Shown here in pieces: positions 1 to 64,000 of a DNA stretch of 64,000 nucleotides (positions within the stretch are counted from its first letter, which is position 1; every line of letters starts with the position of its first letter). Origin of the DNA: Paenibacillus sp. HGH0039 (lineage in GTDB: Bacteria > Bacillota > Bacilli > Paenibacillales > NBRC-103111); contig NZ_KE150412.1 of the NCBI RefSeq assembly GCF_000411255.1, positions 1,285,817-1,349,816 of the forward strand, read 5' to 3'. The notes below the pieces were generated by a model. It was given only the letters and a program-made list of their open reading frames with translations, searched no databases and was not told where the DNA came from. Both the position numbers and the translations under genes were made by a program.

Positions 1-36
1 GGGCGGCCCGCAGGGGCAAGGCTTCGCGTCAATCAC

Positions 37-1023
<987 letters not shown>

Positions 1024-1060
1024 CCTAGATTCCGCCTCTCCCGTTTTTCCTGAAATAATG

Positions 1061-1630
1061 TCAGTGATTCAAAAAGGGCTGGATTTCCGCCTTGCCGGCG
1101 TGCAGATTATAGAACGAATCCAGCCGCAGGTCCTTGACCAGATACAGGAGGAGGTCATCGTCCACGCGGACCATCTCTCCGGCGGCCGCCTCCCGGTTGC
1201 CCGACATGAGGCCGTTGCCGTCCGGGACGTAGCCTCTCCTGCAGTAAATCCTCTGCGCCGCCCCGTAGTCCTTGTAGAGTCCGACTCCCAGCCCGATCCG
1301 GTGAAAATCTTCGCTTGCCAGCGCCTCGAACTGCTCCAGCAGTTTGGTTCCGATTCCGCTCCGGCGGTAGTCGGGAAAAACATTCAAATCATTGATTTCG
1401 GGAATCCGCCGGTCCCGGAAATACGCATACTCCGATTCCACCTTCAAATGGCCGCAGCCGACCAGCGTCTCTTCCACGAAAGCGAGCAGGGTGACACGGG
1501 TACCCAGCACATTTTCATGAAGGCACTGATCGTAGTAGGCGACCTCCCGGTGCAGCCCGTGCTTGCGGAAAGCCTGCATCCAGATCACCTTAAGCTCCTC
1601 GCTGTCGAGCGGCTTGACTAAAATATTCAT
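1061..1630 (-). CDS. GNAT family N-acetyltransferase
   Basis: A GNAT-fold acetyltransferase of 189 residues, predicted to transfer acetyl from acetyl-CoA to an unknown amine. The acetyl-CoA motif A is seen as [15 protein letters not shown]. The reading frame is open further upstream, but the ATG at 1630 is preceded by GAAAGGGTGGGGGC, a good ribosome binding site, and starts the conserved fold ([12 protein letters not shown]), so I chose it. The longer form would overlap the end of the upstream phosphatase gene. It is one of four GNAT genes in the first 6.3 kb; the substrate is unknown. Confidence 0.85.
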
Positions 1631-1668
1631 GCCCCCACCCTTTCTGTATCCATTGCTGCTGTCCTCTT

Positions 1669-2241
1669 TTATTCCAGATGCTTCGTACAGTTGTATAAAC
1701 CGCAAGTCCAGTCCCGGTCATCCAGAACTAAAGTCGTGACCGATGTGTTCGTTAAATGTCCGTCGTACTCGGAATCGGGCAGCAAATGTTTCAGCATCGT
1801 CCGGATAAAGGAGCCGTGGCTGACGATCAGTATCCTTTTCCCCTTATGCCTGCTCAAAACCTCGTCCAGAAAAGAGCGGCCCCGGGTTATGACGCTTTCC
1901 GGCTTTTCTATGCCCAAGTCAAGCTCTCTCCATCCCGCACCCCACTTCGCGATACGTTCCTGCTCGGTTGTCCCCTCGATTTCTCCCCCGCCCGCTTCAC
2001 GGATTCTTTCGTCGCTCCACACCGGAATTCCGGCCCGGCCGCCGATTCTGTCCGCCGTCTGTTTTGCGCGGAGCAAATGGCTCGAATACACATAGTCCCA
2101 CTTCTCCGACCCGATCCGTTCCGCCAGCTTTTCCGCATCGGCCAGCCCGTCTTCATCGAGCGGAATATCCGAGCTTCCCTGCGCTCTTCCTTCTTTGTTC
2201 CAATGTGTACTCCCGTGCCTTATAAATCCGATTGTCGTCAT
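1669..2241 (-). CDS. Histidine phosphatase family protein (phosphoglycerate mutase-like)
   Basis: A 190-residue cytosolic phosphatase of the phosphohistidine branch. The N-terminal RHG motif (residues 8-10, GFIRHGSTHW) carries the nucleophilic His9. The acid residue region REAGGGEIEG is near residue 83 and the second catalytic His sits in VSHGSFIRTM near residue 142. The length fits small broad-specificity phosphatases rather than glycolytic mutases. It precedes a GNAT gene on the same strand with 38 nt between stop and start, so the two may be co-transcribed. The substrate is unknown. Confidence 0.9.
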   Translation of the reverse strand: MTTIGFIRHGSTHWNKEGRAQGSSDIPLDEDGLADAEKLAERIGSEKWDYVYSSHLLRAKQTADRIGGRAGIPVWSDERIREAGGGEIEGTTEQERIAKWGAGWRELDLGIEKPESVITRGRSFLDEVLSRHKGKRILIVSHGSFIRTMLKHLLPDSEYDGHLTNTSVTTLVLDDRDWTCGLYNCTKHLE

Positions 2242-2272
2242 GTGTACCGCTTCCCTTCCTGGTTAAAAAAAA

Positions 2273-2671
2273 CTATCCTTCCCGGACCAGCCATGTCTTC
2301 GCAACTTCGGGATCGCTGAAAAACGAGACAGGGCGTTTTAAAGGCGGATCGAGCCTGTTCAGCCTTTTCTTTAATTTGAGCTTGCTCCCGAAGGAACAGC
2401 CCACGAGGGTCAGCTTGTAAATATGCGCGTTAAGACGTCCGATATGGTCGACAAAAGCCGCGATAACGTCATCACTCAGTCGTGTTTCGTAAAAATCGAC
2501 CCAAATTCTCAATTTCTGGCTTCTCTGCCCGATAAACTGTTCTTCCTCCAGCATCAGCTTGAACAGTCCTGCCTCATCTTGGAAGAAGCTCCCGTACTTT
2601 AAGCAGTGAATCTCGCCCCCTTTATAGTAATACGGAAAAAGGGAACCTCCCGGCGATTTGATACTGTACAT
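2273..2671 (-). CDS. Conserved hypothetical protein, STAS-like fold suspected
   Basis: A 132-residue cytosolic protein that I do not recognise. The frame is open further upstream, but ATG at 2671 follows GAAGGAGGCAGCGGA, an excellent ribosome binding site, so the protein begins MYSIKSPGGS. The alternating hydrophobic strands and helix in the second half (KLRIWVDFYETRLSDD, then HIYKLTLVGCS, then PVSFFSDPEVAKTWL) resemble an SpoIIAA/STAS-type alpha-beta layout; that is inference from pattern only. It lies 31 nt upstream of the phosphatase gene and may share its transcript. Confidence 0.6.
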   Translation of the reverse strand: MYSIKSPGGSLFPYYYKGGEIHCLKYGSFFQDEAGLFKLMLEEEQFIGQRSQKLRIWVDFYETRLSDDVIAAFVDHIGRLNAHIYKLTLVGCSFGSKLKLKKRLNRLDPPLKRPVSFFSDPEVAKTWLVREG

Positions 2672-2752
2672 TCCGCTGCCTCCTTCTGTTCGTCGTAATA
2701 AGCGGGTCATCCCGCGCCTCCGGCCTGTACCCTCCATCCGGCTTGCCGGGAA

Positions 2753-2795
2753 TAAAAAAGACGAGAAAACCTGCCTTGTCTTAGGTTTAGTCGTC
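2753..2795 (-). terminator. Rho-independent terminator after the DinB gene
   Basis: An interrupted stem pairs GACGA...AAACCT with AGGTTT...TCGTC and, on the minus strand, runs into TTTTTT. It sits 58 nt past the DinB stop codon. Confidence 0.65.
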
Positions 2796-2853
2796 TGGTC
2801 TTTGCCCGGAAGCCTCTTCAGTCGTGCGATGGAGTAAACCTGCCGTGGATAGC

Positions 2854-3375
2854 TTACACGATACTCAGGTATCTCTCTTGAATAATGTGAATATGATGCC
2901 GCTCGTGTCCGGCTATGATCGCCGCGAGCGCTCTGGCGGATATGAGGCCGTTATTGGCCGTTCCCGTCCGGAGCCAGGCTTCCTCCATAATGCCGCGCAG
3001 TAAAGTCAGCGTGGAGCAGCGGACGGCGGAGTAATCCTTGAGAATGTCGGACAGGCCGCTTGCCGCAAAAGACGCCCCGGCCATATACTCATTCTCGTCA
3101 TAACCCGGAAGCGGCGTCCGGTCCCCTCTCGCGATACAGAGCATGCGGTAGGCCATGATCCGTTCCGTATCCGCCACGTGGCCCAATACTTCCTTGATGC
3201 TCCACTTGCCCGGAGAGTACTTGCGGTCCCCGGTTTCTTCCGTAAGGGACTGCATCAATTCGGTCGTGGTTTGAAGCTGTTCGACTAGAATCTCGGCAAG
3301 ATTGCCCTCTTGAACCAGCTTAACGTAAGTTTCATAGTACGCCGGATATTCTCCAAGCGGCGGTTTTGTAAGTAT
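2854..3375 (-). CDS. DinB family protein, apparent ATA start codon
   Basis: A DinB/YfiT-type four-helix-bundle protein, a family of putative metal-dependent hydrolases or thiol transferases. Metal-binding histidines are visible in KEVLGHVADTERIM and HERHHIHII. The first ATG in frame (3258) would lose the first helix. The frame stays open upstream and encodes a typical family N-terminus (TKPPLGEYPAYYETYVKLV). No ATG, GTG or TTG lies between the upstream stop and 3258 in that frame. A strong AAAAAGGAGTGA sits 4-7 nt before an ATA codon at 3375, so I place the start there (173 residues). A point mutation or sequencing error in an ATG is the alternative. It follows the GNAT gene by 14 nt. Confidence 0.75.
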   Translation of the reverse strand: MLTKPPLGEYPAYYETYVKLVQEGNLAEILVEQLQTTTELMQSLTEETGDRKYSPGKWSIKEVLGHVADTERIMAYRMLCIARGDRTPLPGYDENEYMAGASFAASGLSDILKDYSAVRCSTLTLLRGIMEEAWLRTGTANNGLISARALAAIIAGHERHHIHIIQERYLSIV

Positions 3376-3389
3376 GGACTCACTCCTTT

Positions 3390-3833
3390 TTACTCCGGCC
3401 CGGTCAAATGTTTGACAAATCGGTAGCCGTTCACTTCATAACCCGATTCCTTGTAAAAGGAATGGGCTTTATCCCGTTTAACGCCCGAAACAAGCCAGCT
3501 CCCCTTGCACTCATGGCGAATGGCCAACTGTTCGGCATAATTCATGAGAATCCGGCCGATTCCTCTGCCTCTTTCCTCTTCGTCGACGACAATCACCGAA
3601 ATTTCCCCGTAGCGGGACACCTCTTCCAGATTCTCGCGGATTCTGAATCCAAGCGCTGCCCGTACCCGGCTGTTTTGCTCATATACGTACAAAGAATCGA
3701 AGGGACTGATTGCCACAAACTCCAGACGGTTTGCCATATCCGCTCCGGTGACTTCCCCGCCGCTCAGCTGCGACATAAGCCCGCTCAACGCAAGGCAGTC
3801 CCGCTCTTCCGCTTCCCTGATGATGTATGCCAT
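3390..3833 (-). CDS. GNAT family N-acetyltransferase
   Basis: A single-domain 147-residue GNAT acetyltransferase. The acetyl-CoA pyrophosphate loop is seen as EERGRGIGRILMNYAEQLA, followed by the typical AHSFYKESGYE segment that forms the last conserved helix-strand unit. It is cytosolic with unknown acceptor. It is followed 14 nt later by the DinB gene, whose ribosome binding site overlaps this gene's stop region, suggesting a two-gene transcript. Confidence 0.88.
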   Translation of the reverse strand: MAYIIREAEERDCLALSGLMSQLSGGEVTGADMANRLEFVAISPFDSLYVYEQNSRVRAALGFRIRENLEEVSRYGEISVIVVDEEERGRGIGRILMNYAEQLAIRHECKGSWLVSGVKRDKAHSFYKESGYEVNGYRFVKHLTGPE

Positions 3834-3845
3834 GCTGCCCTCCCT

Positions 3846-4283
3846 CTACAATCCGCCGTCTTCAAAAATCCATTTCTCTCCGAATCCCATCCCGTTCCCT
3901 GCGGGAGACTGGTTATGGATGTCATTCATAGTGTTGACTCCCCGGTACCAAGCAGTCCAAGTTAAATCATTTTTTAAGTAAGTGACCCGGTAAAGTTTAT
4001 TGTATTTACCCGCCTCGGCGGCGAACGGAGTTTTGTCGGAATCGTCCATGCTAATTTCCCGGATTTCCTGAACTTCTCCCCCGCGTGCCATAATAACTGT
4101 TTTTATTTCCTGTCTGAGAACTTGATCCATTAGGGCTACCATACCGAAAAAAACAGGCGTGTTTATGAGGAAGATTCCTATAATAATGCCTACAAACACA
4201 GCTTGCTTCTTACGGAACACCATGGCGAGAACAAGTCCGGTAACAAGCACGAGTACAAAAACGATTGTCAAAGCTGTCAACAT
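3846..4283 (-). CDS. Membrane-anchored hypothetical protein
   Basis: A 145-residue protein with two hydrophobic segments (about residues 3-22 and 29-52) and a soluble C-terminal part rich in charged and aromatic residues (VTYLKNDLTWTAWYRG). I do not recognise a family. The start ATG follows AAAGGAGCGAAGGGGCCGG. The soluble part probably lies outside the membrane, but topology is inferred only from hydrophobicity. It lies 12 nt upstream of the GNAT gene at 3833 and is probably in its transcript. Confidence 0.65.
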   Translation of the reverse strand: MLTALTIVFVLVLVTGLVLAMVFRKKQAVFVGIIIGIFLINTPVFFGMVALMDQVLRQEIKTVIMARGGEVQEIREISMDDSDKTPFAAEAGKYNKLYRVTYLKNDLTWTAWYRGVNTMNDIHNQSPAGNGMGFGEKWIFEDGGL

Positions 4284-4466
4284 CCGGCCCCTTCGCTCCT
4301 TTTCACAACATCAAGTCCGGACGCATACGGCTGAGGTCCGCGCAGGGATGCAGGGGTTGTTAGCTTTCTGCCGTTCACCTGTACTAGGATCGTACGCAAA
4401 TCTCCGGCATTTGTTTCGCTGCCGCCTGTAATTCCGCAAAACGGCCCGGTGAAGCAGCTCTCCTTT

Positions 4467-4670
4467 CTATTGCCCGGGTGGACCGGGTGGCCGATCCTTC
4501 TCCGAAGCCATGCGGTTCAGCGTCTCGTATATTTTGCGCAGATAGGCCGTAATCGTGATCAGACTCATCAGAATAAACCCGAGCATAATGAACGTGACGA
4601 CTTCCCCGGTAAAAAAAGAGACGACGGCCAGCACGACAACAAGCACGGTATTGATCACGTTGTTCGTCAA
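4467..4670 (-). CDS. Small two-segment membrane protein
   Basis: A 67-residue hydrophobic protein with TTG start (TTG ACG AAC) behind AAAAGGAGTTGGCAGC. Two transmembrane stretches are visible (VINTVLVVVLAVVSFF and VVTFIMLGFILMSLITI), followed by a charged helix and a proline-rich tail (RPPGPPGQ). No family recognised. It lies 48 nt downstream of the TPR gene on the same strand. Between it and the 3846 gene, 183 bases hold no convincing gene. Confidence 0.6.
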   Translation of the reverse strand: MTNNVINTVLVVVLAVVSFFTGEVVTFIMLGFILMSLITITAYLRKIYETLNRMASEKDRPPGPPGQ

Positions 4671-4718
4671 GCTGCCAACTCCTTTTCGTTGTATGCTTTT
4701 TCTATTTCAATCTGCGGT

Positions 4719-5201
4719 TCACTTCCAAACCCGATCTAATTTGTCGGCATAAAAAAGAATGGCTTTTTTATATGAAGCGATTCCTTCGTCCCCGCTCGTT
4801 TCGCCCAACTGCCGGAGCATAAGCTCCATGGCTTGCGCGTGTTCCCCCAGGTTATACAGCGTCATCGCGTAAAAAACCTGAAATTCCCGGGCTTCCGGGT
4901 ATTCCCGGATTGCCTGACGAAAGCACGTCCGGGCCGATTCGTACTCGCCCAGCGTCCGGTAAGTGCTGCCGAGACCGAGCCAGGCGCCCCGTCTCTCTTC
5001 GTCCGCGAGGCCAAGCTCCAGCGCCTTCGCATAAAAAGGCGCGGCTTCCTTTTCCAGTCCCATGGCGTCATGAATCCAGGCGCACTGGTACCAATTGGAT
5101 GGAACGAGCGGCTCTTCCCGGACAAGACCCAGCAGCAAAGTCTGTGCTTCCGCATGCCGCCCCGCTTCTCTCAGCCGGATGGCTTCTTCCAGCTTAGTCA
5201 T
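4719..5201 (-). CDS. Tetratricopeptide repeat protein
   Basis: A 160-residue soluble protein made of about four TPR units, for example GRHAEAQTLLLGLVREEP, KEAAPFYAKALELG and GEYESARTCFRQAIREYP, with the typical small/large residue spacing. Such proteins act as scaffolds for protein-protein contacts; the partner is unknown. The start ATG follows GGGAGGAAGAGGACC. It has no signal peptide. The GNAT gene upstream ends 37 nt away, so it could belong to the same minus-strand run. Confidence 0.85.
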   Translation of the reverse strand: MTKLEEAIRLREAGRHAEAQTLLLGLVREEPLVPSNWYQCAWIHDAMGLEKEAAPFYAKALELGLADEERRGAWLGLGSTYRTLGEYESARTCFRQAIREYPEAREFQVFYAMTLYNLGEHAQAMELMLRQLGETSGDEGIASYKKAILFYADKLDRVWK

Positions 5202-5238
5202 GGTCCTCTTCCTCCCGGTTGTGGTTTGAACAAGCCGG

Positions 5239-5718
5239 CTATTTAAGCCGGGGCCGGATGCTTTTATCGAAAACGCGCTGGGTTTTGACCGGCTCGAATC
5301 CCATCTGCTCGTAAAACGAAACCGTGTCCTGCCGGTTTACGTTCATCCTGACGCGCAGCCGGCCTAGTGCGGCGGAGCTTGTCCATTCCCCGCATCGTTT
5401 TACGAGTGACCGCCCGATTCCCTGTCCCCGGAATTTCCGGTCCACGATTAATCCCGCGATTTCGGCGAAGGGCTCGGATTCCAGCAGGCAGCGGGCATGG
5501 GCGTGAATCCAGCCGATGACCTCTCCATCGTATTCCGCCGTGAGGATGACGTGATCGGGCAGAGCCAGGATGTGTCCGAGCCTCTCCGCAAGCCGGTTTT
5601 CGCCGGCGGGATAGCCAAGCTGAGCGGACAGCCGGGCCATGCCGGGAGCATCGGAGACAACCGCTTGTCTGTACACCACGTCCCCGCTGTTTGTTACAAA
5701 AGCATCATATTCGGTCAT
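5239..5718 (-). CDS. GNAT family N-acetyltransferase
   Basis: A 159-residue GNAT acetyltransferase resembling aminoglycoside 6'-type or peptide N-acetyltransferase folds. Motif A is KFRGQGIGRSLVKRCGEW, followed by the TVSFYEQMGFEPVKTQRVF tail. The start ATG follows TAGGAGAACGTAC. It sits only 10 nt after the stop of the next GNAT gene, so the two acetyltransferases are likely translated from one message. The acceptor is unknown. Confidence 0.88.
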   Translation of the reverse strand: MTEYDAFVTNSGDVVYRQAVVSDAPGMARLSAQLGYPAGENRLAERLGHILALPDHVILTAEYDGEVIGWIHAHARCLLESEPFAEIAGLIVDRKFRGQGIGRSLVKRCGEWTSSAALGRLRVRMNVNRQDTVSFYEQMGFEPVKTQRVFDKSIRPRLK

Positions 5719-5728
5719 GTACGTTCTC

Positions 5729-6238
5729 CTAGATCAGCTTGTAATAAAAGATCGTCGTGTGCAGGCTCCCGTCGGACGATTTGGCGAAATGCGGGATGCG
5801 GCCCGCCTCCACATACCCGAATGACTTGTACAGCTTGTTGGACGCGTCTCCTTCACGGGTATCCAGCACCAGAAGCGACCTTCCCTCCTCCGCCGCCGTT
5901 TTCTCCAAAGCCTGCATCAGCATATGAGCGACGCCCTTTCTGCGGTATTCGGGATGAACCATCAGCTTGACGACTTCCGCCCGGTGTGCGGCATTTCTTT
6001 TCATCGCCAAGTGTAGCTGGACGGTCCCGACAATTTTGCCGTCGCATACGGCGTTCCAGGCCAATACGCCGGGTTCTATCACTTTTTTCCAGTAAGTGTT
6101 CGCGTCATCCCAGCTCAACGGCGGCAAAAATCCGATCGAAGCTCCATCCTCCACTACCCGGATCAGCAGCTCGGTCAAATCGTTCAGAACGCCCGCCTCC
6201 ATCGATTCCAGTTCATGAATCGTCACTCCATGTGTCAT
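5729..6238 (-). CDS. GNAT family N-acetyltransferase
   Basis: A 169-residue GNAT acetyltransferase. The frame is open upstream, but ATG at 6238 is preceded by GGCCGCAAGGAGGTTCACGACT and starts the conserved fold (MTHGVTIHELE). Motif A reads PEYRRKGVAHMLMQALE, and LDTREGDASNKLYKSFGYVEAGR matches the C-terminal half of the fold in two stretches. It resembles acyltransferases annotated as toxin or drug acetylators, but the acceptor cannot be told. It precedes the GNAT gene at 5718. Confidence 0.87.
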   Translation of the reverse strand: MTHGVTIHELESMEAGVLNDLTELLIRVVEDGASIGFLPPLSWDDANTYWKKVIEPGVLAWNAVCDGKIVGTVQLHLAMKRNAAHRAEVVKLMVHPEYRRKGVAHMLMQALEKTAAEEGRSLLVLDTREGDASNKLYKSFGYVEAGRIPHFAKSSDGSLHTTIFYYKLI

Positions 6239-6305
6239 AGTCGTGAACCTCCTTGCGGCCTTCGGCCGTATATTTTGACGTGATTCATGCGTGTTTCCGT
6301 CCCTT

Positions 6306-7307
6306 CTACAACGTATAAAAAAGGCTACGGTCCTCAAGAAAAGGAACGCAGTAATTTTTGCAAAAAGCAGGCATCCTCTCTTTCATCCACGGATGCTTGT
6401 CGGGATTATGTAAGTGAAACGAATAAAAACCGAAAATCGACAGAAGCATAAACCCCTCCAACAGATCGAGCCGCTCCGTAACGGCGCCGGGCCGGACAAG
6501 CGAGTAACCCTCCAGCAACGAATCCCTCAACTCGGTTTTCATGGTGAGCGCGCAGCCCGCCAGATCATACCCGTAATACCCGTGCCCGAACAGGCAGAAA
6601 TCAATGAGCGAAAAGCCCTGCTCCGTCACGATCAGGTTGCCTTTATTGATATCGGCGTGAATCAGTCCCCAAGAACTCCCGGACCGGCTGTGCCGTTCAA
6701 GCTTGTCCGCTATGCGCGTAAACGTCCGTCCGACGATCTCAAGGTCCTCTTCCCTGAAAAGGTCCATGGACAGCCCCGACCGGATTCGTGCAAGCATCTC
6801 CTCATTCTGTTCCACACCCGCGTAGCGGGGTCTCCTCAATTCGGCAGCCCCGGCGTATGTTTGCGAAAATCGGTGCATGATACCGAGCTGCCGGCCGAGC
6901 CCTTCCACCATCTCCCGCGAAAATGACTCTCCATGCCCGACATCCCGGCCTTCGATCCATTCGAGGAGGGTACAAAAGACGCCGGATTGGGCTCCGGATT
7001 CCGCACCAAGGTTCACAGACGTTACCCACTCGCCCGCATGGCTTGCGACCGGTTTCTGCACCCGCATTCCCGTAGCGGCGCCAAGATCCGCCAGCCACTG
7101 CATTTCCGCATGCAGCCCTTCCCGGGAATGCTGCAGTCCGTGCAGCTTGTCCGTAACCGGTTTATGTATCCGGAGCAGGTAAGATTGTCCCGTGGTGCCG
7201 TCCGTTACCCGGTAGGTCATGTTTTCGTTGTGCCGGATAAACCGTACGGACGGTTCACGGACCGGGTAAGCGGCCAGAATAGCGGACAGCGGGACCTTTT
7301 CATTCAT
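6306..7307 (-). CDS. Phosphotransferase of the APH / kinase-like family
   Basis: A 333-residue cytosolic small-molecule kinase of the aminoglycoside phosphotransferase fold. The catalytic loop is seen as LIHADINKGNLIV (HxDxxxxN, around residues 216-228) and the metal-binding Asp in FSLIDFCLFGHG. The N-lobe contains a strand-glycine pattern and Lys/Glu pair less clearly. The length and Y-G-Y-D-L motif fit homoserine-kinase or CotS-type members rather than classic resistance enzymes. The start follows AAAGGGAGAACATTC. It stands alone; the substrate is unknown. Confidence 0.85.
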   Translation of the reverse strand: MNEKVPLSAILAAYPVREPSVRFIRHNENMTYRVTDGTTGQSYLLRIHKPVTDKLHGLQHSREGLHAEMQWLADLGAATGMRVQKPVASHAGEWVTSVNLGAESGAQSGVFCTLLEWIEGRDVGHGESFSREMVEGLGRQLGIMHRFSQTYAGAAELRRPRYAGVEQNEEMLARIRSGLSMDLFREEDLEIVGRTFTRIADKLERHSRSGSSWGLIHADINKGNLIVTEQGFSLIDFCLFGHGYYGYDLAGCALTMKTELRDSLLEGYSLVRPGAVTERLDLLEGFMLLSIFGFYSFHLHNPDKHPWMKERMPAFCKNYCVPFLEDRSLFYTL

Positions 7308-7403
7308 GAATGTTCTCCCTTTCCATCGGTTCTTCTGTATGTCCCTTCCATATATACCTTATATACCTTCGATGTGCACATTCGCCTTCCTCTTTCCGGG
7401 TCA

Positions 7404-7448
7404 TAAAAAAAGAGGATATCCGAACCGGTAAAAGTCCACATATCCTTC
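7404..7448 (-). terminator. Probable terminator after the P/G-rich protein gene
   Basis: On the minus strand AGGATAT pairs with ATATCCT around a loop of about 20 nt and is followed by CTTTTTTT. It lies 37 nt past the stop at 7485. Confidence 0.55.
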
Positions 7449-7484
7449 CTAATGATACCTACCGTATGAGCGACCCGCTTAGTT

Positions 7485-7940
7485 TTAGAAACAAGTGTAC
7501 GAGCTGATCCGCCGCAGATCGATTCCGAAATAGACCCAACTGAACCCCGTCCACCGGAAGCCGGCCACCGAAGTGCGGCCGACAAAAGTCGGGAAGTACC
7601 AGAACCGCGTGCCGTCATTCAACCAGATGAACGTATTGCGGAACAGACAGCCGACGATGCCGCCCGGGTCAACCGCAAAGGGAGCCACCTGCGGCTCGAA
7701 CTGCGGCGGGGGCGCCGTCGGCGCCTGCTGGCCGGGGCTGCCCCCCGGGAATCCCGGAGGCCCCGGAGGAGGCGTGCCCGGTCCCTGTTGTCCCGGAAAC
7801 GGGAAGAACGGCCCTTGGCCCGGTCCGCCTCCCGGTGACGGAAAGAACGGCCCCATCGTGCCGAACGATCTCTGGCCGTCTTGAGTCCCCTGACTTCCTT
7901 GCGGCTGTGTAAACGATCCTTGAGGGAAGAAAAATCCCAT
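7485..7940 (-). CDS. Pro/Gly/Gln-rich protein with conserved aromatic C-terminal domain
   Basis: A 151-residue protein. Residues 1-90 are low-complexity, rich in Pro, Gly, Gln and Phe (GPFFPFPGQQGPG). The last 60 residues form a compact, Trp/Tyr/Arg-rich domain (FIWLNDGTRFWYFPTFVGR, then GFRWTGFSWVYFG, then GIDLRRISSYTC). I have seen this C-terminal pattern in Bacillus and Paenibacillus proteins of unknown function; a spore-coat or surface role is plausible but is inference. No signal peptide is visible. The proline codons make the opposite strand open as well. Confidence 0.75.
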   Translation of the reverse strand: MGFFFPQGSFTQPQGSQGTQDGQRSFGTMGPFFPSPGGGPGQGPFFPFPGQQGPGTPPPGPPGFPGGSPGQQAPTAPPPQFEPQVAPFAVDPGGIVGCLFRNTFIWLNDGTRFWYFPTFVGRTSVAGFRWTGFSWVYFGIDLRRISSYTCF

Positions 7941-8025
7941 GCTGCTTTCACTCCTCTTCCTTAAGTAGGCTCCTATACTGTATGCCGGGACGGATGCCGG
8001 GGACTGGGCGGAAGCGGATTAAAAT

Positions 8026-9054
8026 TTACGGAGACCGATCTGCCTGCAGGCCGATACCATTCAGGCAGTCATATACGGTGTTACCGAACGTTCGAATGTC
8101 ATCCAGGTAATTGTAGCCGCCGGGATTCGGTCCTGTCTGGTTATACATCCGAACCGCAACGGCTTCCTTCTCGGGAATAACAAGACAGGCGCAGCCCGTA
8201 CTTCCGAGAGATTGATAAGAACCGACAGGAAGCTCTTGACCCAGTTCCGTCAAGGATCGCGGCCGGTCCTGCACGAACCAGAAAAATCCGTTTCTCGGCA
8301 GAGCTTCCCCGAGCCCTTCCGGACTGATGATTTCGGCGGTCTGCTCCCATACCGGACGAGGGACCAGCTGCATCTCGTTCCACATGCCTTTGGACAGATG
8401 AAGCTGTCCCCAGAAAGCAAGCTCTCTGGCGCTGACGAACATGTTTATGTCTGTGCCTTCATCGCTTGAATAAGCTTCATTCAGCCAAACGAGCCCGTCC
8501 GTTTTGTGTTTGCGCCAGCCCGTTTCCGTAAATCCGCCGGGACGGAATACCTTTTCGTTCAATAGCTGTGCAAGAGGCTTTCCGAACACTTCTCCGATCA
8601 TGCGGATCAGCAGGTTAACGCCCACATTGTTGTAAGCCCAGTCCGCTCCGGGAGGAAATATCCGCTTTTGCGGACTCGCAAGACCGTGCGTGTGGGTGAG
8701 CAGATGCCGGATCGTCGTGCCTGCCAGCAAGGCGCCGTCCGGATCGGCCATATAGTCCGAAACCGGATCATCCAGGCCGCCGATCCGTCCCTCGTAAATG
8801 GCCAGAGAGACGGCGAAGCCCAGGTAGGTTTTTCTTACCGAAGCGACGTTAAATCGGGAATCCGCCCCGACCGCACGACTGCCTGGAGAGAAGCCGTGTG
8901 TGCCCGAGTACCATTCGTTAACGACGGTTCCGCTATGCAGAATATAGACGGCGGCCGCCGAAGCCTCAATCTTCTCCTTTACTTCGAGGACATATTGATT
9001 CAGCGGAGAAAATGCATCTCTGCGGCGAAGTTCAAGACTCTGTTCGTTATCCAT
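8026..9054 (-). CDS. Serine hydrolase, class C beta-lactamase fold
   Basis: A 342-residue protein of the beta-lactamase/penicillin-binding fold (esterase EstB or D-aminopeptidase-like). The SxxK motif is Ser72-Val-Arg-Lys75 in NVASVRKTYLG and the YxN motif is Tyr141-Asn-Asn143 in WAYNNVGVN. The third motif reads SLGSTGCACLV, so the usual H/K-x-G is replaced by S-T-G. There is no N-terminal signal peptide, which suggests a cytosolic esterase or peptidase rather than a secreted beta-lactamase. It stands alone with a gene-free AT-rich upstream region. Confidence 0.88.
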   Translation of the reverse strand: MDNEQSLELRRRDAFSPLNQYVLEVKEKIEASAAAVYILHSGTVVNEWYSGTHGFSPGSRAVGADSRFNVASVRKTYLGFAVSLAIYEGRIGGLDDPVSDYMADPDGALLAGTTIRHLLTHTHGLASPQKRIFPPGADWAYNNVGVNLLIRMIGEVFGKPLAQLLNEKVFRPGGFTETGWRKHKTDGLVWLNEAYSSDEGTDINMFVSARELAFWGQLHLSKGMWNEMQLVPRPVWEQTAEIISPEGLGEALPRNGFFWFVQDRPRSLTELGQELPVGSYQSLGSTGCACLVIPEKEAVAVRMYNQTGPNPGGYNYLDDIRTFGNTVYDCLNGIGLQADRSP

Positions 9055-9381
9055 GGGTCATCTCCTTCCCGGACTATCTCTTTATCACGGTATCACACTT
9101 CCAAATTCAGCTGGCGAAGCTTCCATCTATATGAATTCCTCTTGTGAATATAAATTAACATTAGACTCGGGCAATAATACTGGAGGCTCTCCATTTGAGG
9201 CTTTTCAGGCTGTCGAGAAACGTTTTTACAAAGTTCCAGGCGCTTTTGTGATATTTTCCGAGAAATTCCCAATCCATAAACGGATAATTATACACAATGA
9301 AGTAATATCCTGATATATGTAAAATTTAATTGCATTCCAATAATACCCTATAGGCGGTTTTACGTGAAGTCTCGGCAGTCT
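9055..9381. other. Gene-free AT-rich upstream region
   Basis: No supportable gene on either strand. The stretch is markedly AT-richer than the hydrolase gene and presumably holds its promoter, which I cannot pinpoint. Confidence 0.5.
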
Positions 9382-9424
9382 AACAAAACAAGCCGGCCCC
9401 GATACGGTGCCGGCTTGTTTTGTT
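9382..9424. terminator. Strong bidirectional terminator
   Basis: A perfect 16-bp stem (AACAAAACAAGCCGGC with its complement) closes an 11-nt loop, with A-runs on one side and T-runs on the other. It terminates the YHYH peptide gene on the minus strand. Confidence 0.85.
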
Positions 9425-9496
9425 TCTTTTCGTTGCTTACTTAATGGGGGATTGGCCTTCATGGAAACCGGTTAAGTTTCTACGCAAATGGGCCTG

Positions 9497-9664
9497 CTAT
9501 TTCTTTTTGTGGTAATGGTACCCGCTGCATAACCCTTTTTGTTTAGATTTCGCGGAGCAGTTGTGGCCCCCGTTTTTGTCTAATCTTCCGGGATGCGCGT
9601 AAGCCGAAGCGGATGTAGCCATAACGACCACAATAGCGACGATAAAAATAACCGTTTTTTTCAA
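9497..9664 (-). CDS. Secreted YHYH-motif micro-protein
   Basis: A 55-residue secreted peptide. It starts at TTG (9664) behind AAGGTGAGAACA. Residues 1-23 form a signal peptide (basic KK, hydrophobic VIFIVAIVVVMA, then ASAYA cleavage). The mature part begins HPGRLDKNGGHNCSAKS and ends GLCSGYHYHKKK, the typical YHYH domain layout: Gly/Asp-rich start, two Cys, and a terminal YHYH. In larger proteins this domain often occurs alone or beside nuclease or calcium-binding modules. Its role is unknown; metal binding by His and Cys is plausible. A terminator follows 73 nt later. Confidence 0.85.
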   Translation of the reverse strand: MKKTVIFIVAIVVVMATSASAYAHPGRLDKNGGHNCSAKSKQKGLCSGYHYHKKK

Positions 9665-9819
9665 TGTTCTCACCTTATGTACACCCTATATGCAGGGCTT
9701 AATGGAATTCTATCCCATTCTAAACCAGTTTCAAAAATCGGGATACGATTTGGCCCTACAATTTATCAATTCTTTAGAATTTATACCGCCCCAGCGGTCA
9801 ATTTGTCAATCATTCCTAA

Positions 9820-9855
9820 AACTAAAGAGAGGGAATGACCCCTCTCTTTTTAACG
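9820..9855 (-). terminator. Terminator after the M60-like peptidase gene
   Basis: AAAGAGAGGG pairs with CCCTCTCTTT over 10 bp around a short loop, 20-30 nt past the stop codon. The T-run is weak on the minus strand. Confidence 0.6.
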
Positions 9856-9873
9856 CGCTTTAACTTTACTATA

Positions 9874-12090
9874 CTATTTGATAAGACGAGCATTTACCCA
9901 ATCGGCATGGTCACTATCAATACCATCTCCACCATCTGTTACTTTAAGTTTTAGCTCATTCTTTCCGGAAAGATTAACGTTTACCTCTTTTGCCTCTGTA
10001 GTTTTATTCATTTTACCGCTAGAGAATACAACTTGATTGTCTACAAGAACTTGGAACTCCACTGCAGCTACAGAACCTACCTCACTATCTACCCCAACTA
10101 GCGCGGCAAAGGATGTGTACTTTCCATCCAGTTTGTAGACAATTTCACTGTTAGCATGTGTGCCCAAACCTTTTGTATAGGCCTTGTCATTTAACTTAAG
10201 TGTATTTCCATCAACACTACGATCTTTTCGGATGGTTCCCCAACCTATTGTGGCAGAAAACCAATTTATATCGCTGAGATACGTTGTAACAGGTTGCTCT
10301 GTTTCAAAGATTTTAATTTCACTTGCAGATGCAAAACCATTTGTCCCGCCACCTTGAGGTACTTCAAGTCGAACATATTTAGCAAGCGTAGGCGGGAAAG
10401 TTACTGTCTTCTCTGTTTTATCTTTTGCCCAAGTGCCTGTGGCAACCTCAGTGAAGGATACCCCATCAAGACTAGTTAGGATTCTATATTTTGTAATAAT
10501 GCCATTTTCTTGAGTTTGTCGTGGTAGATAGGTTAGTTTGGTGAATGTTGAGGGATTTAAGTACTTTGCTGTAATGTTGTAAGGAAACTGATTGGGTTTA
10601 CTCCATTCGCTGTGCCACAAAGTATTTGTATTTCCGTCAAATGCATATGCTGCCGCATTATTTTCACCTGAAGTCTCTTGGCTGTTCGTTGTTGCCGCAA
10701 TGATACCCCCAATACCTTTTACCTTATCCATTCCATCAGTCGGTTTAATGATGTTATACTCTGACCCAAACCATATAGGAGCAGTTAAAAGAGGTAAATT
10801 TAATGATTTAATCTTGTTTCGTGTGTCATCTGTTGCAGGCAAACCCCATTTATCAAAGAAAGGCGTCAAGTCATAGTGAGCTACTTTTGAAGTGTTTAGA
10901 ATAAATGCCTGTATTCTTTGATCATCTGTAGTTGGCAGTTCAGTTTTTGCCAACTCACGATATAATCGATGTAAATCCGGGTAGAAGTTATCCCCAAAAG
11001 CAAGATTAAGTTGCCAAAACATTTCTAATTTTGAATTAGAGTCTTTAAAATTCTTGGTTGGCTGATCTACAAAGGAGAAAGCGGCTAAGTATTCGCCTTG
11101 CGACCTTACAGGCTCAGCAGGTTTAAGCACCTTCTTAGCAGCTAGAGTATAAATATTTACTGTCACTTCAAACACATCAGCCCAATTCCAAGGCCCTTGT
11201 TGTCTCAAATGACCTGCCTCATGATACTGCCCCCACCCCATTCTTGTAAGGTTTAAGGCATCCGCATTGGCTCCATTCCTTGTAGGCATAATCGCCCCAT
11301 CCCAAGTTGCTATTGCATAATACGATCCTGTGTCAAATGGTGATTCAATAAAGCCAATCAAATGTTTGTCTAAATGATGTCTAGGATCAGAATCAGAATC
11401 TGATAATCCCGAAATTTTATCCTGTGCTGCAATAAACTTATCATAAGTCTGTAAAACAGGAACCGGGTCTTGATTCAAGATATGGTCTCTAGCAGAAGCA
11501 TATGTGAAGACTAAGAGAGCTTTTTCTGATTGAAGAACAACAGAAGGTGCATTAGGATAAGCACTCATCATTGCCTGCCAATCCGCTTTTGTGTTCTTGC
11601 CTAATACAAAGAACGGAACAGGACTGCCCCCGCTCACTACATTTATCTGAATACTACCTTCATTGTTGCTGTTATCAAAAGACAACAAACCGCCATTTGG
11701 TGAGGAAATCGTGTTTTTACCCGCTTTTAATGGATAGCTGATCGCCCACTCTTTATCATGACGATGTGTCCCAATAATCGCTGTAATTGGTTTATCGCCT
11801 GAGACTTCAATCTCAATTTGTTCATTGGCTTTTGCATATAAACCTGTTGGCTGAAATATTTTTCGACCATCCGCATACCCCTTCGCTCTACGCTCCCGCT
11901 CGCCTTCCGCCCATATATCTCCAAGGGCTTTTACTTCAAAATTTCGCTGAACAACAAGATTACTTTGCTGTGTGACGGCTGCCTCTGAAGTTTGGGCTAG
12001 TACCCCAGATGGCGAGACAGGTACTACAACTGTTGTTGCTGTTACCACCATTAGAGATAAAATCTGAAGTGACTTCTTAAGTTTTCTCAT
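9874..12090 (-). CDS. Secreted M60-like zinc peptidase with F5/8-C and NPCBM carbohydrate-binding domains
   Basis: A 738-residue secreted mucin-type peptidase. ATG at 12090 follows TTGGGAGGGATTTG and gives a signal peptide (KLKKSLQILSLMVV, cleavage near SGVLA). The M60/enhancin zinc site is HEAGH at residues 290-294, followed by W-N-W-A-D-V-F-E, the likely third ligand. Residues about 470-600 form an F5/8 type C module (DGNTNTLWHSEW, RLEVPQGGG) and about 605-738 an NPCBM module (SVDGNTLKLNDKAYTKGLG). M60-like enzymes cleave O-glycoproteins, so a host or environmental mucin target is likely. The gene is visibly AT-richer than its neighbours, suggesting transfer. Confidence 0.9.
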   Translation of the reverse strand: MRKLKKSLQILSLMVVTATTVVVPVSPSGVLAQTSEAAVTQQSNLVVQRNFEVKALGDIWAEGERERRAKGYADGRKIFQPTGLYAKANEQIEIEVSGDKPITAIIGTHRHDKEWAISYPLKAGKNTISSPNGGLLSFDNSNNEGSIQINVVSGGSPVPFFVLGKNTKADWQAMMSAYPNAPSVVLQSEKALLVFTYASARDHILNQDPVPVLQTYDKFIAAQDKISGLSDSDSDPRHHLDKHLIGFIESPFDTGSYYAIATWDGAIMPTRNGANADALNLTRMGWGQYHEAGHLRQQGPWNWADVFEVTVNIYTLAAKKVLKPAEPVRSQGEYLAAFSFVDQPTKNFKDSNSKLEMFWQLNLAFGDNFYPDLHRLYRELAKTELPTTDDQRIQAFILNTSKVAHYDLTPFFDKWGLPATDDTRNKIKSLNLPLLTAPIWFGSEYNIIKPTDGMDKVKGIGGIIAATTNSQETSGENNAAAYAFDGNTNTLWHSEWSKPNQFPYNITAKYLNPSTFTKLTYLPRQTQENGIITKYRILTSLDGVSFTEVATGTWAKDKTEKTVTFPPTLAKYVRLEVPQGGGTNGFASASEIKIFETEQPVTTYLSDINWFSATIGWGTIRKDRSVDGNTLKLNDKAYTKGLGTHANSEIVYKLDGKYTSFAALVGVDSEVGSVAAVEFQVLVDNQVVFSSGKMNKTTEAKEVNVNLSGKNELKLKVTDGGDGIDSDHADWVNARLIK

Positions 12091-12276
12091 CAAATCCCTC
12101 CCAAAATAAATTAAATTTATGCATAGCCAGCATTTAAATGCCGGCATATCCATCTTGGTATGTATTAAATAAATTTCAGACTAATAGAACACGATTTCAT
12201 TCCACTTTTTACCATTTGTAAAATAACACCATTTATCTCTATTTCTTCAATACCATCTTTATTCTTCTTTCAAAAT

Positions 12277-12310
12277 AAAAAAACTCACAACGTAAGTTGT
12301 GGGTTTTTTT
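12277..12310. terminator. Bidirectional terminator-like hairpin
   Basis: AAAAAAACTCACAAC faces GTTGTGGGTTTTTTT across a 4-nt loop. One G-T wobble occurs in the stem. A-runs and T-runs flank it, so it can act in both directions. Confidence 0.6.
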
Positions 12311-12360
12311 CAGAGATACAAATGTTGGAATCTCTTTATTTGTCCAAAACTCCTTAGAGG

Positions 12361-12395
12361 TAAGCGTCAAATAGGCGGGGGCTATTTGACGCTTA
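12361..12395. repeat. Perfect 14-bp inverted repeat
   Basis: TAAGCGTCAAATAG and its exact complement flank a GC-rich 7-nt loop (GCGGGGG). There is no T-run, so it is not a typical terminator. It borders the GC-rich remnant block at 12396-12500 and could be a mobile-element end. Confidence 0.7.
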
Positions 12396-12601
12396 CGCGG
12401 CTTCGAGCTGCGCAGCGAAGCTGCAGCCCGCTCCTGGTTGTTCTTCAGGAAGCGCCGGTTCGGCACGACGGCAACGACGGCCAACTGCAGTTGGCATGCC
12501 AGTCTAAGTCTATTTGCTAGCCCTCTTTCACCAGCGCATCGATAGCGGACTTACCCTCCATATCCTTAGAAAGCTTAATCACTTGTTACATCAATGAGAT
12601 C

Positions 12602-12699
12602 ACGTTATAATTCACTCATTTCTTTATAAAACAAAAGAGGATGAGTACCACGCATAAGGGGATATCCCTTTTACATGACTCATCCTTTTTTATAACGTC
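12602..12699. repeat. Nested inverted-repeat element, MITE-like or terminator
   Basis: An outer pair ACGTTATAA / TTATAACGT encloses a middle pair (GGATGAGT / ACTCATCC) and an inner palindrome AAGGGGATATCCCTT. The middle stem is followed by TTTTTT. The three nested levels over about 98 bp resemble a small MITE, though the middle stem alone could be a terminator. Confidence 0.55.
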
Positions 12700-12873
12700 T
12701 ACCCTTGTATTCAATTGCTTATTGCTATTGGTTTTATTGGACTTCCTCCACCTTTAATGTTACAGAGTAAGAACTTCCTTTTTTATCTATTGATACCGAC
12801 TGCGGCTTCAAGTGCGGGATGTGATCGCGCATAACGGTAGTCCTCTATAGCCTGCGGAGCCTGCCGAGCTTTT

Positions 12874-13596
12874 TTAGTTTGTGGCAGGACTGTCTTCCGA
12901 TGTCCCGTCCAGACCCACCACAAATAAATGTACCTTCTTATCGGCCGGGTTCACGTAGGAGATGGAATAAAAGTGCAGCTTATCGTTTTTCCAGCCGATA
13001 AATAAACTCGCTCCGACCTTTTTGTTGTTCAAGCCTTCGTAATCGATTACGTGGTCCGGAGTCCCCTCGGGACGCTCGTATCCGGCCTCTTTGAAATAGT
13101 CAACTTTCGAAAAAGAATCGCTGCCGTTTTCAACATCTCCGTTATCAGTGGCATTTTCAAGTTTTACTTGGAGCCGGGCCGCCACTTCTTCCCGAGACAA
13201 GCCTGGCTTCAATTTCTCTTTGATCTCGGCAATTTTTTGCGCGATCTGCTTGTCTCTGTCAGACTCGCCGGATTGCGGAGGGGAAACAGGGACGTCTTTG
13301 CCGGGAACGGATGTGATCGCGATCGTTTTCGCATCATTATTCCACTGGACTTGTCCGCCCATCGCCTCCACGACCGCTTTGGCCGGAACGTAGGAAGTCC
13401 CGTCGATAATGACCGGGGCCAGCTCACTCCCTTCCCCGTTTTTCGGGGTCCAGGCTTCATTGTTGAGCGTAATCTTGATAGCAGGATTCAGATAGGCTTC
13501 GATTTTCTCCACTCCGCCGGAGGCATAACTGGTCGCCCCCAACACGGCGGCTAATCCGCATGCACCCAATAGGGTCATGTACTTCTTTTTCATCAT
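12874..13596 (-). CDS. Secreted protein with copper-amine-oxidase-type stalk domain
   Basis: A 240-residue secreted protein. ATG at 13596 follows GAGAAGGAGAGAAA and gives a signal peptide ending near SYASGG. Residues about 30-95 form the stalk domain: ITLNNEAWTP, then VIIDGTSYVPAKAVVEAMGG, then VQWNNDAKTIAI. The C-terminal half is charged and ends with strands (LHFYSISYVNPADKKVHLFVV) that I do not assign to a family. This stalk is very common in Paenibacillus cell-surface proteins and thought to mediate wall or membrane association. It stands alone; function unknown. Confidence 0.82.
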   Translation of the reverse strand: MMKKKYMTLLGACGLAAVLGATSYASGGVEKIEAYLNPAIKITLNNEAWTPKNGEGSELAPVIIDGTSYVPAKAVVEAMGGQVQWNNDAKTIAITSVPGKDVPVSPPQSGESDRDKQIAQKIAEIKEKLKPGLSREEVAARLQVKLENATDNGDVENGSDSFSKVDYFKEAGYERPEGTPDHVIDYEGLNNKKVGASLFIGWKNDKLHFYSISYVNPADKKVHLFVVGLDGTSEDSPATN

Positions 13597-13739
13597 TTTC
13601 TCTCCTTCTCCTTGGTTTTCTGAAAGGAGTGACCCCTTCCTTAAAACGATCCAGAAATAAGTGTAGCACAATACAACTGTTTATTTTTAACAAAATTGTA
13701 AATTCAGATGTCTAAAACAGGTCTTTAAACAGCGTGTTC

Positions 13740-14321
13740 TTAAACCTCGACCATTCCGCTTTGCTGATACGGGTAGTCGATCTGTTCCTTCACTTGGTCC
13801 GCAGCTTCCCGCCCGGCGAGCATTTCGACCACATAGAGTCCTAAATCAATGGAAGCCGATACCCCTCCGCCCGTGACGACATGGCCGTCCTTGACGATTC
13901 TGGCCCGGACCACTTCCTTGCAATACGGTTCCAGCAGCTCATAAGCTTTCGGATGCGTGGTTGCTTTCCGGTTCTTCAGAAATCCGGCCGCCCCGAGCAA
14001 AAGCGAACCCGTGCATACCGAAACCACGTGTTTGACTTCTATCGCCTGACTCAGCCAGTCCACGAACTCCTTCTGAAACCTGAGCTTTCTCGTCCCGAGA
14101 CCGCCCGGAACAAACAGCAGGTCATACTCCGACAGGTCCGGTTTTATTTTGCCGGCACGGATCGTCAAGCCCTGCTCGTCCTTTACCTCTGGCGCAAGCG
14201 CACAAATATCCCATGTCGTTCCTTTCGTCTTGTCGAACAGGCGGAGCCGGTTGACGACATCGTAGAAGCCGATAAAATCCAGAAACGTGATTCCGTCAAA
14301 CACGACAAATGCGATTTTCAT
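13740..14321 (-). CDS. DJ-1/PfpI family protein
   Basis: A 193-residue cytosolic protein of the class-I glutamine amidotransferase-like fold. The nucleophile elbow is HVVSVCTGSLLLGAAGFL with Cys near residue 104. The N-terminal MKIAFVVFDGITFLDFIGFYD carries the conserved Asp/Glu region in two short motifs. The later ATTHPKAYELL and GGGVSASIDLGLYVVE segments match the isonitrile-hydratase/transcription-regulator-like branch. Members act as hydrolases, deglycases or isonitrile hydratases. The start follows GGAGGTATAGGA. It stands alone. Confidence 0.88.
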   Translation of the reverse strand: MKIAFVVFDGITFLDFIGFYDVVNRLRLFDKTKGTTWDICALAPEVKDEQGLTIRAGKIKPDLSEYDLLFVPGGLGTRKLRFQKEFVDWLSQAIEVKHVVSVCTGSLLLGAAGFLKNRKATTHPKAYELLEPYCKEVVRARIVKDGHVVTGGGVSASIDLGLYVVEMLAGREAADQVKEQIDYPYQQSGMVEV

Positions 14322-14497
14322 TCCTATACCTCCTCATGGAAAAAACTCAGATTAATATATATAAAACAGAATTATTTCTTCTAAAAATCCGTGCAGATGG
14401 CCCTGAAGCTCGCCATCTCTTACCGTTATGTATTCAAGGAAACTGACCCGCCGGACCAGGAAGAACGCACCCCGGATTCATCGAAAACCGAGCCTTT

Positions 14498-15196
14498 TCA
14501 GGAAGCGGAAGAGGATGCCCGATCAGACGACGGACGGTCCGCAATTTGCGCGAAAGTTTGGCCGATGTCCCTGATTAAAGAAGCCGAATCATAAATCGAA
14601 ATTCCGATATTTCCGATTTCTTCCTTCCCCTTCTCGTACACGCCGGAAACGGCATCTTCCACCATGATCGCTTTAAAGTCGCGCTCGCTCGCCTCGTACA
14701 TGCTCGTCCTGGGACAGTTCGGGAAATTACAGCCCGTAAAAATAAGGGTGTCGATGCCCCGCTCTTTCAGGAAATTTTCCAATTTCGTGTTGTAAAAAGC
14801 TCCCCAGCGGGGTTTGTATAGAACCCACTCCCGCTCACCGATCGCCTGGATCTCTCCGCCGAGCAGCGCCTCGAACCGCAGCTCCTCCGCATGGGGCGGT
14901 TTTATCGCATCCGCGAGATCCGCGCCCCAAGTCCCGGGCGCTGCGATAGCCGCTCCCGCCTCGATCATTTCTTTGCGGCACAGATCCGCATTGGAGCCGT
15001 CCCGTTCGTAAATCCGGATCACGTGGATAACCGGGATGCCATGGGCCCGGCATTGTTCGAGGAGGCGGCCCATAACGGGCAGCACCTCGCTCGTACCCGG
15101 AATCTCGGCGGGGGCGCCGGGCAGGCTGAAATCGTTCTGCGTGTCGATCGTCAATAACGCGCATGTCGCTAAATTCGGCTGGATATACATACTCAT
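14498..15196 (-). CDS. Isochorismatase-like cysteine hydrolase
   Basis: A 232-residue cytosolic cysteine hydrolase. The catalytic Asp lies in LLTIDTQNDFSLPG near residue 19, and the Lys in LYKPRWGAFYNT. The nucleophilic Cys is in FTGCNFPNCPRTSMYEA, with the following EASERDFKAIMVEDAVSG typical of the fold in two parts. Family members hydrolyse isochorismate, nicotinamide, N-carbamoyl compounds or maleamate; this branch is usually unassigned. It stands alone between gene-free stretches of 176 and 81 nt. Confidence 0.86.
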   Translation of the reverse strand: MSMYIQPNLATCALLTIDTQNDFSLPGAPAEIPGTSEVLPVMGRLLEQCRAHGIPVIHVIRIYERDGSNADLCRKEMIEAGAAIAAPGTWGADLADAIKPPHAEELRFEALLGGEIQAIGEREWVLYKPRWGAFYNTKLENFLKERGIDTLIFTGCNFPNCPRTSMYEASERDFKAIMVEDAVSGVYEKGKEEIGNIGISIYDSASLIRDIGQTFAQIADRPSSDRASSSAS

Positions 15197-15277
15197 TCCT
15201 GCTCATCTCCCCGAATCCTTTTTCCACAATTATACATTCGATTCCACCCTTCGTCTAATACAAGGTCCGTTCTACGC

Positions 15278-16357
15278 TTACAGCTTTCTCATCAAGGCTT
15301 CCAGCGGCCCTCTGCTAAATTTGCGTCTCCAAAGAAGAGTCGCCCCGACCGCAGCGGCAAAATAACCGATAGAATACGCGACGGAGAAAGGCAGGGAGCC
15401 GTTTTCCAGCACCCCCAGCGCCTCCAGAAGACCAAGGCCCGCAATGACGTGCAAAATATAGTGGCTCAGCGCCATTTGCCCCGTTCGGACAAGAGCGGTG
15501 AGCATACGCTGTCCGGGCGCTTTCTCCGTCACGTAGATGCACGCGAAGATAACCAGCACGGCCGTGCTCGTCGCGGAAACCATATAGAGCAAATTGGGCG
15601 GCATAGGCTTCGTCTCAAAAAGATAGCGTGCTCCCTCTTCTCCAATCGCGGAAGAGCTCAGCTTTAGGGCAAGCCGTGAGATCAGTTCGCTCAAAGCGAA
15701 CACGATCAGAGAGGCGGTCACCCGCTTGATACGCACAGACGGATCGGTAAGGTCCAGACGGCCGATCAACATCCCCGTCACAAAAAAAGAAAACCACGGA
15801 AGCGCGGGATGGAACCCGTTAAAGAACAGATTCCGGATAAAGCCGCCGACCGTCCAAAAATCCGTGTAAGCATGAAAAGAGGCATCCCAACCCGCCCCAT
15901 AATCCAGCGCGAGCTGTGCGCATTGACCCGCCAATACGGCGGTAACGGCCGCACCCGCAAGGAAGCGGTCAGATGAACGGATCAGGAATGAAGCCGCAAA
16001 CAAAAACAAGGCATAGTAGTGCAAAATATCCGCCGTCCATCCCAATGCGAGCAGAAACAGTCCAAGCGCAAGCAGGTACGCCGACCTTTTGCGGAGGACG
16101 AGTTTCTGCTTCGCCAGCTCGGGCTTGTCACCCCGCCGGGCTCTGCGGGTCATGAGGGAAATGCCGATCCCCGCCAGCACGACAAATACCGCGGAGGCTC
16201 TCCCCTCGAACAAACCGGCGAATCCGGCCAGCCACGAGGGCCCGCTTCCATCCGCCATCATCGCGATCTTGTAGTTCACCACGATCATCCCGAAGATGGA
16301 TAAAGCCCGGGCCAAATCCAGCCCGGAAACTCGCGCTTCTTTTTTAACGACCATCAT
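15278..16357 (-). CDS. DUF418 family membrane protein
   Basis: A 359-residue polytopic membrane protein with about eight to ten hydrophobic segments. The N-terminal signature SGLDLARALSIFGMIVVNY and the C-terminal LVRTGQMALSHYILH are typical of DUF418/acyltransferase-like proteins such as B. subtilis YeiB-type members. The function is unknown; acyl transfer across the membrane has been proposed for relatives. The start follows GGAGGATTTTATT. A 34-bp palindrome lies 17 nt upstream of the start, so the gene is probably controlled by a repressor of the TetR type. Confidence 0.85.
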   Translation of the reverse strand: MMVVKKEARVSGLDLARALSIFGMIVVNYKIAMMADGSGPSWLAGFAGLFEGRASAVFVVLAGIGISLMTRRARRGDKPELAKQKLVLRKRSAYLLALGLFLLALGWTADILHYYALFLFAASFLIRSSDRFLAGAAVTAVLAGQCAQLALDYGAGWDASFHAYTDFWTVGGFIRNLFFNGFHPALPWFSFFVTGMLIGRLDLTDPSVRIKRVTASLIVFALSELISRLALKLSSSAIGEEGARYLFETKPMPPNLLYMVSATSTAVLVIFACIYVTEKAPGQRMLTALVRTGQMALSHYILHVIAGLGLLEALGVLENGSLPFSVAYSIGYFAAAVGATLLWRRKFSRGPLEALMRKL

Positions 16358-16373
16358 AATAAAATCCTCCAGC

Positions 16374-16407
16374 TTAGTATTTTACCTACCGGTAAGTAAA
16401 ATACTAA
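16374..16407. promoter_or_regulatory. 34-bp palindromic operator, TetR-family type
   Basis: TTAGTATTTTAC and its exact complement flank CTACCGGTAA, giving a dyad with one mismatched pair in 17. The core ACCTACCGGTAAGT closely resembles operators bound by TetR-family repressors. It covers the region just upstream of the DUF418 ribosome binding site. No TetR gene lies beside it in the window. Confidence 0.75.
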
Positions 16408-16460
16408 CCGAAAAAAGACCGGTCTGCAACCGGACATTTTTTAATATGCACCCTGTTTGC

Positions 16461-16817
16461 TTATTCGAAGAAAATCAGTTTATTCCCGAAGGGGTCGGTT
16501 ACCGTGCATTCTTTTGTTTTCCAGGGCGTCAGTTCGATCCCGGGCCTAGCGTAGGGATAATTTTTGCCGATCAGCGCCTTCTGCAGATCTTCTACGCCGG
16601 AAACCGCAATCCGGAGCGCCGCTCCGGGGCTGCAATCTCCGTAATGCTCGCTGAGTTGAAGAACGATTTCATCCCGGGAAATCTGCATGTACAAAGGCAT
16701 GCCGGGCTCGAAGCGCTGTTCCCAATCCAGCGTGAACTCCAGAAACTCCACATAAAATTGTTTGGCTTTCTTTTCATCGAATATGCGCAAAATAGGGGTT
16801 ATTCCCGTTAAGGTCAT
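16461..16817 (-). CDS. Glyoxalase-superfamily (VOC) protein, bleomycin-resistance-like
   Basis: A 118-residue cytosolic VOC-fold protein. The segments ITPILRIFDEKKAKQFYVEF, LDWEQRFEPGMPLYMQI and LQLSEHYGDCSPGA match the glyoxalase-like group related to bleomycin-binding proteins. It ends TDPFGNKLIFFE, the usual C-terminal strand. It acts either as a drug-binding or metal-dependent isomerase or dioxygenase; the ligand is unknown. The start follows GGAGGCGCCAACGA. The WD40-like gene upstream ends 22 nt away. Confidence 0.85.
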   Translation of the reverse strand: MTLTGITPILRIFDEKKAKQFYVEFLEFTLDWEQRFEPGMPLYMQISRDEIVLQLSEHYGDCSPGAALRIAVSGVEDLQKALIGKNYPYARPGIELTPWKTKECTVTDPFGNKLIFFE

Positions 16818-16839
16818 TTCGTTGGCGCCTCCGTAAGTG

Positions 16840-17886
16840 TTATTGAGAATGTTCCGTAACCGTAAAAACGGTGATTTCCCGGTCGATCAAACTCAGAAAT
16901 TGTCTGACCCCGGGATGATAGGCCGATGCGGATAAGCCCGAATTGGCGTACAATTCCTCTCCCGTTCCGGAATCGTAAATTCTGAAGCCGCTCTCAGCGG
17001 ATGTGCAGTACAGATAGTCATCATAATACAGATCGCCGAAGGCAATCTTAAAGGAAATCGACTCCTTCCCGTCACGGACATCCAGGATTCTTATGAAAAA
17101 ATCCTCGGAAAGGGGCGTTTCTTCCTCTCCCGCCAACAGGTCGGGATCGTAACGCCCGATGATTCCGATTTTTGTTTTTCCAATCCAGCAAATAGGCTCG
17201 TTCCAGTCATATTTGCCCCACCAAAGCGTCGTTCTGCTTTCCCCGTCCTCGGATTCCCAAACATTTTCCGTTAACCATTTCTTAACGTTCCACGCGGTAA
17301 CGGAACCGGTAGGATGCCATATCCAGCCGTTATCCGCTATCCAGTCGCCCTCAGGAGATACGAGCAGCTGTCCATGAAAATAATCCAGAAGATGCTCCGC
17401 TTCACTAGAGCCGTCTTCATCGGTAACAGAATAAGGATCCGGTCTGGGGACTACAGATTCTCCGCTATGCATGTCCGTAATGTCCAGCCGATTCCATTTT
17501 GTACCATGCACAAACAGGGTGCGATTGTTGTCTTCCAGAAAAACCGCGGGAAATATGGACTGTTCGTAATGATAGTCGTCTCTCTCGAACGGACGGAGGA
17601 CCTTTTTTTGTGCGATATCCACAATTACTCCGTTTTTCCCATAAGTATTGACGACTGAAATGAATTCCTCTTGAACGGAAACCGCAAGTGTCACGCGTTC
17701 TTCGAAATTTATTTCCGGGCACTGGACGGAACAAATCCGTTCAATGGAATCCGATACGGTATCCAGCGTATAAAGATTCCCTTTTTCCGTGACAACGATG
17801 AATTTCATCGACTTTAACAAAGGTTTCGTATCAACTATACGTTCATCCAGCCGTGAACCGAGCTTCTTTGTTTTGACTTCGAACAC
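16840..17886 (-). CDS. Hypothetical beta-propeller-like protein
   Basis: A 348-residue soluble protein starting at GTG behind GGAGGCGGGATAACAG. It consists of repeated four-strand stretches with blade-like closers (MKFIVVTEKGNLYTLDTV, LLVSPEGDWIADNGWIW, FFIRILDVRDGKESISF, GFRIYDSGTGEELYANSG), as in WD40/quinoprotein-like propellers. I do not recognise a named family. There is no signal peptide. It is followed 22 nt later by the VOC gene and preceded 26 nt by the YdcF-family gene, so the three may share a message. Confidence 0.65.
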   Translation of the reverse strand: MFEVKTKKLGSRLDERIVDTKPLLKSMKFIVVTEKGNLYTLDTVSDSIERICSVQCPEINFEERVTLAVSVQEEFISVVNTYGKNGVIVDIAQKKVLRPFERDDYHYEQSIFPAVFLEDNNRTLFVHGTKWNRLDITDMHSGESVVPRPDPYSVTDEDGSSEAEHLLDYFHGQLLVSPEGDWIADNGWIWHPTGSVTAWNVKKWLTENVWESEDGESRTTLWWGKYDWNEPICWIGKTKIGIIGRYDPDLLAGEEETPLSEDFFIRILDVRDGKESISFKIAFGDLYYDDYLYCTSAESGFRIYDSGTGEELYANSGLSASAYHPGVRQFLSLIDREITVFTVTEHSQ

Positions 17887-17912
17887 CTGTTATCCCGCCT
17901 CCTTTCCCCGAA

Positions 17913-18653
17913 TCAACTTACCCATGTCTTGATCATCGCGAAGTATTCCCGGATCATATTAATCGGTTTGAGATGCGCCGGTGACGGGCTCGAAAGGCCG
18001 TACGCTTCATAGCCTTCCCGTTTCGCCAGCAGCTTGGCCCGGTACATGTGATAGTCGCTTGTGACAATGAGGATCTGCGGATCGTGGATGCCCTTTTCTT
18101 TCAAAACGGCTTTGGTAAACCTCAAATTCTCGCGGGTGCTTGTCGATCTGCTTTCGAGAAGAATCCGGTTCTCCGCGATTCCTTTCTTCACCAGGTAGTC
18201 CCTCATAGCCACCGCTTCCGGCACATTCTCGCCCGGGCCTTGACCGCCCGATACGACCACGGTGATGTCCTTCTTCCCGGAAACGTAAGCGAGCGCCGCA
18301 TCCAGTCTCTGCTGAAGCGTGAGCGATACCTCGAATCCTTTCAGGCCCGATCCCAATATAACGACGGTATCCGCTCCCGAAGTTCCGGCTTCGTCGGCGC
18401 CCATTTGCGAGAGCACGAACGATTCCACGACCGCAAAAGAAAGGGCGATCAGCAGCGAGCCCGCCCACAGCGTTTTTCGCAGCCTCACGCGCTTGCTAAA
18501 ATCAATCCTCCTGATTATCAGGAGAAGGACGACTGCGGCGCAAAAAAGCATCATCCCGAACCGTCCTCTAAACAAAAAAGGAGAGCTCAAAAATGTCAGC
18601 ACCAACAACACGTCCGCCACTTTCGCTTTCCTGATTCCAGACCATCTCTTCAT
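17913..18653 (-). CDS. YdcF/ElyC/SanA (DUF218) family membrane protein
   Basis: A 246-residue membrane-anchored protein with two N-terminal transmembrane segments (about residues 14-45 and 58-82) and an extracytoplasmic DUF218 domain. The signature elements are TVVILGSGLKG, VVVSGGQGPGENVPEA and LLESRSTSTRENLRFTK, followed by ILIVTSDYHMYRAKLLAKR. Relatives (SanA, ElyC) act in envelope or vancomycin-tolerance processes; the reaction is unknown. The start follows GGAGAACCGTGAC. Confidence 0.88.
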   Translation of the reverse strand: MKRWSGIRKAKVADVLLVLTFLSSPFLFRGRFGMMLFCAAVVLLLIIRRIDFSKRVRLRKTLWAGSLLIALSFAVVESFVLSQMGADEAGTSGADTVVILGSGLKGFEVSLTLQQRLDAALAYVSGKKDITVVVSGGQGPGENVPEAVAMRDYLVKKGIAENRILLESRSTSTRENLRFTKAVLKEKGIHDPQILIVTSDYHMYRAKLLAKREGYEAYGLSSPSPAHLKPINMIREYFAMIKTWVS

Positions 18654-18726
18654 GTCACGGTTCTCCTTAATCTTCCCCGCCTATAACCGGCGGATTTGCA
18701 GAACGAAATCGTTTTTTTGGTAAATC

Positions 18727-19077
18727 TTATTTGCAGACCATAAGGAGATTCCCGTCCGGGTCCGTAAAATTGAACCAGTGCCCGTGCTCGATGTCGGAGA
18801 CCAGCCGGACGCCAAGGCTTTTCATGTATGCATAGGACTGCTCGATATCGTCTGTTGCGAACTGGACCACCGGCGCTTTAAATACCGTCTCCGGCGAGTA
18901 GATTTTACTGTCGAGCACAATTCCCGCCCCCTGCATCGGCAGGATATACAAGTGGCCGAACAGCACCTCGCCGTCCGCGGGGAGGCCCAGTATCTTGCAG
19001 TACCAGCTCGCCGCTTGTTCAATATCGCTTACCGGGATAAAGACGGTGAGAATCTTATTTTGGATGGGACTGTTCAT
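18727..19077 (-). CDS. VOC family protein
   Basis: A 116-residue glyoxalase/dioxygenase-fold protein. I chose ATG at 19077 (MNSPIQNK) because it follows ATAGGAGGAACGAAA. The fold signatures are FIPVSDIEQAASWYCKILG near the N-terminus and WFNFTDPDGNLLMVCK at the C-terminus, with metal-site candidates His in EHGHWFNFTD and Glu earlier. The ligand is unknown. It stands alone with 76 nt to the HXXEE gene. Confidence 0.85.
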   Translation of the reverse strand: MNSPIQNKILTVFIPVSDIEQAASWYCKILGLPADGEVLFGHLYILPMQGAGIVLDSKIYSPETVFKAPVVQFATDDIEQSYAYMKSLGVRLVSDIEHGHWFNFTDPDGNLLMVCK

Positions 19078-19153
19078 TTTCGTTCCTCCTATTCGATCCG
19101 GCATTCATTTGCGATGGCATGGCGGCAGCTTAATTGCAGCCGTATTCCCGCTC

Positions 19154-19684
19154 TTAATCCGGCACGACCTTCTTCCCGAGCTTATGCCCGGCCAGCACGA
19201 CCGGCAGCAAAAGCAGCCCCAGCGGCGCACAGGTCAGCAGGTCCTGCCAAGTTGCCGCTCCGTCCCGGAGCAGCCTGTAAAACAAATAAACCGAGTAGGG
19301 CAGGCTTACCGCGACGGCGGTCACCACACCCGGTGTGTAAGATCTCAGCAGGACCGACTGTCCCAGATGGGTAAATACATGCACGAACAGGAGCGCATTG
19401 AACCCGATAAACAAGGCCCAAATTCCCCTCTCGGCCGCCAAATACGTAACCGGGATAAAAAGAATAAATTCAACAAACACGGCCACGGCAAACTGCGAAG
19501 ATTTCACGTTCGACATGTCCTTGAACAATTTTTGTCCCGGTCCCGGGACTCTCGGCCGGAGCCTCGCGTAGTTTCTGTTCATCCACGACTCCACAAAAAT
19601 GATTTCTTCGAAATCGTGAATCATAAACGCCGCGAGGAACAGCCAGACGACCGCGTTCAGCGAAAGATAATCGTCCATGAGCAT
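19154..19684 (-). CDS. HXXEE domain membrane protein
   Basis: A 176-residue polytopic membrane protein of the HXXEE family. The naming motif is seen as FMIHDFEEIIFVESW near residue 22. About five hydrophobic segments follow (for example FAVAVFVEFILFIPVTYL and GLLLLPVVLAGHKLG). The conserved His/Glu cluster in the membrane suggests metal binding or catalysis, but the function is unknown. The start follows GACGGGGGAACCT and lies 17 nt after the metallophosphoesterase stop, so both are probably co-transcribed. Confidence 0.85.
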   Translation of the reverse strand: MLMDDYLSLNAVVWLFLAAFMIHDFEEIIFVESWMNRNYARLRPRVPGPGQKLFKDMSNVKSSQFAVAVFVEFILFIPVTYLAAERGIWALFIGFNALLFVHVFTHLGQSVLLRSYTPGVVTAVAVSLPYSVYLFYRLLRDGAATWQDLLTCAPLGLLLLPVVLAGHKLGKKVVPD

Positions 19685-19701
19685 AGGTTCCCCCGTCTAC
19701 T

Positions 19702-20433
19702 CTAGTCTTTGATGCCCCGGTATCTCGCGGTACGAAGCTCTTTGATATAAGCATCCAGCGCCGGCATGCCCGACTCCACGGCCTGGCTGACCGAGCGCTC
19801 GATATCGTAAGGAACTCTTACGAACCGAATTTCAAGAGGGGCCGCCGTCGGGGAATCGAAGCTGCCCTCCAGAACGACGTAGGAAGCCTGGGTCAGATCG
19901 AGCGGATTTCCGACGCTTCCGACATTGAACAGCACTTTGCCGTACAAATGCTGGAGATACGCGTTATGTATATCGCCGTAACCGACGATATCGGCGGGAA
20001 TCTGCTCCCGGCATTTATCCGACGATTCGAAGAGGGAAAGCCGCTTCTCCAGCTCGTCCCACGGCTGTACGCGCTCGTACAGGCTCCGGGGCGAAGCGTG
20101 GAACAGCCGGACGTATTTGCCGCTCATATAAAATTCGAGCGAAAAAGGCAGTCCCGCCAAGTATTCCAGCCGCTCTTTCCCGAGCACGTTCTGATGCCAC
20201 TTCAGATCCTCGATCTCCGTTTCCCGGGTGATGAAATCGTCCCAGTTCCCGCTCACAACCTCCTCGCAGTGCTCGCGGATCAGATCGACCGCCTTATCGC
20301 CATGCGGTCCTTTGCCTATCAGGTCGCCCAGGCAAAAGATTCTCGTGATGTCTTTGCGCCGGATATCTTCCAGCACGGCTTCCAGCGCCGGTATGTTTCC
20401 GTGAATGTCTGACAGGATCGCTATTTTGTCCAC
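19702..20433 (-). CDS. Metallophosphoesterase (YfcE/MJ0936-like)
   Basis: A 243-residue cytosolic calcineurin-like phosphoesterase with GTG start behind CGGAGGACAAAC. Metal-site motifs are ILSDIHGNIPALEAVL (D-x-H), FCLGDLIGKGPHG (GD), SGNWDDFITRE in place of the usual GNH(D/E), then LFHASP and VGYGDIHNAYL. The replacement of GNH by GNW-D occurs in the DevR/YfcE-like bacterial group. Substrate is unknown, probably a phosphodiester or phosphomonoester. The HXXEE gene follows 17 nt downstream. Confidence 0.88.
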   Translation of the reverse strand: MDKIAILSDIHGNIPALEAVLEDIRRKDITRIFCLGDLIGKGPHGDKAVDLIREHCEEVVSGNWDDFITRETEIEDLKWHQNVLGKERLEYLAGLPFSLEFYMSGKYVRLFHASPRSLYERVQPWDELEKRLSLFESSDKCREQIPADIVGYGDIHNAYLQHLYGKVLFNVGSVGNPLDLTQASYVVLEGSFDSPTAAPLEIRFVRVPYDIERSVSQAVESGMPALDAYIKELRTARYRGIKD

Positions 20434-20563
20434 ACGTTTGTCCTCCGTAAGTCCGGCAGGTTAACCTGCTCTCTGTATTGGGTTGTATCTACTTTCGATC
20501 CGCCCGAGGCGGCTTCCTTCTTTTCCCTCCCAAACATTCTTTCATTCCTTAGACGAAATAGAC

Positions 20564-20603
20564 GAAAAAAAAGACTGCAATGATGGCTCATCGCAGTCTT
20601 TCG
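20564..20603 (-). terminator. Terminator downstream of the YhcH remnant
   Basis: AAAGACTGC pairs with GCAGTCTTT around an imperfect ATGA/TCAT extension, with T8 following on the minus strand. It lies immediately past the stop of the 20605 remnant. Confidence 0.8.
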
Positions 20604-20604
20604 T

Positions 20605-20805
20605 TCAGGCTTCTTCAAACAAGGTTGTACGGATTTTGAACACCGCTTTGCGAATCGGAGAAGCAGGTTCCCCGTCTCCGCTCCTCAGACCGGGCCGGTG
20701 AATGTCCTCCGGGAAGAATACGGCGTGCATGCCCGGGGTCAGCCGGAACCGCTCTTCTCCCTCAGCGACTTCGAACAGGGTAGTTCCCGTATCCCCATGT
20801 CTTAT
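20605..20805 (-). pseudogene. C-terminal remnant of a YhcH/YjgK/YiaL family gene
   Basis: About 62 codons match the C-terminal third of YhcH/YjgK/YiaL proteins (cupin-like, linked to sialic acid or sugar catabolism): GTTLFEVAEGEERFRLTPGM, then HAVFFPEDIHRPG with the conserved metal-site Glu/His, then IRKAVFKIRTTLFEEA. Upstream, the frame turns into Gly/Arg/Pro-rich sequence that overlaps the chemoreceptor terminator and has no family match, so the N-terminal two thirds are missing. A terminator still follows the stop. The sequence is likely a decayed gene. Confidence 0.7.
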
Positions 20806-20914
20806 GCAGCCGGAGGTCTCCGGGCACGTCAGACGCTTGGGACGCCGGGCGGGACCCCGCGAGTCCTTGCCGCCGATACCTCCCTCCTCCGCCCGCTCCT
20901 CCGGGCGACCTACG

Positions 20915-20951
20915 CCAAAGAAGCCTGCCGGATCGGCAGGCTTCTTTGCGT
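20915..20951 (-). terminator. Terminator after the chemoreceptor gene
   Basis: AAAGAAGCCTGCC and its complement form a 13-bp stem around GGATC. It sits 31 nt past the stop codon of the chemoreceptor. Confidence 0.8.
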
Positions 20952-20981
20952 GTGGTGCGGGGGGCTGTTCCGGCCCACCCG

Positions 20982-23072
20982 TCATATTTTGAAATTGGCG
21001 ATCGTTTGCTTCAACTGCTCGGCGCTTTCCCGTGTTCCTTCCACGATGTTCAGCACTTTGTCCGAACTGTCCATCGCAACGCTCGCTTGGTCCGAAATAC
21101 TTCCCGTTCCGGCGGCAGACTCGTTGTTCGCAATCGATATTTCGTTGATCATGAGCGCCATATCCTCGATCGCCCGGCTCAGTTCATGCGCGGTCGCGTT
21201 GAAGTCGCCCAGCAATTTTTCGTAAAATTCCGCGTCCTGGTAGTACTGCTGGCCCGTTTCGACCATCGCGTTGTAATCGTTGATAACGGTCGTATCGATA
21301 AAGGTGAGCATGCTTTCGGAGTTCGCCTTCAAATTCTGCACCGAAGAGGTGACGATTTGGACGACTTCGCGAATTTTGTTCGCGGAGTGTCCGGATACCT
21401 CGGCCAGTTTGCGGATTTCCCCTGCCACAACGGCAAAGCCTCTGCCCGCCTCCCCTGCTCTCGCCGCCTCGATATTGGCGTTCAGGGCCAGAAGATTGGT
21501 TTGAGCCGTAATCTCCAGAATGGAGTTCGCCAGTACCTGAATCTGCTCGACGGCTTTGGCCTGCTCGATGGCGCTCTCCAGGCTCTCCCGCATTTGCCGG
21601 CCGATCTCAACCGCCCGCTCGGACGATGCGACCGCGGTTTCGCGCAAATCCTCCGCCCGTTTGCTGACTTCCTTCGAAGCCTCTTCGCCTTGCTTCGCTT
21701 TGTCCGCAATCCGGTCGACGGACTGGCGGATGCTCGAGGACGAATGGTTCATTTCTTCCGTCGATGCGGCCGTTTCTTCCATGGCGGCGGCCATTTGCTG
21801 CGTCGTGCCGGACACGTTCTGAATTTGTCCGTTCAGATCCGTCAAATGGCTGCTCACCGCCGTTACCGAACTGCCGAGCTTATCCGACTCTTCCACAACC
21901 GTGCGGATCGTATCGCTGATCGAGGCCTGCATCGTGTGCATGGACTGCATCAAAACGCCCGTCTCATCCTTGGACTTCATATATTTCTGCGGAACCGGAT
22001 GCGAGAAGTCACCGCCCGCGATCACTTTCAAGTGCCCGGTCGCCACTTTAATCGGCGTCGTAATCCGGTACGAAAGCAGCACGAGAATGGCCGCAAACAC
22101 GAGAATACTGCCGATGATGACGATGACCAGACCTTTTTTCAGGGCCGTAACATTATGCATGTACTCATCGACCGGCTTGAAGGAAATAATGAACATATCC
22201 TGCAGAGACGATTTAGCGTAAGAAGCGATTTGCTGCTGACCGTTCAGCGTGAAATACCCGATCCCTTTCTTGTTCGCGCTGACTTCCTTAAAAAAGGCAG
22301 GCACGTCTCCTTCCGCTTTGGTCATATCGTATTTCAGCACTTCTTTGCCGTTTTCCGAAGCGACGAGAACCCCTGCCGCATTGATCATAAACGTCTTGAC
22401 GTTGCCCTTCTCCGTGGACTTGACAATATTCGCCGACAGCTTGGTCAGATCAACCGCCGTCCCTACGATGGATGGCATCGCATCCGTACTTCCGTCCGGA
22501 ATATGCGCCAGCAGCGCCATAATCGGCCCTCCGGTTACGGGAGACTCGACCGGTCCGTACAGGACGGGACCTTTCTTCATCCCTTCCAGGAGGGACTTGT
22601 CGAGATCGGCCACGCCGATATCGATGCCGACGGATTGTCCGCCGATGCCGTCCGATACGATCGCGCTGTTGTACGCGGCATAAATATTTTCGTACAAGCC
22701 GTTCGCATCCGTGATGAGCTTGCCCAGATAAGCGGATGTCGTGGCCGCGTTTTCCGATTTTGGGTTGCCGGTTTTCTTAATTTCCTTGAAGGTGTTGACC
22801 AAAAAAGGATTGTTCGCCATCGTCGAAGAACTTAACGATAAATTGGTGAACGCCAGATCCATCTGGTTCACCTTCTCCGAAACGATGTTCGTCATGGACT
22901 CCCTTGCTTCGGCTTCAAGCGAATCGGCCGATGAGCTGCTTGCAAACCACAGCGCGATTAGCATTGGAATAGTCATACAAGCAACCGATATCAGCATGAT
23001 CTTCGCGAATAACCCGGTTAGATTGATTTTGCCGAGTATGCCTCGTGTCTGTTTTGCCTTGCTTTTTAACAT
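20982..23072 (-). CDS. Methyl-accepting chemotaxis protein
   Basis: A 696-residue transmembrane chemoreceptor. I chose ATG at 23072 ([11 protein letters not shown]), 7 nt past GAGGGGGAGC; an adjacent ATG at 23075 is possible. Segments: transmembrane helix near residues 22-45, extracytoplasmic double-Cache-type sensor to about 300, second helix ([19 protein letters not shown]), HAMP, then a long cytoplasmic signalling coiled coil with the CheA/CheW hairpin [20 protein letters not shown] and [18 protein letters not shown]. The ligand is unknown. No chemotaxis kinase genes are nearby. Confidence 0.94.
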
Positions 23073-23119
23073 CATGCTCCCCCTCATATAGCGGCGTACG
23101 CTAAAAATAGATATCTACT

Positions 23120-23147
23120 TTATCGACAAAAAAAGACAAAATGTTGA
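23120..23147 (-). promoter_or_regulatory. Weak sigma-D-like promoter candidate for the chemoreceptor
   Basis: On the minus strand TCAA, a 16-nt spacer and GTCGATAA resemble the sigma-D pattern (TAAA, about 15 nt, GCCGATAT). It lies about 50 nt upstream of the start codon. Two positions in the -10 and one in the -35 deviate. Confidence 0.3.
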
Positions 23148-23216
23148 TAGTAATTTTATTGAATTCGACATATATTCAAAGTAAATTGTTTCTCTGGAAC
23201 TATTTTATATAGGACA

Positions 23217-23252
23217 AAAGAAACAGCCTCTTTACAAAGAGGCTGTTTCTTA
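23217..23252. terminator. Strong terminator of the five-gene DUF6603 operon
   Basis: A perfect 16-bp stem (AAGAAACAGCCTCTTT with its complement) closes a 2-nt loop. It separates the operon ending at 23435 from the chemoreceptor. The remaining DNA between 23253 and 23434 shows no gene. Confidence 0.85.
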
Positions 23253-23434
23253 TTAGATAGTTTCTGCCGTTTCTTCCTGGGTAGGTTCTGTTGTTTCTTA
23301 CTTATCAGCTGCCATGAAAATGCCGGGTGTTTTTCCGAAAAGCATACTCACTTCGACTTCTCTTCTTAATTGGATTTCTCCTCTTATTGGAATTCTCCTC
23401 TTCTATGAGAGTGGAGGGCTAACGATCCGTTCGG

Positions 23435-25081
23435 CTACAAGGTTCCCAGCACATCGATTAAGGCTTTCTTCTTATCTTCCCCAATAGGTTTCTCCAAAAT
23501 CTCCTCCAGCAGCCGGGTCAGGAGCTCCACTCGTTCGGCACGTTCCGCTCCGTTCGTTTTCTCCAGGCCGTCGTACGGCAGAACGATATCTTCGGGAATT
23601 TCATCGGAGATTTTCACCGTAGCTTCTTCCCCGCTCGAACCGCTTCCTAGAGGAACAAAATAATAAACCGTACTCGGATTCACCTCATTGTCTTTGAAAA
23701 AGCTTTCGCCGACCCAGTAGCTTGCTCCCCTCCGTACCGGAAACATAAACGTGTTCGGGTTCGAATAATTGTACTTCGTCCAGTTGCCGGTAAAACCACC
23801 CGTATTCCCTCCGGTGGTCTGTACCATATATCCGTCGGTCCCTCCGTAAATCCAGCCCACCGATAAAACCTGCTTCCAGGGGAGGTGAACATAGCCGATC
23901 ACAAAGCCGTCCGTTCCCGCCATATGCGTACCGGTGCTGATCCGCTGGTTGTACCCGAGAATCCCGACGCTGCCCGCTGCGCTTAAAGCCCCTTTAACCG
24001 TGGTGTCGGACAGGTTTGACCCGCCGCCGACCGTCAGCGCTCCCTGCACCAAAGAACTACCGAGCGATGCGGAGCCCTGAACCGTAAGCAGGCCCGTAAC
24101 CGTCCCACCGGACATCGTTGCGGTGCCGGTTACGTTCAGCGCACTCTTCGCGTTCAGCATGCCGGTTACGTTCAGCGTGCCGGTTACGTCCGCGCCGCCG
24201 TTCAAAGATGCGGAGCCCGACACCTGCAGCGTCTTACCGTTCAATCCGGCGGCTGTCGCAATGTTTCCCGCTGCGGACACCGTGTTCGGCGTTTCGTCCG
24301 GGTTCGTGATATGTACGGTCACCGCTTCGTACACGTACAGCGTTTCGCCGCGAACCCCATCGGTCCGGCTTGCGATAAGAATAAAGGTGGTCGTCTGACT
24401 GAGGCCCTTCGTCACAACGAAAGAATTATCGGTTCCGCTGTACAGGGGAGCGGTGCCTGCCGTCGTAACAATCTGATACTGGCTGGCGTTGCCTTCCCAG
24501 CTGAGCTTGAACGCCTGGCCGTTCGCAAAGCTGCCGCCCGGCACGATGTCCGGTTTAGAGCTGTCGTAGGCGCCCGCCACAAAATTGCGTACAAAAATTT
24601 CCGGAAGCCCGATCGTCAAGCCGAAAGGCAGATCGCGCGGCTGATAGTCTCCGGAGAACGAGGAGGACGTCTCCAGGATGTGCAGGTTGCGGATGTCGCC
24701 GAGAGCGGCGGAGACCGAGCCGACGCCTACCGTCAAGATCAGTGGATAGTTAATCAGGTAATCCTGCGACGACTTGGCCGTAAATTTGAGCGGAATGTAG
24801 GATATGTCGGCCAGCCCCACCTCGCTGCCTTGGACGATCTTTCCGACCGCGTACTGCCACTTATCCGTATTGACACCCGGGTCAAAGATATCCTTCTGAC
24901 TAAGCACCCCCGAAGGAATATACAGATCGATTTCCGGACAATAAACTTCCTTCCCGGGGGGAGGGGTCACGACCAAGGTTACGGTGCCGGAAGCGGAATA
25001 TGTCTGCGTACTTGCCTGCAGGGGACTCGGTGACGTCAATATACTGTAATTCAAAAGTGCGGGGAGATCAGCTTTGCTCAT
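23435..25081 (-). CDS. Fibre-like protein with short beta-type repeats (fifth gene of the DUF6603 operon)
   Basis: A 548-residue protein of no recognised family. ATG at 25081 follows CCATGGAGGTTCAAACG. Residues 1-150 look like a beta-sandwich (SASGTVTLVVTPPPGK). Residues about 277-373 carry roughly 10-residue repeats of hydrophobic-x-V-x-G type (GTLNVTGMLNAKSALNV, GLLTVQGSASLGSS, GALTVGGGSNLSD), as in beta-solenoid fibre shafts. Residues about 380-490 form an aromatic Gly-rich tip-like domain (GFVIGYVHLPWKQVLSVGW). The last 50 residues form a charged helix (ERVELLTRLLEEILEKP). There is no signal peptide. Shaft-plus-tip layout suggests a binding fibre, but that is inference. Confidence 0.7.
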   Translation of the reverse strand: MSKADLPALLNYSILTSPSPLQASTQTYSASGTVTLVVTPPPGKEVYCPEIDLYIPSGVLSQKDIFDPGVNTDKWQYAVGKIVQGSEVGLADISYIPLKFTAKSSQDYLINYPLILTVGVGSVSAALGDIRNLHILETSSSFSGDYQPRDLPFGLTIGLPEIFVRNFVAGAYDSSKPDIVPGGSFANGQAFKLSWEGNASQYQIVTTAGTAPLYSGTDNSFVVTKGLSQTTTFILIASRTDGVRGETLYVYEAVTVHITNPDETPNTVSAAGNIATAAGLNGKTLQVSGSASLNGGADVTGTLNVTGMLNAKSALNVTGTATMSGGTVTGLLTVQGSASLGSSLVQGALTVGGGSNLSDTTVKGALSAAGSVGILGYNQRISTGTHMAGTDGFVIGYVHLPWKQVLSVGWIYGGTDGYMVQTTGGNTGGFTGNWTKYNYSNPNTFMFPVRRGASYWVGESFFKDNEVNPSTVYYFVPLGSGSSGEEATVKISDEIPEDIVLPYDGLEKTNGAERAERVELLTRLLEEILEKPIGEDKKKALIDVLGTL

Positions 25082-25121
25082 CGTTTGAACCTCCATGGGT
25101 TTAAGTGCTCTTATGGTTTGC

Positions 25122-25194
25122 TTTAGCTTTGGGTTTAGCTTTGGGTTTAGCTTTGGGTTTAGCTTTGGGTTTAGCTTTGGGCTTTGGGTTTAGC
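25122..25194. repeat. 12-bp tandem repeat at the junction of two operon genes
   Basis: Five perfect copies of TTTAGCTTTGGG (25122-25181) plus a degenerate partial copy run into the stop codon of the 1310-residue gene. In a shifted minus-strand frame the repeat encodes K-A-K-P units that end at a TAA just before the next ribosome binding site. Confidence 0.9.
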
Positions 25195-28100
25195 CTTCAG
25201 ATTCAGATTCGGATGTGTCCCTCTTGCCGGGCTCCGAAGGTCCGGTTCCGGTCCCTTGAGCGAACCCGCTCCGGAATTGCAGCGTGCCTTCGCGCAGCGA
25301 CAGCGACCGGGAGTTCAGCCGGGCCTGCTGGCCGATTTCGGTCAAAGTGTACGTCAGAAAAGCGGACGGTCCGTCTTCTCGGGATTGCGGCTCCAGCCAC
25401 TTCCACTGTCCTCCGTTATCCGAGGGAACGGGGAGCGTTATAACGCCTGACGGTCCGTTCTCTCCACCGGCTGTCTTATCCGGAGCCGGCTGAAGCACGG
25501 TCAGGATCGGCCCCGTCCGGAATTGGAGGTTTAACGCGCTCAGCACGGGATCGGTAAAACGCGCAGGCAGCTCCAGAGCCTGCACCGGAACGATGCCCGT
25601 AACCGCGTGAACCGCAGCGCGCGGATCCAGCAGCAGCATCACTTCGGCCTGCCGTGCGCCGTCAAACCGCAGCGAGAAGAAATTGCCGGGTCCGATCGGC
25701 CGGACATAACCGGCCGCTTCCTCTCCCGCTGCAAGCGGGTGGACGCTGTTAAACCGGTCGTAAGCGCCGTTAAGAAAATAGCCGATCAAGCCGTCCTTCC
25801 GGATTTCCGTGTCGCCCAGTCTCACCTCGTAATCGTTACCGGTAAAATCGGACGGCGGCGGATTGAAGGTGGCCGCCCAGCCGGTATACCTCGCGGCCGG
25901 TCCGTCCAGCGCCAGCTTCAGATTGGCGCGCACGAGCGCAAGCGGCCTTCCCGCGAGGACCGACACGTTCCGGTCGCTGCTTGCGGCGAGAGGATCGATC
26001 GTCCACAAGGAGGCATCGATCGCCTCAAGAAAGCGGCTGAAGGCAACTTCGTCCGCAGCCGTCAAGCTTTGCAGCATTTTGGCCAGCTCGGGCGCCCGCT
26101 TCTCAATATCCGCAAGATTACCGTAAGTACCCAGCGGCGCATAGAGCAGATGAACCCGTTTGACGCCGTCTTTTCCCGTGATCAGGCCGACGTCCCCGAC
26201 AGCGCCGCCCTGCGCATCGTATACGGATACCGAGCCGTTAAGATGATTCGGGAGCAGCCAGCCCGCAACGGGGTTCGCCAGGCTGTCCAAGTCGGCAAAC
26301 CTTCCCGCGTCCCGCGCGTCAATAAGACGGAAATCGAGGCGGATATGCTGATTCGGCCTCGGCGGCAGCTGGATGAACCGCTGGGCATTCTGCGCCTCGA
26401 TCGGCGCGTCCGGCGCAAGACCTTCCGACAAAATCGGCTCAAACACGTCGGAGCGGCTGAGCCCCGAATCGCCGATTACTTCCAGCACTTGCCCGAACGC
26501 ATCGTACACGGCTAAATAGGCGAAGGCGAACTGTCCCTGCCGGACTCCCTGGAATTCCAGCGTATCGCCGGTCGAGCGGATATAAGGGAGATCGTGATAT
26601 TCGTCGCCGACGAGATCCGCCAGCGTTTTTTGCCCGCCGTCCTTAAACGTAAAAGTTAATCCGGGATCCGGCGACCGGTTTACACGCGTATCGCGTACAG
26701 CGAGCTGGCTGCCGAAACCGCCGAGCGATTGGGAGATAAAATCCCAGCCGTCGATATCTTCGATTAAACCGTCGAGCTGATCCAACAGCCCTTCGTCCGT
26801 ATCTTCCGCTTCGCCTTGGCGCGTATGGACGAGTTTTTTCAACCGGTCCCGGAAAAGAAAGCTTGTCTGCGGCGTCAGCAAAATGTCTCCCCCGATCTGC
26901 CGGTCGTTCGAACCGGAGGCTTTGCCGTCATACCGGTAATCGGTTCCGTCGAACGTCCAGTTGGAATGCCCGATCGGATACCAGTCCGCCACCCATTTCA
27001 GAAGGAGCGGATTCCAGGGCTGCTGCCAGTCTCCGGGGACGAAGGCGGGGAGTATGCCTTGAAAACGGGCGGGATCGTGCCCCGCAATTATTTCCCGAGT
27101 GATCCCGGGATGACCCGCGGAAATGACCGGAGCGTTGTCCGGATCGAGCAGGAAAAACTCGGCCAGCAGCAAACCGACTGCGCCGGCAAGCTGCAAAGCA
27201 GTGTCCGGCGGGATGTAATCGCCCTGAAGAGCGGAGGCCAGTTCCGGCAGACTCAGCGGAAGCTTGGGCAGCGCCGCTGCCAGCTCATCCGCCGTCACGC
27301 TGTCGGTGCCGATGGTGATCCCGCCGACGATTTGCGCCGACAAGCGGCAGGACAAAGAACTGTCCGGACCGCTTATCCGGCCCGTACTTCCCGCACCGCT
27401 GATGAAGACGACGGGATCATTGGCCCGCCAGTAGCGGGGTCCTGCCACCGGCTTAAGGCTACGGTCCGCGTTCAGTTCCCCTTGGGCGCGCTTCGCCCGT
27501 TCGAAAGCTTCGATCCCGGCCGCCAGCGCCTCTTCCGGGGTCTGGCCCTCCCCTTCCGCCGGCCGGGGCACGCCTTGGCCGATCAACGATCCTGCCTCGC
27601 CGATGAGATCCATGATCTTCCTCGGCAGGCTGGCGATATTGTCCGGTCCTTCAGGCTTGGACGGATCGTAAGACGGATCGTTTTCGGCGGAGAGCGCCTT
27701 TGCGAATTGATCCTCGGTCAACCCGTCCGGCCGTGCGAATACCGGGTAGGATTCGTATTTCCCCCGCTTCCACCACGTGTCGTAAAGCCGCCTCCGGGCG
27801 GCTTTCAATTCATTCAGTTTTTCGTCCAGCGCGGCCTGCGTACCGTTCAGTGCCGTGAGCCATTGTTCCGGCGGACGTTCTCCGAGATTGTCCGGCCGGT
27901 CGGACTTCGCATCCACGACCGTCCACCGGTATCCGCCCGGCTTCGAGCCGAACCATTCCTGCCGGATACGGAGATCAAGAAGATCCCAGCCGCTCGGCTG
28001 GTCAAGTATATGAAGCATATCGTACTGAAACGCTTCGAGCAGTCCGGCCGCGTTGGGCATCTTCGCAAGCAGCTGCTGCGCTTTAACGTCGCCGTTCTTC

Positions 28101-29122
28101 GCTCGGTCGTTCAGCTGGCGCTCAATCATCGCTTTAAAAGCATCGGCCGACGTATTTCCGACCGCCACATGTATCCCTTTGCCCGCGGGATCTTTGTATT
28201 TGTCCTTGACCGTCGGCAGCACGCCCGAGCGGCTCCACTTCACGCCAAGCACCATTCCGTGGTACAAGCTGGCCTGCGGGACGTCGCCGTCCGGCACGGC
28301 GGAGCCGTCAGCGGGTCCGGCGGAGGCGGCTTTCTGAACCGTCCACGAGAACTCCGCAAGCTGCCGTTTGTAAGCGTCAACCGGCGAGCTTCCGGAAGGC
28401 TTTGCGCTTTGGCATTTTTGCAGGGGATCTTCCGCATGATTGGAATACCAGCCGGCCACCAGATAACTCACCGCGCACTCCGGCTCGGCATCATCCAATG
28501 GATCCCGGAAGGAAAACACCTGGCTGCAGTGGCTTTGAAACGCGCTGAAAAGCGGATTGCCCGGAGCGACGGCTTTCACAAACAGTTGTTCGATGCCTTT
28601 TTCCGACCAGCCGCTCAAATCGAATACTTGTCCGAGCACATCCGCGATTTGCCGGCCGCTGCCCCCTAACCGCCCGCCAGCCTGCTGCCGCACAGGATCC
28701 TTGCTTCCTTTCCACGCCTCTATAACGGCCGGATCAAAAACATAAGCCGCCGAACCCGCTCCGCCGGGTGCGTCGCTTTCCACGAGATACGCTTTGGATA
28801 CGCGTCCGGCGGAAGTTCCACCAAAGCGCACGACTAGCCAGCGGTTCGGGACCAGGGGGAATTCCACGCGCCGTGTGACCGGGTCCTGAACACCGTGTTT
28901 TAACGCGTCGGGAAGCGTCCAGTGTACGTAAACGCCGGTATGATCGTCCGGATTTCCCGCGAAGCCTCCGCCCCGGTCCGTCGGATCGGGCTCGGAGCTT
29001 CCGAAGCTTTTGACCTGGGTATAATTGTGCTCCCAGCGCCGGAAAGGCTGGTTGGCCCAAACATACGCGTTTACCGCAAGAGCACTGACCTCGACGGGAA
29101 CCAATAAGGTTGAATTATCCAT
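25190..29122 (-). CDS. Large unassigned protein (1310 residues), fourth gene of the DUF6603 operon
   Basis: A very large soluble protein I cannot assign. It starts MDNSTLLVPVEVSALAV behind a GGAGGAAAATC-type site, 14 nt after the preceding stop. Visible conserved-looking blocks include GVYVHWTLPDALKHG near residue 65, FPLVPNRWLVVRFGG near residue 92 and PRYWRANDPVVFISG near residue 562, the last followed by a long beta-rich half with many Asp/Gly/Pro turns. There is no signal peptide and no transmembrane segment. The C-terminus is acidic and Ser-rich (RDTSESESEG) and stops inside a 12-bp repeat tract. It is likely to act with the neighbouring 783-residue and DUF6603 proteins. Confidence 0.75.
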   Translation of the reverse strand: MDNSTLLVPVEVSALAVNAYVWANQPFRRWEHNYTQVKSFGSSEPDPTDRGGGFAGNPDDHTGVYVHWTLPDALKHGVQDPVTRRVEFPLVPNRWLVVRFGGTSAGRVSKAYLVESDAPGGAGSAAYVFDPAVIEAWKGSKDPVRQQAGGRLGGSGRQIADVLGQVFDLSGWSEKGIEQLFVKAVAPGNPLFSAFQSHCSQVFSFRDPLDDAEPECAVSYLVAGWYSNHAEDPLQKCQSAKPSGSSPVDAYKRQLAEFSWTVQKAASAGPADGSAVPDGDVPQASLYHGMVLGVKWSRSGVLPTVKDKYKDPAGKGIHVAVGNTSADAFKAMIERQLNDRAKNGDVKAQQLLAKMPNAAGLLEAFQYDMLHILDQPSGWDLLDLRIRQEWFGSKPGGYRWTVVDAKSDRPDNLGERPPEQWLTALNGTQAALDEKLNELKAARRRLYDTWWKRGKYESYPVFARPDGLTEDQFAKALSAENDPSYDPSKPEGPDNIASLPRKIMDLIGEAGSLIGQGVPRPAEGEGQTPEEALAAGIEAFERAKRAQGELNADRSLKPVAGPRYWRANDPVVFISGAGSTGRISGPDSSLSCRLSAQIVGGITIGTDSVTADELAAALPKLPLSLPELASALQGDYIPPDTALQLAGAVGLLLAEFFLLDPDNAPVISAGHPGITREIIAGHDPARFQGILPAFVPGDWQQPWNPLLLKWVADWYPIGHSNWTFDGTDYRYDGKASGSNDRQIGGDILLTPQTSFLFRDRLKKLVHTRQGEAEDTDEGLLDQLDGLIEDIDGWDFISQSLGGFGSQLAVRDTRVNRSPDPGLTFTFKDGGQKTLADLVGDEYHDLPYIRSTGDTLEFQGVRQGQFAFAYLAVYDAFGQVLEVIGDSGLSRSDVFEPILSEGLAPDAPIEAQNAQRFIQLPPRPNQHIRLDFRLIDARDAGRFADLDSLANPVAGWLLPNHLNGSVSVYDAQGGAVGDVGLITGKDGVKRVHLLYAPLGTYGNLADIEKRAPELAKMLQSLTAADEVAFSRFLEAIDASLWTIDPLAASSDRNVSVLAGRPLALVRANLKLALDGPAARYTGWAATFNPPPSDFTGNDYEVRLGDTEIRKDGLIGYFLNGAYDRFNSVHPLAAGEEAAGYVRPIGPGNFFSLRFDGARQAEVMLLLDPRAAVHAVTGIVPVQALELPARFTDPVLSALNLQFRTGPILTVLQPAPDKTAGGENGPSGVITLPVPSDNGGQWKWLEPQSREDGPSAFLTYTLTEIGQQARLNSRSLSLREGTLQFRSGFAQGTGTGPSEPGKRDTSESESEG

Positions 29123-29136
29123 GATTTTCCTCCACT

Positions 29137-31488
29137 CTACTGCGGCTTAACTGTCATGCCCGGTTGAAACACGATCCGCTCCGGAGATTTAACTATCTGC
29201 AGGGCAAAATCGGAAGGGTTCAGCGTCAATTGGTCCAATTTCAGCGCTTGCTTGATCGCATCGGCCGACTGCTGCACAAGCCCGTCCGCCTGGTCGGGCC
29301 TCAAGTCCAGAACTCGTCCCGGTCTCAAATGCCGGTCGCGAACCGATAAATGCACGTTCAATTCCGAACCGAAGGGAGATCCGGAACGGTCCGGCAGCAC
29401 GCTGCGCAAATTAATTTCCCCTTCCTCGTTCAGACCGAACTGGAACCCTTCCTGAGGCTCGCTTAGCTCAATCCTGTCAGGGATGCCGCGGAATAAGGCG
29501 AGCAGCACGCTGGACGAAAGCCGCTCCAGACGGGCGATCCCGAGCGGAAGCCCCACGGCGTCGAAGGCGCGCACCGCAAGTCCCGGCCATCCGGCAACCG
29601 CAGCGGACCGGAGCAGAAAGCCCGCCAAGGGCAGGGCTTCCCCGCCAGGCGCCGCGCTCCGCCCATCTCCGGGGCGGGTACGGACGGTTTGCGCGGCCGC
29701 TTCGGCTGCCGCCCGGATCGTTCCTTTGGTCATGCCGTACGTAAACGAGTCGCGGCTGGAATGCATCGCGATTGCCAGCATGCCGTCCAGCATGGCGTCC
29801 AGCCAGTTCGAATCCAGGTAAAAAAACCGGATGGATTCGGACGGCAGCATTCGCTCCTCCGGTACCAGATAATAGAACGGTACGTCGTACAGTAGAAGCT
29901 TGTAGGCGAGCCACAGCGCAATCGGCTCCAGATCGTCCCGCGTCAGCTCCGCGACCGCCTCTTTGACCTCATCCCCGGCCAAAAATTGCTGCAGCGCGGC
30001 AACGGGACTTACGCCGGAGCCTTCCTGGAGCAGTTGCCGGCGCGCGGAAAGATTCTGCTGCGGGCTGTCCTGCGGCAAACCGTAGAGAGGCGGCTCCGGA
30101 ATTTGCTCCAGCAAATCCCCCTTCATCGCGCCGAGCAGCGCCTCCCGCATCAAGCCAGATTGCGCGAGCTCCTTCAAATCGGCGGCGTCCGTCAGCCCCG
30201 AAGCCTCCAGCCGGTGATACAGCAGGTCTGTCAGCCGGTGGCAGCGGCGGCGGTAATCCAGGAGCAGCGAGCCGAACGTGGCGTCGGACAGAGCAAGACT
30301 GCGCCCGATCTGCCAGGCGGCCGCCAAAGAAGCGTCAAACAAGCCGTTCGCCTTGTCGTAAATCAAGGCCGCATCCGCCGTGAGCAGCGGTTCCGCGGGC
30401 AGGAAGGAAGCCGGCCGGACCGGAGCGAGCGGCCCCCGGTACCAGGCGAAGGTGTCCTCCCCGCTCCGGATATGGAACGGAAGGGGCACATAACCGCTGC
30501 GCAGCCGCTTCCTCGCTTCGGCACCGGCCGCGTCGTCCGGCGGCGCTGTCCGCTCCTCTCCTCCGTCCGCCGCCCCTTGCGGCAGCCGGAGCAGCAAAGC
30601 GCCCGGATCATACGCGGCGCCGGACATTTCCTCGGCCACCAGGCGATGCATGAGGCCGGCGAAATCTTCCTTGCTGTCGGGACGGCAGCGGAATGTCCAC
30701 CTGGCGAGGGACAACAGGGCGATTTTCTCTTTAGGCGGCTTTGCGCCGGGCTGCAGAAGATCGTCGAATTTTTCCAGCGATACGAGATGAACAATGTTTC
30801 TCGAGCCGCCTTCATCGGTCTCCTGCGCGTAAGGAAACCGGTTGCCCGTTACGACGCTGTACCACCCGTCCTCCTCGTGCCCGGCTGCCTTATCCTGCGT
30901 ATTTACCTGCCTGACGTGCGTCAAATAAGGCAGCTCATTCAGCTGAGGGATGATCGACTGGAACACACCCGCATCCATTTGAATGTAAAAACAGGTCTGG
31001 CCCTCGGTCACGTCCGCCTCCCGGACCAGAGTCTGGGGGACATACACGTCGGGGCTGTTTTTCAGCCCCATAAATTCGCCGGCCGTCGAACGGATGGCCA
31101 GCGTCTCGGCATCCGTCCGGTCGGCAGGACCGGCCAGAAGCTCCTCTTCCTGGAAAAGAAGCAGGGCCAGCCAGGGGATGTTCGGCCCGCTCATCTCACG
31201 CTCCCACGGCAGGACCCGTGTATTCAGCACCAAGTGCGGAAGCTCGTCGGCAAATTTGCCGGTGCTGCCCGCGGGCGGCACCAGGCTGTGGATCTCCGAA
31301 GGGTCGATCGCAAACTGCGGGGCGTGCACGATAAAGGGTTGTTCGGCCATCAGAAGAGCTTGCTCCTGAGCGGTAATCCCGATATCCTGCACGGACTGCT
31401 TTACGGTTACCTTGTAATTTCCGGCGGGTAAGCCGGGTAAATCATGATCATAAAACCGGATTTGACCCTGCTGGGGTTCGTCACTCAT
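29137..31488 (-). CDS. Large unassigned protein (783 residues), third gene of the DUF6603 operon
   Basis: A soluble protein of no recognised family. ATG at 31488 (MSDEPQQGQIRFYDHDLPG) follows GAAAGGAGCGGAAAAC. The first 250 residues look beta-rich: LPGLPAGNYKVTVKQSVQ, then PFIVHAPQFAIDPSEIHSLV, then LPHLVLNTRVLPWERE and LALLLFQEEEL. A helical central part follows (LTDLLYHRLEASG, LIYDKANGLFDASLAAAWQI), and the end returns to strands (LNVHLSVRDRHLRPGRVLDL). No signal peptide or membrane segment. The gene lies 14 nt after the DUF6603 stop and 14 nt before the 1310-residue start, so translation is probably tightly coupled. Confidence 0.75.
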   Translation of the reverse strand: MSDEPQQGQIRFYDHDLPGLPAGNYKVTVKQSVQDIGITAQEQALLMAEQPFIVHAPQFAIDPSEIHSLVPPAGSTGKFADELPHLVLNTRVLPWEREMSGPNIPWLALLLFQEEELLAGPADRTDAETLAIRSTAGEFMGLKNSPDVYVPQTLVREADVTEGQTCFYIQMDAGVFQSIIPQLNELPYLTHVRQVNTQDKAAGHEEDGWYSVVTGNRFPYAQETDEGGSRNIVHLVSLEKFDDLLQPGAKPPKEKIALLSLARWTFRCRPDSKEDFAGLMHRLVAEEMSGAAYDPGALLLRLPQGAADGGEERTAPPDDAAGAEARKRLRSGYVPLPFHIRSGEDTFAWYRGPLAPVRPASFLPAEPLLTADAALIYDKANGLFDASLAAAWQIGRSLALSDATFGSLLLDYRRRCHRLTDLLYHRLEASGLTDAADLKELAQSGLMREALLGAMKGDLLEQIPEPPLYGLPQDSPQQNLSARRQLLQEGSGVSPVAALQQFLAGDEVKEAVAELTRDDLEPIALWLAYKLLLYDVPFYYLVPEERMLPSESIRFFYLDSNWLDAMLDGMLAIAMHSSRDSFTYGMTKGTIRAAAEAAAQTVRTRPGDGRSAAPGGEALPLAGFLLRSAAVAGWPGLAVRAFDAVGLPLGIARLERLSSSVLLALFRGIPDRIELSEPQEGFQFGLNEEGEINLRSVLPDRSGSPFGSELNVHLSVRDRHLRPGRVLDLRPDQADGLVQQSADAIKQALKLDQLTLNPSDFALQIVKSPERIVFQPGMTVKPQ

Positions 31489-31502
31489 GTTTTCCGCTCC
31501 TT

Positions 31503-34500
31503 TCACGGCTTCACCTGCATGGGAGAATCGGTAAAGAGATCTCCCGCTTCTTCGGCAAGACGGGGCAAAGGTCCGTTCGTGCCGCTGTAGGCCTGCATGC
31601 CTTGCAGCGCCGCAAATATGGCGGCCCGGTTGGCCGCGGAGGGACCCATAACTCCCGCAATGTCTCCCGGTGTCGTATCGGCCGGAACGGGCGCATAATC
31701 GGTATTCGCGGCCCCTCCGGGCTCGAACGGGAGCCGCCCCTGCGGCACCACGTCATCGTAAGCGAGCAGGTCCGCCTGCAGGCCTGCCGCCGAATAACCC
31801 AGCTTCGATCCGGGAGGAGTAACCGTTAAGCCCGCGGGCGTATTCCGCGTCGTATCGCTGCCCGGCACCTGCGGATTGCGCATAAACCGGCCGTCCGCGT
31901 CCTTCAGCGGCTCTCCCCACAGCGCCGTCGGCATGTTCCGGTAATACGGAACGAGCTGCCAACCGGAAATATCGTGGTCCAATCCGTCTTTTTCGACCGT
32001 CAGGTGATGCTTGGACGAGACGTTCGTTTTGTTCATTGTCCGGATGTGTACGGGGTAGGCTTCCGGGTATTTCGGGTCCGTCACCGGGTTCGTCGCTTGG
32101 CCCGCCGTGAAATGACTGGCCGGAATCGCCGTCTGTGTCGTAAAGCTGAAGGAGCCCGCACGGACCAGCCAAATATCCGGTCCCGGCCCGGAAGGGGATG
32201 GCCCCGCCGGATCGGAAAGTTCCGATGTCTGAGATGGTTGAGATGGTTGGGACAGTTCATATGGTTGGGATGGCAGGAACGCTTCATGCAGTTGGGACGG
32301 TTCGGATGATTGAGACGGTTGGGACGTCTGAACCGGCGGCACCGCCATGTCCCCCTCCCCGCTCCCCGCAGCATCTTCGCTGTCTGATTTCAAAGCCGTA
32401 CCCGAGGCGCCGGGAGAAAGCGAGCCTGTCAAACCGGCCACGGCCGTAATTTTGCAGACGTTGTCGAGAGAAGGGAGCAGCGATTTAAACTCGCCCCACT
32501 CGATCGGGCTTTCGTCCCCGTCCGAGCGGTCCGCTCCGAATCCGACCGTGAACGAGATGACCCACCAGTGCACGTGGGCCTTTCCGCCCGTCGGCGGTCC
32601 CCACAGCTCTACGGATGCCCCCAGCTCGACGCTGATCGTTTTGGTTACGAACAGCAGGTCCAGACGGTACGAGGCCCCGATGCTCACGCTGATACCCGCC
32701 TGGAAATGGAACGGATGGAAGGTGATCAGCAGATCCGCACGGGCCGTGAACCAGGCTTTTAGGTCGCCGTCGTGAAAAAGAACTTCCAAACCCCCGCCGG
32801 CCATAACGGCTGCCGGAGTCAGGGCGAAATAAGCTTCGCCGTGTATGTTCACATAGTCGCTGACCGCCCAATTGAAGCCGATCCGCGGCACGGCCGGGTA
32901 AAAGGACGGAGGCTTGAAGCTCGGATGATAGCCGCCGAAAGTGACGACGAACTGCCCTTCTCTCTCCCCTTCGTACCATAGATAAAAAGCGAAGCCGCCC
33001 GTCAAATGACAGTTCGGATCGATCAGGAAAGAATTCGGAGTCAAAAGAGCCGTCAACCCGAAGAAACCGGCGGACGGCTTCCAGTCCGCTTCCAGCTGCA
33101 GCTCCGCGTAAGCGTACATGGTGTTTCCGGCCTGGGGCAGACGAATGGAGGAAAGCCCGAGCAGGGCCAGCTCCAGCTCCCTGCCGAATTTGGCGATAAG
33201 CAGGGCGCGGGTATGCAGCAGCTCGTACGACCAGAAATCGACGCCCACGGCCAGCCAGTACTCGCCGGTTTGAGGACGGATCCATGCCCTTTTCTTGCCG
33301 GGAGCGTATTCCTGCGTTCCTTCCAGCTGCGCCATTACGTCGTTCATCGACAGTTTAGGCCCCGTGTCCCGGGTCAGGGCGAGCAGCGGAAATTCGAATA
33401 CTTCCTCGGGCGCGGGCATATTTACGTCCCGGTTATAGCCGAAACCGGCGGACAACCCGGTCACAAACAGTGCGGGCGGACCGCCGAGCGGCGTATCCAC
33501 ATTCGCGAACACGAAGAGCGACGGCTGCCCATCGAGCATTTGCGCGTACGAACCGAGCGCTTCCAAGGCAAAATCGGCCGTCCGGATCGTAGCGGCCCCG
33601 TCATACATAAACCGGGCGCCCTCCGGCGGAGGCACGACTTCCATAAAGCTGCCGCCGATTTCCAGAGGTGCCTGAGTGTAATCCACGCCGATTCCGAGCA
33701 GCTGGAATTTAAGCTCGAAACGATCGAGCGGGGAACCGAAGCCCATGCCGGCCAGACTGATCGTCAAACCGGATGAGGTTAAAGAGCCGTCCAGCATAAA
33801 CCAGAGGGTCCCGTCCCCGTAACCGATGCCCAGGCGGGTGATCGAAACGGGGCCGAACGTTTTCTGCACAAGGAACCACTTAGCCGAAGATGCCGGGGAT
33901 GTGGAGGACACGGAAGAGAAAGCCGGGACAGGAGGGCCGCCGGACGGTGCGGACACCGACTCGTAAGCCGCGGGCGATTCCCAGGCATCCGGATTGGCCG
34001 GGTCCTGCTGCCCGGACGCTTCCGCAGCCAAGGGCTCCCGGAGAGCGGGCTGTTTCTGCCCTCCCCCCGGTATAAGCGCGAAAGACAACGTTTGCGGCGT
34101 ACCGCCAAAACGGAGATCCGCGCCCGCGGTCAGACCCGCCTCCACTCCCGACGGCAGCGGGTGAACCGATTCCGGCAGCAGCTTGTTGATCTGTCCCGCC
34201 TGGACCGGTGTAAACGGGGCAGATGCGTACAAAATCTGCAGCTGCTGAACGGCAATCGTATCGTCGGCAGGAAGCTCTTTGCCGATAAGGGGCAGATCGG
34301 TCAAGCTTACATGCGCGTCAAGGTCAAGCCCGAGGGCAAACTTGCTCTCTTTCTCGTCTTTGTAAAAAATGAATTTCACATCCCGAAGATCGATCGCCAG
34401 GCTCTGCGGGATTTCCGCCGCCAGCTCCGGTGACAGGGACGCAACCAGATCGCGGATGGAAACGGCGGGCGGGGAGCCGCTTTTCCGGCTGTATGTCGCT

Positions 34501-36386
34501 ATAAAGGTTTGCGAGGTCAGATCCTGCCGGTCAAACAAAAGATCGAACTCCAGCGATCCGATGACGATCTGACCGCCGAAAAAAGCCTCATACCGGGCTC
34601 CGGCTGGATCGCCCGTTCCGGTCTGGTTCGAAACGACGCGGATGCTCAAGGTTAAGGCAACGGGCACGGAATTCACTTTGAAATCGCTCTCGACCGTAAA
34701 AAAGAAGCTGTTCCCCGAATCGGAGGAAGCGTATTTCAGCTCCAGATTTTTTAGCGTCATCCCGCGTATGGGAGCAGGAATGCCCACGTCGAATTTGGCC
34801 GCGAGATCGTCCAGCAATTCCCCCATCGGTATTGGGTTCTCTTTCCCCGCTTGGACCACGATGTTCCAGCCCCCCCGAGACGTGCCGCCGGAAGTATCGC
34901 CCGAACCGGCCTCCAGCGACAGACGGGCGTCCACTCCGGCGATGGTCATCGTCCCTTCCAGATTGAAGCTCGGCTGGCCGTCGTAATCCAGTTCGAACAC
35001 GAGATTGTTCATCACAAACGTGTTCGGGCCCGTTCCGAGCGGATGCTGGGCCAACCCCGCCCGGATAAAGTATGTGCCGGCGGTGGAGCCGCCCATCTGG
35101 AACTCCTCCACCGCTATTTTGTACGCGCCCGTCGGCAGGCCGAATTTGGCGGCGATCATCGTGAGGTCGATTTCGCTCCACGGCTCCATCCGTACGACGA
35201 CCGACAGATCAGGAATCCTTGGCGAGGGAACCAGGTTCGCCGAAACGAGCAGATCGACGCCCCCGATGTCCAGAATCCCGGACATTTTGTAGGAAGCGCT
35301 CGGATGATCGAACGGGTTCCGGACGGCCACGGCCGCCTCGATATCGCCGATTTCAACCCAATTGGGGACGATAGTCAGCGGCTTGTCCTCAAGTGCGGTA
35401 AGCGTCGCCTTCACGTACTCCACGCTTCTGGAGCCGAGACCTATACCAAGGGCCAAACGTCCGATCTTGACGGACGCAAGCATGCTTTCAAACGACGGAG
35501 GAAGATACTCCGTGATGCTGACGCCGCCGAACCAATGGGCGATGTCGTCAGGGGAAGGAAGATCCACCGGGCCTTCCAGGGAAAGCTCGGCAATTCCTCC
35601 CCCCGCGGGCAGAATCAGCGAGGTAATCCGAACCGGCTGTCCGTTCCACTGGATCGTCGCCGTGATTTCCAGCCCGGACGGCGCACTGGCTGCCGCAGGG
35701 TCATGAACGAGCCTGGCGTCGACGGGCACCTTCATCGCCTGAAAAAGCCCGGATAACCCGCCGCCGTCATCCGGCAGCTTCAGGTCGAGCGACAAGCCCG
35801 GCGCCCCAGTATCCCGCAAAACCGCGGGACCGAACGCCAACGGACCTACGCCGATTACCCAGTCCGCTTCCTGCAGCAGCCCTTTTGTTTCGTCAAGCGC
35901 GCCGTAGAAATAAACCGCCCCGTCCATGTCGAGGTTCAGCTCGGGTTCCGCGGCTTTTCCGGCGGCGATCAGCCATCTCGGAGCTGTTCCGTCCGTACCG
36001 GGTTTAAGCGCCAGGTCCTGCCAGAACGTGTTCGTCAGCCAAGGCAGCGCATCCCCGAAGCGCCAGTCCGGCGTTACGAAAACCGAGAGCACGAGCACCG
36101 GTTCCGAGTCCGCCCCGTATACGGCGCCGTGGACCGAAGCCGTTTTCTTCGCCGAAAAAAACATCCTCGCCGGGCTGCCGGCCAGTTGAAGACCCGCGCC
36201 TTCAAAGGTAATGATCCCCCCCGATTCCGCAGGAGCCGTCCGTACCCCGGTCACGGTCAGGGTGCCGCTTCCCGTCAATTGACGGAGCTTCTCGCCTGTC
36301 GGGCCCAGCTTCGCCGTATCCAGCGTCAGCGTGCCGCTCCCCGCTTCGTACATAGTTTGAAGATCGGACAGAAAGCTCACGCGCAC
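31503..36386 (-). CDS. DUF6603-type giant protein (1627 residues), second gene of the operon
   Basis: A 1627-residue soluble protein, almost wholly beta-rich. Residues about 1090-1285 match my memory of DUF6603: LLTPNSFLIDPNCHLTGGFA, GGYHPSFKPPSFYPAVPRIG, FALTPAAVMAGGGLEVLFHD, KAHVHWWVISFTVGFG. A second conserved-looking block is LVQKTFGPVSITRLGIGYGD near residue 840. Earlier parts contain repeated amphipathic strand units (LKNLELKYASSDSGNSFFF, SLAIDLRDVKFIFYKDE). Residues about 1350-1395 form a Ser/Pro/Gln linker (SQPSQPSQTSELSD) before a further 230-residue domain. No signal peptide or membrane segment. The function of DUF6603 is unknown. Confidence 0.8.
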   Translation of the reverse strand: MRVSFLSDLQTMYEAGSGTLTLDTAKLGPTGEKLRQLTGSGTLTVTGVRTAPAESGGIITFEGAGLQLAGSPARMFFSAKKTASVHGAVYGADSEPVLVLSVFVTPDWRFGDALPWLTNTFWQDLALKPGTDGTAPRWLIAAGKAAEPELNLDMDGAVYFYGALDETKGLLQEADWVIGVGPLAFGPAVLRDTGAPGLSLDLKLPDDGGGLSGLFQAMKVPVDARLVHDPAAASAPSGLEITATIQWNGQPVRITSLILPAGGGIAELSLEGPVDLPSPDDIAHWFGGVSITEYLPPSFESMLASVKIGRLALGIGLGSRSVEYVKATLTALEDKPLTIVPNWVEIGDIEAAVAVRNPFDHPSASYKMSGILDIGGVDLLVSANLVPSPRIPDLSVVVRMEPWSEIDLTMIAAKFGLPTGAYKIAVEEFQMGGSTAGTYFIRAGLAQHPLGTGPNTFVMNNLVFELDYDGQPSFNLEGTMTIAGVDARLSLEAGSGDTSGGTSRGGWNIVVQAGKENPIPMGELLDDLAAKFDVGIPAPIRGMTLKNLELKYASSDSGNSFFFTVESDFKVNSVPVALTLSIRVVSNQTGTGDPAGARYEAFFGGQIVIGSLEFDLLFDRQDLTSQTFIATYSRKSGSPPAVSIRDLVASLSPELAAEIPQSLAIDLRDVKFIFYKDEKESKFALGLDLDAHVSLTDLPLIGKELPADDTIAVQQLQILYASAPFTPVQAGQINKLLPESVHPLPSGVEAGLTAGADLRFGGTPQTLSFALIPGGGQKQPALREPLAAEASGQQDPANPDAWESPAAYESVSAPSGGPPVPAFSSVSSTSPASSAKWFLVQKTFGPVSITRLGIGYGDGTLWFMLDGSLTSSGLTISLAGMGFGSPLDRFELKFQLLGIGVDYTQAPLEIGGSFMEVVPPPEGARFMYDGAATIRTADFALEALGSYAQMLDGQPSLFVFANVDTPLGGPPALFVTGLSAGFGYNRDVNMPAPEEVFEFPLLALTRDTGPKLSMNDVMAQLEGTQEYAPGKKRAWIRPQTGEYWLAVGVDFWSYELLHTRALLIAKFGRELELALLGLSSIRLPQAGNTMYAYAELQLEADWKPSAGFFGLTALLTPNSFLIDPNCHLTGGFAFYLWYEGEREGQFVVTFGGYHPSFKPPSFYPAVPRIGFNWAVSDYVNIHGEAYFALTPAAVMAGGGLEVLFHDGDLKAWFTARADLLITFHPFHFQAGISVSIGASYRLDLLFVTKTISVELGASVELWGPPTGGKAHVHWWVISFTVGFGADRSDGDESPIEWGEFKSLLPSLDNVCKITAVAGLTGSLSPGASGTALKSDSEDAAGSGEGDMAVPPVQTSQPSQSSEPSQLHEAFLPSQPYELSQPSQPSQTSELSDPAGPSPSGPGPDIWLVRAGSFSFTTQTAIPASHFTAGQATNPVTDPKYPEAYPVHIRTMNKTNVSSKHHLTVEKDGLDHDISGWQLVPYYRNMPTALWGEPLKDADGRFMRNPQVPGSDTTRNTPAGLTVTPPGSKLGYSAAGLQADLLAYDDVVPQGRLPFEPGGAANTDYAPVPADTTPGDIAGVMGPSAANRAAIFAALQGMQAYSGTNGPLPRLAEEAGDLFTDSPMQVKP

Positions 36387-36449
36387 TCCCCCTTTCCTTT
36401 TTTACACAAGTTCCAATACATCCCGGAGCCCAAGCGCTTCCTGCCAGCC

Positions 36450-37886
36450 TTATACATATTGAAGCTCCATCCGGATCGGTAAATGATCGCTGATGGCATA
36501 ATGGTACACATAATGGGCTTCAAACAAGGAAGACGGCGGTCCCGCCAGCTTAGGCGCGGCATTAAGCATATCGGTAACCGCTTTCGATTTGCGTTGCTTC
36601 GCATTTTGCCGGTCCCACCAGTTGTTGTAAATCGTTTGGGCCAGACTTCCCAGTTCGGGGGAATAGGAAGCAGTCGTTGTAGACCGCGTCTCCATAATGG
36701 GAGTACCGCCGGGCTGAACGCCGATTTGTACGCTTTTAGGGATCATGGCATCCATCAGATTGACCACAAAGGCCGCCGAAGGATCGGCTTTGGGGGCTTT
36801 TACGAAAAATTTATCGTACTCGCTGGACAGCACACTTTCGATATTCGTGGGACTTGCAACGGTGGTGGAGGGATTCACAAGGATTGAAGTGAGACTCGTT
36901 TTGCTGTTCCACAGCCTTTTTCCGTAATTGAGTACGGTTGACAAGGCCGGATCGCTGGCGGGTTTGGGGAAATCGGGGCCGGTAATGCGCTGAAAAGGAT
37001 GCGCATAGATGTAGGCGTTCTGGGCATCGCGTACATATTGGAGTCTGCCGAGGCTCATGTCAAAATAATTGAGCGCCCATTGTTTGGCCGCGTCCGTCGC
37101 GTTCACGTTAAAATCGCCCATAATGACGCCGACAGCCGCATTCTCGACGGTAGGATTCAATTGGTTGCTGGCGATAATCGGCAGGCTGTCTCCGGGTCCG
37201 GGTGCATGGTAAAGAACGAGGGTGAGGTCGACATTCGTTCCGCTCGTCAGGGCGCGCAGTACGAAAGGCGGGCGGGAACCGCGAAGCGGGAACGCTTCCG
37301 GCGATTCGGCCAGGAGCAGATCGACGATGTCCTTTTTCTGGGCGTCGGTCAAGGCAATCGTGGGGGCTTTCTTCGTCAAATCCAGCAGTTTGTAATTTTT
37401 TAGCATCAGCTCGAACTTTTTGTAAGGAATCATAAAGGCCGCATCGAGCCATCCGTTCTTGAACAGGCTTTTCCAAAACAACTCCTGATCGCTTTTGCTC
37501 ACTTTGTACGTTTTGAAATACGTGTCGAACATGGTCTCGCCGACGACGTTCCATAGCAGGCTTGCCTGCCTGCTGAACAGGCCGCTTTTCCATAGAAACA
37601 CATACTGCTCATTGGGGCGCGCCGGCGTCATTTCACTCGCTTCTCCGGTCCAGGTGATGCCGCTGCCCTTGCCGTTGTTCTTTTTCTTCTCCAGGTTGTT
37701 GAGGCAGGTGACGAGCGTGTCCTTGATTTCGTTGCCGAGCCAGCCGACCAGCTCCATAATTCCGACGACATCCGATTCGGTCATTTGAATGACCCGGGCG
37801 ACGTACTCGACAAACGACGTGTCGTTCATCTTGTCCTCCCCGAATTTTTCAATGTTCCACGATAAAAGCTTGAGTGAACCTGACAC
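36450..37886 (-). CDS. Endonuclease/exonuclease/phosphatase-fold enzyme, first gene of the DUF6603 operon
   Basis: A 478-residue enzyme of the DNase I/exonuclease III/sphingomyelinase fold. GTG start at 37886 follows ACGGGAGGCATGAGCA. Catalytic motifs are intact: SWNIEKFG (residues 9-16), DVVGIMEL with the metal-binding Glu, LVLYHAPG with His, IMGDFNVNA with Asp and Asn, and a C-terminal YAISDHLPIRME with Asp-His. A long insert between GIMEL and the His motif is larger than in DNase I. There is no signal peptide. It heads the operon, 63 nt before the DUF6603 gene. Nuclease or phosphodiesterase activity is likely; DNA, RNA, lipid or nucleotide substrate cannot be told. Confidence 0.85.
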   Translation of the reverse strand: MSGSLKLLSWNIEKFGEDKMNDTSFVEYVARVIQMTESDVVGIMELVGWLGNEIKDTLVTCLNNLEKKKNNGKGSGITWTGEASEMTPARPNEQYVFLWKSGLFSRQASLLWNVVGETMFDTYFKTYKVSKSDQELFWKSLFKNGWLDAAFMIPYKKFELMLKNYKLLDLTKKAPTIALTDAQKKDIVDLLLAESPEAFPLRGSRPPFVLRALTSGTNVDLTLVLYHAPGPGDSLPIIASNQLNPTVENAAVGVIMGDFNVNATDAAKQWALNYFDMSLGRLQYVRDAQNAYIYAHPFQRITGPDFPKPASDPALSTVLNYGKRLWNSKTSLTSILVNPSTTVASPTNIESVLSSEYDKFFVKAPKADPSAAFVVNLMDAMIPKSVQIGVQPGGTPIMETRSTTTASYSPELGSLAQTIYNNWWDRQNAKQRKSKAVTDMLNAAPKLAGPPSSLFEAHYVYHYAISDHLPIRMELQYV

Positions 37887-38057
37887 TGCTCATGCCTCCC
37901 GTCTTGAATCCCGTTTCAAAATAGAAACAAGGAATTGGATCACTTATACTTTTCTACTATAATTACCATTTCCCTCCTGTAAGAGAGCTGAAATTTGTGG
38001 AATGGTTATGGGGACCAAGATTACTTTTGTGCACGAATTACCTGACTCAAGAACAAG

Positions 38058-38091
38058 GAAAAACCCCTGACACCAACTGTCAAGGGTTTTA
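38058..38091 (-). terminator. Terminator after the DUF2569 gene
   Basis: AAAACCCTTGACA pairs with TGTCAGGGGTTTTT on the minus strand with one wobble and a short loop, followed by a T-run. It insulates the DUF2569 gene from the operon starting at 37886. Confidence 0.8.
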
Positions 38092-38129
38092 GTTAAGGTA
38101 GGACAAATCTTGGGTAAACACGTTAGACC

Positions 38130-38648
38130 TTAAGCGGTATACGTATTTCTCACACGCTCCGATTTAATAAAATACAAAGTCCATATCACACAGGTAATCC
38201 CAGTCTTTATTAAATCTCTCAAAGCCCCGTCCATAAAATCGGGAGCCGCTTCGGAGACGAATGAGTAAGCGAGATAAGCAAGGCCCGAAAGCGCCAGGCT
38301 CACCAGCAAAAAAATGATGGACATCGTTTTGAAAAGCCGCTTCCGTTTGTAACATAAATAGCCCAGAACGACCGGAACTACCGCGTAAAACAGATGCGAA
38401 ACCGTCTCCACCAAGATGGCCGTCCCCAGTGCGGGATAATCGCTGAAATAAGCGGCCGCTTCGCCCGACTCGTACATAGGCCAGAGGTAATCGACTAAGC
38501 TGTAGACGGCGGAAATAAACGTAAGAATTAACCCGATCGAAAACACAATCAACCAGCCGCCAAATCCCGATATCCCCGCTCCCCCATAATCGCCCTCATA
38601 AACCTCTCTTTCATTGTTGACTTTTAATTCTCTGACATAAGGCTCCAT
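38130..38648 (-). CDS. DUF2569 family membrane protein
   Basis: A 172-residue membrane protein. After a soluble N-terminus the typical signature GISGFGGWLIVFSIGLILTF opens the first of four transmembrane helices; others are AILVETVSHLFYAVVPVVLG, TMSIIFLLVSLALSGLAYLA and IKTGITCVIWTLYFIKSERV. DUF2569 has unknown function. A terminator follows, so the gene is monocistronic; upstream there are 156 nt to the sigK stop. Confidence 0.8.
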   Translation of the reverse strand: MEPYVRELKVNNEREVYEGDYGGAGISGFGGWLIVFSIGLILTFISAVYSLVDYLWPMYESGEAAAYFSDYPALGTAILVETVSHLFYAVVPVVLGYLCYKRKRLFKTMSIIFLLVSLALSGLAYLAYSFVSEAAPDFMDGALRDLIKTGITCVIWTLYFIKSERVRNTYTA

Positions 38649-38754
38649 ATTTCGATCCGCTCTTTTCCTGAAATTTGCTTACCCGTTCATTCAAGCATAT
38701 TTTGCGTTCCTTGAGTACGGGCCTATTTTGTCGAAAAGGATAAAGAAATCGAAA

Positions 38755-38789
38755 TAAAAAAACCCTCATATTGAGGGGGGAATTTTTTT
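38755..38789 (-). terminator. Terminator after sigK
   Basis: CCCCTCA and TGAGGG pair around ATA, with T-runs on both sides (A7 and T7). It is 16 nt past the sigK stop codon on the minus strand. Confidence 0.85.
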
Positions 38790-38804
38790 GAGGATAAGTT
38801 CCTG

Positions 38805-39506
38805 CTACCGCTTCGCTTTGTAAAACTCATGATACAGCTTCATCAGCGCACGCTTCTCGATGCGTGACACGTAGCTCCGTGATATGCCCAATTCCTTCGC
38901 GATTTCGCGCTGGGTCCGCTCTTCACCGCCGTGCTCCAGCCCGAAACGTCCGACCACCACTTCTTTTTCACGTTCGTCCAAAATATCGAGGTTGCGGTAA
39001 ATCTTGCTTTTCTCGATCTTCAGCTGCACCTTGTCGACGACGTCGTCCGCTTCCGTACCGAGGATATCGATCAATGTGATTTCGTTGCCCTCTTTGTCGG
39101 TTCCTATCGGATCGTGTAGAGAAACGTCTTTCCGGGTCTTTTTCAGAGAACGAAGGTGCATCAGGATTTCATTCTCTATACAGCGCGCCGCGAAAGTCGC
39201 CAGCTTGGTCCCTTTGGTCGGAGAAAAGCTTTCGATCGCTTTGATGAGGCCGATCGTTCCGATCGAAATGAGGTCTTCCAGATCCTCGCCGGTGTTGTCA
39301 AACTTCTTGACGATATGTGCAACAAGCCGAAGATTATGTTCGATGAGCAAATTGCGGGCATGGGCATCGCCTTCCGCCATTTTTTGCAGATACTTGCTTT
39401 CTTCCGCCTCGGTGAGGGGCTGCGGGAACGCGTTGTTTTTGACATACGATACCAGCAGTGTCAGTTCTTTGATAAAAAAGGCAATGGCGCTAAACAATCC
39501 TGGCAA
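38805..39506 (-). CDS. sigK: RNA polymerase sporulation sigma factor SigK precursor
   Basis: The late mother-cell sporulation sigma factor, 233 residues, driving spore coat and germination genes. The frame is open upstream, but TTG at 39506 lies 7 nt after GCAGGAGGT and gives the family start ([19 protein letters not shown]), a 20-residue pro-sequence removed by SpoIVFB before [11 protein letters not shown]. Region 2 ([37 protein letters not shown]) and the region 4 helix-turn-helix ([20 protein letters not shown]) are intact. The gene is continuous, so there is no skin-type prophage interruption. A terminator follows. Very sure. Confidence 0.96.
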
Positions 39507-39866
39507 AGAGGACACCTCCTGCTCCAATTCCCGTACCAACCATGGATTAACGGCTGCGGTCTTCTCATTGTATGAGGGCAGGTGCCTAATTGTGCCTGTA
39601 CGGGCGGATTTGGTGGGGGGATTCAAGGAATGAACAGCGATGAACTATTCAAAGTGAATTCGTTCCCTTCCTTGTCTATTGGAAGGAGTTGTCCGGGAAT
39701 CCGCTGGATTGAGCATAGATGTATCAGGTTCTCGATACTTATGCACAGATTACAGTTAGTTGGAAGCTCGTTTCTTCACTTTTATTCGACAAAATCCCCC
39801 CATTTCCCACACTGGAAAAATATGCTTAAATGAGGGTTGTACCTATATTTAGAATGGAGATAGAAG
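39507..39866. other. Gene-free divergent region between sigK and the 39867 stalk-protein gene
   Basis: No supportable gene. It must contain the sigK promoter on the minus strand and that of the plus-strand stalk protein. I could not place either with confidence. Confidence 0.5.
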
Positions 39867-40469
39867 ATGAAAAAGAAAATTATCATGCTTGTCGCTGCGT
39901 TTAGTGTGTTCGCAGGGGTCGTATCTGCTTCAAGCATTAATGGAGTTTACAAAGGAAATGCCATCGTCAAGGTCACGGTTAACGGCAATGAGGTCAAAAG
40001 CGAAGTACCTGGTATCAATTTGGACGGGACCACCATGCTTCCTGTGAGAGCTGTTTCTGAGGCGCTGGGAGCAGAAGTGAAGTGGGATCAGAATACTTAT
40101 ACCGCGGAAATAGAATCATCGCCGACTTTTAAAAGCCTGGATGAGATAGCGAGGCATTTAAAGAACTACAATATTCATTCGGTTGATTACCATACGGATG
40201 GATCCGGCCACACGGAATTCATTGCTATTTATGAGGGTGTATTCTTTATGGGGAATGAAAATGAATATAATGAGGCAGTCAAAGAAATAGCAAAGCAAGC
40301 AATCACTCTGGGAACTACTGATTTTATTTTCGCCGATATGCTTAATCAATCCATAGCAGGAACTACAGAAAATGCCCGTGCTTTTTATAACGGTAAACTA
40401 ACGGAAACTCAATTTCTTGATACCCTGATTAGGGAGGATATAGAAGAAGAGAGCGAGCTAGATTCATAA
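39867..40469 (+). CDS. Secreted copper-amine-oxidase-type stalk domain protein
   Basis: A 200-residue secreted protein. The start ATG follows AATGGAGATAGAAG. Residues 1-22 are a signal peptide (KKKIIMLVAAFSVFAGVVSA). The stalk domain spans about 33-80: VKVTVNGNEVKSEVPGINLD, then GTTMLPVRAVSEALGAEVKW, then YTAEIES. The C-terminal half is helical and acidic (EDIEEESELDS at the end) with no family match. It is the second of three stalk-domain proteins in the window and the codon use is AT-richer than average. A terminator follows directly. Confidence 0.85.
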   Translation: MKKKIIMLVAAFSVFAGVVSASSINGVYKGNAIVKVTVNGNEVKSEVPGINLDGTTMLPVRAVSEALGAEVKWDQNTYTAEIESSPTFKSLDEIARHLKNYNIHSVDYHTDGSGHTEFIAIYEGVFFMGNENEYNEAVKEIAKQAITLGTTDFIFADMLNQSIAGTTENARAFYNGKLTETQFLDTLIREDIEEESELDS

Positions 40470-40480
40470 TAGAAAGCATT

Positions 40481-40513
40481 AAAAAAAGGGCCCTCAATTG
40501 AGGACCCTTTCTT
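40481..40513. terminator. Bidirectional terminator after the 39867 gene
   Basis: AAAGGGCCCTCA pairs with TGAGGACCCTTT (one mismatch pair) around ATT. It terminates the stalk-protein gene and also faces the minus-strand excalibur remnant. Confidence 0.8.
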
Positions 40514-40606
40514 CTATTTCTGACAAGCGATTCCGTCACCATCACGATCTAACTTCGAGCTGTGACCCGGCTCTCGCTTTGAACGATTTTCTTTAAACAG
40601 ATTCAC
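40514..40606 (-). pseudogene. Excalibur calcium-binding domain remnant
   Basis: A 30-codon minus-strand frame ends PGHSSKLDRDGDGIACQK then stop. DxDxDG-I-A-C is the hallmark of the excalibur extracellular Ca-binding domain. The N-terminal half of the domain and any signal peptide are absent. The open frame begins inside the end of the SRPBCC gene (possible GTG at 40606), with no ribosome binding site, so it is most likely the tail of a decayed gene. Confidence 0.7.
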
Positions 40607-41018
40607 TATACTTTTTAAAATTATCTAAAATCGCCTGCCATCCTGCTTTCTGCATCTCAACGGAATTGGCGGCTTCCGCTTCAAAAGCTTCAATTACCTT
40701 CGTGTTGTTTTCTTGATCAATAAACGTGATCGTAACCTTTCTTCCATCTCCAAGAGTGTAAGAAATCAATTCATTTATTCTGACTTCATCATATTCTCCA
40801 CCGAATTCAAATCCAAAACTTCCATCTTTCGCTTCCATTCTTGTGAGAAATTTTCCGCCAGCCCTTAAATCATTTTCGGCTTTCGGGGCATGCCAGTCAT
40901 CAGAAGCAAAAGACCATTTCGTTATATGCTGTGGTTCTGTCCAATATTCCCACACTTTTTCAACGGGAGCATGAACGGTAGCTTCTACCGTTATTGTTAC
41001 TTTATCGCCGGTTTCCAT
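40593..41018 (-). CDS. SRPBCC (AHSA1-type) family protein
   Basis: A 141-residue START/Bet v1-fold protein of the AHSA1 group. Signature segments are TITVEATVHAPVEKVWEYWT, ITKWSFASDDWHAP, DLRAGGKFLTRMEAKDG and the C-terminal EMQKAGWQAILDNFKKYSE. Such proteins bind hydrophobic ligands; the role here is unknown. It is cytosolic. The 3' end overlaps the excalibur remnant by a few codons. Confidence 0.88.
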   Translation of the reverse strand: METGDKVTITVEATVHAPVEKVWEYWTEPQHITKWSFASDDWHAPKAENDLRAGGKFLTRMEAKDGSFGFEFGGEYDEVRINELISYTLGDGRKVTITFIDQENNTKVIEAFEAEAANSVEMQKAGWQAILDNFKKYSESV

Positions 41019-41172
41019 TCTAATTATCGCCCCACTCTATTAGATTTGTACTATCGATAATTATACCACTGTGCAAATGGGAAACGATAGTTCAAAAAAC
41101 ACCCAATATTACCGATCATTCATACGAAAAACAGATTAAAAACTCCTTCTATAAAAGAGAGAACTCCCGCCC

Positions 41173-41865
41173 TCATCCCTTCGACGTTTTCGGAGTCGGT
41201 TTCGGCGTGGAAGGCGGCGAAGGTGTAGACGGTTTAGCCGCCGGCGTCGGGGTCGGCTTGGCGGTGGCGGTCTCCGGCTTGGATGTCGGCTTCGGCGTCG
41301 GTTTCTGTGTTGCCGCGGGTTTCGGAGAAGCGGAAACCCCAGGCTTAGGCGATGGAGTTGCGGTCGGCTTGGGCGACAGCGTGGTTCCCGGTTTTGCCGT
41401 TGGCGACGCCGTCGGTTTTGACGTGTTCGTTGCCGCGGGTTTAACCGTCGGGGAAGCGGACGGTGAAGGCGATACTTTTGCCGTCGGCTTGGGTGTCAAG
41501 GTTGGTCTCGGCGTTACGGTCGGCTTAGCCGACTTATACGGTACGATGACCGTGGTGTCCGTATCGGCATCTTCTTCCCGGTTTTCGTCGGCAGATGCCC
41601 CGCCCTGCTGCGTCCCCTGCTCAGGTGCGACAACGGAGGTCTGGTCCGCAGACGGCGCTTTGGCACCGGCAGGCGTTGACACCGGCACGTTCAGAGGCTT
41701 CTCGGGTCCCGCATTTACCGCGCCCACAATCATCAGCACGAAACAGGCCCCGGACCCCATAAAAATCTTTTTGGCTTTTCCGTTTTTCCGGATAACGGCG
41801 ACAACGGCCCATACGAACAAAACGACACAACCGAGCAAACTTAACATGCCAATCGAATTCCACAT
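41173..41865 (-). CDS. Membrane-anchored Pro/Thr/Lys/Ser-rich protein
   Basis: A 230-residue protein starting at ATG 41865 (MWNSIGMLSLL), downstream of CGGGAGGCTG; the 12-nt gap is long and TTG at 41895 is an alternative start. Two transmembrane helices (SLLGCVVLFVWAVVAVI and MGSGACFVLMIVGAVNA) are followed by an acidic linker and a 120-residue low-complexity tail of K-P-T-x units (PKPTPKPTSKPETATAKPTP). Such tails span or bind the cell wall. No further domain exists. The repeat makes the antisense strand open too. Confidence 0.75.
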   Translation of the reverse strand: MWNSIGMLSLLGCVVLFVWAVVAVIRKNGKAKKIFMGSGACFVLMIVGAVNAGPEKPLNVPVSTPAGAKAPSADQTSVVAPEQGTQQGGASADENREEDADTDTTVIVPYKSAKPTVTPRPTLTPKPTAKVSPSPSASPTVKPAATNTSKPTASPTAKPGTTLSPKPTATPSPKPGVSASPKPAATQKPTPKPTSKPETATAKPTPTPAAKPSTPSPPSTPKPTPKTSKG

Positions 41866-41975
41866 AAAAACATACAGCCTCCCGTGTAGTTTCAAGACTT
41901 CTAGTATAGCAGAATCCGGTTCAAGTTAGAGGAAAATTTTGCACGTTTGCCCTATTCTTTTCGCACGCCGGAAAA

Positions 41976-42008
41976 TGAAAAAAGAAGCCGCTGAGGGCTT
42001 CTTTTTTC
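41976..42008. terminator. Bidirectional terminator
   Basis: AAAAAAGAAGCC and its complement form a 12-bp stem around GCTGAG. It separates the immunity array from the Pro-rich protein gene. Confidence 0.8.
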
Positions 42009-42126
42009 AGCTTATCGCTTCGATGGATATCGGTGCGACGCTCCAAGTTCTCCCGAAGCCGCTTACTTATAATGTGTGGTGTCATATTTATTGAGAAATT
42101 AGGGCCCCCTTAATTTTAGATAAGTA

Positions 42127-42477
42127 TTAATCCAATTCTGCTCTTGAAAATAAATCCTTTATTACAGCCTCATCTTCACAGGCTTTTTTAAAGTCTACAA
42201 TAAATTCTTTTAAGCTTTCAGGATTTGAAGAATAGGCACAAAACATTCCCGCTTCAGGATCAAATCCGATATCTTCTGCCAGATGCGGTTTTCTTTCATC
42301 TAAAAAAACTTGTGCTAAAGATCCCCAATCATAACCATTTCCCTCAAAGCCTTCATCTTCTCTTGTTTCAAAAATTTCCGGTTTATAACTTCCTGCGTTC
42401 AAACATACAGAAAAGCTACTTTCATGGGTTACCCAGAAGAAGGGTTTAATAGTTTCTTCAAAATTATTAGTGTCCAT
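42127..42477 (-). CDS. Immunity protein 51 (Imm51) family
   Basis: A 116-residue polymorphic-toxin immunity protein of the Imm51 family, cytosolic, expected to neutralise a specific toxin domain. The signature is visible: KPFFWVTHESSFSVCLNAG, GFEGNGYDWGSLAQVFLDE, FDPEAGMFCAYSSNPESL and DEAVIKDLFSRAELD. It is AT-rich relative to the window. The start overlaps the end of the 115-residue gene by 11 nt, with its ribosome binding site (CAAGGAGTTAGAACAAT) inside that gene, so the two are translationally linked. No toxin gene is present nearby. Confidence 0.88.
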   Translation of the reverse strand: MDTNNFEETIKPFFWVTHESSFSVCLNAGSYKPEIFETREDEGFEGNGYDWGSLAQVFLDERKPHLAEDIGFDPEAGMFCAYSSNPESLKEFIVDFKKACEDEAVIKDLFSRAELD

Positions 42478-42537
42478 ATTGTTCTAACTCCTTGAAAAGT
42501 TCATCGCCATTTTCTTTTATACCCTCTCTATATTTAG
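42467..42537. repeat. Junction repeat, copy A
   Basis: Seventy-one bases covering the end of the 115-residue gene and the start codon of Imm51. A diverged 56-base copy lies at 43501-43556. Copy A contains the AAGGAG ribosome binding site. Confidence 0.75.
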
Positions 42538-42814
42538 CAGGTATTTTGCTTTCACAACGTGCAAACCAATCATTAAAAACCTGTTTCCATTCTTGTATTT
42601 TTCTTTTTTCTAACAACAAATTAGCATCTGTCGTATATTTATGTGAAATCATTAACAATAAATCGATATTTGCCAGAAGTGGTTGAGCCATATTATCATT
42701 TTTTTTCATCCAATCAGTTACGCTCTCAATTGTCGAAATAGAAAACTTAATATAATCTACTCCAACATATTGTGCCAATTCATTTCCTTCCGGTGCCGTA
42801 CTGAATATTTTCAT
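42467..42814 (-). CDS. Small hypothetical protein in immunity array
   Basis: A 115-residue protein. The frame extends further upstream, but ATG at 42814 follows TAGGAAGTGTTTTAAA and starts MKIFSTAPEGNELAQYVGVD. It is mostly helical with a Lys/Glu-rich C-terminus (REGIKENGDELFKELEQ). I do not recognise a family; a role as immunity protein is suggested by overlap with the Imm51 gene. Its last 70 bp are partly repeated in front of the 43511 gene. Confidence 0.65.
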   Translation of the reverse strand: MKIFSTAPEGNELAQYVGVDYIKFSISTIESVTDWMKKNDNMAQPLLANIDLLLMISHKYTTDANLLLEKRKIQEWKQVFNDWFARCESKIPAKYREGIKENGDELFKELEQYGH

Positions 42815-42917
42815 TTTAAAACACTTCCTCATAGGAGTTGAAAAACTGAGCGTCTCTTTTAAATCCCTTGTTGTAACGCGGTTTTTAGTGGTTTTCCGAG
42901 CATTCAGCAAACCCTGA

Positions 42918-43511
42918 TTAACTCTTGATTTTATTAATGATATCCTGATAGTATTGTTTACCGTATTCATTGTTAGACTCTTCTACTTTTTTATTAAAAT
43001 ATTCTATAGCCTCATTTTTATATGGTTCCGGAATTTTTTCTAAATACAAATCCATTATAGTTTCAAAAGAACTTTCGGCTACTTTTTTGGGTGACATTTT
43101 TTTAATATTCATAAAATATGCCCATTTTTTATCGTAATTTTCAAAATGCTTCAATCTAGACAGGAATATTGCGACATAAGGTCCTATCTTACTTTTGTCA
43201 CAATTTTCCAGCATGAATTCGTAAATTTCCTTAGTTTCCGGAAGATCATATCTCTGAATCATATTCCCAATTGCTGAAACAAGCAGAACTACAAGTTTAG
43301 TATTATCCTTATGCTTATTATAGATATCAAGAAGGGTTTTAGAAAACTTCGGATCATTAAATAAATCTTGATAATAAATTGAAACCTCTAACCTGGGCGT
43401 TTTCTCAAACTCTTTTACAGCAAGAAACAGCTCTTCATCACTCAATTTATGCCAATCAGACAGTTTCTCTTTTAATAGGCTGATATTTTCAATATTTTTT
43501 TTAGTGTCCAT
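42918..43511 (-). CDS. Hypothetical helical-repeat protein in immunity array
   Basis: A 197-residue all-helical AT-rich protein with HEAT-like pairs (LVVLLVSAIGNMIQRYDLPE, PYVAIFLSRLKHFENYDKKW). I cannot assign it. Immunity function is inferred from its place in the array and its MDTKK start, which copies the MDTNN start of the Imm51 gene through a duplicated junction. Its ribosome binding site is weak because the duplicated junction has lost the AAGGAG segment. Between it and the next gene, 43557-43657 is very AT-rich and empty. Confidence 0.65.
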   Translation of the reverse strand: MDTKKNIENISLLKEKLSDWHKLSDEELFLAVKEFEKTPRLEVSIYYQDLFNDPKFSKTLLDIYNKHKDNTKLVVLLVSAIGNMIQRYDLPETKEIYEFMLENCDKSKIGPYVAIFLSRLKHFENYDKKWAYFMNIKKMSPKKVAESSFETIMDLYLEKIPEPYKNEAIEYFNKKVEESNNEYGKQYYQDIINKIKS

Positions 43512-43556
43512 ATAGTTCTATCATCACCATTTTCCTTTATACCACTTTATATTTAG
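43501..43556. repeat. Junction repeat, copy B
   Basis: A diverged copy of 42467-42537 carrying a 15-base deletion that removes the ribosome binding site. It shows that the upstream side of the 43511 gene once held the 3' end of a relative of the 115-residue gene. Confidence 0.7.
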
Positions 43557-43657
43557 TTATGAATATTTATATATTTATCATCAATATTGAAAAATGATTT
43601 TCTGAAATTTTGAAAAAATTCGCATTAATTCTGACAACACACATTATTAAACAAGCG

Positions 43658-44587
43658 TTAAGCACGCTGCAAGTCAAGCAGCTTCCGCGCCGTCTTCTCG
43701 ATCTTCCCGCGCATCGCCAGCTTCTCCCGCCACGGTTCCGGTATGCCGTCATAGCCGTAATAAGCCCCGGCAATCTGCCCGTAAACGGCTCCCGTCGTGT
43801 CGGCGTCGTCGCCCAGATTGACGGCCAGCAGCGCCCCGTCCTCGAAGTTTGAGGACTTGTCGAAAGCCCACAATGCGGCTTCCAGCGACTGGACGACATA
43901 GCCGGAGCCTTTAATCGCCGGAGGCTCCTTGCGTCGGTAAGAACCCGCAAGGATCTCGGCGAGGCCGTCGGACAGCTCCAGCCCCGCCGCCCCCATCCAT
44001 TCGCGGTAAGCATCCGGCGCAAGAAGCTCCGCCTTACTCCAGCCGCGCAGGCCCGCGAGGAGATAGCAGGCGAGCAGCCCGCAGGCCTGCAGGCACTCCG
44101 CCGTGCCGTGCGTCGTGCGGGAGCTCTGCACCGCGAAGCGGACGGCCGCCGCCGGATCGGCGGCATAGAACATCGGCACGGGAGCCAGCCTCATGATGGA
44201 GCCGTTGCCCGCGGAATACGGGTCGTTCGAGCCGCTGAAAGGCTCTCCGGTACGCTCGAAGAGCAGCAGCGCTTCCCGCGTCGCGTTTCCGATGTCGAAG
44301 CACGTGCCCGTGCTGCTCATATACCCCTCTCTGAACCAGCTTACGTAGCGGCTCATCTGATCGGCGGGATCGAAGCCGTCCGTTTCCAGCAGGCTTTCGG
44401 CCAGACAAAGCGCCATCGACGTATCGTCGGTCCACTGGCCAGGCCGAAGACCAAAAACACCGCCGCCGACCATATCGCGAAGGGGTTCGAACGTTCCCGG
44501 TCTGCTGAATTCCACCGCCGTCCCCAGCGCATCGCCCGCGGCGAGACCTGCCAGACAGCCATGAAAACGGTCCAGGGTAAATTCCAT
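43658..44587 (-). CDS. ADP-ribosylglycohydrolase family protein
   Basis: A 309-residue cytosolic hydrolase that removes ADP-ribose from proteins or related adducts (DraG/ARH3-type fold, two Mg ions). Metal-site motifs are visible: FHGCLAGLAAGDALGTAVEF, PGQWTDDTSMALCLAES and the C-terminal NLGDDADTTGAVYGQIAGA. The start follows GGGAGGCTGAAACGTT. The length is normal. It stands beside the immunity array, which raises the option that it counters an ADP-ribosylating toxin, but this is only context. Confidence 0.92.
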   Translation of the reverse strand: MEFTLDRFHGCLAGLAAGDALGTAVEFSRPGTFEPLRDMVGGGVFGLRPGQWTDDTSMALCLAESLLETDGFDPADQMSRYVSWFREGYMSSTGTCFDIGNATREALLLFERTGEPFSGSNDPYSAGNGSIMRLAPVPMFYAADPAAAVRFAVQSSRTTHGTAECLQACGLLACYLLAGLRGWSKAELLAPDAYREWMGAAGLELSDGLAEILAGSYRRKEPPAIKGSGYVVQSLEAALWAFDKSSNFEDGALLAVNLGDDADTTGAVYGQIAGAYYGYDGIPEPWREKLAMRGKIEKTARKLLDLQRA

Positions 44588-45076
44588 AACGTTTCAGCCT
44601 CCCAGCTTGGTTGTATGTATAAAAATTCTTCAGCGCGCGACCGATCTCCTTTCTCTCTTTAAAACAAGCCTGCTGTGTACTGCGACGCATCGCACGCGGT
44701 TCCGGTGCGTGTGACGCTGTCTTGCGGCGCATCGCGCACAGTTCCGGTGCAGGTGACCGCCGTATTGCGGCGCCACACGACGCGCCGGGAGCTGTGCGGT
44801 GCCCGCGGTGAGAAGTCCTGGGCAATGGTTAAGCACGCTTCGTCCGTCCCAAGACTTCCTCTGCTCTGCCCAACTCCCATCCGCAAAAAAAGACACGCCC
44901 GGCAGTCCGGACGCGTCTGTGTTGTACCATGCGAGCTTCCAGCGCACGGTGAGACCCTGCATTGCAGTGGTCCGCCATGCGCGAGGTGTACTGTTTTCAT
45001 CCCCTGTAGGCAGAGACGGCTCCATGCCCTGGAGGAGCATGTATTGAAACAGGACTTGCGCCCGGCTCACAACCTC
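44588..45076. other. Gene-free region with short imperfect tandem repeats
   Basis: No supportable gene; several frames are open owing to GC-rich low-complexity sequence. Three imperfect copies of a 42-43-bp unit beginning TGCGRCGC start at 44681, 44723 and 44766 (the last partial). The rest shows nothing recognisable. Confidence 0.55.
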
Positions 45077-45964
45077 TTAAGTACGTTTGCGGCTGAGCTT
45101 CAGCTCCTGCATCATTTTTTTGCCCGTCGGCGTTTGGGCCAAACCGCCCTTGGCCGTTTCCCTGTACTTCTCGGGCATAGCGGACCCGGCCTCGTACATC
45201 ACCTGGATGACTTCGTCGGACGGAATCGCGCTGCGCACGCCCGCAAGGGCCATGTCCGCTGCGGCCAGCGCATTGACGGCGCCGAAGCCGTTGCGGACGA
45301 TACACGGAATCTCCACGAGGCCGCCGACGGGATCGCAGATGAGCCCGAGCGTGTTTTTCAGCGCCAGGCCGACGGCGTGCACCGCCTGCGCGGGCGTTCC
45401 GCCGCGCAGCTCGACCATCGCGCCGGCCGCCATGCCGATGGCGGAACCGACCTCGGCCTGGCAGCCTCCCTCGGCGCCGGACACGAACGAGTTGTTCGCG
45501 ATGATGTAGCCGATGGCTCCGGCGCTGAACAGTCCCGTCACGAGGTGGTCGTCATCCCAGCCGAACCGCTGCTGGGCGCTGACGAACACGCCGGGGATGA
45601 TGCCGCAGGAGCCTGCGGTCGGTGTCGCGATGATGCGGCCCATGGACGCGTTCACTTCGGACACCGCAAGCGCGTAGGCCATCGCCCGGCACGCTTCTTC
45701 GCCCACGGACGGAACGGAGCCGGACATATAGCTCATGACACGCTGGGCGTCCATGCCGGTCAGTCCGCTGCGGGACGTCGTGTCCTCGGTGAGTCCTTTT
45801 TGCACCGCTTCCTTCATGATCTTGTAGTAATCGGCCATTTTCCCGAATTCCTGCTCCGTGCTGCGGCCGGATTCCTTCGCCTGTTCCTCCAGCATAAACT
45901 CGGAAATCGACTTATTCTCGGCCGTGCAAATATCCGCCAGTTCTTTCAGCGTCCGAAATCTCAT
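45077..45964 (-). CDS. sdaAA: L-serine dehydratase, iron-sulfur-dependent, subunit alpha
   Basis: The alpha subunit (295 residues) of the two-subunit Fe-S L-serine ammonia-lyase, converting serine to pyruvate and ammonia in the cytosol. Signature elements include PTAGSCGIIPGVF with a cluster Cys, SGAEGGCQAEVGSAIGMAA with a second Cys, and GLICDPVGGLVEIPCIVRNG with others. The length matches the alpha subunit. Its ATG overlaps the sdaAB stop (ATGA at 45961-45964), so expression is coupled. The order beta-alpha matches B. subtilis. Confidence 0.96.
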   Translation of the reverse strand: MRFRTLKELADICTAENKSISEFMLEEQAKESGRSTEQEFGKMADYYKIMKEAVQKGLTEDTTSRSGLTGMDAQRVMSYMSGSVPSVGEEACRAMAYALAVSEVNASMGRIIATPTAGSCGIIPGVFVSAQQRFGWDDDHLVTGLFSAGAIGYIIANNSFVSGAEGGCQAEVGSAIGMAAGAMVELRGGTPAQAVHAVGLALKNTLGLICDPVGGLVEIPCIVRNGFGAVNALAAADMALAGVRSAIPSDEVIQVMYEAGSAMPEKYRETAKGGLAQTPTGKKMMQELKLSRKRT

Positions 45965-46641
45965 GATTGCCCTCTTTCCTTCAGATCCACGATCTTCACT
46001 CCGTCTACCTCGCTCAGCTGCAAAATCTCCCCGATCAGGTCATCCGTAATCACGGAATCCGCTTCAATCACCGTCATGGCGTCGCCGTTGCGGCCTTTGC
46101 GGTCCAGATCCATATACCCGATATTGACATGGTGTTTCTGCAAAATAGCGGTAATGTCGGCGATCATTCCGGGCCGGTCATGATGAGAAACGACCAGCGT
46201 CGGAAATTCTCCCGTGAACTTGAGATCGAATTGGTTAATCCCTAGAATTTCGATATTGCCTCCGCCTATCGATGCGCCGACCATGCTCATTTCCTGGCCG
46301 CCGGCATAGAGAACGATTTTCGCTGTATTCGGATGAACGGTCAGCCCTTTGCTCGTATGAAAAACGATTTCGACCCCCGCCGCTTCCGCATCCTCCAGTG
46401 AATCCGGAATCCGGCTGTTGTCTGTCTCATAGTCCAGCAGGCCGCCGACAATCGCCAAGTCTGTCCCGTGGCCGCGGTACGTATCGGCAAAAGACCCGTA
46501 AAAAGTCAGCTCGGCTTTGTCCGGCTGCTGACCGAATAGCTGCCTGGCCACCCGCCCGAGACGGATGGCTCCGGCCGTATGGGAGCTCGATGGGCCGATC
46601 ATCGAAGGACCGATAATCGAAAAAACATCTTTGAACCGCAC
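45961..46641 (-). CDS. sdaAB: L-serine dehydratase, iron-sulfur-dependent, subunit beta
   Basis: The beta subunit (226 residues), with GTG start behind CAGGGAGGAATACTGG. The N-terminal part carries the serine dehydratase beta signature GPSMIGPSSSHTAGAIRLG. The C-terminal 75 residues form an ACT domain (FPTLVVSHHDRPGMIADITA), expected to sense serine. It is followed by sdaAA with a 4-nt overlap. A sigma-A promoter lies about 110 nt upstream. Confidence 0.96.
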   Translation of the reverse strand: MRFKDVFSIIGPSMIGPSSSHTAGAIRLGRVARQLFGQQPDKAELTFYGSFADTYRGHGTDLAIVGGLLDYETDNSRIPDSLEDAEAAGVEIVFHTSKGLTVHPNTAKIVLYAGGQEMSMVGASIGGGNIEILGINQFDLKFTGEFPTLVVSHHDRPGMIADITAILQKHHVNIGYMDLDRKGRNGDAMTVIEADSVITDDLIGEILQLSEVDGVKIVDLKERGQS

Positions 46642-47111
46642 CCAGTATTCCTCCCTGTCCTAATCATTTTAGCAGGGCGGCAGCGTTTACACGCCTTTCC
46701 GCTCGGCCGGGCTGATCCCGCCAAATTAATTGACCAGCACCTAATTCCTATTCTATTGCGATTCTCGTCTCTATTCAACTGCCGGATCTTGTAACGGGCC
46801 GCACATTTTTCAAGGCGGGGTTTAGCTGGTGGCAAAACTTATGGCAGAACTGTCGGCAGACTGCCGGAAGAACGGCGCAATAAAGGGCGGAATGAGCCGA
46901 AACGGCCAACAGACAGCTTGCGGAAACTTGGCTTGGATGCACCCGCATACTCACGAGTTCCATAAACGCCGCTGTATAGACTAGGATTGCTTGTCGTTAA
47001 AAGGCAGTTTGGAAGTGGAATCACATCTTGCCGTTGCTACAGGCGGTTTCCCTGGCCTATGGGTGCCCAGCCTGGTCTGCGGGCGGCCGGTTCGCCCCCG
47101 GCTTCCACCGA
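46642..47111. other. Gene-free upstream region of sdaAB
   Basis: No supportable gene in 470 bases. The segment nearest sdaAB holds its promoter. The rest is unremarkable; no riboswitch was recognised. Confidence 0.5.
46750..46778 (-). promoter_or_regulatory. Sigma-A promoter of sdaAB-sdaAA
   Basis: On the minus strand TTGAAT, a 17-nt spacer and TAGAAT form a near-consensus promoter. Transcription would start near 46743, leaving about a 100-nt leader before the GTG start. Confidence 0.65.
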
Positions 47112-48182
47112 TTAGTCCGCGAGCCACTCACTGAGGTGCGCCTTCACGAACGCGTCGTCGTTCAAATGGGGATAATCCCGGTAAACGCGGTCGATTTCCT
47201 CCATTTGTCCCGGAGAGAGCTCTTCGTTCGGGTTGAGGCACCAGCGGCCCTGCAGAAGGCCCTGCCTGCGCAGCACTTCGTGGATGCCCGGAATGCAGCC
47301 CTCGAAATGATGCGCGGGATCGAAAAACGCCGCGTTCGCGTCCGTGACCTCAAGGTTCCGAGTCAGCCATTCCGCCGGAATATCGCGGTTGTCTCTGACT
47401 TTTTTGACCGCTTCCAGCAGTTCCACCGCTTTATGCGTCCAGACGGCCCAGTGCCCCAGCAAGCCGCCGACGATTTTTTTCTCTACCGTCTGTCCGTTCG
47501 CCTGAAACCGGTAAGTCGTCAGCAAATCCGTGACAATGTTGTCGTCGTTGCCCGTATAGAGCGCAATCTCGTCCCGGCGCTCCGAGCAGCAGACGGCCCG
47601 GACGACGTCAATCGTCTGGTAGCGGTTGAACGGCGCCATTTTGATCGCCACGACGCCCGGAATGTCCGCGAACTGCCTCCAGAAATCGAAGCTGAAAATC
47701 CGTCCGCCGACCGAAGGCTGGAGGTAAAACCCGAACACCGGAATAACCTCGGCGACAGCGTGGGTCCGCTCCAGAATTTGAGCTTCGTCGTATCCTGTTA
47801 AGCCGCCCATGCTCAGTAATCCGATATCATAGCCGAGCTTTACGGCCAGCTCCGCTTCCCGGACCGCTTGCTCCGTGGGGCCGCAGATTCCCGCGATTTT
47901 GAAAAAAGGACGCCGGAGGTCCGCTTTCTCCACTTCCTCGGCCGCAAGGCGCAAAACCGGCTCCAGCAGTCCGACCTCCTCGTCTCGGATCTCGAACTGG
48001 GTGGAGTGGACGCCCACGGCGATCCCCCCCGCTCCCGATGCGATATAGTAGCGGGTCAGCGCCCGCTGGCGCTTTTCATCGAACTGCCTGTTCTCGTCGA
48101 GCGCGAGAGGATGGGCCGGAATCGCCACGCCGTCATGCAGCGCGGCCAGCATGTCGGGACTTAAGTTTTTACGGGCTGCCAT
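47112..48182 (-). CDS. Dihydrodipicolinate synthase/N-acetylneuraminate lyase family protein
   Basis: A 356-residue class-I aldolase-fold protein, cytosolic. ATG at 48182 (MAARKNLSPDML) follows GAGAGGGGAAATTCTGATC. The Schiff-base Lys is likely in GVVAIKMAPFNRYQ, and the substrate loop in YIASGAGGIAVGVHSTQFE. It is longer than DapA (about 290), with a C-terminal extension (EELSPGQMEEIDRVYRDYPH), so it is one of the DapA-like lyases or dehydratases acting on sugar acids. It forms a pair with the oxidoreductase gene, whose stop lies 2 nt before this start. Confidence 0.85.
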   Translation of the reverse strand: MAARKNLSPDMLAALHDGVAIPAHPLALDENRQFDEKRQRALTRYYIASGAGGIAVGVHSTQFEIRDEEVGLLEPVLRLAAEEVEKADLRRPFFKIAGICGPTEQAVREAELAVKLGYDIGLLSMGGLTGYDEAQILERTHAVAEVIPVFGFYLQPSVGGRIFSFDFWRQFADIPGVVAIKMAPFNRYQTIDVVRAVCCSERRDEIALYTGNDDNIVTDLLTTYRFQANGQTVEKKIVGGLLGHWAVWTHKAVELLEAVKKVRDNRDIPAEWLTRNLEVTDANAAFFDPAHHFEGCIPGIHEVLRRQGLLQGRWCLNPNEELSPGQMEEIDRVYRDYPHLNDDAFVKAHLSEWLAD

Positions 48183-48184
48183 GA

Positions 48185-49201
48185 TCAGAATTTCCCCTCT
48201 CTCTCCTGGAAATGGGTCGGTTTGTTCCACGTATGGCCGTCCGCCTCCACCCACTCCGCAATCCAGTCGATCATTTGCAGAACGGACACTTTCGGGTAGC
48301 CGAACGTCTGGCTTGCCTTCGATGAATTGCTCAGCAGCGCCGTATCCGACTCGCTGCCTTCGAAGATCGGCTCGACTCCGAGCCTGCTGCCGAATTCATT
48401 AGCGACCCAGCGCAGCGAAAGCGTCTCAGGCCCCGTGACGTTAAACACCGCAGGCGGCGTGCTGCAATGATTCAGACAGCGGATGGCAATTTCGTTCGCG
48501 TCTCCCTGCCAGATCACGTTCGCATGCCCCATCGTAATGTCGATCGGCTTGCCCGCTTTGACGGACTTGGCGATTTCGAGCAGCACTCCATAGCGCATAT
48601 CAATGGCGTAATTCAACCGGTAGATCGCCATCGGAATGTTATATTTGTGCGAAAAGTACGTGAACACCCGCTCCCGTCCCAGACTGGACTGACCGTATTC
48701 CCCGACGGATGCGGGCGGTGTGCTCTCCGTGGCGCCCCCTTGGTGAACCGGCGTAATCGGATACACGTTCCCCGTTGAAAACACGACGATTCTCGAATCC
48801 CGGTACTTCTCGGCTACGCGTCCCGGCAAATACGAATTCATCGCCCACGTAAAATGCTCGTTGCCTGTCGTTCCGAATTTGTTGCCCGCCATGTAGATGA
48901 TATTTTTCACGTCCGGCAGTCCCCGGAGCTGTTCGTCGTCAAGAAGGTCCACTGCAAACGTCTTGACCCCGTCTCCTTCAAGCTCTTCCCGCAGACCGCC
49001 GGATGAGAACCGGGAAGCCCCGTATACTTTTTTGTCCACACCCGCTTCTTTAATGGCGTTCATCGCCAGTCTCGCCAGGCTCGGTCCCATCTTACCCCCG
49101 ATCCCGAGGAGCATAATATCTCCCTCCAGATTGGCCATATCGTTGATAAGCGCCTCAGAGGGCTGCGCCAGTTTCGCTTCCAGTTCTTGAACGGTTTTCA
49201 T
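48185..49201 (-). CDS. NAD-dependent epimerase/dehydratase family protein
   Basis: A 338-residue extended short-chain dehydrogenase. The Rossmann glycine motif is LLGIGGKMGPSLARLA near residue 32. The active-site region reads FSTGNVYPI and GEYGQSSLGRERVF, where the usual Lys of YxxxK is replaced by Ser; I recall related proteins paired with DapA-like lyases having the same change. It ends with an epimerase-type C-terminal domain (FNVTGPETLSLRWVANEFG). It lies directly upstream of the DapA-like gene, implying one pathway, probably sugar-acid catabolism. The substrate is unknown. Confidence 0.86.
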   Translation of the reverse strand: MKTVQELEAKLAQPSEALINDMANLEGDIMLLGIGGKMGPSLARLAMNAIKEAGVDKKVYGASRFSSGGLREELEGDGVKTFAVDLLDDEQLRGLPDVKNIIYMAGNKFGTTGNEHFTWAMNSYLPGRVAEKYRDSRIVVFSTGNVYPITPVHQGGATESTPPASVGEYGQSSLGRERVFTYFSHKYNIPMAIYRLNYAIDMRYGVLLEIAKSVKAGKPIDITMGHANVIWQGDANEIAIRCLNHCSTPPAVFNVTGPETLSLRWVANEFGSRLGVEPIFEGSESDTALLSNSSKASQTFGYPKVSVLQMIDWIAEWVEADGHTWNKPTHFQEREGKF

Positions 49202-49587
49202 ACAGGTCTCCCTTTCTGCTTCCCAAGATAGTACCAGTATTTCATGCCGGATTATATAAAGACAAGGTCTTTAAATCGTCTTATAGATACGATAATTTGT
49301 CTCTAAATCGGATACACGGAAAAGTCATCTTACGGGACACGAGAAAGATTATTAACAGGTATTAATTCCATATTCATCAAATTATTTCAAGAAATTTTTG
49401 ATCGCTTTCTCTATTTATTCGCCGCTGCGGTCCTCCTGCTTGGACGTATGAATTAGAGACAACCATCTCTAAGCGGTCTAAATATGCGCAAGCACAGCCC
49501 GGTACGCTTCCGGAAGCTCCGGCCGCGGACGATAACCCATGAGATAAACTTCTATCGATAGCAAAAAAACGCTTTTCCCTTGCATCC
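49202..49587. other. Gene-free AT-rich region upstream of the 49201 gene
   Basis: No supportable gene. Near 49267-49310, TCTTTAAATCG and TCTCTAAATCG recur with ATCGT/ACGAT between them, a possible operator for the downstream pair, but not a clean dyad. Confidence 0.4.
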
Positions 49588-49982
49588 TTACGTCGAAGAC
49601 GGCTCCCGCGCGATAAAGTGACGCAGGAAGAACAGCGGATAGATCATTAAATACAAGTTGAAGGCCCACCAGGCCGCGTCGAAATCGCCGCTGAATCCCC
49701 AGAATGCGATCGCCTGCAAACCCGAGCAGAAGGTCAAGACCAGGGAAACGAGCGCCCAGCTTCGCCATGCCGCCCTTTTGTTCCTCTGAAGATAGATACT
49801 GAACAGCCCCGTAAACGAAATAAGAAGATCCAGGGGAAAGAAGGACCAGTTCCAGGCGACGATAACGGGATTGTCGTAATCTTTGAACAATGCGCTGTCC
49901 GGGAGCAGATGGAAAAACGTAACCAGCCAGTACACGATAAATCCGATGTCCGTAACGAAAAAAACGGCTTCAACCCTTTCAT
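49588..49982 (-). pseudogene. DUF5360 membrane protein gene with homopolymer frameshift
   Basis: A roughly 131-residue four-helix membrane protein of the DUF5360 type (FFVTDIGFIVYWLVTFFHLL, VIVAWNWSFFPLDLLISFTG, LYLMIYPLFFLRHFIAREP). The well-placed ribosome binding site CACGGAGGTTGCATC serves ATG at 49982 (MKGLKPFF), but this is in another frame. The two frames meet at T7 (plus-strand A7 at 49958-49964): one extra T, or a -1 slip on UUUUUU, would give MKGLKPFFFVTDIGF. It is either a sequencing error, a recent mutation or programmed slippage. The only in-frame start, TTG at 49989, abuts the ribosome binding site. Confidence 0.75.
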
Positions 49983-50084
49983 GATGCAACCTCCGTGACG
50001 AAAACTTTTGGGAATCTCATTCATAATTCCGAGCGGTTAAGGAAACCTATACAAAATATAACAAGATACTGGAGGCATAGACAA

Positions 50085-50927
50085 ATGAAATCTTTCCGCA
50101 AAAGCGGCATCGCTCTGACCGCCGTATTCGCCTGTACCCTGCTGCTCGCCGGGTGCGGCAAAACCGCTACCCCCGCGCCGTCTCCTTCGCCCTCGCCCGG
50201 CGCCGCCACTCCTTCCGCCGGAGCGGGCACACTGGACGCGGTCAAATCCGCCGGAAAAATCCGCATCGGCACGGAAGGCACCTACGCTCCTTTCACATTC
50301 CACGATAAATCCGGCAAACTGACGGGATTCGACGTGGAACTCGCGGAAGAAGTGGCGAAAAGACTCGGCGTCCAGGCGGAGTTTCAGGAAACGAACTGGA
50401 ACGGCATGCTCGCCGGGCTGGATGCCAAGCGCTTCGACCTGGTAGCCAACGAGGTGTCCATCCGCGAGGACCGCAAAGAAAAGTACGATTTCTCCGATCC
50501 GTACATCGTCTCCAAAGCCGTTCTTATCGTGCGCGAAGACAACAAGGATATTACGAAACTAGAGGACCTGAAAGGCAAAAAATCCGGGCAGTCGCTCACC
50601 AGCAACCTCGCGGATATCGCCAAGAAGAACGGCGCGGAAATCGTCGCGATCGAAGGGTTCAACCAGGCGATCGAGCTCCTTATTTCCAAACGTATCGATG
50701 CGACCATCAACGATAACCTGTCCTACCTCGACTTCAAAAAGCAGAAGCCCGATGCGCCGATCAAAGTCGTCGCGGAAACGACGGAAGCGTCCCGGAGCGC
50801 TTTCCTTTTTAACAAAAACAACAACGATCTGGTTAAAGCCGTCAACGAAGCGCTGGCTTCCATGAAACAGGACGGCACCTACCTGAACATTTCGAACAAA
50901 TGGTTCGGAACGGACGTGTCCAAGTAA
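50085..50927 (+). CDS. tcyA: Amino-acid ABC transporter substrate-binding lipoprotein, cystine type
   Basis: A 280-residue solute-binding lipoprotein. ATG at 50085 follows TACTGGAGGCATAGACAA. The signal peptide ends in the lipobox LLLAGC near residue 22, followed by a Pro/Ser linker. The family-3 fold is seen as IRIGTEGTYAPFTFHDKSG, LTGFDVELAEEVAKRLG and KYDFSDPYIVSKAVLIV. The closest match I recall is B. subtilis TcyA (L-cystine), so cystine uptake is likely but not certain. It heads a three-gene ABC operon on the plus strand. GGAAT/ATTCC/GGAAA elements at 50011-50044 could be part of a regulator site. Confidence 0.85.
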   Translation: MKSFRKSGIALTAVFACTLLLAGCGKTATPAPSPSPSPGAATPSAGAGTLDAVKSAGKIRIGTEGTYAPFTFHDKSGKLTGFDVELAEEVAKRLGVQAEFQETNWNGMLAGLDAKRFDLVANEVSIREDRKEKYDFSDPYIVSKAVLIVREDNKDITKLEDLKGKKSGQSLTSNLADIAKKNGAEIVAIEGFNQAIELLISKRIDATINDNLSYLDFKKQKPDAPIKVVAETTEASRSAFLFNKNNNDLVKAVNEALASMKQDGTYLNISNKWFGTDVSK

Positions 50928-50958
50928 CAAGCACTTGACGAAACGGGGTTGAAATCGT

Positions 50959-51636
50959 ATGTCCGAGCGCAGCGAACGGCTGCTTCAAATTTTTATGGAA
51001 TCGCTTTGGCCGATGCTGAAAGCGGGACTGCAGTACACGGTCACCTTGACGCTGATCTCCTTTGCGCTCGGTCTGGCCCTCGCGTTCGCGACAGCCTTGG
51101 CGAGACTTTCGCGCTGGAGGCTCTTGGCGGGTATCGCCGCTTTTTATGTCTGGATCATCCGGGGGACCCCGCTCCTCGTGCAGTTGTTCATCATCTATTA
51201 CGGCCTGCCCAGCCTGGGCTGGACCATTGATGCGTTCCCGGCCGCCGTGCTGGCTTTTACGCTGAGTGTGGGCGCCTATAACTCCGAAATCATCCGCGCC
51301 GCCATTTTGTCCATTTCACGGGGACAGTGGGAAGCCGCCTATTCCATCGGGATGACCCGCAGGCAGGCTCTGCGCCGGATTGTTCTGCCCCAGGCCGCAA
51401 GGGTTTCGGTCCCCCCGTTGTCCAATTCCTTCATCTCTCTGGTGAAGGACTCGTCGCTTGCGGCTACGATTACGCTGACGGAGCTGTTCCAGATTGCCCA
51501 GCAGAGGACGGCAGTGTATTACGAGCCCATGCTGCTCTACTGCGAGGCGGCTCTTCTGTATTTGCTGTTCAGCACGGTACTCACGTATGCCCAGCGGCTG
51601 ATGGAACGGCGCTTCGACCGTTACGCCGCCAGATAG
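50959..51636 (+). CDS. tcyB: Amino-acid ABC transporter permease, cystine type
   Basis: A 225-residue membrane permease of the His/Glu/Gln/Arg type. Several transmembrane helices are visible (YTVTLTLISFALGLALAFA, LAGIAAFYVWIIRGTPLLVQ). The ABC-contact EAA loop reads QWEAAYSIGMTRRQALRRIV followed by LPQAARVSVPPLSNSFISL. It lies 31 nt after the binding-protein gene and 9 nt before the ATPase gene. It pairs with both; a homodimer is usual. The substrate rests on the binding protein assignment. Confidence 0.9.
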   Translation: MSERSERLLQIFMESLWPMLKAGLQYTVTLTLISFALGLALAFATALARLSRWRLLAGIAAFYVWIIRGTPLLVQLFIIYYGLPSLGWTIDAFPAAVLAFTLSVGAYNSEIIRAAILSISRGQWEAAYSIGMTRRQALRRIVLPQAARVSVPPLSNSFISLVKDSSLAATITLTELFQIAQQRTAVYYEPMLLYCEAALLYLLFSTVLTYAQRLMERRFDRYAAR

Positions 51637-51645
51637 GAGGCTCTT

Positions 51646-52392
51646 ATGATCGAACTCTCCCACCTGAAAAAACAGTTTCAGTCCCAGGAAGTGCTTCGCT
51701 GCATCAGCCTGAACGTCGCCCGTGGCGAGACTGTCGTCGTCATCGGGCCGTCGGGTTCCGGCAAAACGACACTCCTCCGCTGCATCAATCTCCTGGAAGT
51801 GCCGGACGCCGGATCGCTTCGGATCGGCGATGCCGGGCTGGACTTTACCGGCGGCAGGAAGCCGTCCTCCCAGGACATCCTGACCCTGCGCAGGCAGACG
51901 GGCATGGTGTTCCAGTCGTACGAACTGTTCCCCCACATGACAGCACTGGCCAACGTCATGGAGGGGCCCGTCACGGTGCAGGGGAAGCGAGCCGCCGAAG
52001 CGCGGGACAGGGCGCAGGAACTGCTCGCCAAGGTCGGGCTTGCCGATAAAGCCGGGCTGTACCCCCACCAGCTGTCCGGGGGCCAGCAGCAGCGTGTCGG
52101 GATCGCCCGCGCCATGGCGATGAACCCGCTCGTCCTACTGTTCGACGAGCCGACCTCGGCGCTTGATCCGGAGCTCGTGGGAGATGTCCTCGAGGTCATC
52201 CGGCAGCTCGCGCGCGAAGGAATGACCATGGTCATCGTCACCCACGAGATGAAGTTCGCCCGCGACGTGGCCGACCGCATCGTATTCGTGGACGGCGGGG
52301 TCATCGTCGAGGAAGGCTCTCCGGCGAAGGTGCTGGACTCGCCGTCCCATGAGCGGACTCGGCGTTTTCTGCACCGCATTTCCGGAGGCTAG
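51646..52392 (+). CDS. tcyC: Amino-acid ABC transporter ATP-binding protein, cystine type
   Basis: A 248-residue ABC ATPase on the inner membrane face. Walker A is [17 protein letters not shown], the signature [17 protein letters not shown], Walker [18 protein letters not shown], and the switch His in [14 protein letters not shown]. The Q-loop is [18 protein letters not shown]. The start ATG follows GATAGGAGGCTCTT. It completes the ABC importer; no dedicated terminator is evident before namA. Confidence 0.93.
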
Positions 52393-52480
52393 TCCCCGCT
52401 TTTTTTTGATCGGAGCATGCGGTGAGGAGTATAATGGAACGAGCAGCGTACATAAATTTGTCGGAAAGGCGGGATTTTCC

Positions 52481-53491
52481 ATGAAATTGTTCGAACCGTT
52501 TACTATCCGGAACGTTACCCTTCCCAACCGGATCGTCATGTCGCCGATGTGCATGTATTCCTGCGAAAACCGGGACGGCAAAGTGACCGACTGGCACCGG
52601 ACCCATTATTCTTCCAGAGCGGTCGGCGGCACCGGCCTCCTCATCCTGGAAGCCTCCGCCGTGACGGAGCAGGGACGCATCTCTCCGCAGGATCTGGGCA
52701 TCTGGAGCGACGGCCACGTCGAGGGGCTGCGCGAGCTGGTCGGGCTGATCCGCAGCCACGGATCGAAGGCGGGCATCCAGATCGCGCACGCCGGACGCAA
52801 AGCGGAGCTGGACGGGCCTATCGTCGCTCCGTCCGCCATCCCTTTTCCAGGCGGCAAGACGCCGGAAGAAATGACGCCGGAGCAGATTTCCCAGACCGTC
52901 CGGGCGTTTGCCGACGCGGCCCGGAGAGCGAAAGCCGCCGGGTTCGACGTGATTGAAATTCACGGCGCTCACGGCTACCTTATCAACGAATTCCTCTCGC
53001 CCCTGTCCAATCACCGGACGGATGAATACGGGGGAAGCAGACAGAACCGCTACCGCTTCCTGCAGGAAATCATCAACGCCGTCAAGGAGCAGTGGGACGG
53101 CCCGCTGTTCGTCCGCGTCTCGGCGGATGAGTACGACCCGAACGGGAACAGCATACAGGACTACGCGTTCTTCGCCTCCCTCATGAAGGAGCAGGGCGTC
53201 GATCTGATCGACTGCTCCTCCGGCGGCGTCGTTCCCGCCAAGATCGACGTCTACCCGGGCTATCAGGTATCCCTGGCCGACCAGATCAAGAACACGGCCG
53301 TCATTCCGACAGGGGCGGTGGGCCTCATTACGGGCGGCAAGCAGGCCGAGGATATTCTCGAGCGCGGACAGGCCGATCTCATCTTCATCGGCCGCGAGCT
53401 GCTGAGAGACCCGTACTGGCCCCGCACGGCAGCGCGCGAGCTCGGAGTCGAGCCCGCATTTGCCCCGAAGCAGTACACGCGCGCCTGGTAA
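52481..53491 (+). CDS. namA: NADPH dehydrogenase NamA (old yellow enzyme, YqjM type)
   Basis: A 336-residue FMN-dependent ene reductase closely matching B. subtilis YqjM. ATG at 52481 ([11 protein letters not shown]) follows GGAAAGGCGGGATTTTCC; the frame is open upstream but nothing there fits. Active-site motifs: [16 protein letters not shown] with the regulatory Cys and Tyr, [12 protein letters not shown] and [20 protein letters not shown] with the two substrate-binding His. The enzyme reduces activated double bonds, nitro compounds and quinones and is linked to oxidative-stress defence. It follows the ABC operon by 88 nt. Confidence 0.95.
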
Positions 53492-53498
53492 CGCGGCT

Positions 53499-53552
53499 TA
53501 AGCCGGCCGGCACCGGACTCACGAAGAGTCCGGATGCCTGGCCGGCTTTTTT
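53499..53552 (+). terminator. Terminator after namA
   Basis: AAGCCGGCC pairs with GGCCGGCTT, with an inner CCGGACTC/GAGTCCGG stem, followed by T6. It ends 50 nt past the namA stop. Confidence 0.88.
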
Positions 53553-53574
53553 GGTGTGCGGGCGGAGGTGCGCC

Positions 53575-53880
53575 TATGGACGCCTGCCGGATGCGCATAC
53601 ACTGCCTGCTCACCTATGGACGCCTGCCGATGCGCATACGCTGCCTGCTCGCCTACGGATGCCTGCCGATGCGCATACGCTACCTGCTCGCCTATGGGGC
53701 GCCTTCCGATGCGCATACGCTACCTGCTCGCCTACGGACGTCTGCCGATGCGCATACGTTGCCTGTTCGCCTATGGGGCGCCTTCCGATGCGCCTACGCT
53801 GCGCGGACGCATATGGACGTCTGCCGGTGCGCATACGCTGCCTGCTCGCCTACGGATGCATACGCTGCGCGGACGCCTCC
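53575..53880. repeat. Eight-copy 39/40-bp tandem repeat (minisatellite)
   Basis: Units start at 53575, 53615, 53654, 53693, 53733, 53772, 53812 and 53851 (the last partial). Two types alternate: a 39-bp form with GGACGCCTGCCG and a 40-bp form with GGGGCGCCTTCCG. The 40-bp units shift the frame, so no single protein reads through consistently. It lies between convergent genes. Confidence 0.9.
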
Positions 53881-54015
53881 CCGTCAGCATACAGTTACCA
53901 GCGTCATGCGGCGCCTCCCGGGCCCCCGGAGCTGCCGCGCAAGCGAAAATGCCGGGAGATTGCACGCGTGAGACATAAAGAAAAGCCCCTGCCTGGCGGC
54001 AGGGACGTAAAAGAT

Positions 54016-55635
54016 TCAGGGAAGCACAATGTCGGCCCGGTACAACCTCTGATCCCACTTGACCTCCGCCCCGATCTTCTCGGCCGTGAAACGCAATGGG
54101 ACATACAAATAATTATCCAACAGTTGCGGCGCCGCAGGCACCCAGTAATCCGTGCCGTTGACGCGGATATAATAGCTGCCGACGGTCATGACCATCTCGA
54201 CGTCCCCCTTCTTCAAGGTCAGGGAATGCGCCGCGTTGTCCCACTTGTATTCGGTATTCATCGCGTTCAGCAAAGGGCGCATGGGGACCATCGTCGTCTC
54301 TCCGCCGACAAAACCTTTGAAGCCCGCGGACAGTTGGCCGTTCACCGCAACCTGCACCTGCGGGGTCGCGTGTCTCTTCACCACAAGCGCGTTGCTCAGA
54401 GCCCGTCCGGGGGCCGTCAGCATGCTTCCGTTGGCGTACAGCCCCGAACTGGCCCCGCCGTCCAAGTTCATGGCATCGGTCAAGCCCATCGAGAGCGCGA
54501 TCTGCGCGAGATCGTTCATCGTTGCGCCGTTAACCGTCCCCATGACGAGTCTGCCCTGAGCATCCGCGCCCACAAAGCTGCGCATAGCGGCCTGCTTCGT
54601 GATTTTCGGATCGGTGAAGCCGTCCCGGGCAGGGTCGATATCCACCTTGCCGCCGGTCACGAGCTTGGGCCCGACCCCCGTGGCGCTCTGCCACAGCTCC
54701 GCTCCTTGAACGCGCTGGCCGTTCTCCGTCACTTCCAGCTTCGTTGTGACGGTGTCGCCCACATGGAGGTGCGGAAGCAGGTTGCTCTTGTTGTTCGAGC
54801 TGTTACCGATCAGACAAACGTACCCGTCGTACGGTACGTACACGGCATCGCCTGTAATGGCCGTGATGACGCCGTCCCGCACCACCACCTTCGTCGTTCC
54901 GCTTTTGCTGACGGCGGCTTTGTATTCGGGCGTAAACCAGACGACCTGGTCGGGCTGGGAATCGCCGTAATCCTTATTGGTCCCCCACGGAGAAAACGTA
55001 TAATCCTTGCCGCCGTGAGTCGCCGTAATCGTATAGGACATTTTCAGCTTCCGGATATCCACCGTCTTGTCCGCATCGACTATCAGGGACTGGTTCTCCC
55101 CGGAATGCAACAGCTCCCCGTCTTTCAGCATAAGGCCGTTCGGGTAACGGATCGAGGCGTCTTTTTCATACGCGTTGAAAAAAGTCCCGTTCACCGCGGC
55201 GACCGCTCCCGTCCTGGCGATCATGGACGAGAAGCTCTCGTCGTACCCGATGCCGCGCGATGCCGAAACGGGCACAACCTCGAGATAAGGGTCCGTCACA
55301 TCGACGCGCACCCATTTGACGGCGAAGCTTTTCCCGCCGGCGCTTACCTGCCTGCTGCCGCTTGTGACCGCATCGTCGGCAAGAGCTTGACGGGCAGGGC
55401 CCGCCGCGAACAGGATGCCGCCGATCAGCAGCGCGGCCGCTCCCGTACGCAAAGCTCCTTTGGCTCCGGCGTACACGCCATTCGGCCAAAGGTCCTTTCG
55501 GCCGCCACCCTCATTCAAAATCTCCGCTCTTGCAACATCCGATTGCGCTTTCCGCTTGCCCGCGCCTTCCGTTAAACTCCCCCGCTTACCCAACCGGGAA
55601 AAAGCGTATCCTGCTATATCCAGACCGCGTCTCAT
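54016..55635 (-). CDS. Phosphodiester glycosidase family protein with C-terminal stalk domain
   Basis: A 539-residue exported protein. ATG at 55635 (MRRGLDIAG) follows AAAGGAGACATGACAGC. An N-terminal charged region of about 65 residues precedes a hydrophobic segment (GAAALLIGGILFAAGPARQ), a late signal or anchor. Residues about 170-400 form the phosphodiester glycosidase (NAGPA) domain: GAVAAVNGTFFNAYEKDA, LVMGTVNGATMNDLAQIALS, GLTDAMNLDGGASSGLYANG. The last 110 residues form a copper-amine-oxidase-type stalk (GGETTMVPMRPLLNAMNTEY, YLYVPLRFTAEKIGAEVKWD). It probably acts on wall glycophosphodiesters. A long open frame upstream of 55635 has no family match. Confidence 0.88.
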   Translation of the reverse strand: MRRGLDIAGYAFSRLGKRGSLTEGAGKRKAQSDVARAEILNEGGGRKDLWPNGVYAGAKGALRTGAAALLIGGILFAAGPARQALADDAVTSGSRQVSAGGKSFAVKWVRVDVTDPYLEVVPVSASRGIGYDESFSSMIARTGAVAAVNGTFFNAYEKDASIRYPNGLMLKDGELLHSGENQSLIVDADKTVDIRKLKMSYTITATHGGKDYTFSPWGTNKDYGDSQPDQVVWFTPEYKAAVSKSGTTKVVVRDGVITAITGDAVYVPYDGYVCLIGNSSNNKSNLLPHLHVGDTVTTKLEVTENGQRVQGAELWQSATGVGPKLVTGGKVDIDPARDGFTDPKITKQAAMRSFVGADAQGRLVMGTVNGATMNDLAQIALSMGLTDAMNLDGGASSGLYANGSMLTAPGRALSNALVVKRHATPQVQVAVNGQLSAGFKGFVGGETTMVPMRPLLNAMNTEYKWDNAAHSLTLKKGDVEMVMTVGSYYIRVNGTDYWVPAAPQLLDNYLYVPLRFTAEKIGAEVKWDQRLYRADIVLP

Positions 55636-55775
55636 GCTGTCATGTCTCCTTTGACATTGTAATCCGGTCCCGTCTGGTTCAACCGCCAACCAGCGTCCGC
55701 TCTGTCGAATAAAATTCGCCGCCGGACCCGCCGGATTCCTTCCCGAATCAGTCCTTCTCTTCTCGAAAAAACCGT

Positions 55776-56537
55776 TTAAGCCCTTTTTTCCGCAAAAGGC
55801 GCCAGCACTTTTCCGATCGGCTCCCGGATAATACAGGAAGCATGCGAATCGTATGGAGTCGGGTCCAGGTTGATCAGGGCCAGACGGCCTCCGTGGAACC
55901 GGCCTACCATGCCTGCGGCGGGCTGAACCGTCAGCGAGGTGCCGCCGACGATCAACAAATCGGCCGCGGCGATTTGAGCCGCCGCTTCGCCCAGCACATG
56001 CGCATCCAGCCCTTCCTCGTAGAGGACGACGTCCGGCTTGATGATGCCTCCGCACACCGTGCAGCGGGGTACCGTCTCGATGCTTTCCATGACCGCATCC
56101 AGTCCGTAGCCTTCGCCGCAGGAGAGGCATTTGTTCCGGAGCACAGAGCCGTGCAGCTCCAGAACGCGCTTGCTTCCGGCAAGCTGATGGAGTCCGTCGA
56201 TATTCTGCGTAATGACGGCGGTAAGCTTGCCGCTTCGCTCCAGTTCCGCAAGCGCCAGATGGGCCGGGTTCGGCCTGGCCGCCGGGTGAAGCATCTCGCC
56301 CCTGTAGAAGGCGTAGAACTTCTCCGGCTCGCGGATAAAAAAGCTACGGCTCAGCATCACTTCCGGCGGATAGTCGTACTCCGCCCCGCTGTTGTACAAG
56401 CCGCTTGAAGAGCGGAAATCGGGAATCCCGCTTTCCGTGGAAGTACCGGCACCGCCGAAGAACACGATGCGCTCGCTTTCGTCAATCAGACGACGGAGAT
56501 TTTCCGTATGGTTTTCATTCGATGGCAGATCGCTCAT
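55776..56537 (-). CDS. NAD-dependent protein deacylase (sirtuin)
   Basis: A 253-residue SIR2 family deacylase. ATG at 56537 (MSDLPSNENH) follows GGGAGGGCTCAAA. Motifs: FFGGAGTSTESGIPDFRSSS for NAD binding, VITQNIDGLHQLAG with the catalytic region, LELHGSVLRNKCLSC with catalytic His, and a zinc-type pair of CxxC sites (CLSCGEGYGL and CTVCGGIIKP). It removes acyl groups from protein lysines using NAD. It stands alone between convergent or divergent neighbours; NAD salvage genes lie 1.7 kb away. Confidence 0.94.
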   Translation of the reverse strand: MSDLPSNENHTENLRRLIDESERIVFFGGAGTSTESGIPDFRSSSGLYNSGAEYDYPPEVMLSRSFFIREPEKFYAFYRGEMLHPAARPNPAHLALAELERSGKLTAVITQNIDGLHQLAGSKRVLELHGSVLRNKCLSCGEGYGLDAVMESIETVPRCTVCGGIIKPDVVLYEEGLDAHVLGEAAAQIAAADLLIVGGTSLTVQPAAGMVGRFHGGRLALINLDPTPYDSHASCIIREPIGKVLAPFAEKRA

Positions 56538-56770
56538 TTTGAGCCCTCCCTGAATTGAAATAAATACAAACCCGGCCTTTCGCGGCCCCAGAATTTCGAA
56601 AGGTTTCTCCTTATTGTACCTTATTTCTTGCACCTTCCAGAAAGCGATTGCAAATATTAGGTAAAAGGAGAGGAATTCCGGTAAAGCCGGGCGAATAAGT
56701 GTGTACAAGAAAAAAATCCGATTAAATACAGTGCTTAACATTTTTTAACCCGTGAAAAGGAAGGTGCCTC

Positions 56771-58096
56771 ATGTCTCAAACGAACCCGGTCACACCGGCG
56801 CCCCTCCCTGCGAAAGGACGCAAGCTTTTTCTGTCCAGGCCCGTTCTCTCCTGGGGATTAAACGATTTGGCCAACACGATTTTCTCCTCCAACATCGTCA
56901 CGTTGTTCTTCCCGTTTTACTTGACCCAGGTAATCGGCGGCGATGCGCGGATGGATCAGGTGGCCAGCACGTTCATTACGTATACCAACGCCCTCTCGGG
57001 TCTGCTCATCGTCCTGCTCAGTCCGCTGTACGGCGTCTGGATGGACCGTACCGGCCGCAAGAAAGGCCTTATGGTCCCGTTCACGCTGCTCGCGATCGGA
57101 TTTACGCTGCTCATGGCATTATCGGCCAACTGGCAAAGCAGCGCCTCGTTTTTGGGGCTTCCCCTTGCCGTGGCGGGCGTCCTGTTCTTTTTCGTCATCG
57201 CCAAGTTCTTTTTCAGCTCGTCGGTCGTGTTCTATGATGCGATGATTTCCGATCTGGGAAATTCCAGGGAAATCCCCCTCATCTCGGGGTTCGGCGTCGC
57301 GCTCGGGTATATCGGTACCCTGATCGGGCTCTCCGTGTACCCGCTGGCAAGCGGACAGCAGTATGAGCAGACCTTCCTGCCCAGCGCGCTGCTTTACCTG
57401 CTTTTTGCGCTACCGCTTATGCTCTTCTACAAAGAGGCGGCTCCCGCACCCCGTTCCGGCGGGCAGACGGGATTTTTAAGCGGCTACAAGGAAATCGCGG
57501 CCACCTTCAAAGAAATGAAGAAATATCGGCCTATTTTCCTGTTCATGGTGGCCTACTTCTTCTTCAATGATGCCCTGCAGACCGCCATCTCCGTGATGGC
57601 CGTGTACGCCAAAACCGTGGTCGGCTTTTCAACTGTCAGGTTCCTCATTTTGTATCTCGTAGCGACCGTTTCGAGCATATTCGGTTCCTTCGTCTTCGGC
57701 TACCTGACCCGGAAATACGGGGCCAAGCGCGCGGTCGTCTATGTCGCCCTGCTGCTGATCGTCGCCATCGGCCTGGGAACGACAGCCGTCAACGAGCCTA
57801 TGTTCTGGGCGGCCGGCGTCATCTACGGGATTTCCATGGGGTCCATGTGGGTGACCTCGCGCACCTTGATCGTGGAGCTCTCGCCCCCGGACAAACGCGG
57901 CCAATTCTTCGGCCTCTTCGCCTTCTCCGGCAAAGTGTCCTCGATTGTGGGACCGGTTCTGTACGGGACGATCACCTTCCTGCTCCAGGATCAGGGCACC
58001 TTGGCCAGCCGGGTTGCGCTCGGTTCCCTTCTGGTTATGGTCGTCATCGGCCTCATTGTGCACAAACGCATTCCGGAGCAGCACGAAACGGTTTGA
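56771..58096 (+). CDS. MFS transporter, UMF1/Atg22-like
   Basis: A 441-residue 12-helix major facilitator transporter. The N-terminal SWGLNDLANTIFSSNIVTLF and the central KKYRPIFLFMVAYFFFNDAL are typical of the UMF1 (Atg22-like) family, whose fungal members export amino acids. Later segments include VSSIFGSFVFGYLTRKYGAK and GSMWVTSRTLIVELSPPDKR, the latter a conserved loop. The start ATG follows GAAAAGGAAGGTGCCTC. The substrate is unknown. A bidirectional terminator separates it from pncB. Confidence 0.9.
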   Translation: MSQTNPVTPAPLPAKGRKLFLSRPVLSWGLNDLANTIFSSNIVTLFFPFYLTQVIGGDARMDQVASTFITYTNALSGLLIVLLSPLYGVWMDRTGRKKGLMVPFTLLAIGFTLLMALSANWQSSASFLGLPLAVAGVLFFFVIAKFFFSSSVVFYDAMISDLGNSREIPLISGFGVALGYIGTLIGLSVYPLASGQQYEQTFLPSALLYLLFALPLMLFYKEAAPAPRSGGQTGFLSGYKEIAATFKEMKKYRPIFLFMVAYFFFNDALQTAISVMAVYAKTVVGFSTVRFLILYLVATVSSIFGSFVFGYLTRKYGAKRAVVYVALLLIVAIGLGTTAVNEPMFWAAGVIYGISMGSMWVTSRTLIVELSPPDKRGQFFGLFAFSGKVSSIVGPVLYGTITFLLQDQGTLASRVALGSLLVMVVIGLIVHKRIPEQHETV

Positions 58097-58149
58097 CCGG
58101 ACAGAAGGCCCCGCTTTCTCTATTTCCAAATTAGCCGATTATGCAAAAA

Positions 58150-58202
58150 GCAGCCCCGTATCCGAAGGACGAAACACTCGTCCCCCGGTACGGGGCTTTT
58201 GA
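58150..58202. terminator. Bidirectional terminator between the MFS gene and pncB
   Basis: AGCCCCGTA pairs with TACGGGGCT around a partly self-complementary loop, with T-runs on both strands. Both convergent genes end within 60 nt. Confidence 0.85.
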
Positions 58203-58206
58203 TCAA

Positions 58207-59655
58207 TCAGCCGAAATTGAAGTTTTCAATCATCTTCATTTTCATTTCCCACGTCTTGGTGCTGAGATCGACCGCATACTTCTCCGGGTTCAGCTTGCGG
58301 AGATATTCCGGCCAGAACTGGTCGAGCTGCTTCCGGTGATGAGCTCTCATTTCTTCCAGGGAAGGCACCTCGTATACCTGCTTGCCGTCTTCAAAGACGG
58401 GTTTCAGCAGCTTGACCGCCTTATACTCGTCCACATATTTATAAATATACGGATGAACGGGATCGAAAAGCTTGATCTTCCTGCCTTCCTGGACGTCCGT
58501 CTCGTCATGCAGCACAATGTAATCGGCGATAGCTTTGCCCGTATCGGAGCCGATAATCCGGTAGACATCCTTCCAGCCCGGCGTGGATACTTTCTCGGGA
58601 TTACCGGAGATCTTGATCTTCGGCACCATGACGCCGTTTTCTTCGATCGCCACAAGCTTGTAGACGCCGCCGAGCGAAGGCTGGTCGGCCGCGGTGATTA
58701 GCTGGGTGCCTACTCCCCACGTGTCGATCCGGGCTCCCTGCGCCTTCAAGTTCAAAATCGTGTTCTCGTCGAGGTCGTTGGACGCCACGATTTTCACGTA
58801 CTCCAGACCCGCTTCGTCGAGCATTTTGCGGGCTTTGATGGACAGATAAGCCAGGTCGCCGCTGTCCAGACGGATCGCCTGCATCCGTTTCCCCTGCTCT
58901 TCCATCTTCTTTGCCGTTTGGATCGCATGCGGCACGCCGCTTTTCAGCGTATGATACGTGTCCACAAGCAGCGTCACCTGATTCGGCAGCGCCTCGGCGA
59001 ATGTATCGAACGCTTCCTGCTCCGTAGCGTGACCCTGCACCCAAGAATGGGCGTGGGTCCCTTTGGAAGGGATGCCGAACATCATGCCGGCCAGCACGTT
59101 GGAGGTAGCATCGAAGCCGGCGATATACGAGGCCCGCGCTCCCCATACCGCGGCGTCCGCTTCCTGGGCGCGCCGTGTGCCGAATTCCAGGAACGTGTCG
59201 GCCGGAGACACGTTTTTAATGCGGGAAGCCTTCGTCGCAATCAGCGTTTGGTAGTTGATAAAATTAAGCAGCGCCGTTTCGATCAGCTGGGTTTCGAAAA
59301 TCGTGCCTTCAACCCGTACGAGCGGCTCGTTCGCGAAAACGAGCGTTCCCTCCTCCATCGAGTAGATCGACCCGCCGAAATGGAACGCTTTTAATTCTTC
59401 CAGAAATCCTTCGTCGTAATTCTCTTCCTGCTCGCTCAAATAGCGCAGAGCCGGCTCGTCGAACTTAAGATAGTGTACATAGTCGATGAGACGCTGCAAA
59501 CCCGCAAAGACCGCGTATCCGTTTCCGAAAGGAAGCTTCCGGAAGAACGCTTCGAATACCGCTTTCTGGCGGTGGGAACCGTTTTTCCAGTGGGCGTACA
59601 TCATGTTAATCTGATACTTATCCGTATGTAAGGTTAAATTCGGTATGCTGCTCAT
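58207..59655 (-). CDS. pncB: Nicotinate phosphoribosyltransferase
   Basis: A 482-residue cytosolic enzyme of NAD salvage that makes nicotinate mononucleotide from nicotinate and PRPP using ATP. Motifs: LHTDKYQINMMYAHWKNG at the start, FLEFGTRRAQEADAAVWGAR, DATSNVLAGMMFGIPSKGTH, HSWVQ, LLVDTYHTLKSGVPHAI and IRLDSGDLAYLSIKARKML. The length fits the Gram-positive group. It starts 42 nt after the pncA stop on the same strand, so the two salvage steps are co-expressed. Confidence 0.96.
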   Translation of the reverse strand: MSSIPNLTLHTDKYQINMMYAHWKNGSHRQKAVFEAFFRKLPFGNGYAVFAGLQRLIDYVHYLKFDEPALRYLSEQEENYDEGFLEELKAFHFGGSIYSMEEGTLVFANEPLVRVEGTIFETQLIETALLNFINYQTLIATKASRIKNVSPADTFLEFGTRRAQEADAAVWGARASYIAGFDATSNVLAGMMFGIPSKGTHAHSWVQGHATEQEAFDTFAEALPNQVTLLVDTYHTLKSGVPHAIQTAKKMEEQGKRMQAIRLDSGDLAYLSIKARKMLDEAGLEYVKIVASNDLDENTILNLKAQGARIDTWGVGTQLITAADQPSLGGVYKLVAIEENGVMVPKIKISGNPEKVSTPGWKDVYRIIGSDTGKAIADYIVLHDETDVQEGRKIKLFDPVHPYIYKYVDEYKAVKLLKPVFEDGKQVYEVPSLEEMRAHHRKQLDQFWPEYLRKLNPEKYAVDLSTKTWEMKMKMIENFNFG

Positions 59656-59697
59656 GAATTCGTCTCACCTGTTCCTGACAATGTAGTAGTCCTGCTG

Positions 59698-60249
59698 TTA
59701 GACCGGTTCGCTGCCTCTCACGACTTGAGCGCCCAGCGAAGTACGGAAATGGTTTAGGGCAAACGTGTGCCCGTCCGGGTTAAAACTGGCCACGGCATCC
59801 TCGTGGACGATCAGCTCGAAAGCCTTGTTATACGCATCCACGGCCGTATGCAGGACGCAAATATCCGTGCAGACGCCGGCCAGATGAACTTCCTGAATCC
59901 CGCGCGCTCGCAGCTGCAGCTCCAGATCCGTACCGCAGAACGCGCTGTACCGCGTTTTATCCAGCCACAAGATCTGGCCTTCCTTTTCCCGGTAAAGGGT
60001 ATTTAAACGGCCGTACAGCTCGCGTCCGCTCGTGCCCTCAATATTGTGAGGCGGAAACAGCTTCGTTTCCGGATGAAAAGGCTCGTTCAAACGATGGAAA
60101 TCCACGGCCATGACGACAAAGCCGCCCTCTTCCAGAAATTCCTCCGTGAGCGCCGTAATTCTCTCCTCTATGGCAATCGCGGGATCCCCTACCCGAAGCT
60201 TGCCTTCGACAAAATCGTACGTATAGTCAATGACGATCAAAGCTTTCAT
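59698..60249 (-). CDS. pncA: Nicotinamidase
   Basis: A 183-residue cytosolic cysteine hydrolase turning nicotinamide into nicotinate, the step before pncB. Catalytic triad candidates: Asp in LIVIDYTYDFVEGKL, Lys in LWLDKTRYSAFCGTD, and Cys in HLAGVCTDICVLHTAVDAY. The metal-site region AVDFHRLNEPFHPETKLFPP is present. The start follows GGGAAGGGGTTATCGGGTT. Its pairing with pncB makes nicotinamide the likely substrate. Confidence 0.93.
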   Translation of the reverse strand: MKALIVIDYTYDFVEGKLRVGDPAIAIEERITALTEEFLEEGGFVVMAVDFHRLNEPFHPETKLFPPHNIEGTSGRELYGRLNTLYREKEGQILWLDKTRYSAFCGTDLELQLRARGIQEVHLAGVCTDICVLHTAVDAYNKAFELIVHEDAVASFNPDGHTFALNHFRTSLGAQVVRGSEPV

Positions 60250-60349
60250 AACCCGATAACCCCTTCCCCGAATCTTAGGCTTAAAAGTTTGTAACGATCA
60301 TATCACTCCGACCTTCTAAAATCAAACGGGCCCAGCCCTTTCCAGCCAA

Positions 60350-60384
60350 CAAAAAAGACCGCTGCGCCGGACACGCGGCAGTCC
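60350..60384 (-). terminator. Terminator after the 60429 membrane-protein gene
   Basis: GACTGCCGCG and CGCAGCGGTC pair imperfectly on the minus strand and run into TTTTTT. Confidence 0.7.
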
Positions 60385-60428
60385 TGATTCTCTTATCCTT
60401 CGCTGTCTTCCTTTTTGGCTGTTTCTCC

Positions 60429-60854
60429 TTAAGCAGCTCCGAATTTCTGTTCCAGATAAGTTTCCGTCCAAGCGAGCAAGAGACCGAGCGCGGCAAAAAC
60501 AAGAACTCCGGCTGCCGGCCCCATGCCTTGCTGTTCTTCCAGGAGACCTCCGTATAGATTGGACAAAAGCCAATAGCCGCCCAGCCCTCCCGCAACCGCA
60601 TATGCCAGCGCTTTGACCGGCTGTGTGGAATGCAGACACCCGAGCAATTTGCCGAGCGGAAAGAACGAAACAAAATAAAACGGAAACGCCATGAAAATTC
60701 CGAGCAGAAGGAAAAAGCTCCCGAGCAGACTCCCTTCCGGCGATGTTGCCCGGGTGCCTGTCAGCAAATCCGCGGCCCACAGGCCGACTCCGGCATACAC
60801 CGGGAAAATAAGGCTCAGAAAAAGCGTCGTCTTCGCTTTGCTTCCGGCAGGCAT
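60429..60854 (-). CDS. Membrane protein of unknown function
   Basis: A 141-residue polytopic protein with four hydrophobic segments (TLFLSLIFPVYAGVGLWAA, GSFFLLLGIFMAFPFYFVSF, ALAYAVAGGLGGYWLLSNLY, AGVLVFAALGLLLAWTETYL). I do not recognise a family. The start ATG follows AAAGATGGGGACACT, a weak ribosome binding site. It lies 30 nt after the spo0M stop, so it may be the second gene of that message; a terminator follows. Confidence 0.65.
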   Translation of the reverse strand: MPAGSKAKTTLFLSLIFPVYAGVGLWAADLLTGTRATSPEGSLLGSFFLLLGIFMAFPFYFVSFFPLGKLLGCLHSTQPVKALAYAVAGGLGGYWLLSNLYGGLLEEQQGMGPAAGVLVFAALGLLLAWTETYLEQKFGAA

Positions 60855-60884
60855 AGTGTCCCCATCTTTCGTAAAAGGTTGATT

Positions 60885-61658
60885 TTACAGATGATCTTGA
60901 ATCAATTCGGCCAGTACACCGGCCATGTAGGAAGGACCTCTGCCGAGATCTGCCGGATGAATGCGGAGCCGGAGGAGCGTTTCATCCGCGTCCGCAGCCT
61001 CCGCGATAAAGCCGGCTAAGCCTCTGGCCTTGCGGTCGATCTGCAGCAGCAGCTCCAGACCTTCCGTCGCCGGCAGAAAGCTGATTTCCAGCTCATCCAG
61101 CTCGCTGCGAAAACGGCCGGCCGGAACGAATTCGAATTCCTGCAGCAAGCCGATCCGTCCGCCGAACCTCGGCGACTGCTTCACCTCCGCCTCCCGGAGC
61201 CGGAAGCCGAGCTGGTCCGCGGCGTCGAACACGACCTGCATCTCCGGGGAGGGAATGACTTCAATCCGGTCGGAATCGCTCGGGTCGATTGCGCTGGCAA
61301 TATCGAGCTCGGTTGAGAACCAGACCGGAGTATGCCCCAGCGTAAGCGGTGTATGTTCGGCCAGCCTGAACCGGAACGGCACTTCCATCTCTTCGTTCGG
61401 TCCGAGCGTGAACGGGTCCGAAACGAGGTATTTGGCAATTTCTCTCGTCTCCTTCACATGACTGTTATTGACTTCGCGTTTGTATTCGGTGACCAGCGAA
61501 ATATAAATCTCCTCGATACGTTGTTCGACTTGGCCCCCGCGGATATGAACGACACCTTCGACCTCTTCACCCGGGTAATAGGCATTCTTGCTGAGGCGTG
61601 TATCCACTTGAGCGGCGCCAAAACCGATACTGGCCAGCATCCGTTGGAAAAACGTCAT
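60885..61658 (-). CDS. spo0M: Sporulation-control protein Spo0M
   Basis: A 257-residue arrestin-like cytosolic protein of the Spo0M family, which modulates the sporulation phosphorelay. Signature segments: MTFFQRMLASIGFGAAQVDT, YYPGEEVEGVVHIRGGQVEQ, EEIYISLVTEYKREVNNSHV, then the F-G-R-L-L-Q-E-F region and the C-terminal DLGRGPSYMAGVLAELIQD. The start ATG follows CAGGAGGATGAAGA. It is close to sda, another sporulation regulator, though on the opposite strand. Confidence 0.93.
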   Translation of the reverse strand: MTFFQRMLASIGFGAAQVDTRLSKNAYYPGEEVEGVVHIRGGQVEQRIEEIYISLVTEYKREVNNSHVKETREIAKYLVSDPFTLGPNEEMEVPFRFRLAEHTPLTLGHTPVWFSTELDIASAIDPSDSDRIEVIPSPEMQVVFDAADQLGFRLREAEVKQSPRFGGRIGLLQEFEFVPAGRFRSELDELEISFLPATEGLELLLQIDRKARGLAGFIAEAADADETLLRLRIHPADLGRGPSYMAGVLAELIQDHL

Positions 61659-62057
61659 TCTTCATCCTCCTGAACTTGCTAAAAAATAGAAATCTTTCGA
61701 GCAAATTATACATGATTTGGACAATCGTGTCTTCGGAACAATTCCGGCCGCACGTAAAAAAGGCTCCTTGCGAAAGGAGCCGGAGCCTGCGGAAAAGCCG
61801 ATTTCACTTGCTTTTTTACTGAAATCTCGGACCTTCTACCCTGTTTCGGGACCTCCCTTCTTTTAACAGTAGGACGAAAGCCTCTATCAGATGGAAAGGA
61901 ACAGGTCATTTTTATTGTTTTTTGGAAGAATAATGTGCATGAAAGTGTAATGATAAACGCGCAATTGCGTAATCAATTTGCGCTGACGAAACGATTTGAA
62001 TCTTTTATTATAAGATTGTACCCACGTTTACCATTTTATTCATAAAGGATGAATGTC
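61659..62057. other. Gene-free region between spo0M and sda
   Basis: No supportable gene. A good terminator at 61755-61782 points to a short minus-strand transcript from about 61900 that I cannot identify; no coding frame there ends before the terminator. The sda promoter must lie at its right end. TTATTCATA (62036-62044) differs from the DnaA box by two bases. Confidence 0.45.
61755..61782 (-). terminator. Orphan terminator upstream of spo0M
   Basis: GGCTCCTT and AAGGAGCC form a perfect 8-bp stem with a 4-nt loop; on the minus strand T6 follows. No gene ends here, so it may end a small RNA or attenuate spo0M transcription. Confidence 0.75.
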
Positions 62058-62195
62058 ATGTTAAAAAAATCAGCTGTAGAGCTGCTTAGTGATTATCAGC
62101 TGCTTGATTGTTTCGTACAAGCCCTACAAATGAAGTTGGGTGCCGAATTTCTTCAACAACTTGCCTCCGAGATTAGACGCCGCAATTTATATTAA
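62058..62195 (+). CDS. sda: Sporulation histidine kinase inhibitor Sda
   Basis: A 45-residue helical-hairpin protein that blocks KinA-type sporulation kinases when DNA replication is disturbed. The start ATG follows AAAGGATGAATGTC. The family layout is visible: a first helix ELLSDYQLLDCFVQALQMK, a short turn (LGA), and a second helix EFLQQLASEIRRRNL, matching the LSDE..L...Y..A....L...F...I..EI.RR pattern of Sda. In relatives the gene is controlled by DnaA. It is too short for usual gene calling. Confidence 0.85.
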   Translation: MLKKSAVELLSDYQLLDCFVQALQMKLGAEFLQQLASEIRRRNLY

Positions 62196-62216
62196 TCGGC
62201 GGCTTGCCGGCCCCGT

Positions 62217-62495
62217 TTATTTTATACCGGGCCGATACACCGCAGAATCTATCGTTTGACTGATTAAGGCTCCCTGTCTCTGCCAATTGTCGGAAGCGGA
62301 ACGCAGCAGCGCAATCGTACTGCTTATGTCCTTCATATAGTGAATATCGTGAATATCTGCAGCCAACTGATACAAGGTATTGAGGCTTCCGGTTGCCTGT
62401 TCTTTACCTATTGTTCCATTCCGGATATTCGATAACGTCCTTTCTTTTTCATTGGTGATAAATTTGCGTATGCCGGCCAACCTGTTCGATCCCAT
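62217..62495 (-). CDS. Small hypothetical helical protein
   Basis: A 92-residue cytosolic protein starting MGSNRLAGIRKF behind AAGGGGGAGAGGT, an excellent ribosome binding site. It is wholly helical and resembles a four-helix bundle (NTLYQLAADIHDIHYMKDIS, STIALLRSASDNWQRQGAL). No family recognised. It faces sda tail to tail, 21 nt apart, with no separate terminator between them. Confidence 0.65.
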   Translation of the reverse strand: MGSNRLAGIRKFITNEKERTLSNIRNGTIGKEQATGSLNTLYQLAADIHDIHYMKDISSTIALLRSASDNWQRQGALISQTIDSAVYRPGIK

Positions 62496-62674
62496 ACCTC
62501 TCCCCCTTAGTAACGAAAATGACGAGCGCCGGGTCTTCGGCTTATGCGAAGACCATTACCACTATATGCGCTAAGATTCACATTCTATACGTTCATGGAG
62601 CGGCTGCGGAACGAAAGAAAATTGCCGTTTTACAAGTACAGATTCGAAAAAAAATACACCAGAAACGTACAGCC

Positions 62675-62720
62675 CAAAAAAAGCCCCGCAAGCTAACGGA
62701 AGTTAACTTACAGGGCTTTT
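62675..62720 (-). terminator. Terminator after the GH3 gene
   Basis: AAAAGCCCTGTAAGTTAAC pairs with an almost complementary GTTAGCTTGCGGGGCTTTT arm and T7 follows on the minus strand. It is 15 nt past the stop codon. Confidence 0.85.
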
Positions 62721-62734
62721 CGGTTATTCGGCGG

Positions 62735-64000
62735 TTAGCTCCGAGGAGAGGCAGACCAGCCGTACGAGTATTCAGGCGTCACAGTAACGGGCAGCTTGCC
62801 GCTCGCCGGGAACTGGCCGGTTAATACCCCGGCAACCGCGTTCATGGCATGAGGACGGTTTTCGTAGCTCGCCAGGAAAGTTTTCACTTCCGGAAACTCT
62901 TTAAAGTCAAACGGATTGCGTCCGGCCACCACGACGAGCTTGCTGTCTCTGGCCGCCAGTTCTTTTACGATGCGAACCTGATTGGGCGAAAAACTTGCAT
63001 TATACGTGACCACGATAACCTGGTCATAGCCTTGACTTGCCTTCAGTACACGCTCCACTTCTTCTTCGGAAGGATTCGTGTGGATTCTTTCTTCCGTTAC
63101 CTCATGAACGGTTTCCGCCAGGAAAGCTCCGAGTGTTTCCTTCTGCTCCACCACTTCGTCGATTTGCGTCCATTCCCGGACTTCCGTCCAGATGACAAAC
63201 GTTCTTTTGTCTTTCACAAGCGGAAGCTGATCCTCGTCCTTAACAAGCGTCACACTCTTCTTGTAGGTTTCACGCACAAGCTCGATATGCTCAGGGGACC
63301 CCACTGCGGAAATATCGCCGGCCGCAGCGCCCACCGTAATATTCAGACCGGCTTTTAAAGCGAGAATACGGTCCACCGACTCGTTGATCCGTTCTTCGCT
63401 GATACGGCCGGATTCCACCGCTTCCACCAGACGTTCAATGGTTTGAACCTGGGTATCGTAAGTATGGCTGACCAGCAGCAAATCGGTGCCGGCTTCAACC
63501 GCCATGACCGCTCCTTCAGCCGTCCCGTAATGGTCTGCGATCGCTTTCATCTCCAGGCAGTCGGTCACAATGACGCCTTCGTAACCAAGCTCACCGCGCA
63601 GCAAATCGGTCAGTACCCGCTTGGACAAAGTCGAAGGCAGGCCATCGGGCTCCAGCGCCGGAAAAATAACGTGCGCCGACATCAGTACGTCGGCTCCCTC
63701 CTGAATCGCCTTCACGAACGGAGCGAACTCCAGCTCCCGCAGGCGCTCCAGGTCGTGGGGAATCATGGGCAGAGCATGATGGGAGTCCGAGTGTGTGTCC
63801 CCGTGCCCCGGGAAATGCTTGATCGTCGGTGCCACACCCGCCGCCTGGTAACCCTTCACAGCCGCAGCTCCCATCTCGCCGACGATTTCCGCGGTTTCGC
63901 CGAAAGAACGGACACCGATCACCGGATTCATCGGATTGTTGTTGATGTCGAGGCAAGGCGCGAAGTTTAGATTGATGCCCATCGCGCGCAGTTCCACCCC
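62735..64000 (-). CDS. Glycoside hydrolase family 3 beta-N-acetylhexosaminidase (NagZ-type), 5' end outside the window
   Basis: At least 421 residues; the frame is open at the right edge, so the N-terminus is missing. The NagZ-type loop is clear: TIKHFPGHGDTHSDSHHALP with the His/Asp acid-base pair, and the nucleophile Asp is in GVIVTDCLEMKAIADHYG. The first visible part, AMGINLNFAPCLDINNNPMN, is the strand-2 motif. A C-terminal GH3-C domain follows (DQVIVVTYNASFSPNQVRIV). Such enzymes cleave GlcNAc from wall muropeptides during recycling, or from chitin oligomers. A terminator follows. Confidence 0.92.
   Translation of the reverse strand, partial: GVELRAMGINLNFAPCLDINNNPMNPVIGVRSFGETAEIVGEMGAAAVKGYQAAGVAPTIKHFPGHGDTHSDSHHALPMIPHDLERLRELEFAPFVKAIQEGADVLMSAHVIFPALEPDGLPSTLSKRVLTDLLRGELGYEGVIVTDCLEMKAIADHYGTAEGAVMAVEAGTDLLLVSHTYDTQVQTIERLVEAVESGRISEERINESVDRILALKAGLNITVGAAAGDISAVGSPEHIELVRETYKKSVTLVKDEDQLPLVKDKRTFVIWTEVREWTQIDEVVEQKETLGAFLAETVHEVTEERIHTNPSEEEVERVLKASQGYDQVIVVTYNASFSPNQVRIVKELAARDSKLVVVAGRNPFDFKEFPEVKTFLASYENRPHAMNAVAGVLTGQFPASGKLPVTVTPEYSYGWSASPRS

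Follow-up and report, generated by a model that had tools for sequence, protein, structure and literature searches.

What is encoded by five consecutive minus-strand open reading frames (ORFs) at positions 23435-37886 of a stretch of DNA from the soil bacterium Paenibacillus sp. HGH0039, one of which carries DUF6603 (PF20248), a domain whose function and context are described nowhere in the literature searched? The whole stretch analysed (the window) comprises 64,000 nucleotides, and an earlier note on it had proposed that the large products assemble into one complex with an enzyme as effector and the last protein as binding fibre.

Layout of the locus

The features on which the following argument depends are these.

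36450..37886, minus strand: EEP-fold enzyme, putative exchangeable payload gene; 478 aa, GTG start
31503..36386, minus strand: DUF6603 giant protein, putative core scaffold; 1627 aa, GTG start
about 32181-33869, minus strand: PF20248 domain, residues 840-1402 of the giant protein (Pfam)
29137..31488, minus strand: G3, putative core scaffold; 783 aa from the ATG at 31488; no known family
25190..29122, minus strand: G4, putative core scaffold; 1310 aa; no known family
23435..25081, minus strand: G5, fibre-like; 548 aa from the ATG at 25081
23218..23251, minus strand: perfect hairpin, likely operon terminator; 16 bp, 2-nt loop, read by eye
38060..38090, minus strand: terminator-like hairpin after the DUF2569 gene, likely upstream transcript edge; from the terminator scan
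37956..37983, minus strand: weak sigma-70-like promoter CTTACA-16-TATAGT, about 70 nt before the EEP start; consensus match only

The sizes of the five genes and the gaps of 63, 14, 14 and 108 nt between them, given in the earlier note, were found again in the ORF listing with the 783-aa start of G3 and the 548-aa start of G5. The G3 ORF extends to 789 aa from the first GTG (29137-31506) and that of G5 to 553 aa from the earliest start (23435-25096), and the ATG of G5 at 25081 is preceded by GGAGG. The perfect 16-bp stem reported at the operon end (23217-23252) consists of 16 perfect pairs at 23218-23251 and likely terminates the operon; it is missing from our terminator scan because the scan requires a loop of at least 3 nt and this loop has 2 nt. 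The hairpin at 38060-38090 separates the DUF2569 gene from the operon, and the remaining terminator-like sites from the scan lie inside coding sequence. Sigma-70-like promoter matches in the region number 7 versus 4.6 expected. P. chitinolyticus, P. lutrae and FJAT-26967 have retained a sigma-K-like site similar to that of the window, at about -138.

A conserved core of three large proteins

The 1627-aa protein is a clear member of the DUF6603 family (E 6.9e-154, 513.6 bits against a Pfam curated cut-off of 27), in agreement with the earlier statement that the second protein matches a named but uncharacterised domain. Its residues 428-1627 are predicted to form a long antiparallel beta meander (mean pLDDT 74.7, pTM 0.58), with 35 predicted strands of at least 8 residues between residues 438 and 1274. 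G3, G4 and G5 have no Pfam or NCBIfam match above cut-off. The fold of G3 is predicted to be mixed alpha/beta, and the description of the large proteins as beta-rich therefore suits DUF6603 but not G3. For G4, searching the PDB by sequence gave no credible relative, and its profile has no similarity to those of G3 and DUF6603.

DUF6603, G3 and G4 occur together in 66 of 72 related loci (G4 in 67), and their order is kept in 63 of the 66, one exception (L086) arising from an over-extended ORF; some profile ORFs reach too far in the 5' direction because each was begun at its first possible start codon. G3 is matched by two consecutive ORFs in at least 8 other loci. Loci with both DUF6603 and G3 span nine bacterial phyla. 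Among 35 genomes, G3 lies within 6 kb on the same strand for 50 of 56 DUF6603 rows, DUF6603 is near 61 of 64 G3 rows, and G3 is downstream in all 62 pairs. Moreover, the six genomes of 117 relatives with DUF6603 above cut-off are the same six that have G3. The Streptomyces searches covered 101 genomes for G3 and 199 for DUF6603, and two genomes with DUF6603 that are absent from the G3 list (G184 and G202) may lie outside the 101-genome G3 set. The check suggested in the earlier note, whether homologues co-occur in the same order in distant genomes, thus gave a positive answer for these three genes, and comparison of the loci shows that DUF6603, G3 and G4 form one conserved unit appearing in distant lineages. 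The five-gene set as a single unit fared less well, since EEP and G5 are not obligate members.

Three related Paenibacillus have the five genes in common and not their neighbours. Compared with Paenibacillus sp. UNC499MF, the dN/dS of the five genes is 0.09-0.28, and judged by these ratios all five are under purifying selection. The ratios, together with the recurrence of DUF6603-G3-G4 across phyla, argue that the gene set is more than a product of chance.

Exchangeable genes at the two ends

The first protein matches Pfam Exo_endo_phos (PF03372) with 26.1 bits against a cut-off of 24.5, and its Roseivirga homologue does so with 31.0 bits. Residues N11, E45, D258, N260, D467 and H468 are invariant in the three EEP proteins aligned, the Roseivirga one being 22% identical; we take N, E, D-x-N and D-H to be the conserved catalytic motifs of the EEP superfamily, so that the claim of an EEP fold with intact catalytic motifs stands.

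EEP, metallo-beta-lactamase (MBL) fold or RIP-like proteins fill the slot directly upstream of DUF6603 in 17 of 72 loci together, ending -42 to +100 nt relative to the DUF6603 ORF start. EEP occurs there in 5 of the 72 plus the window, the MBL fold in 9 plus two of five plasmid loci fetched, and RIP-like proteins in 3. Most MBL members were assigned by alignment rather than by Pfam scan, L048 and L060 (MBL), L029 (RIP) and L096 and L099 (Trypsin_2) lie below the Pfam cut-off, and the RIP-like protein of L077, without Pfam match, was assigned by homology only. The MBL ligands H69, D73, H74, D179 and H217 are invariant across 11 divergent proteins, and ExxR and W across the RIP-like trio. Divergent loci have M64-like, S32/trypsin-like or PLD-like front genes. 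A scan of the loci with payload profiles built from these same slot proteins revealed no further kind of slot member. Comparison thus shows that the front gene, where recognised, is an exchangeable enzyme with conserved catalytic residues, as far as sequences tell. For EEP as effector of the complex, the filling of the same slot elsewhere by other enzymes is favourable. EEP itself was found only in Paenibacillus and one Roseivirga locus, which tells against an obligate five-gene set.

On a 75-row tree of the scaffold, EEP appears at two separate places, and RIP-like and MBL labels show 2 and 7 gains or losses; change counts involving the label 'none' are soft because it lumps loci that truly lack a payload with unknown genes, two masked genes and contig edges. 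Also scored 'none' were the unknown-family genes of L030, L054, L064 and L091 and the patatin-like and divergent-locus enzymes. The tree excludes L018, L019 (which gave no hit), the divergent L006, the second copies L041 and L044, L014-L017 (same genomes as kept loci) and the later loci L092-L102. Payload labels cluster on the tree more strongly than after shuffling, and a mostly Streptomyces clade of 24 rows has no recognised cargo in any row. Since 55 of the 75 rows are without any of the three payload classes, cargo may be non-obligatory, placed elsewhere or of an unrecognised kind.

At the other end, a G5-family gene is present in 49 of the 72 loci, with two or three in tandem in 6, and was not found in 23, some of which end at a contig edge. 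Residues 1-270 of G5 are best conserved, 271-390 form a repeat stretch with weak similarity to a phage spike chimera (E 0.057), and 391-548 form a variable tip. Distal genes of some other loci encode collar (in L045 below the Pfam cut-off), S74, LamG or Kelch domains near the G5 position. By its sequence, G5 is a fibre-like distal gene that appears to be swapped for other fibre- or lectin-type genes elsewhere. The idea of the last protein as a binding fibre gains from this architecture and from the domains nearby in other loci, and is limited by the share of loci with G5.

No signal peptide was seen at the N-termini of the five proteins, judged by eye, as had been claimed. The accompanying claim that membrane segments are missing is less secure: in a Kyte-Doolittle scan with a 19-residue window, hydropathy peaks at 1.85 in G4 (residues 641-659) and at 1.63 in G5, compared with 3.34 in the neighbouring MCP, so that the borderline stretch in G4 may be a membrane segment.

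A candidate delivery machine and its rivals

Several known systems resemble this arrangement. A phage or prophage structural operon is opposed by the finding of no DUF6603 relative in 50,697 phage records, no confirmed DUF6603 match among viral_contigs and no PHROGs family at E ≤ 0.01 for any of the five proteins. Extracellular contractile injection systems (eCIS) share kept structural genes, binding fibres, diverse enzyme effectors, evidence of horizontal transfer, S74 domains and, as suggested for ours, release by lysis with our loci (PMC8213781). However, their operons mostly have 15-28 genes including sheath, tube and baseplate, and the enzyme gene lies at the 3' end and not the 5' end as here (PMC8213781). 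A contractile injection system is ruled against, since a whole-genome search of our strain for Phage_sheath_1 (PF04984) found nothing at E ≤ 0.001, while 3 of 14 control genomes gave a match, and the five proteins match no tube, baseplate or ATPase family in Pfam at E ≤ 1 or in PHROGs. The Pfam scan likewise found, at the sequence level, none of the TcA, TcB and TcC/RHS families among the five proteins, names which we take to define Tc toxins. Tc (ABC) toxin complexes likewise consist of a small number of large proteins together with a toxic enzyme that varies (PMC7861908), whereas the enzyme there is a C-terminal part of TcC and here a separate gene. Streptomyces umbrella particles are built of a UmbC ring with ALF repeats and trypsin-lectin UmbA proteins, with immunity genes for some (PMC11062931); our putative assembly would resemble them as a particle of several proteins whose toxins and lectins vary. 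The trypsin-like domain of UmbA recalls two divergent DUF6603 loci with trypsin-like front genes, but the five proteins have no Pfam match to ALF repeats or trypsin-lectin UmbA.

We propose, with a probability of about 0.52, that this operon specifies a new, horizontally spread and self-contained assembly of several proteins whose ends are exchangeable, the enzyme cargo and the binding fibre being swapped. How it assembles, is released and finds its target is inferred as follows. DUF6603, with its very long beta meander, would form the body together with G3 and G4; the N-terminus of G5 would dock on this body and its tip would bind the target surface, while the EEP enzyme, carried as cargo, would cut phosphodiester bonds of a nucleic acid or lipid inside the target or on its surface. 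The lack of signal peptides suggests release through lysis or a non-classical route. By gene content, the operon interior holds no further gene that could serve for immunity, and this suggests a target other than sister cells; that it is perhaps a eukaryote is the least certain step. A bolder version, which we consider doubtful, is that DUF6603, G3 and G4 are a class of bacterial delivery particle whose sequences show no descent from phages or Tc toxins; the DUF6603 meander, as its membrane-active part, would bring a swappable enzyme into the target cell that a swappable fibre selects.

An intracellular defence against phages or other elements, in which the giant proteins would sense or trap the invader, with the changing front gene (EEP, MBL, protease, lipase or PLD) as abortive effector, seems unlikely on balance. 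Defence systems inside cells also use MBL, patatin, protease and PLD folds, the enzyme set overlaps with known defence effectors, and the lack of signal peptides fits too. One MBL payload weakly resembles the Avs1a and 6A-MBL models, far below their cut-offs, and single loci adjoin GmrSD genes (L063), Cas3 (L055) and CATRA/CHAT genes (L005). On the other hand, none of the five proteins was matched in PADLOC-DB 2.0.0 at E ≤ 0.01, and collar, S74, LamG and Kelch proteins suit extracellular binding. Moreover, the 25 commonest Pfam families among flanking ORFs (best 25 of 186; 136 of 187 ORFs from 32 loci) are mostly ordinary, the top count being 4; AAA_21, with 4, is a family shared with defence systems.

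A beta-rich giant, an adhesin-like distal gene and varied hydrolases would also be expected of a cell- or spore-surface complex, with DUF6603, G3 and G4 as a layer or appendage that bears enzymes and adhesive fibres and serves to attach the cell or to use nutrients, not to kill. The sigK gene 0.9 kb upstream in the window, also near the module in UNC499MF, points the same way, but it does not adjoin the module in P. chitinolyticus, P. lutrae and FJAT-26967. No sporulation promoter shared among the Paenibacillus modules was found; when upstream regions were shuffled, about 19-25% of them still had a loose sigma-K-like match, and the match in the window has no counterpart in UNC499MF. With no anchor or signal peptide seen and a family spanning many lineages without known sporulation, we regard this explanation as quite improbable. 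Very improbable is a lipid-transfer or lipid-modifying complex, with DUF6603 as groove or belt and EEP, PLD and patatin acting on lipids. The predicted DUF6603 structure does match long beta meanders, among them those of apolipoprotein B-100, LptD and ushers (12 at Foldseek E ≤ 0.001), but rmsd values of 11-16 A (VIA) and TM of about 0.1 (Foldseek) mean no true superposition. Hydrophobicity also differs between alternate strand faces beyond shuffles (z 5.7), though sorted faces are normal in soluble beta proteins, and the MBL, RIP-like and protease payloads are not lipid enzymes. The earlier note held that defence, toxin delivery and a spore-surface role all fit; among these, delivery or antagonism fits best.

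Finally, three large uncharacterised protein families recur as one unit in nine phyla with signs of horizontal transfer, and the changing enzymes and changing fibre-like genes around them follow the pattern of known protein weapons. For environmental bacteria, this pattern gives a strong lead towards a delivery or antagonism machine that has so far gone unrecognised. DUF6603, a Pfam domain without function, thereby becomes testable and, through gene position, may serve as bait for payload enzymes and binding tips.

Layout of the operon in the window

The five genes of the operon were found as adjoining minus-strand ORFs for the EEP-fold enzyme (478 aa), the DUF6603 (PF20248) giant (1627 aa), G3 (783 aa), G4 (1310 aa) and fibre-like G5 (548 aa), with gaps of 63, 14, 14 and 108 nt as the earlier note had described, given starts at ATG 31488 for the third gene and ATG 25081 for the fifth. 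The hairpin that it had read as their terminator is also present. The features in and around the operon are as follows.

9874-12153, minus strand: M60 enhancin-like peptidase with F5/8 and NPCBM domains
23218-23251: hairpin of 16 perfect pairs with a 2-nt loop
23435-37886, minus strand: five-gene operon
25122-25181: 12-bp tandem repeat in five perfect copies, occupying much of the G4-G5 gap
38060-38090: terminator-like hairpin between the operon and the preceding gene
38805-39626, minus strand: gene for a SigK-like sigma factor of sporulation (NCBIfam SigK, 394 bits), two genes upstream of the operon

Only the EEP fold and DUF6603 were over Pfam cut-offs among the five products, in agreement with the claim that named domains are confined to the first two. 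The supposed lack of signal peptides held by eye; that of membrane segments is less certain for G4, which has one borderline hydrophobic stretch (1.85). Purifying selection acts on each of the five genes (dN/dS 0.09-0.28) in comparison with Paenibacillus sp. UNC499MF, where the operon has the same neighbourhood as in the window, the SigK-like gene included; this gene does not adjoin the module in three other Paenibacillus.

The DUF6603-G3-G4 core and its divergent relatives

A DUF6603-domain profile search of the genome collection gave 72 loci, in which profiles grown from the window proteins detected DUF6603 in 72/72, G3 in 70/72 and G4 in 67/72. These three occur together in 66 loci, and all four families, G5 included, in 49. 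The expectation that the genes recur in the same order in distant genomes was borne out for DUF6603-G3-G4, the order being kept in 63 of the 66 loci; in L042 and L087, G4, a LamG protein and an MBL (metallo-beta-lactamase fold) gene sit before DUF6603, and the third exception (L086) is an artefact of an over-extended ORF in the profile. According to the labels of the DUF6603-core tree, hosts of DUF6603 with G3 belong to nine phyla (Actinomycetota, Bacillota, Pseudomonadota, Bacteroidota, Acidobacteriota, Cyanobacteriota, Thermodesulfobacteriota, Gemmatimonadota and Myxococcota). G3 matches extend over two consecutive ORFs in at least eight loci, with the junction near the same profile position. 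The family is uncommon, with 2/398 genomes in the phylum of the window (its own being one) and 25/199 in the genus to which S. noursei belongs.

Within a set of 117 relatives, DUF6603 over the cut-off and G3 are found in the same six genomes, an overlap that is not a clean probability because five of them belong to one genus; two more have sub-threshold DUF6603-like matches without G3. In the 35 genomes reached via the loci, 50 of 56 DUF6603 rows have a same-strand G3 within 6 kb and 61 of 64 G3 rows are paired with DUF6603, the remaining three being partial or weak matches. When 101 genomes from the S. noursei genus were searched, G3 matched in 11, of which 10 are also DUF6603-positive; two of these (G167 and G231) have weak G3 matches just downstream of divergent DUF6603 genes, and the match in the eleventh (G233) spans only about 200 positions. 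Seven divergent loci were read (L006, L094-L099): a gene after DUF6603 is weakly G3-like in five of them, none is in L006 and L096, and in each a gene for about 1500-2300 aa follows, with a smaller one behind it where the stretch continues. Thus, loci with DUF6603 and no clear G3 are, at least in part, divergent forms of one arrangement. In a Paenibacillaceae genome (L102, 2418-13259), a PLD-like gene adjoins a 2902-aa protein that is weakly DUF6603-like (26.5 bits vs a cut-off of 27) and is possibly an even more distant version. In Aquimarina (L038, 3761-13387), the DUF6603 protein has 3208 aa, of which the first 1970 matched nothing in Pfam at E <= 0.01. A DUF6603-G3 pair of Lachnospiraceae lies near two GmrSD_N genes (L063, 6642-10312).

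The DUF6603 protein is predicted to be a long antiparallel meander over residues 428-1627. The closest structural matches were porins, SlpA, LptD, ushers and apolipoprotein B-100, and 12 of them have Foldseek E <= 0.001; with rmsd of 11-16 A (VIA) and TM of about 0.1, they point to a very long beta sheet and not to a porin. The alternating strand faces differ in hydrophobicity beyond shuffles (z 5.7), as those of soluble proteins may also do. The predicted G3 fold is confident (pLDDT 84), and its search against the PDB matched nothing at E <= 0.001.

Variable ends and probable horizontal spread

The gene ahead of DUF6603, defined as immediately upstream on the same strand and ending at -42 to +100 nt of the DUF6603 ORF start, is an apparent swap slot. 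Profiles built from the slot proteins themselves placed EEP in 5/72 loci (four Paenibacillus and one Roseivirga) plus the window, MBL in 9/72 plus two of five plasmid loci, and a third class, RIP-like, in 3/72; in two of the 72 loci the gene is masked in the collection, so no class was assigned. Pfam cut-offs were exceeded by EEP of the window and Roseivirga, MBL of L062, L042 and L023 and RIP-like of L053, with sub-cut-off matches for MBL of L048 and L060 and RIP-like of L029 and no Pfam match for the L077 RIP-like protein; other members were assigned by homology to the Pfam-supported ones. Retained residues that are expected to be catalytic comprise the EEP motifs in three proteins, the MBL ligands over 11 proteins (20-28% identity to the first) and an ExxR plus a W in the RIP-like trio. 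One Desulfobacterales locus carries, two ORFs upstream, a patatin-like gene that scores at its Pfam cut-off, and the front genes of divergent loci match peptidase M64 (over cut-off), S32 (over), Trypsin_2 (below), or PG-binding or WD40 families. In a Lewinella (L064, 1759-3472) and a Methylovulum (L091, 7473-9169) locus, DUF6603 is preceded in both by two small, related genes of about 390 and 165 aa; one of each kind was scanned, and neither matched Pfam.

At the other end, G5 is judged fibre-like from its sequence: the N-terminal 270 residues are better kept, 271-390 are repeat-rich and the tip is poorly kept. G5 genes stand in tandem, two or three in a row, in 6/72 loci. Some of the loci in which G5 is not matched have other binding-type proteins nearby, with collar (above cut-off in L064 and below it in L045), S74 chaperone (L034), LamG (L030, L042, L087) and Kelch (L059) domains.

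On the 75-row tree of the DUF6603 core, phyla are interleaved, as Lewinella and Methylovulum illustrate, which suggests horizontal transfer. Gains or losses number 2 for EEP, 2 for RIP-like and 7 for MBL; all payload labels, with 'none' counted as a state, change 11 times, compared with 19.1 for shuffled labels. The label thus clusters on the tree and has nonetheless changed repeatedly. The Paenibacillus EEP loci cluster with RIP-like and MBL loci, not with the Roseivirga EEP locus. The five-gene unit is also portable: its genes are 37-51% identical to those of the window in P. chitinolyticus, P. lutrae and Paenibacillus sp. FJAT-26967, where the neighbours of the window's operon are absent within the few kb read per side. 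No partner family recurs in the flanks of 32 loci among the first 25 families listed.

A proposed new kind of assembly

The operon resembles extracellular contractile injection systems (eCIS; PMC8213781) and umbrella weapons (PMC11062931) in four marks: a kept body, a swapped enzyme at one end, swapped binding proteins at the opposite end and spread by horizontal transfer. Tc toxins (PMC7861908) show these marks in part. None of the three payload classes is present in 55 of the 75 rows, including a 24-row, mostly Streptomyces clade, which counts against reading the slot as exchangeable cargo. Readings of the operon as anti-phage defence or as a surface layer are given lower weight. The Pfam scan matched no defining protein of eCIS, umbrella or Tc among the five products, and no contractile sheath was found in the own genome. 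DUF6603 (PF20248) was not named in the literature searched, whose coverage leaves out most subscription journals and preprints. Since the marks of such weapons are shared and none of their defining proteins was matched among the five, we propose that the operon may encode a new kind of assembly, which would assemble, be released, enter and reach a target, working like eCIS, umbrella and Tc weapons.
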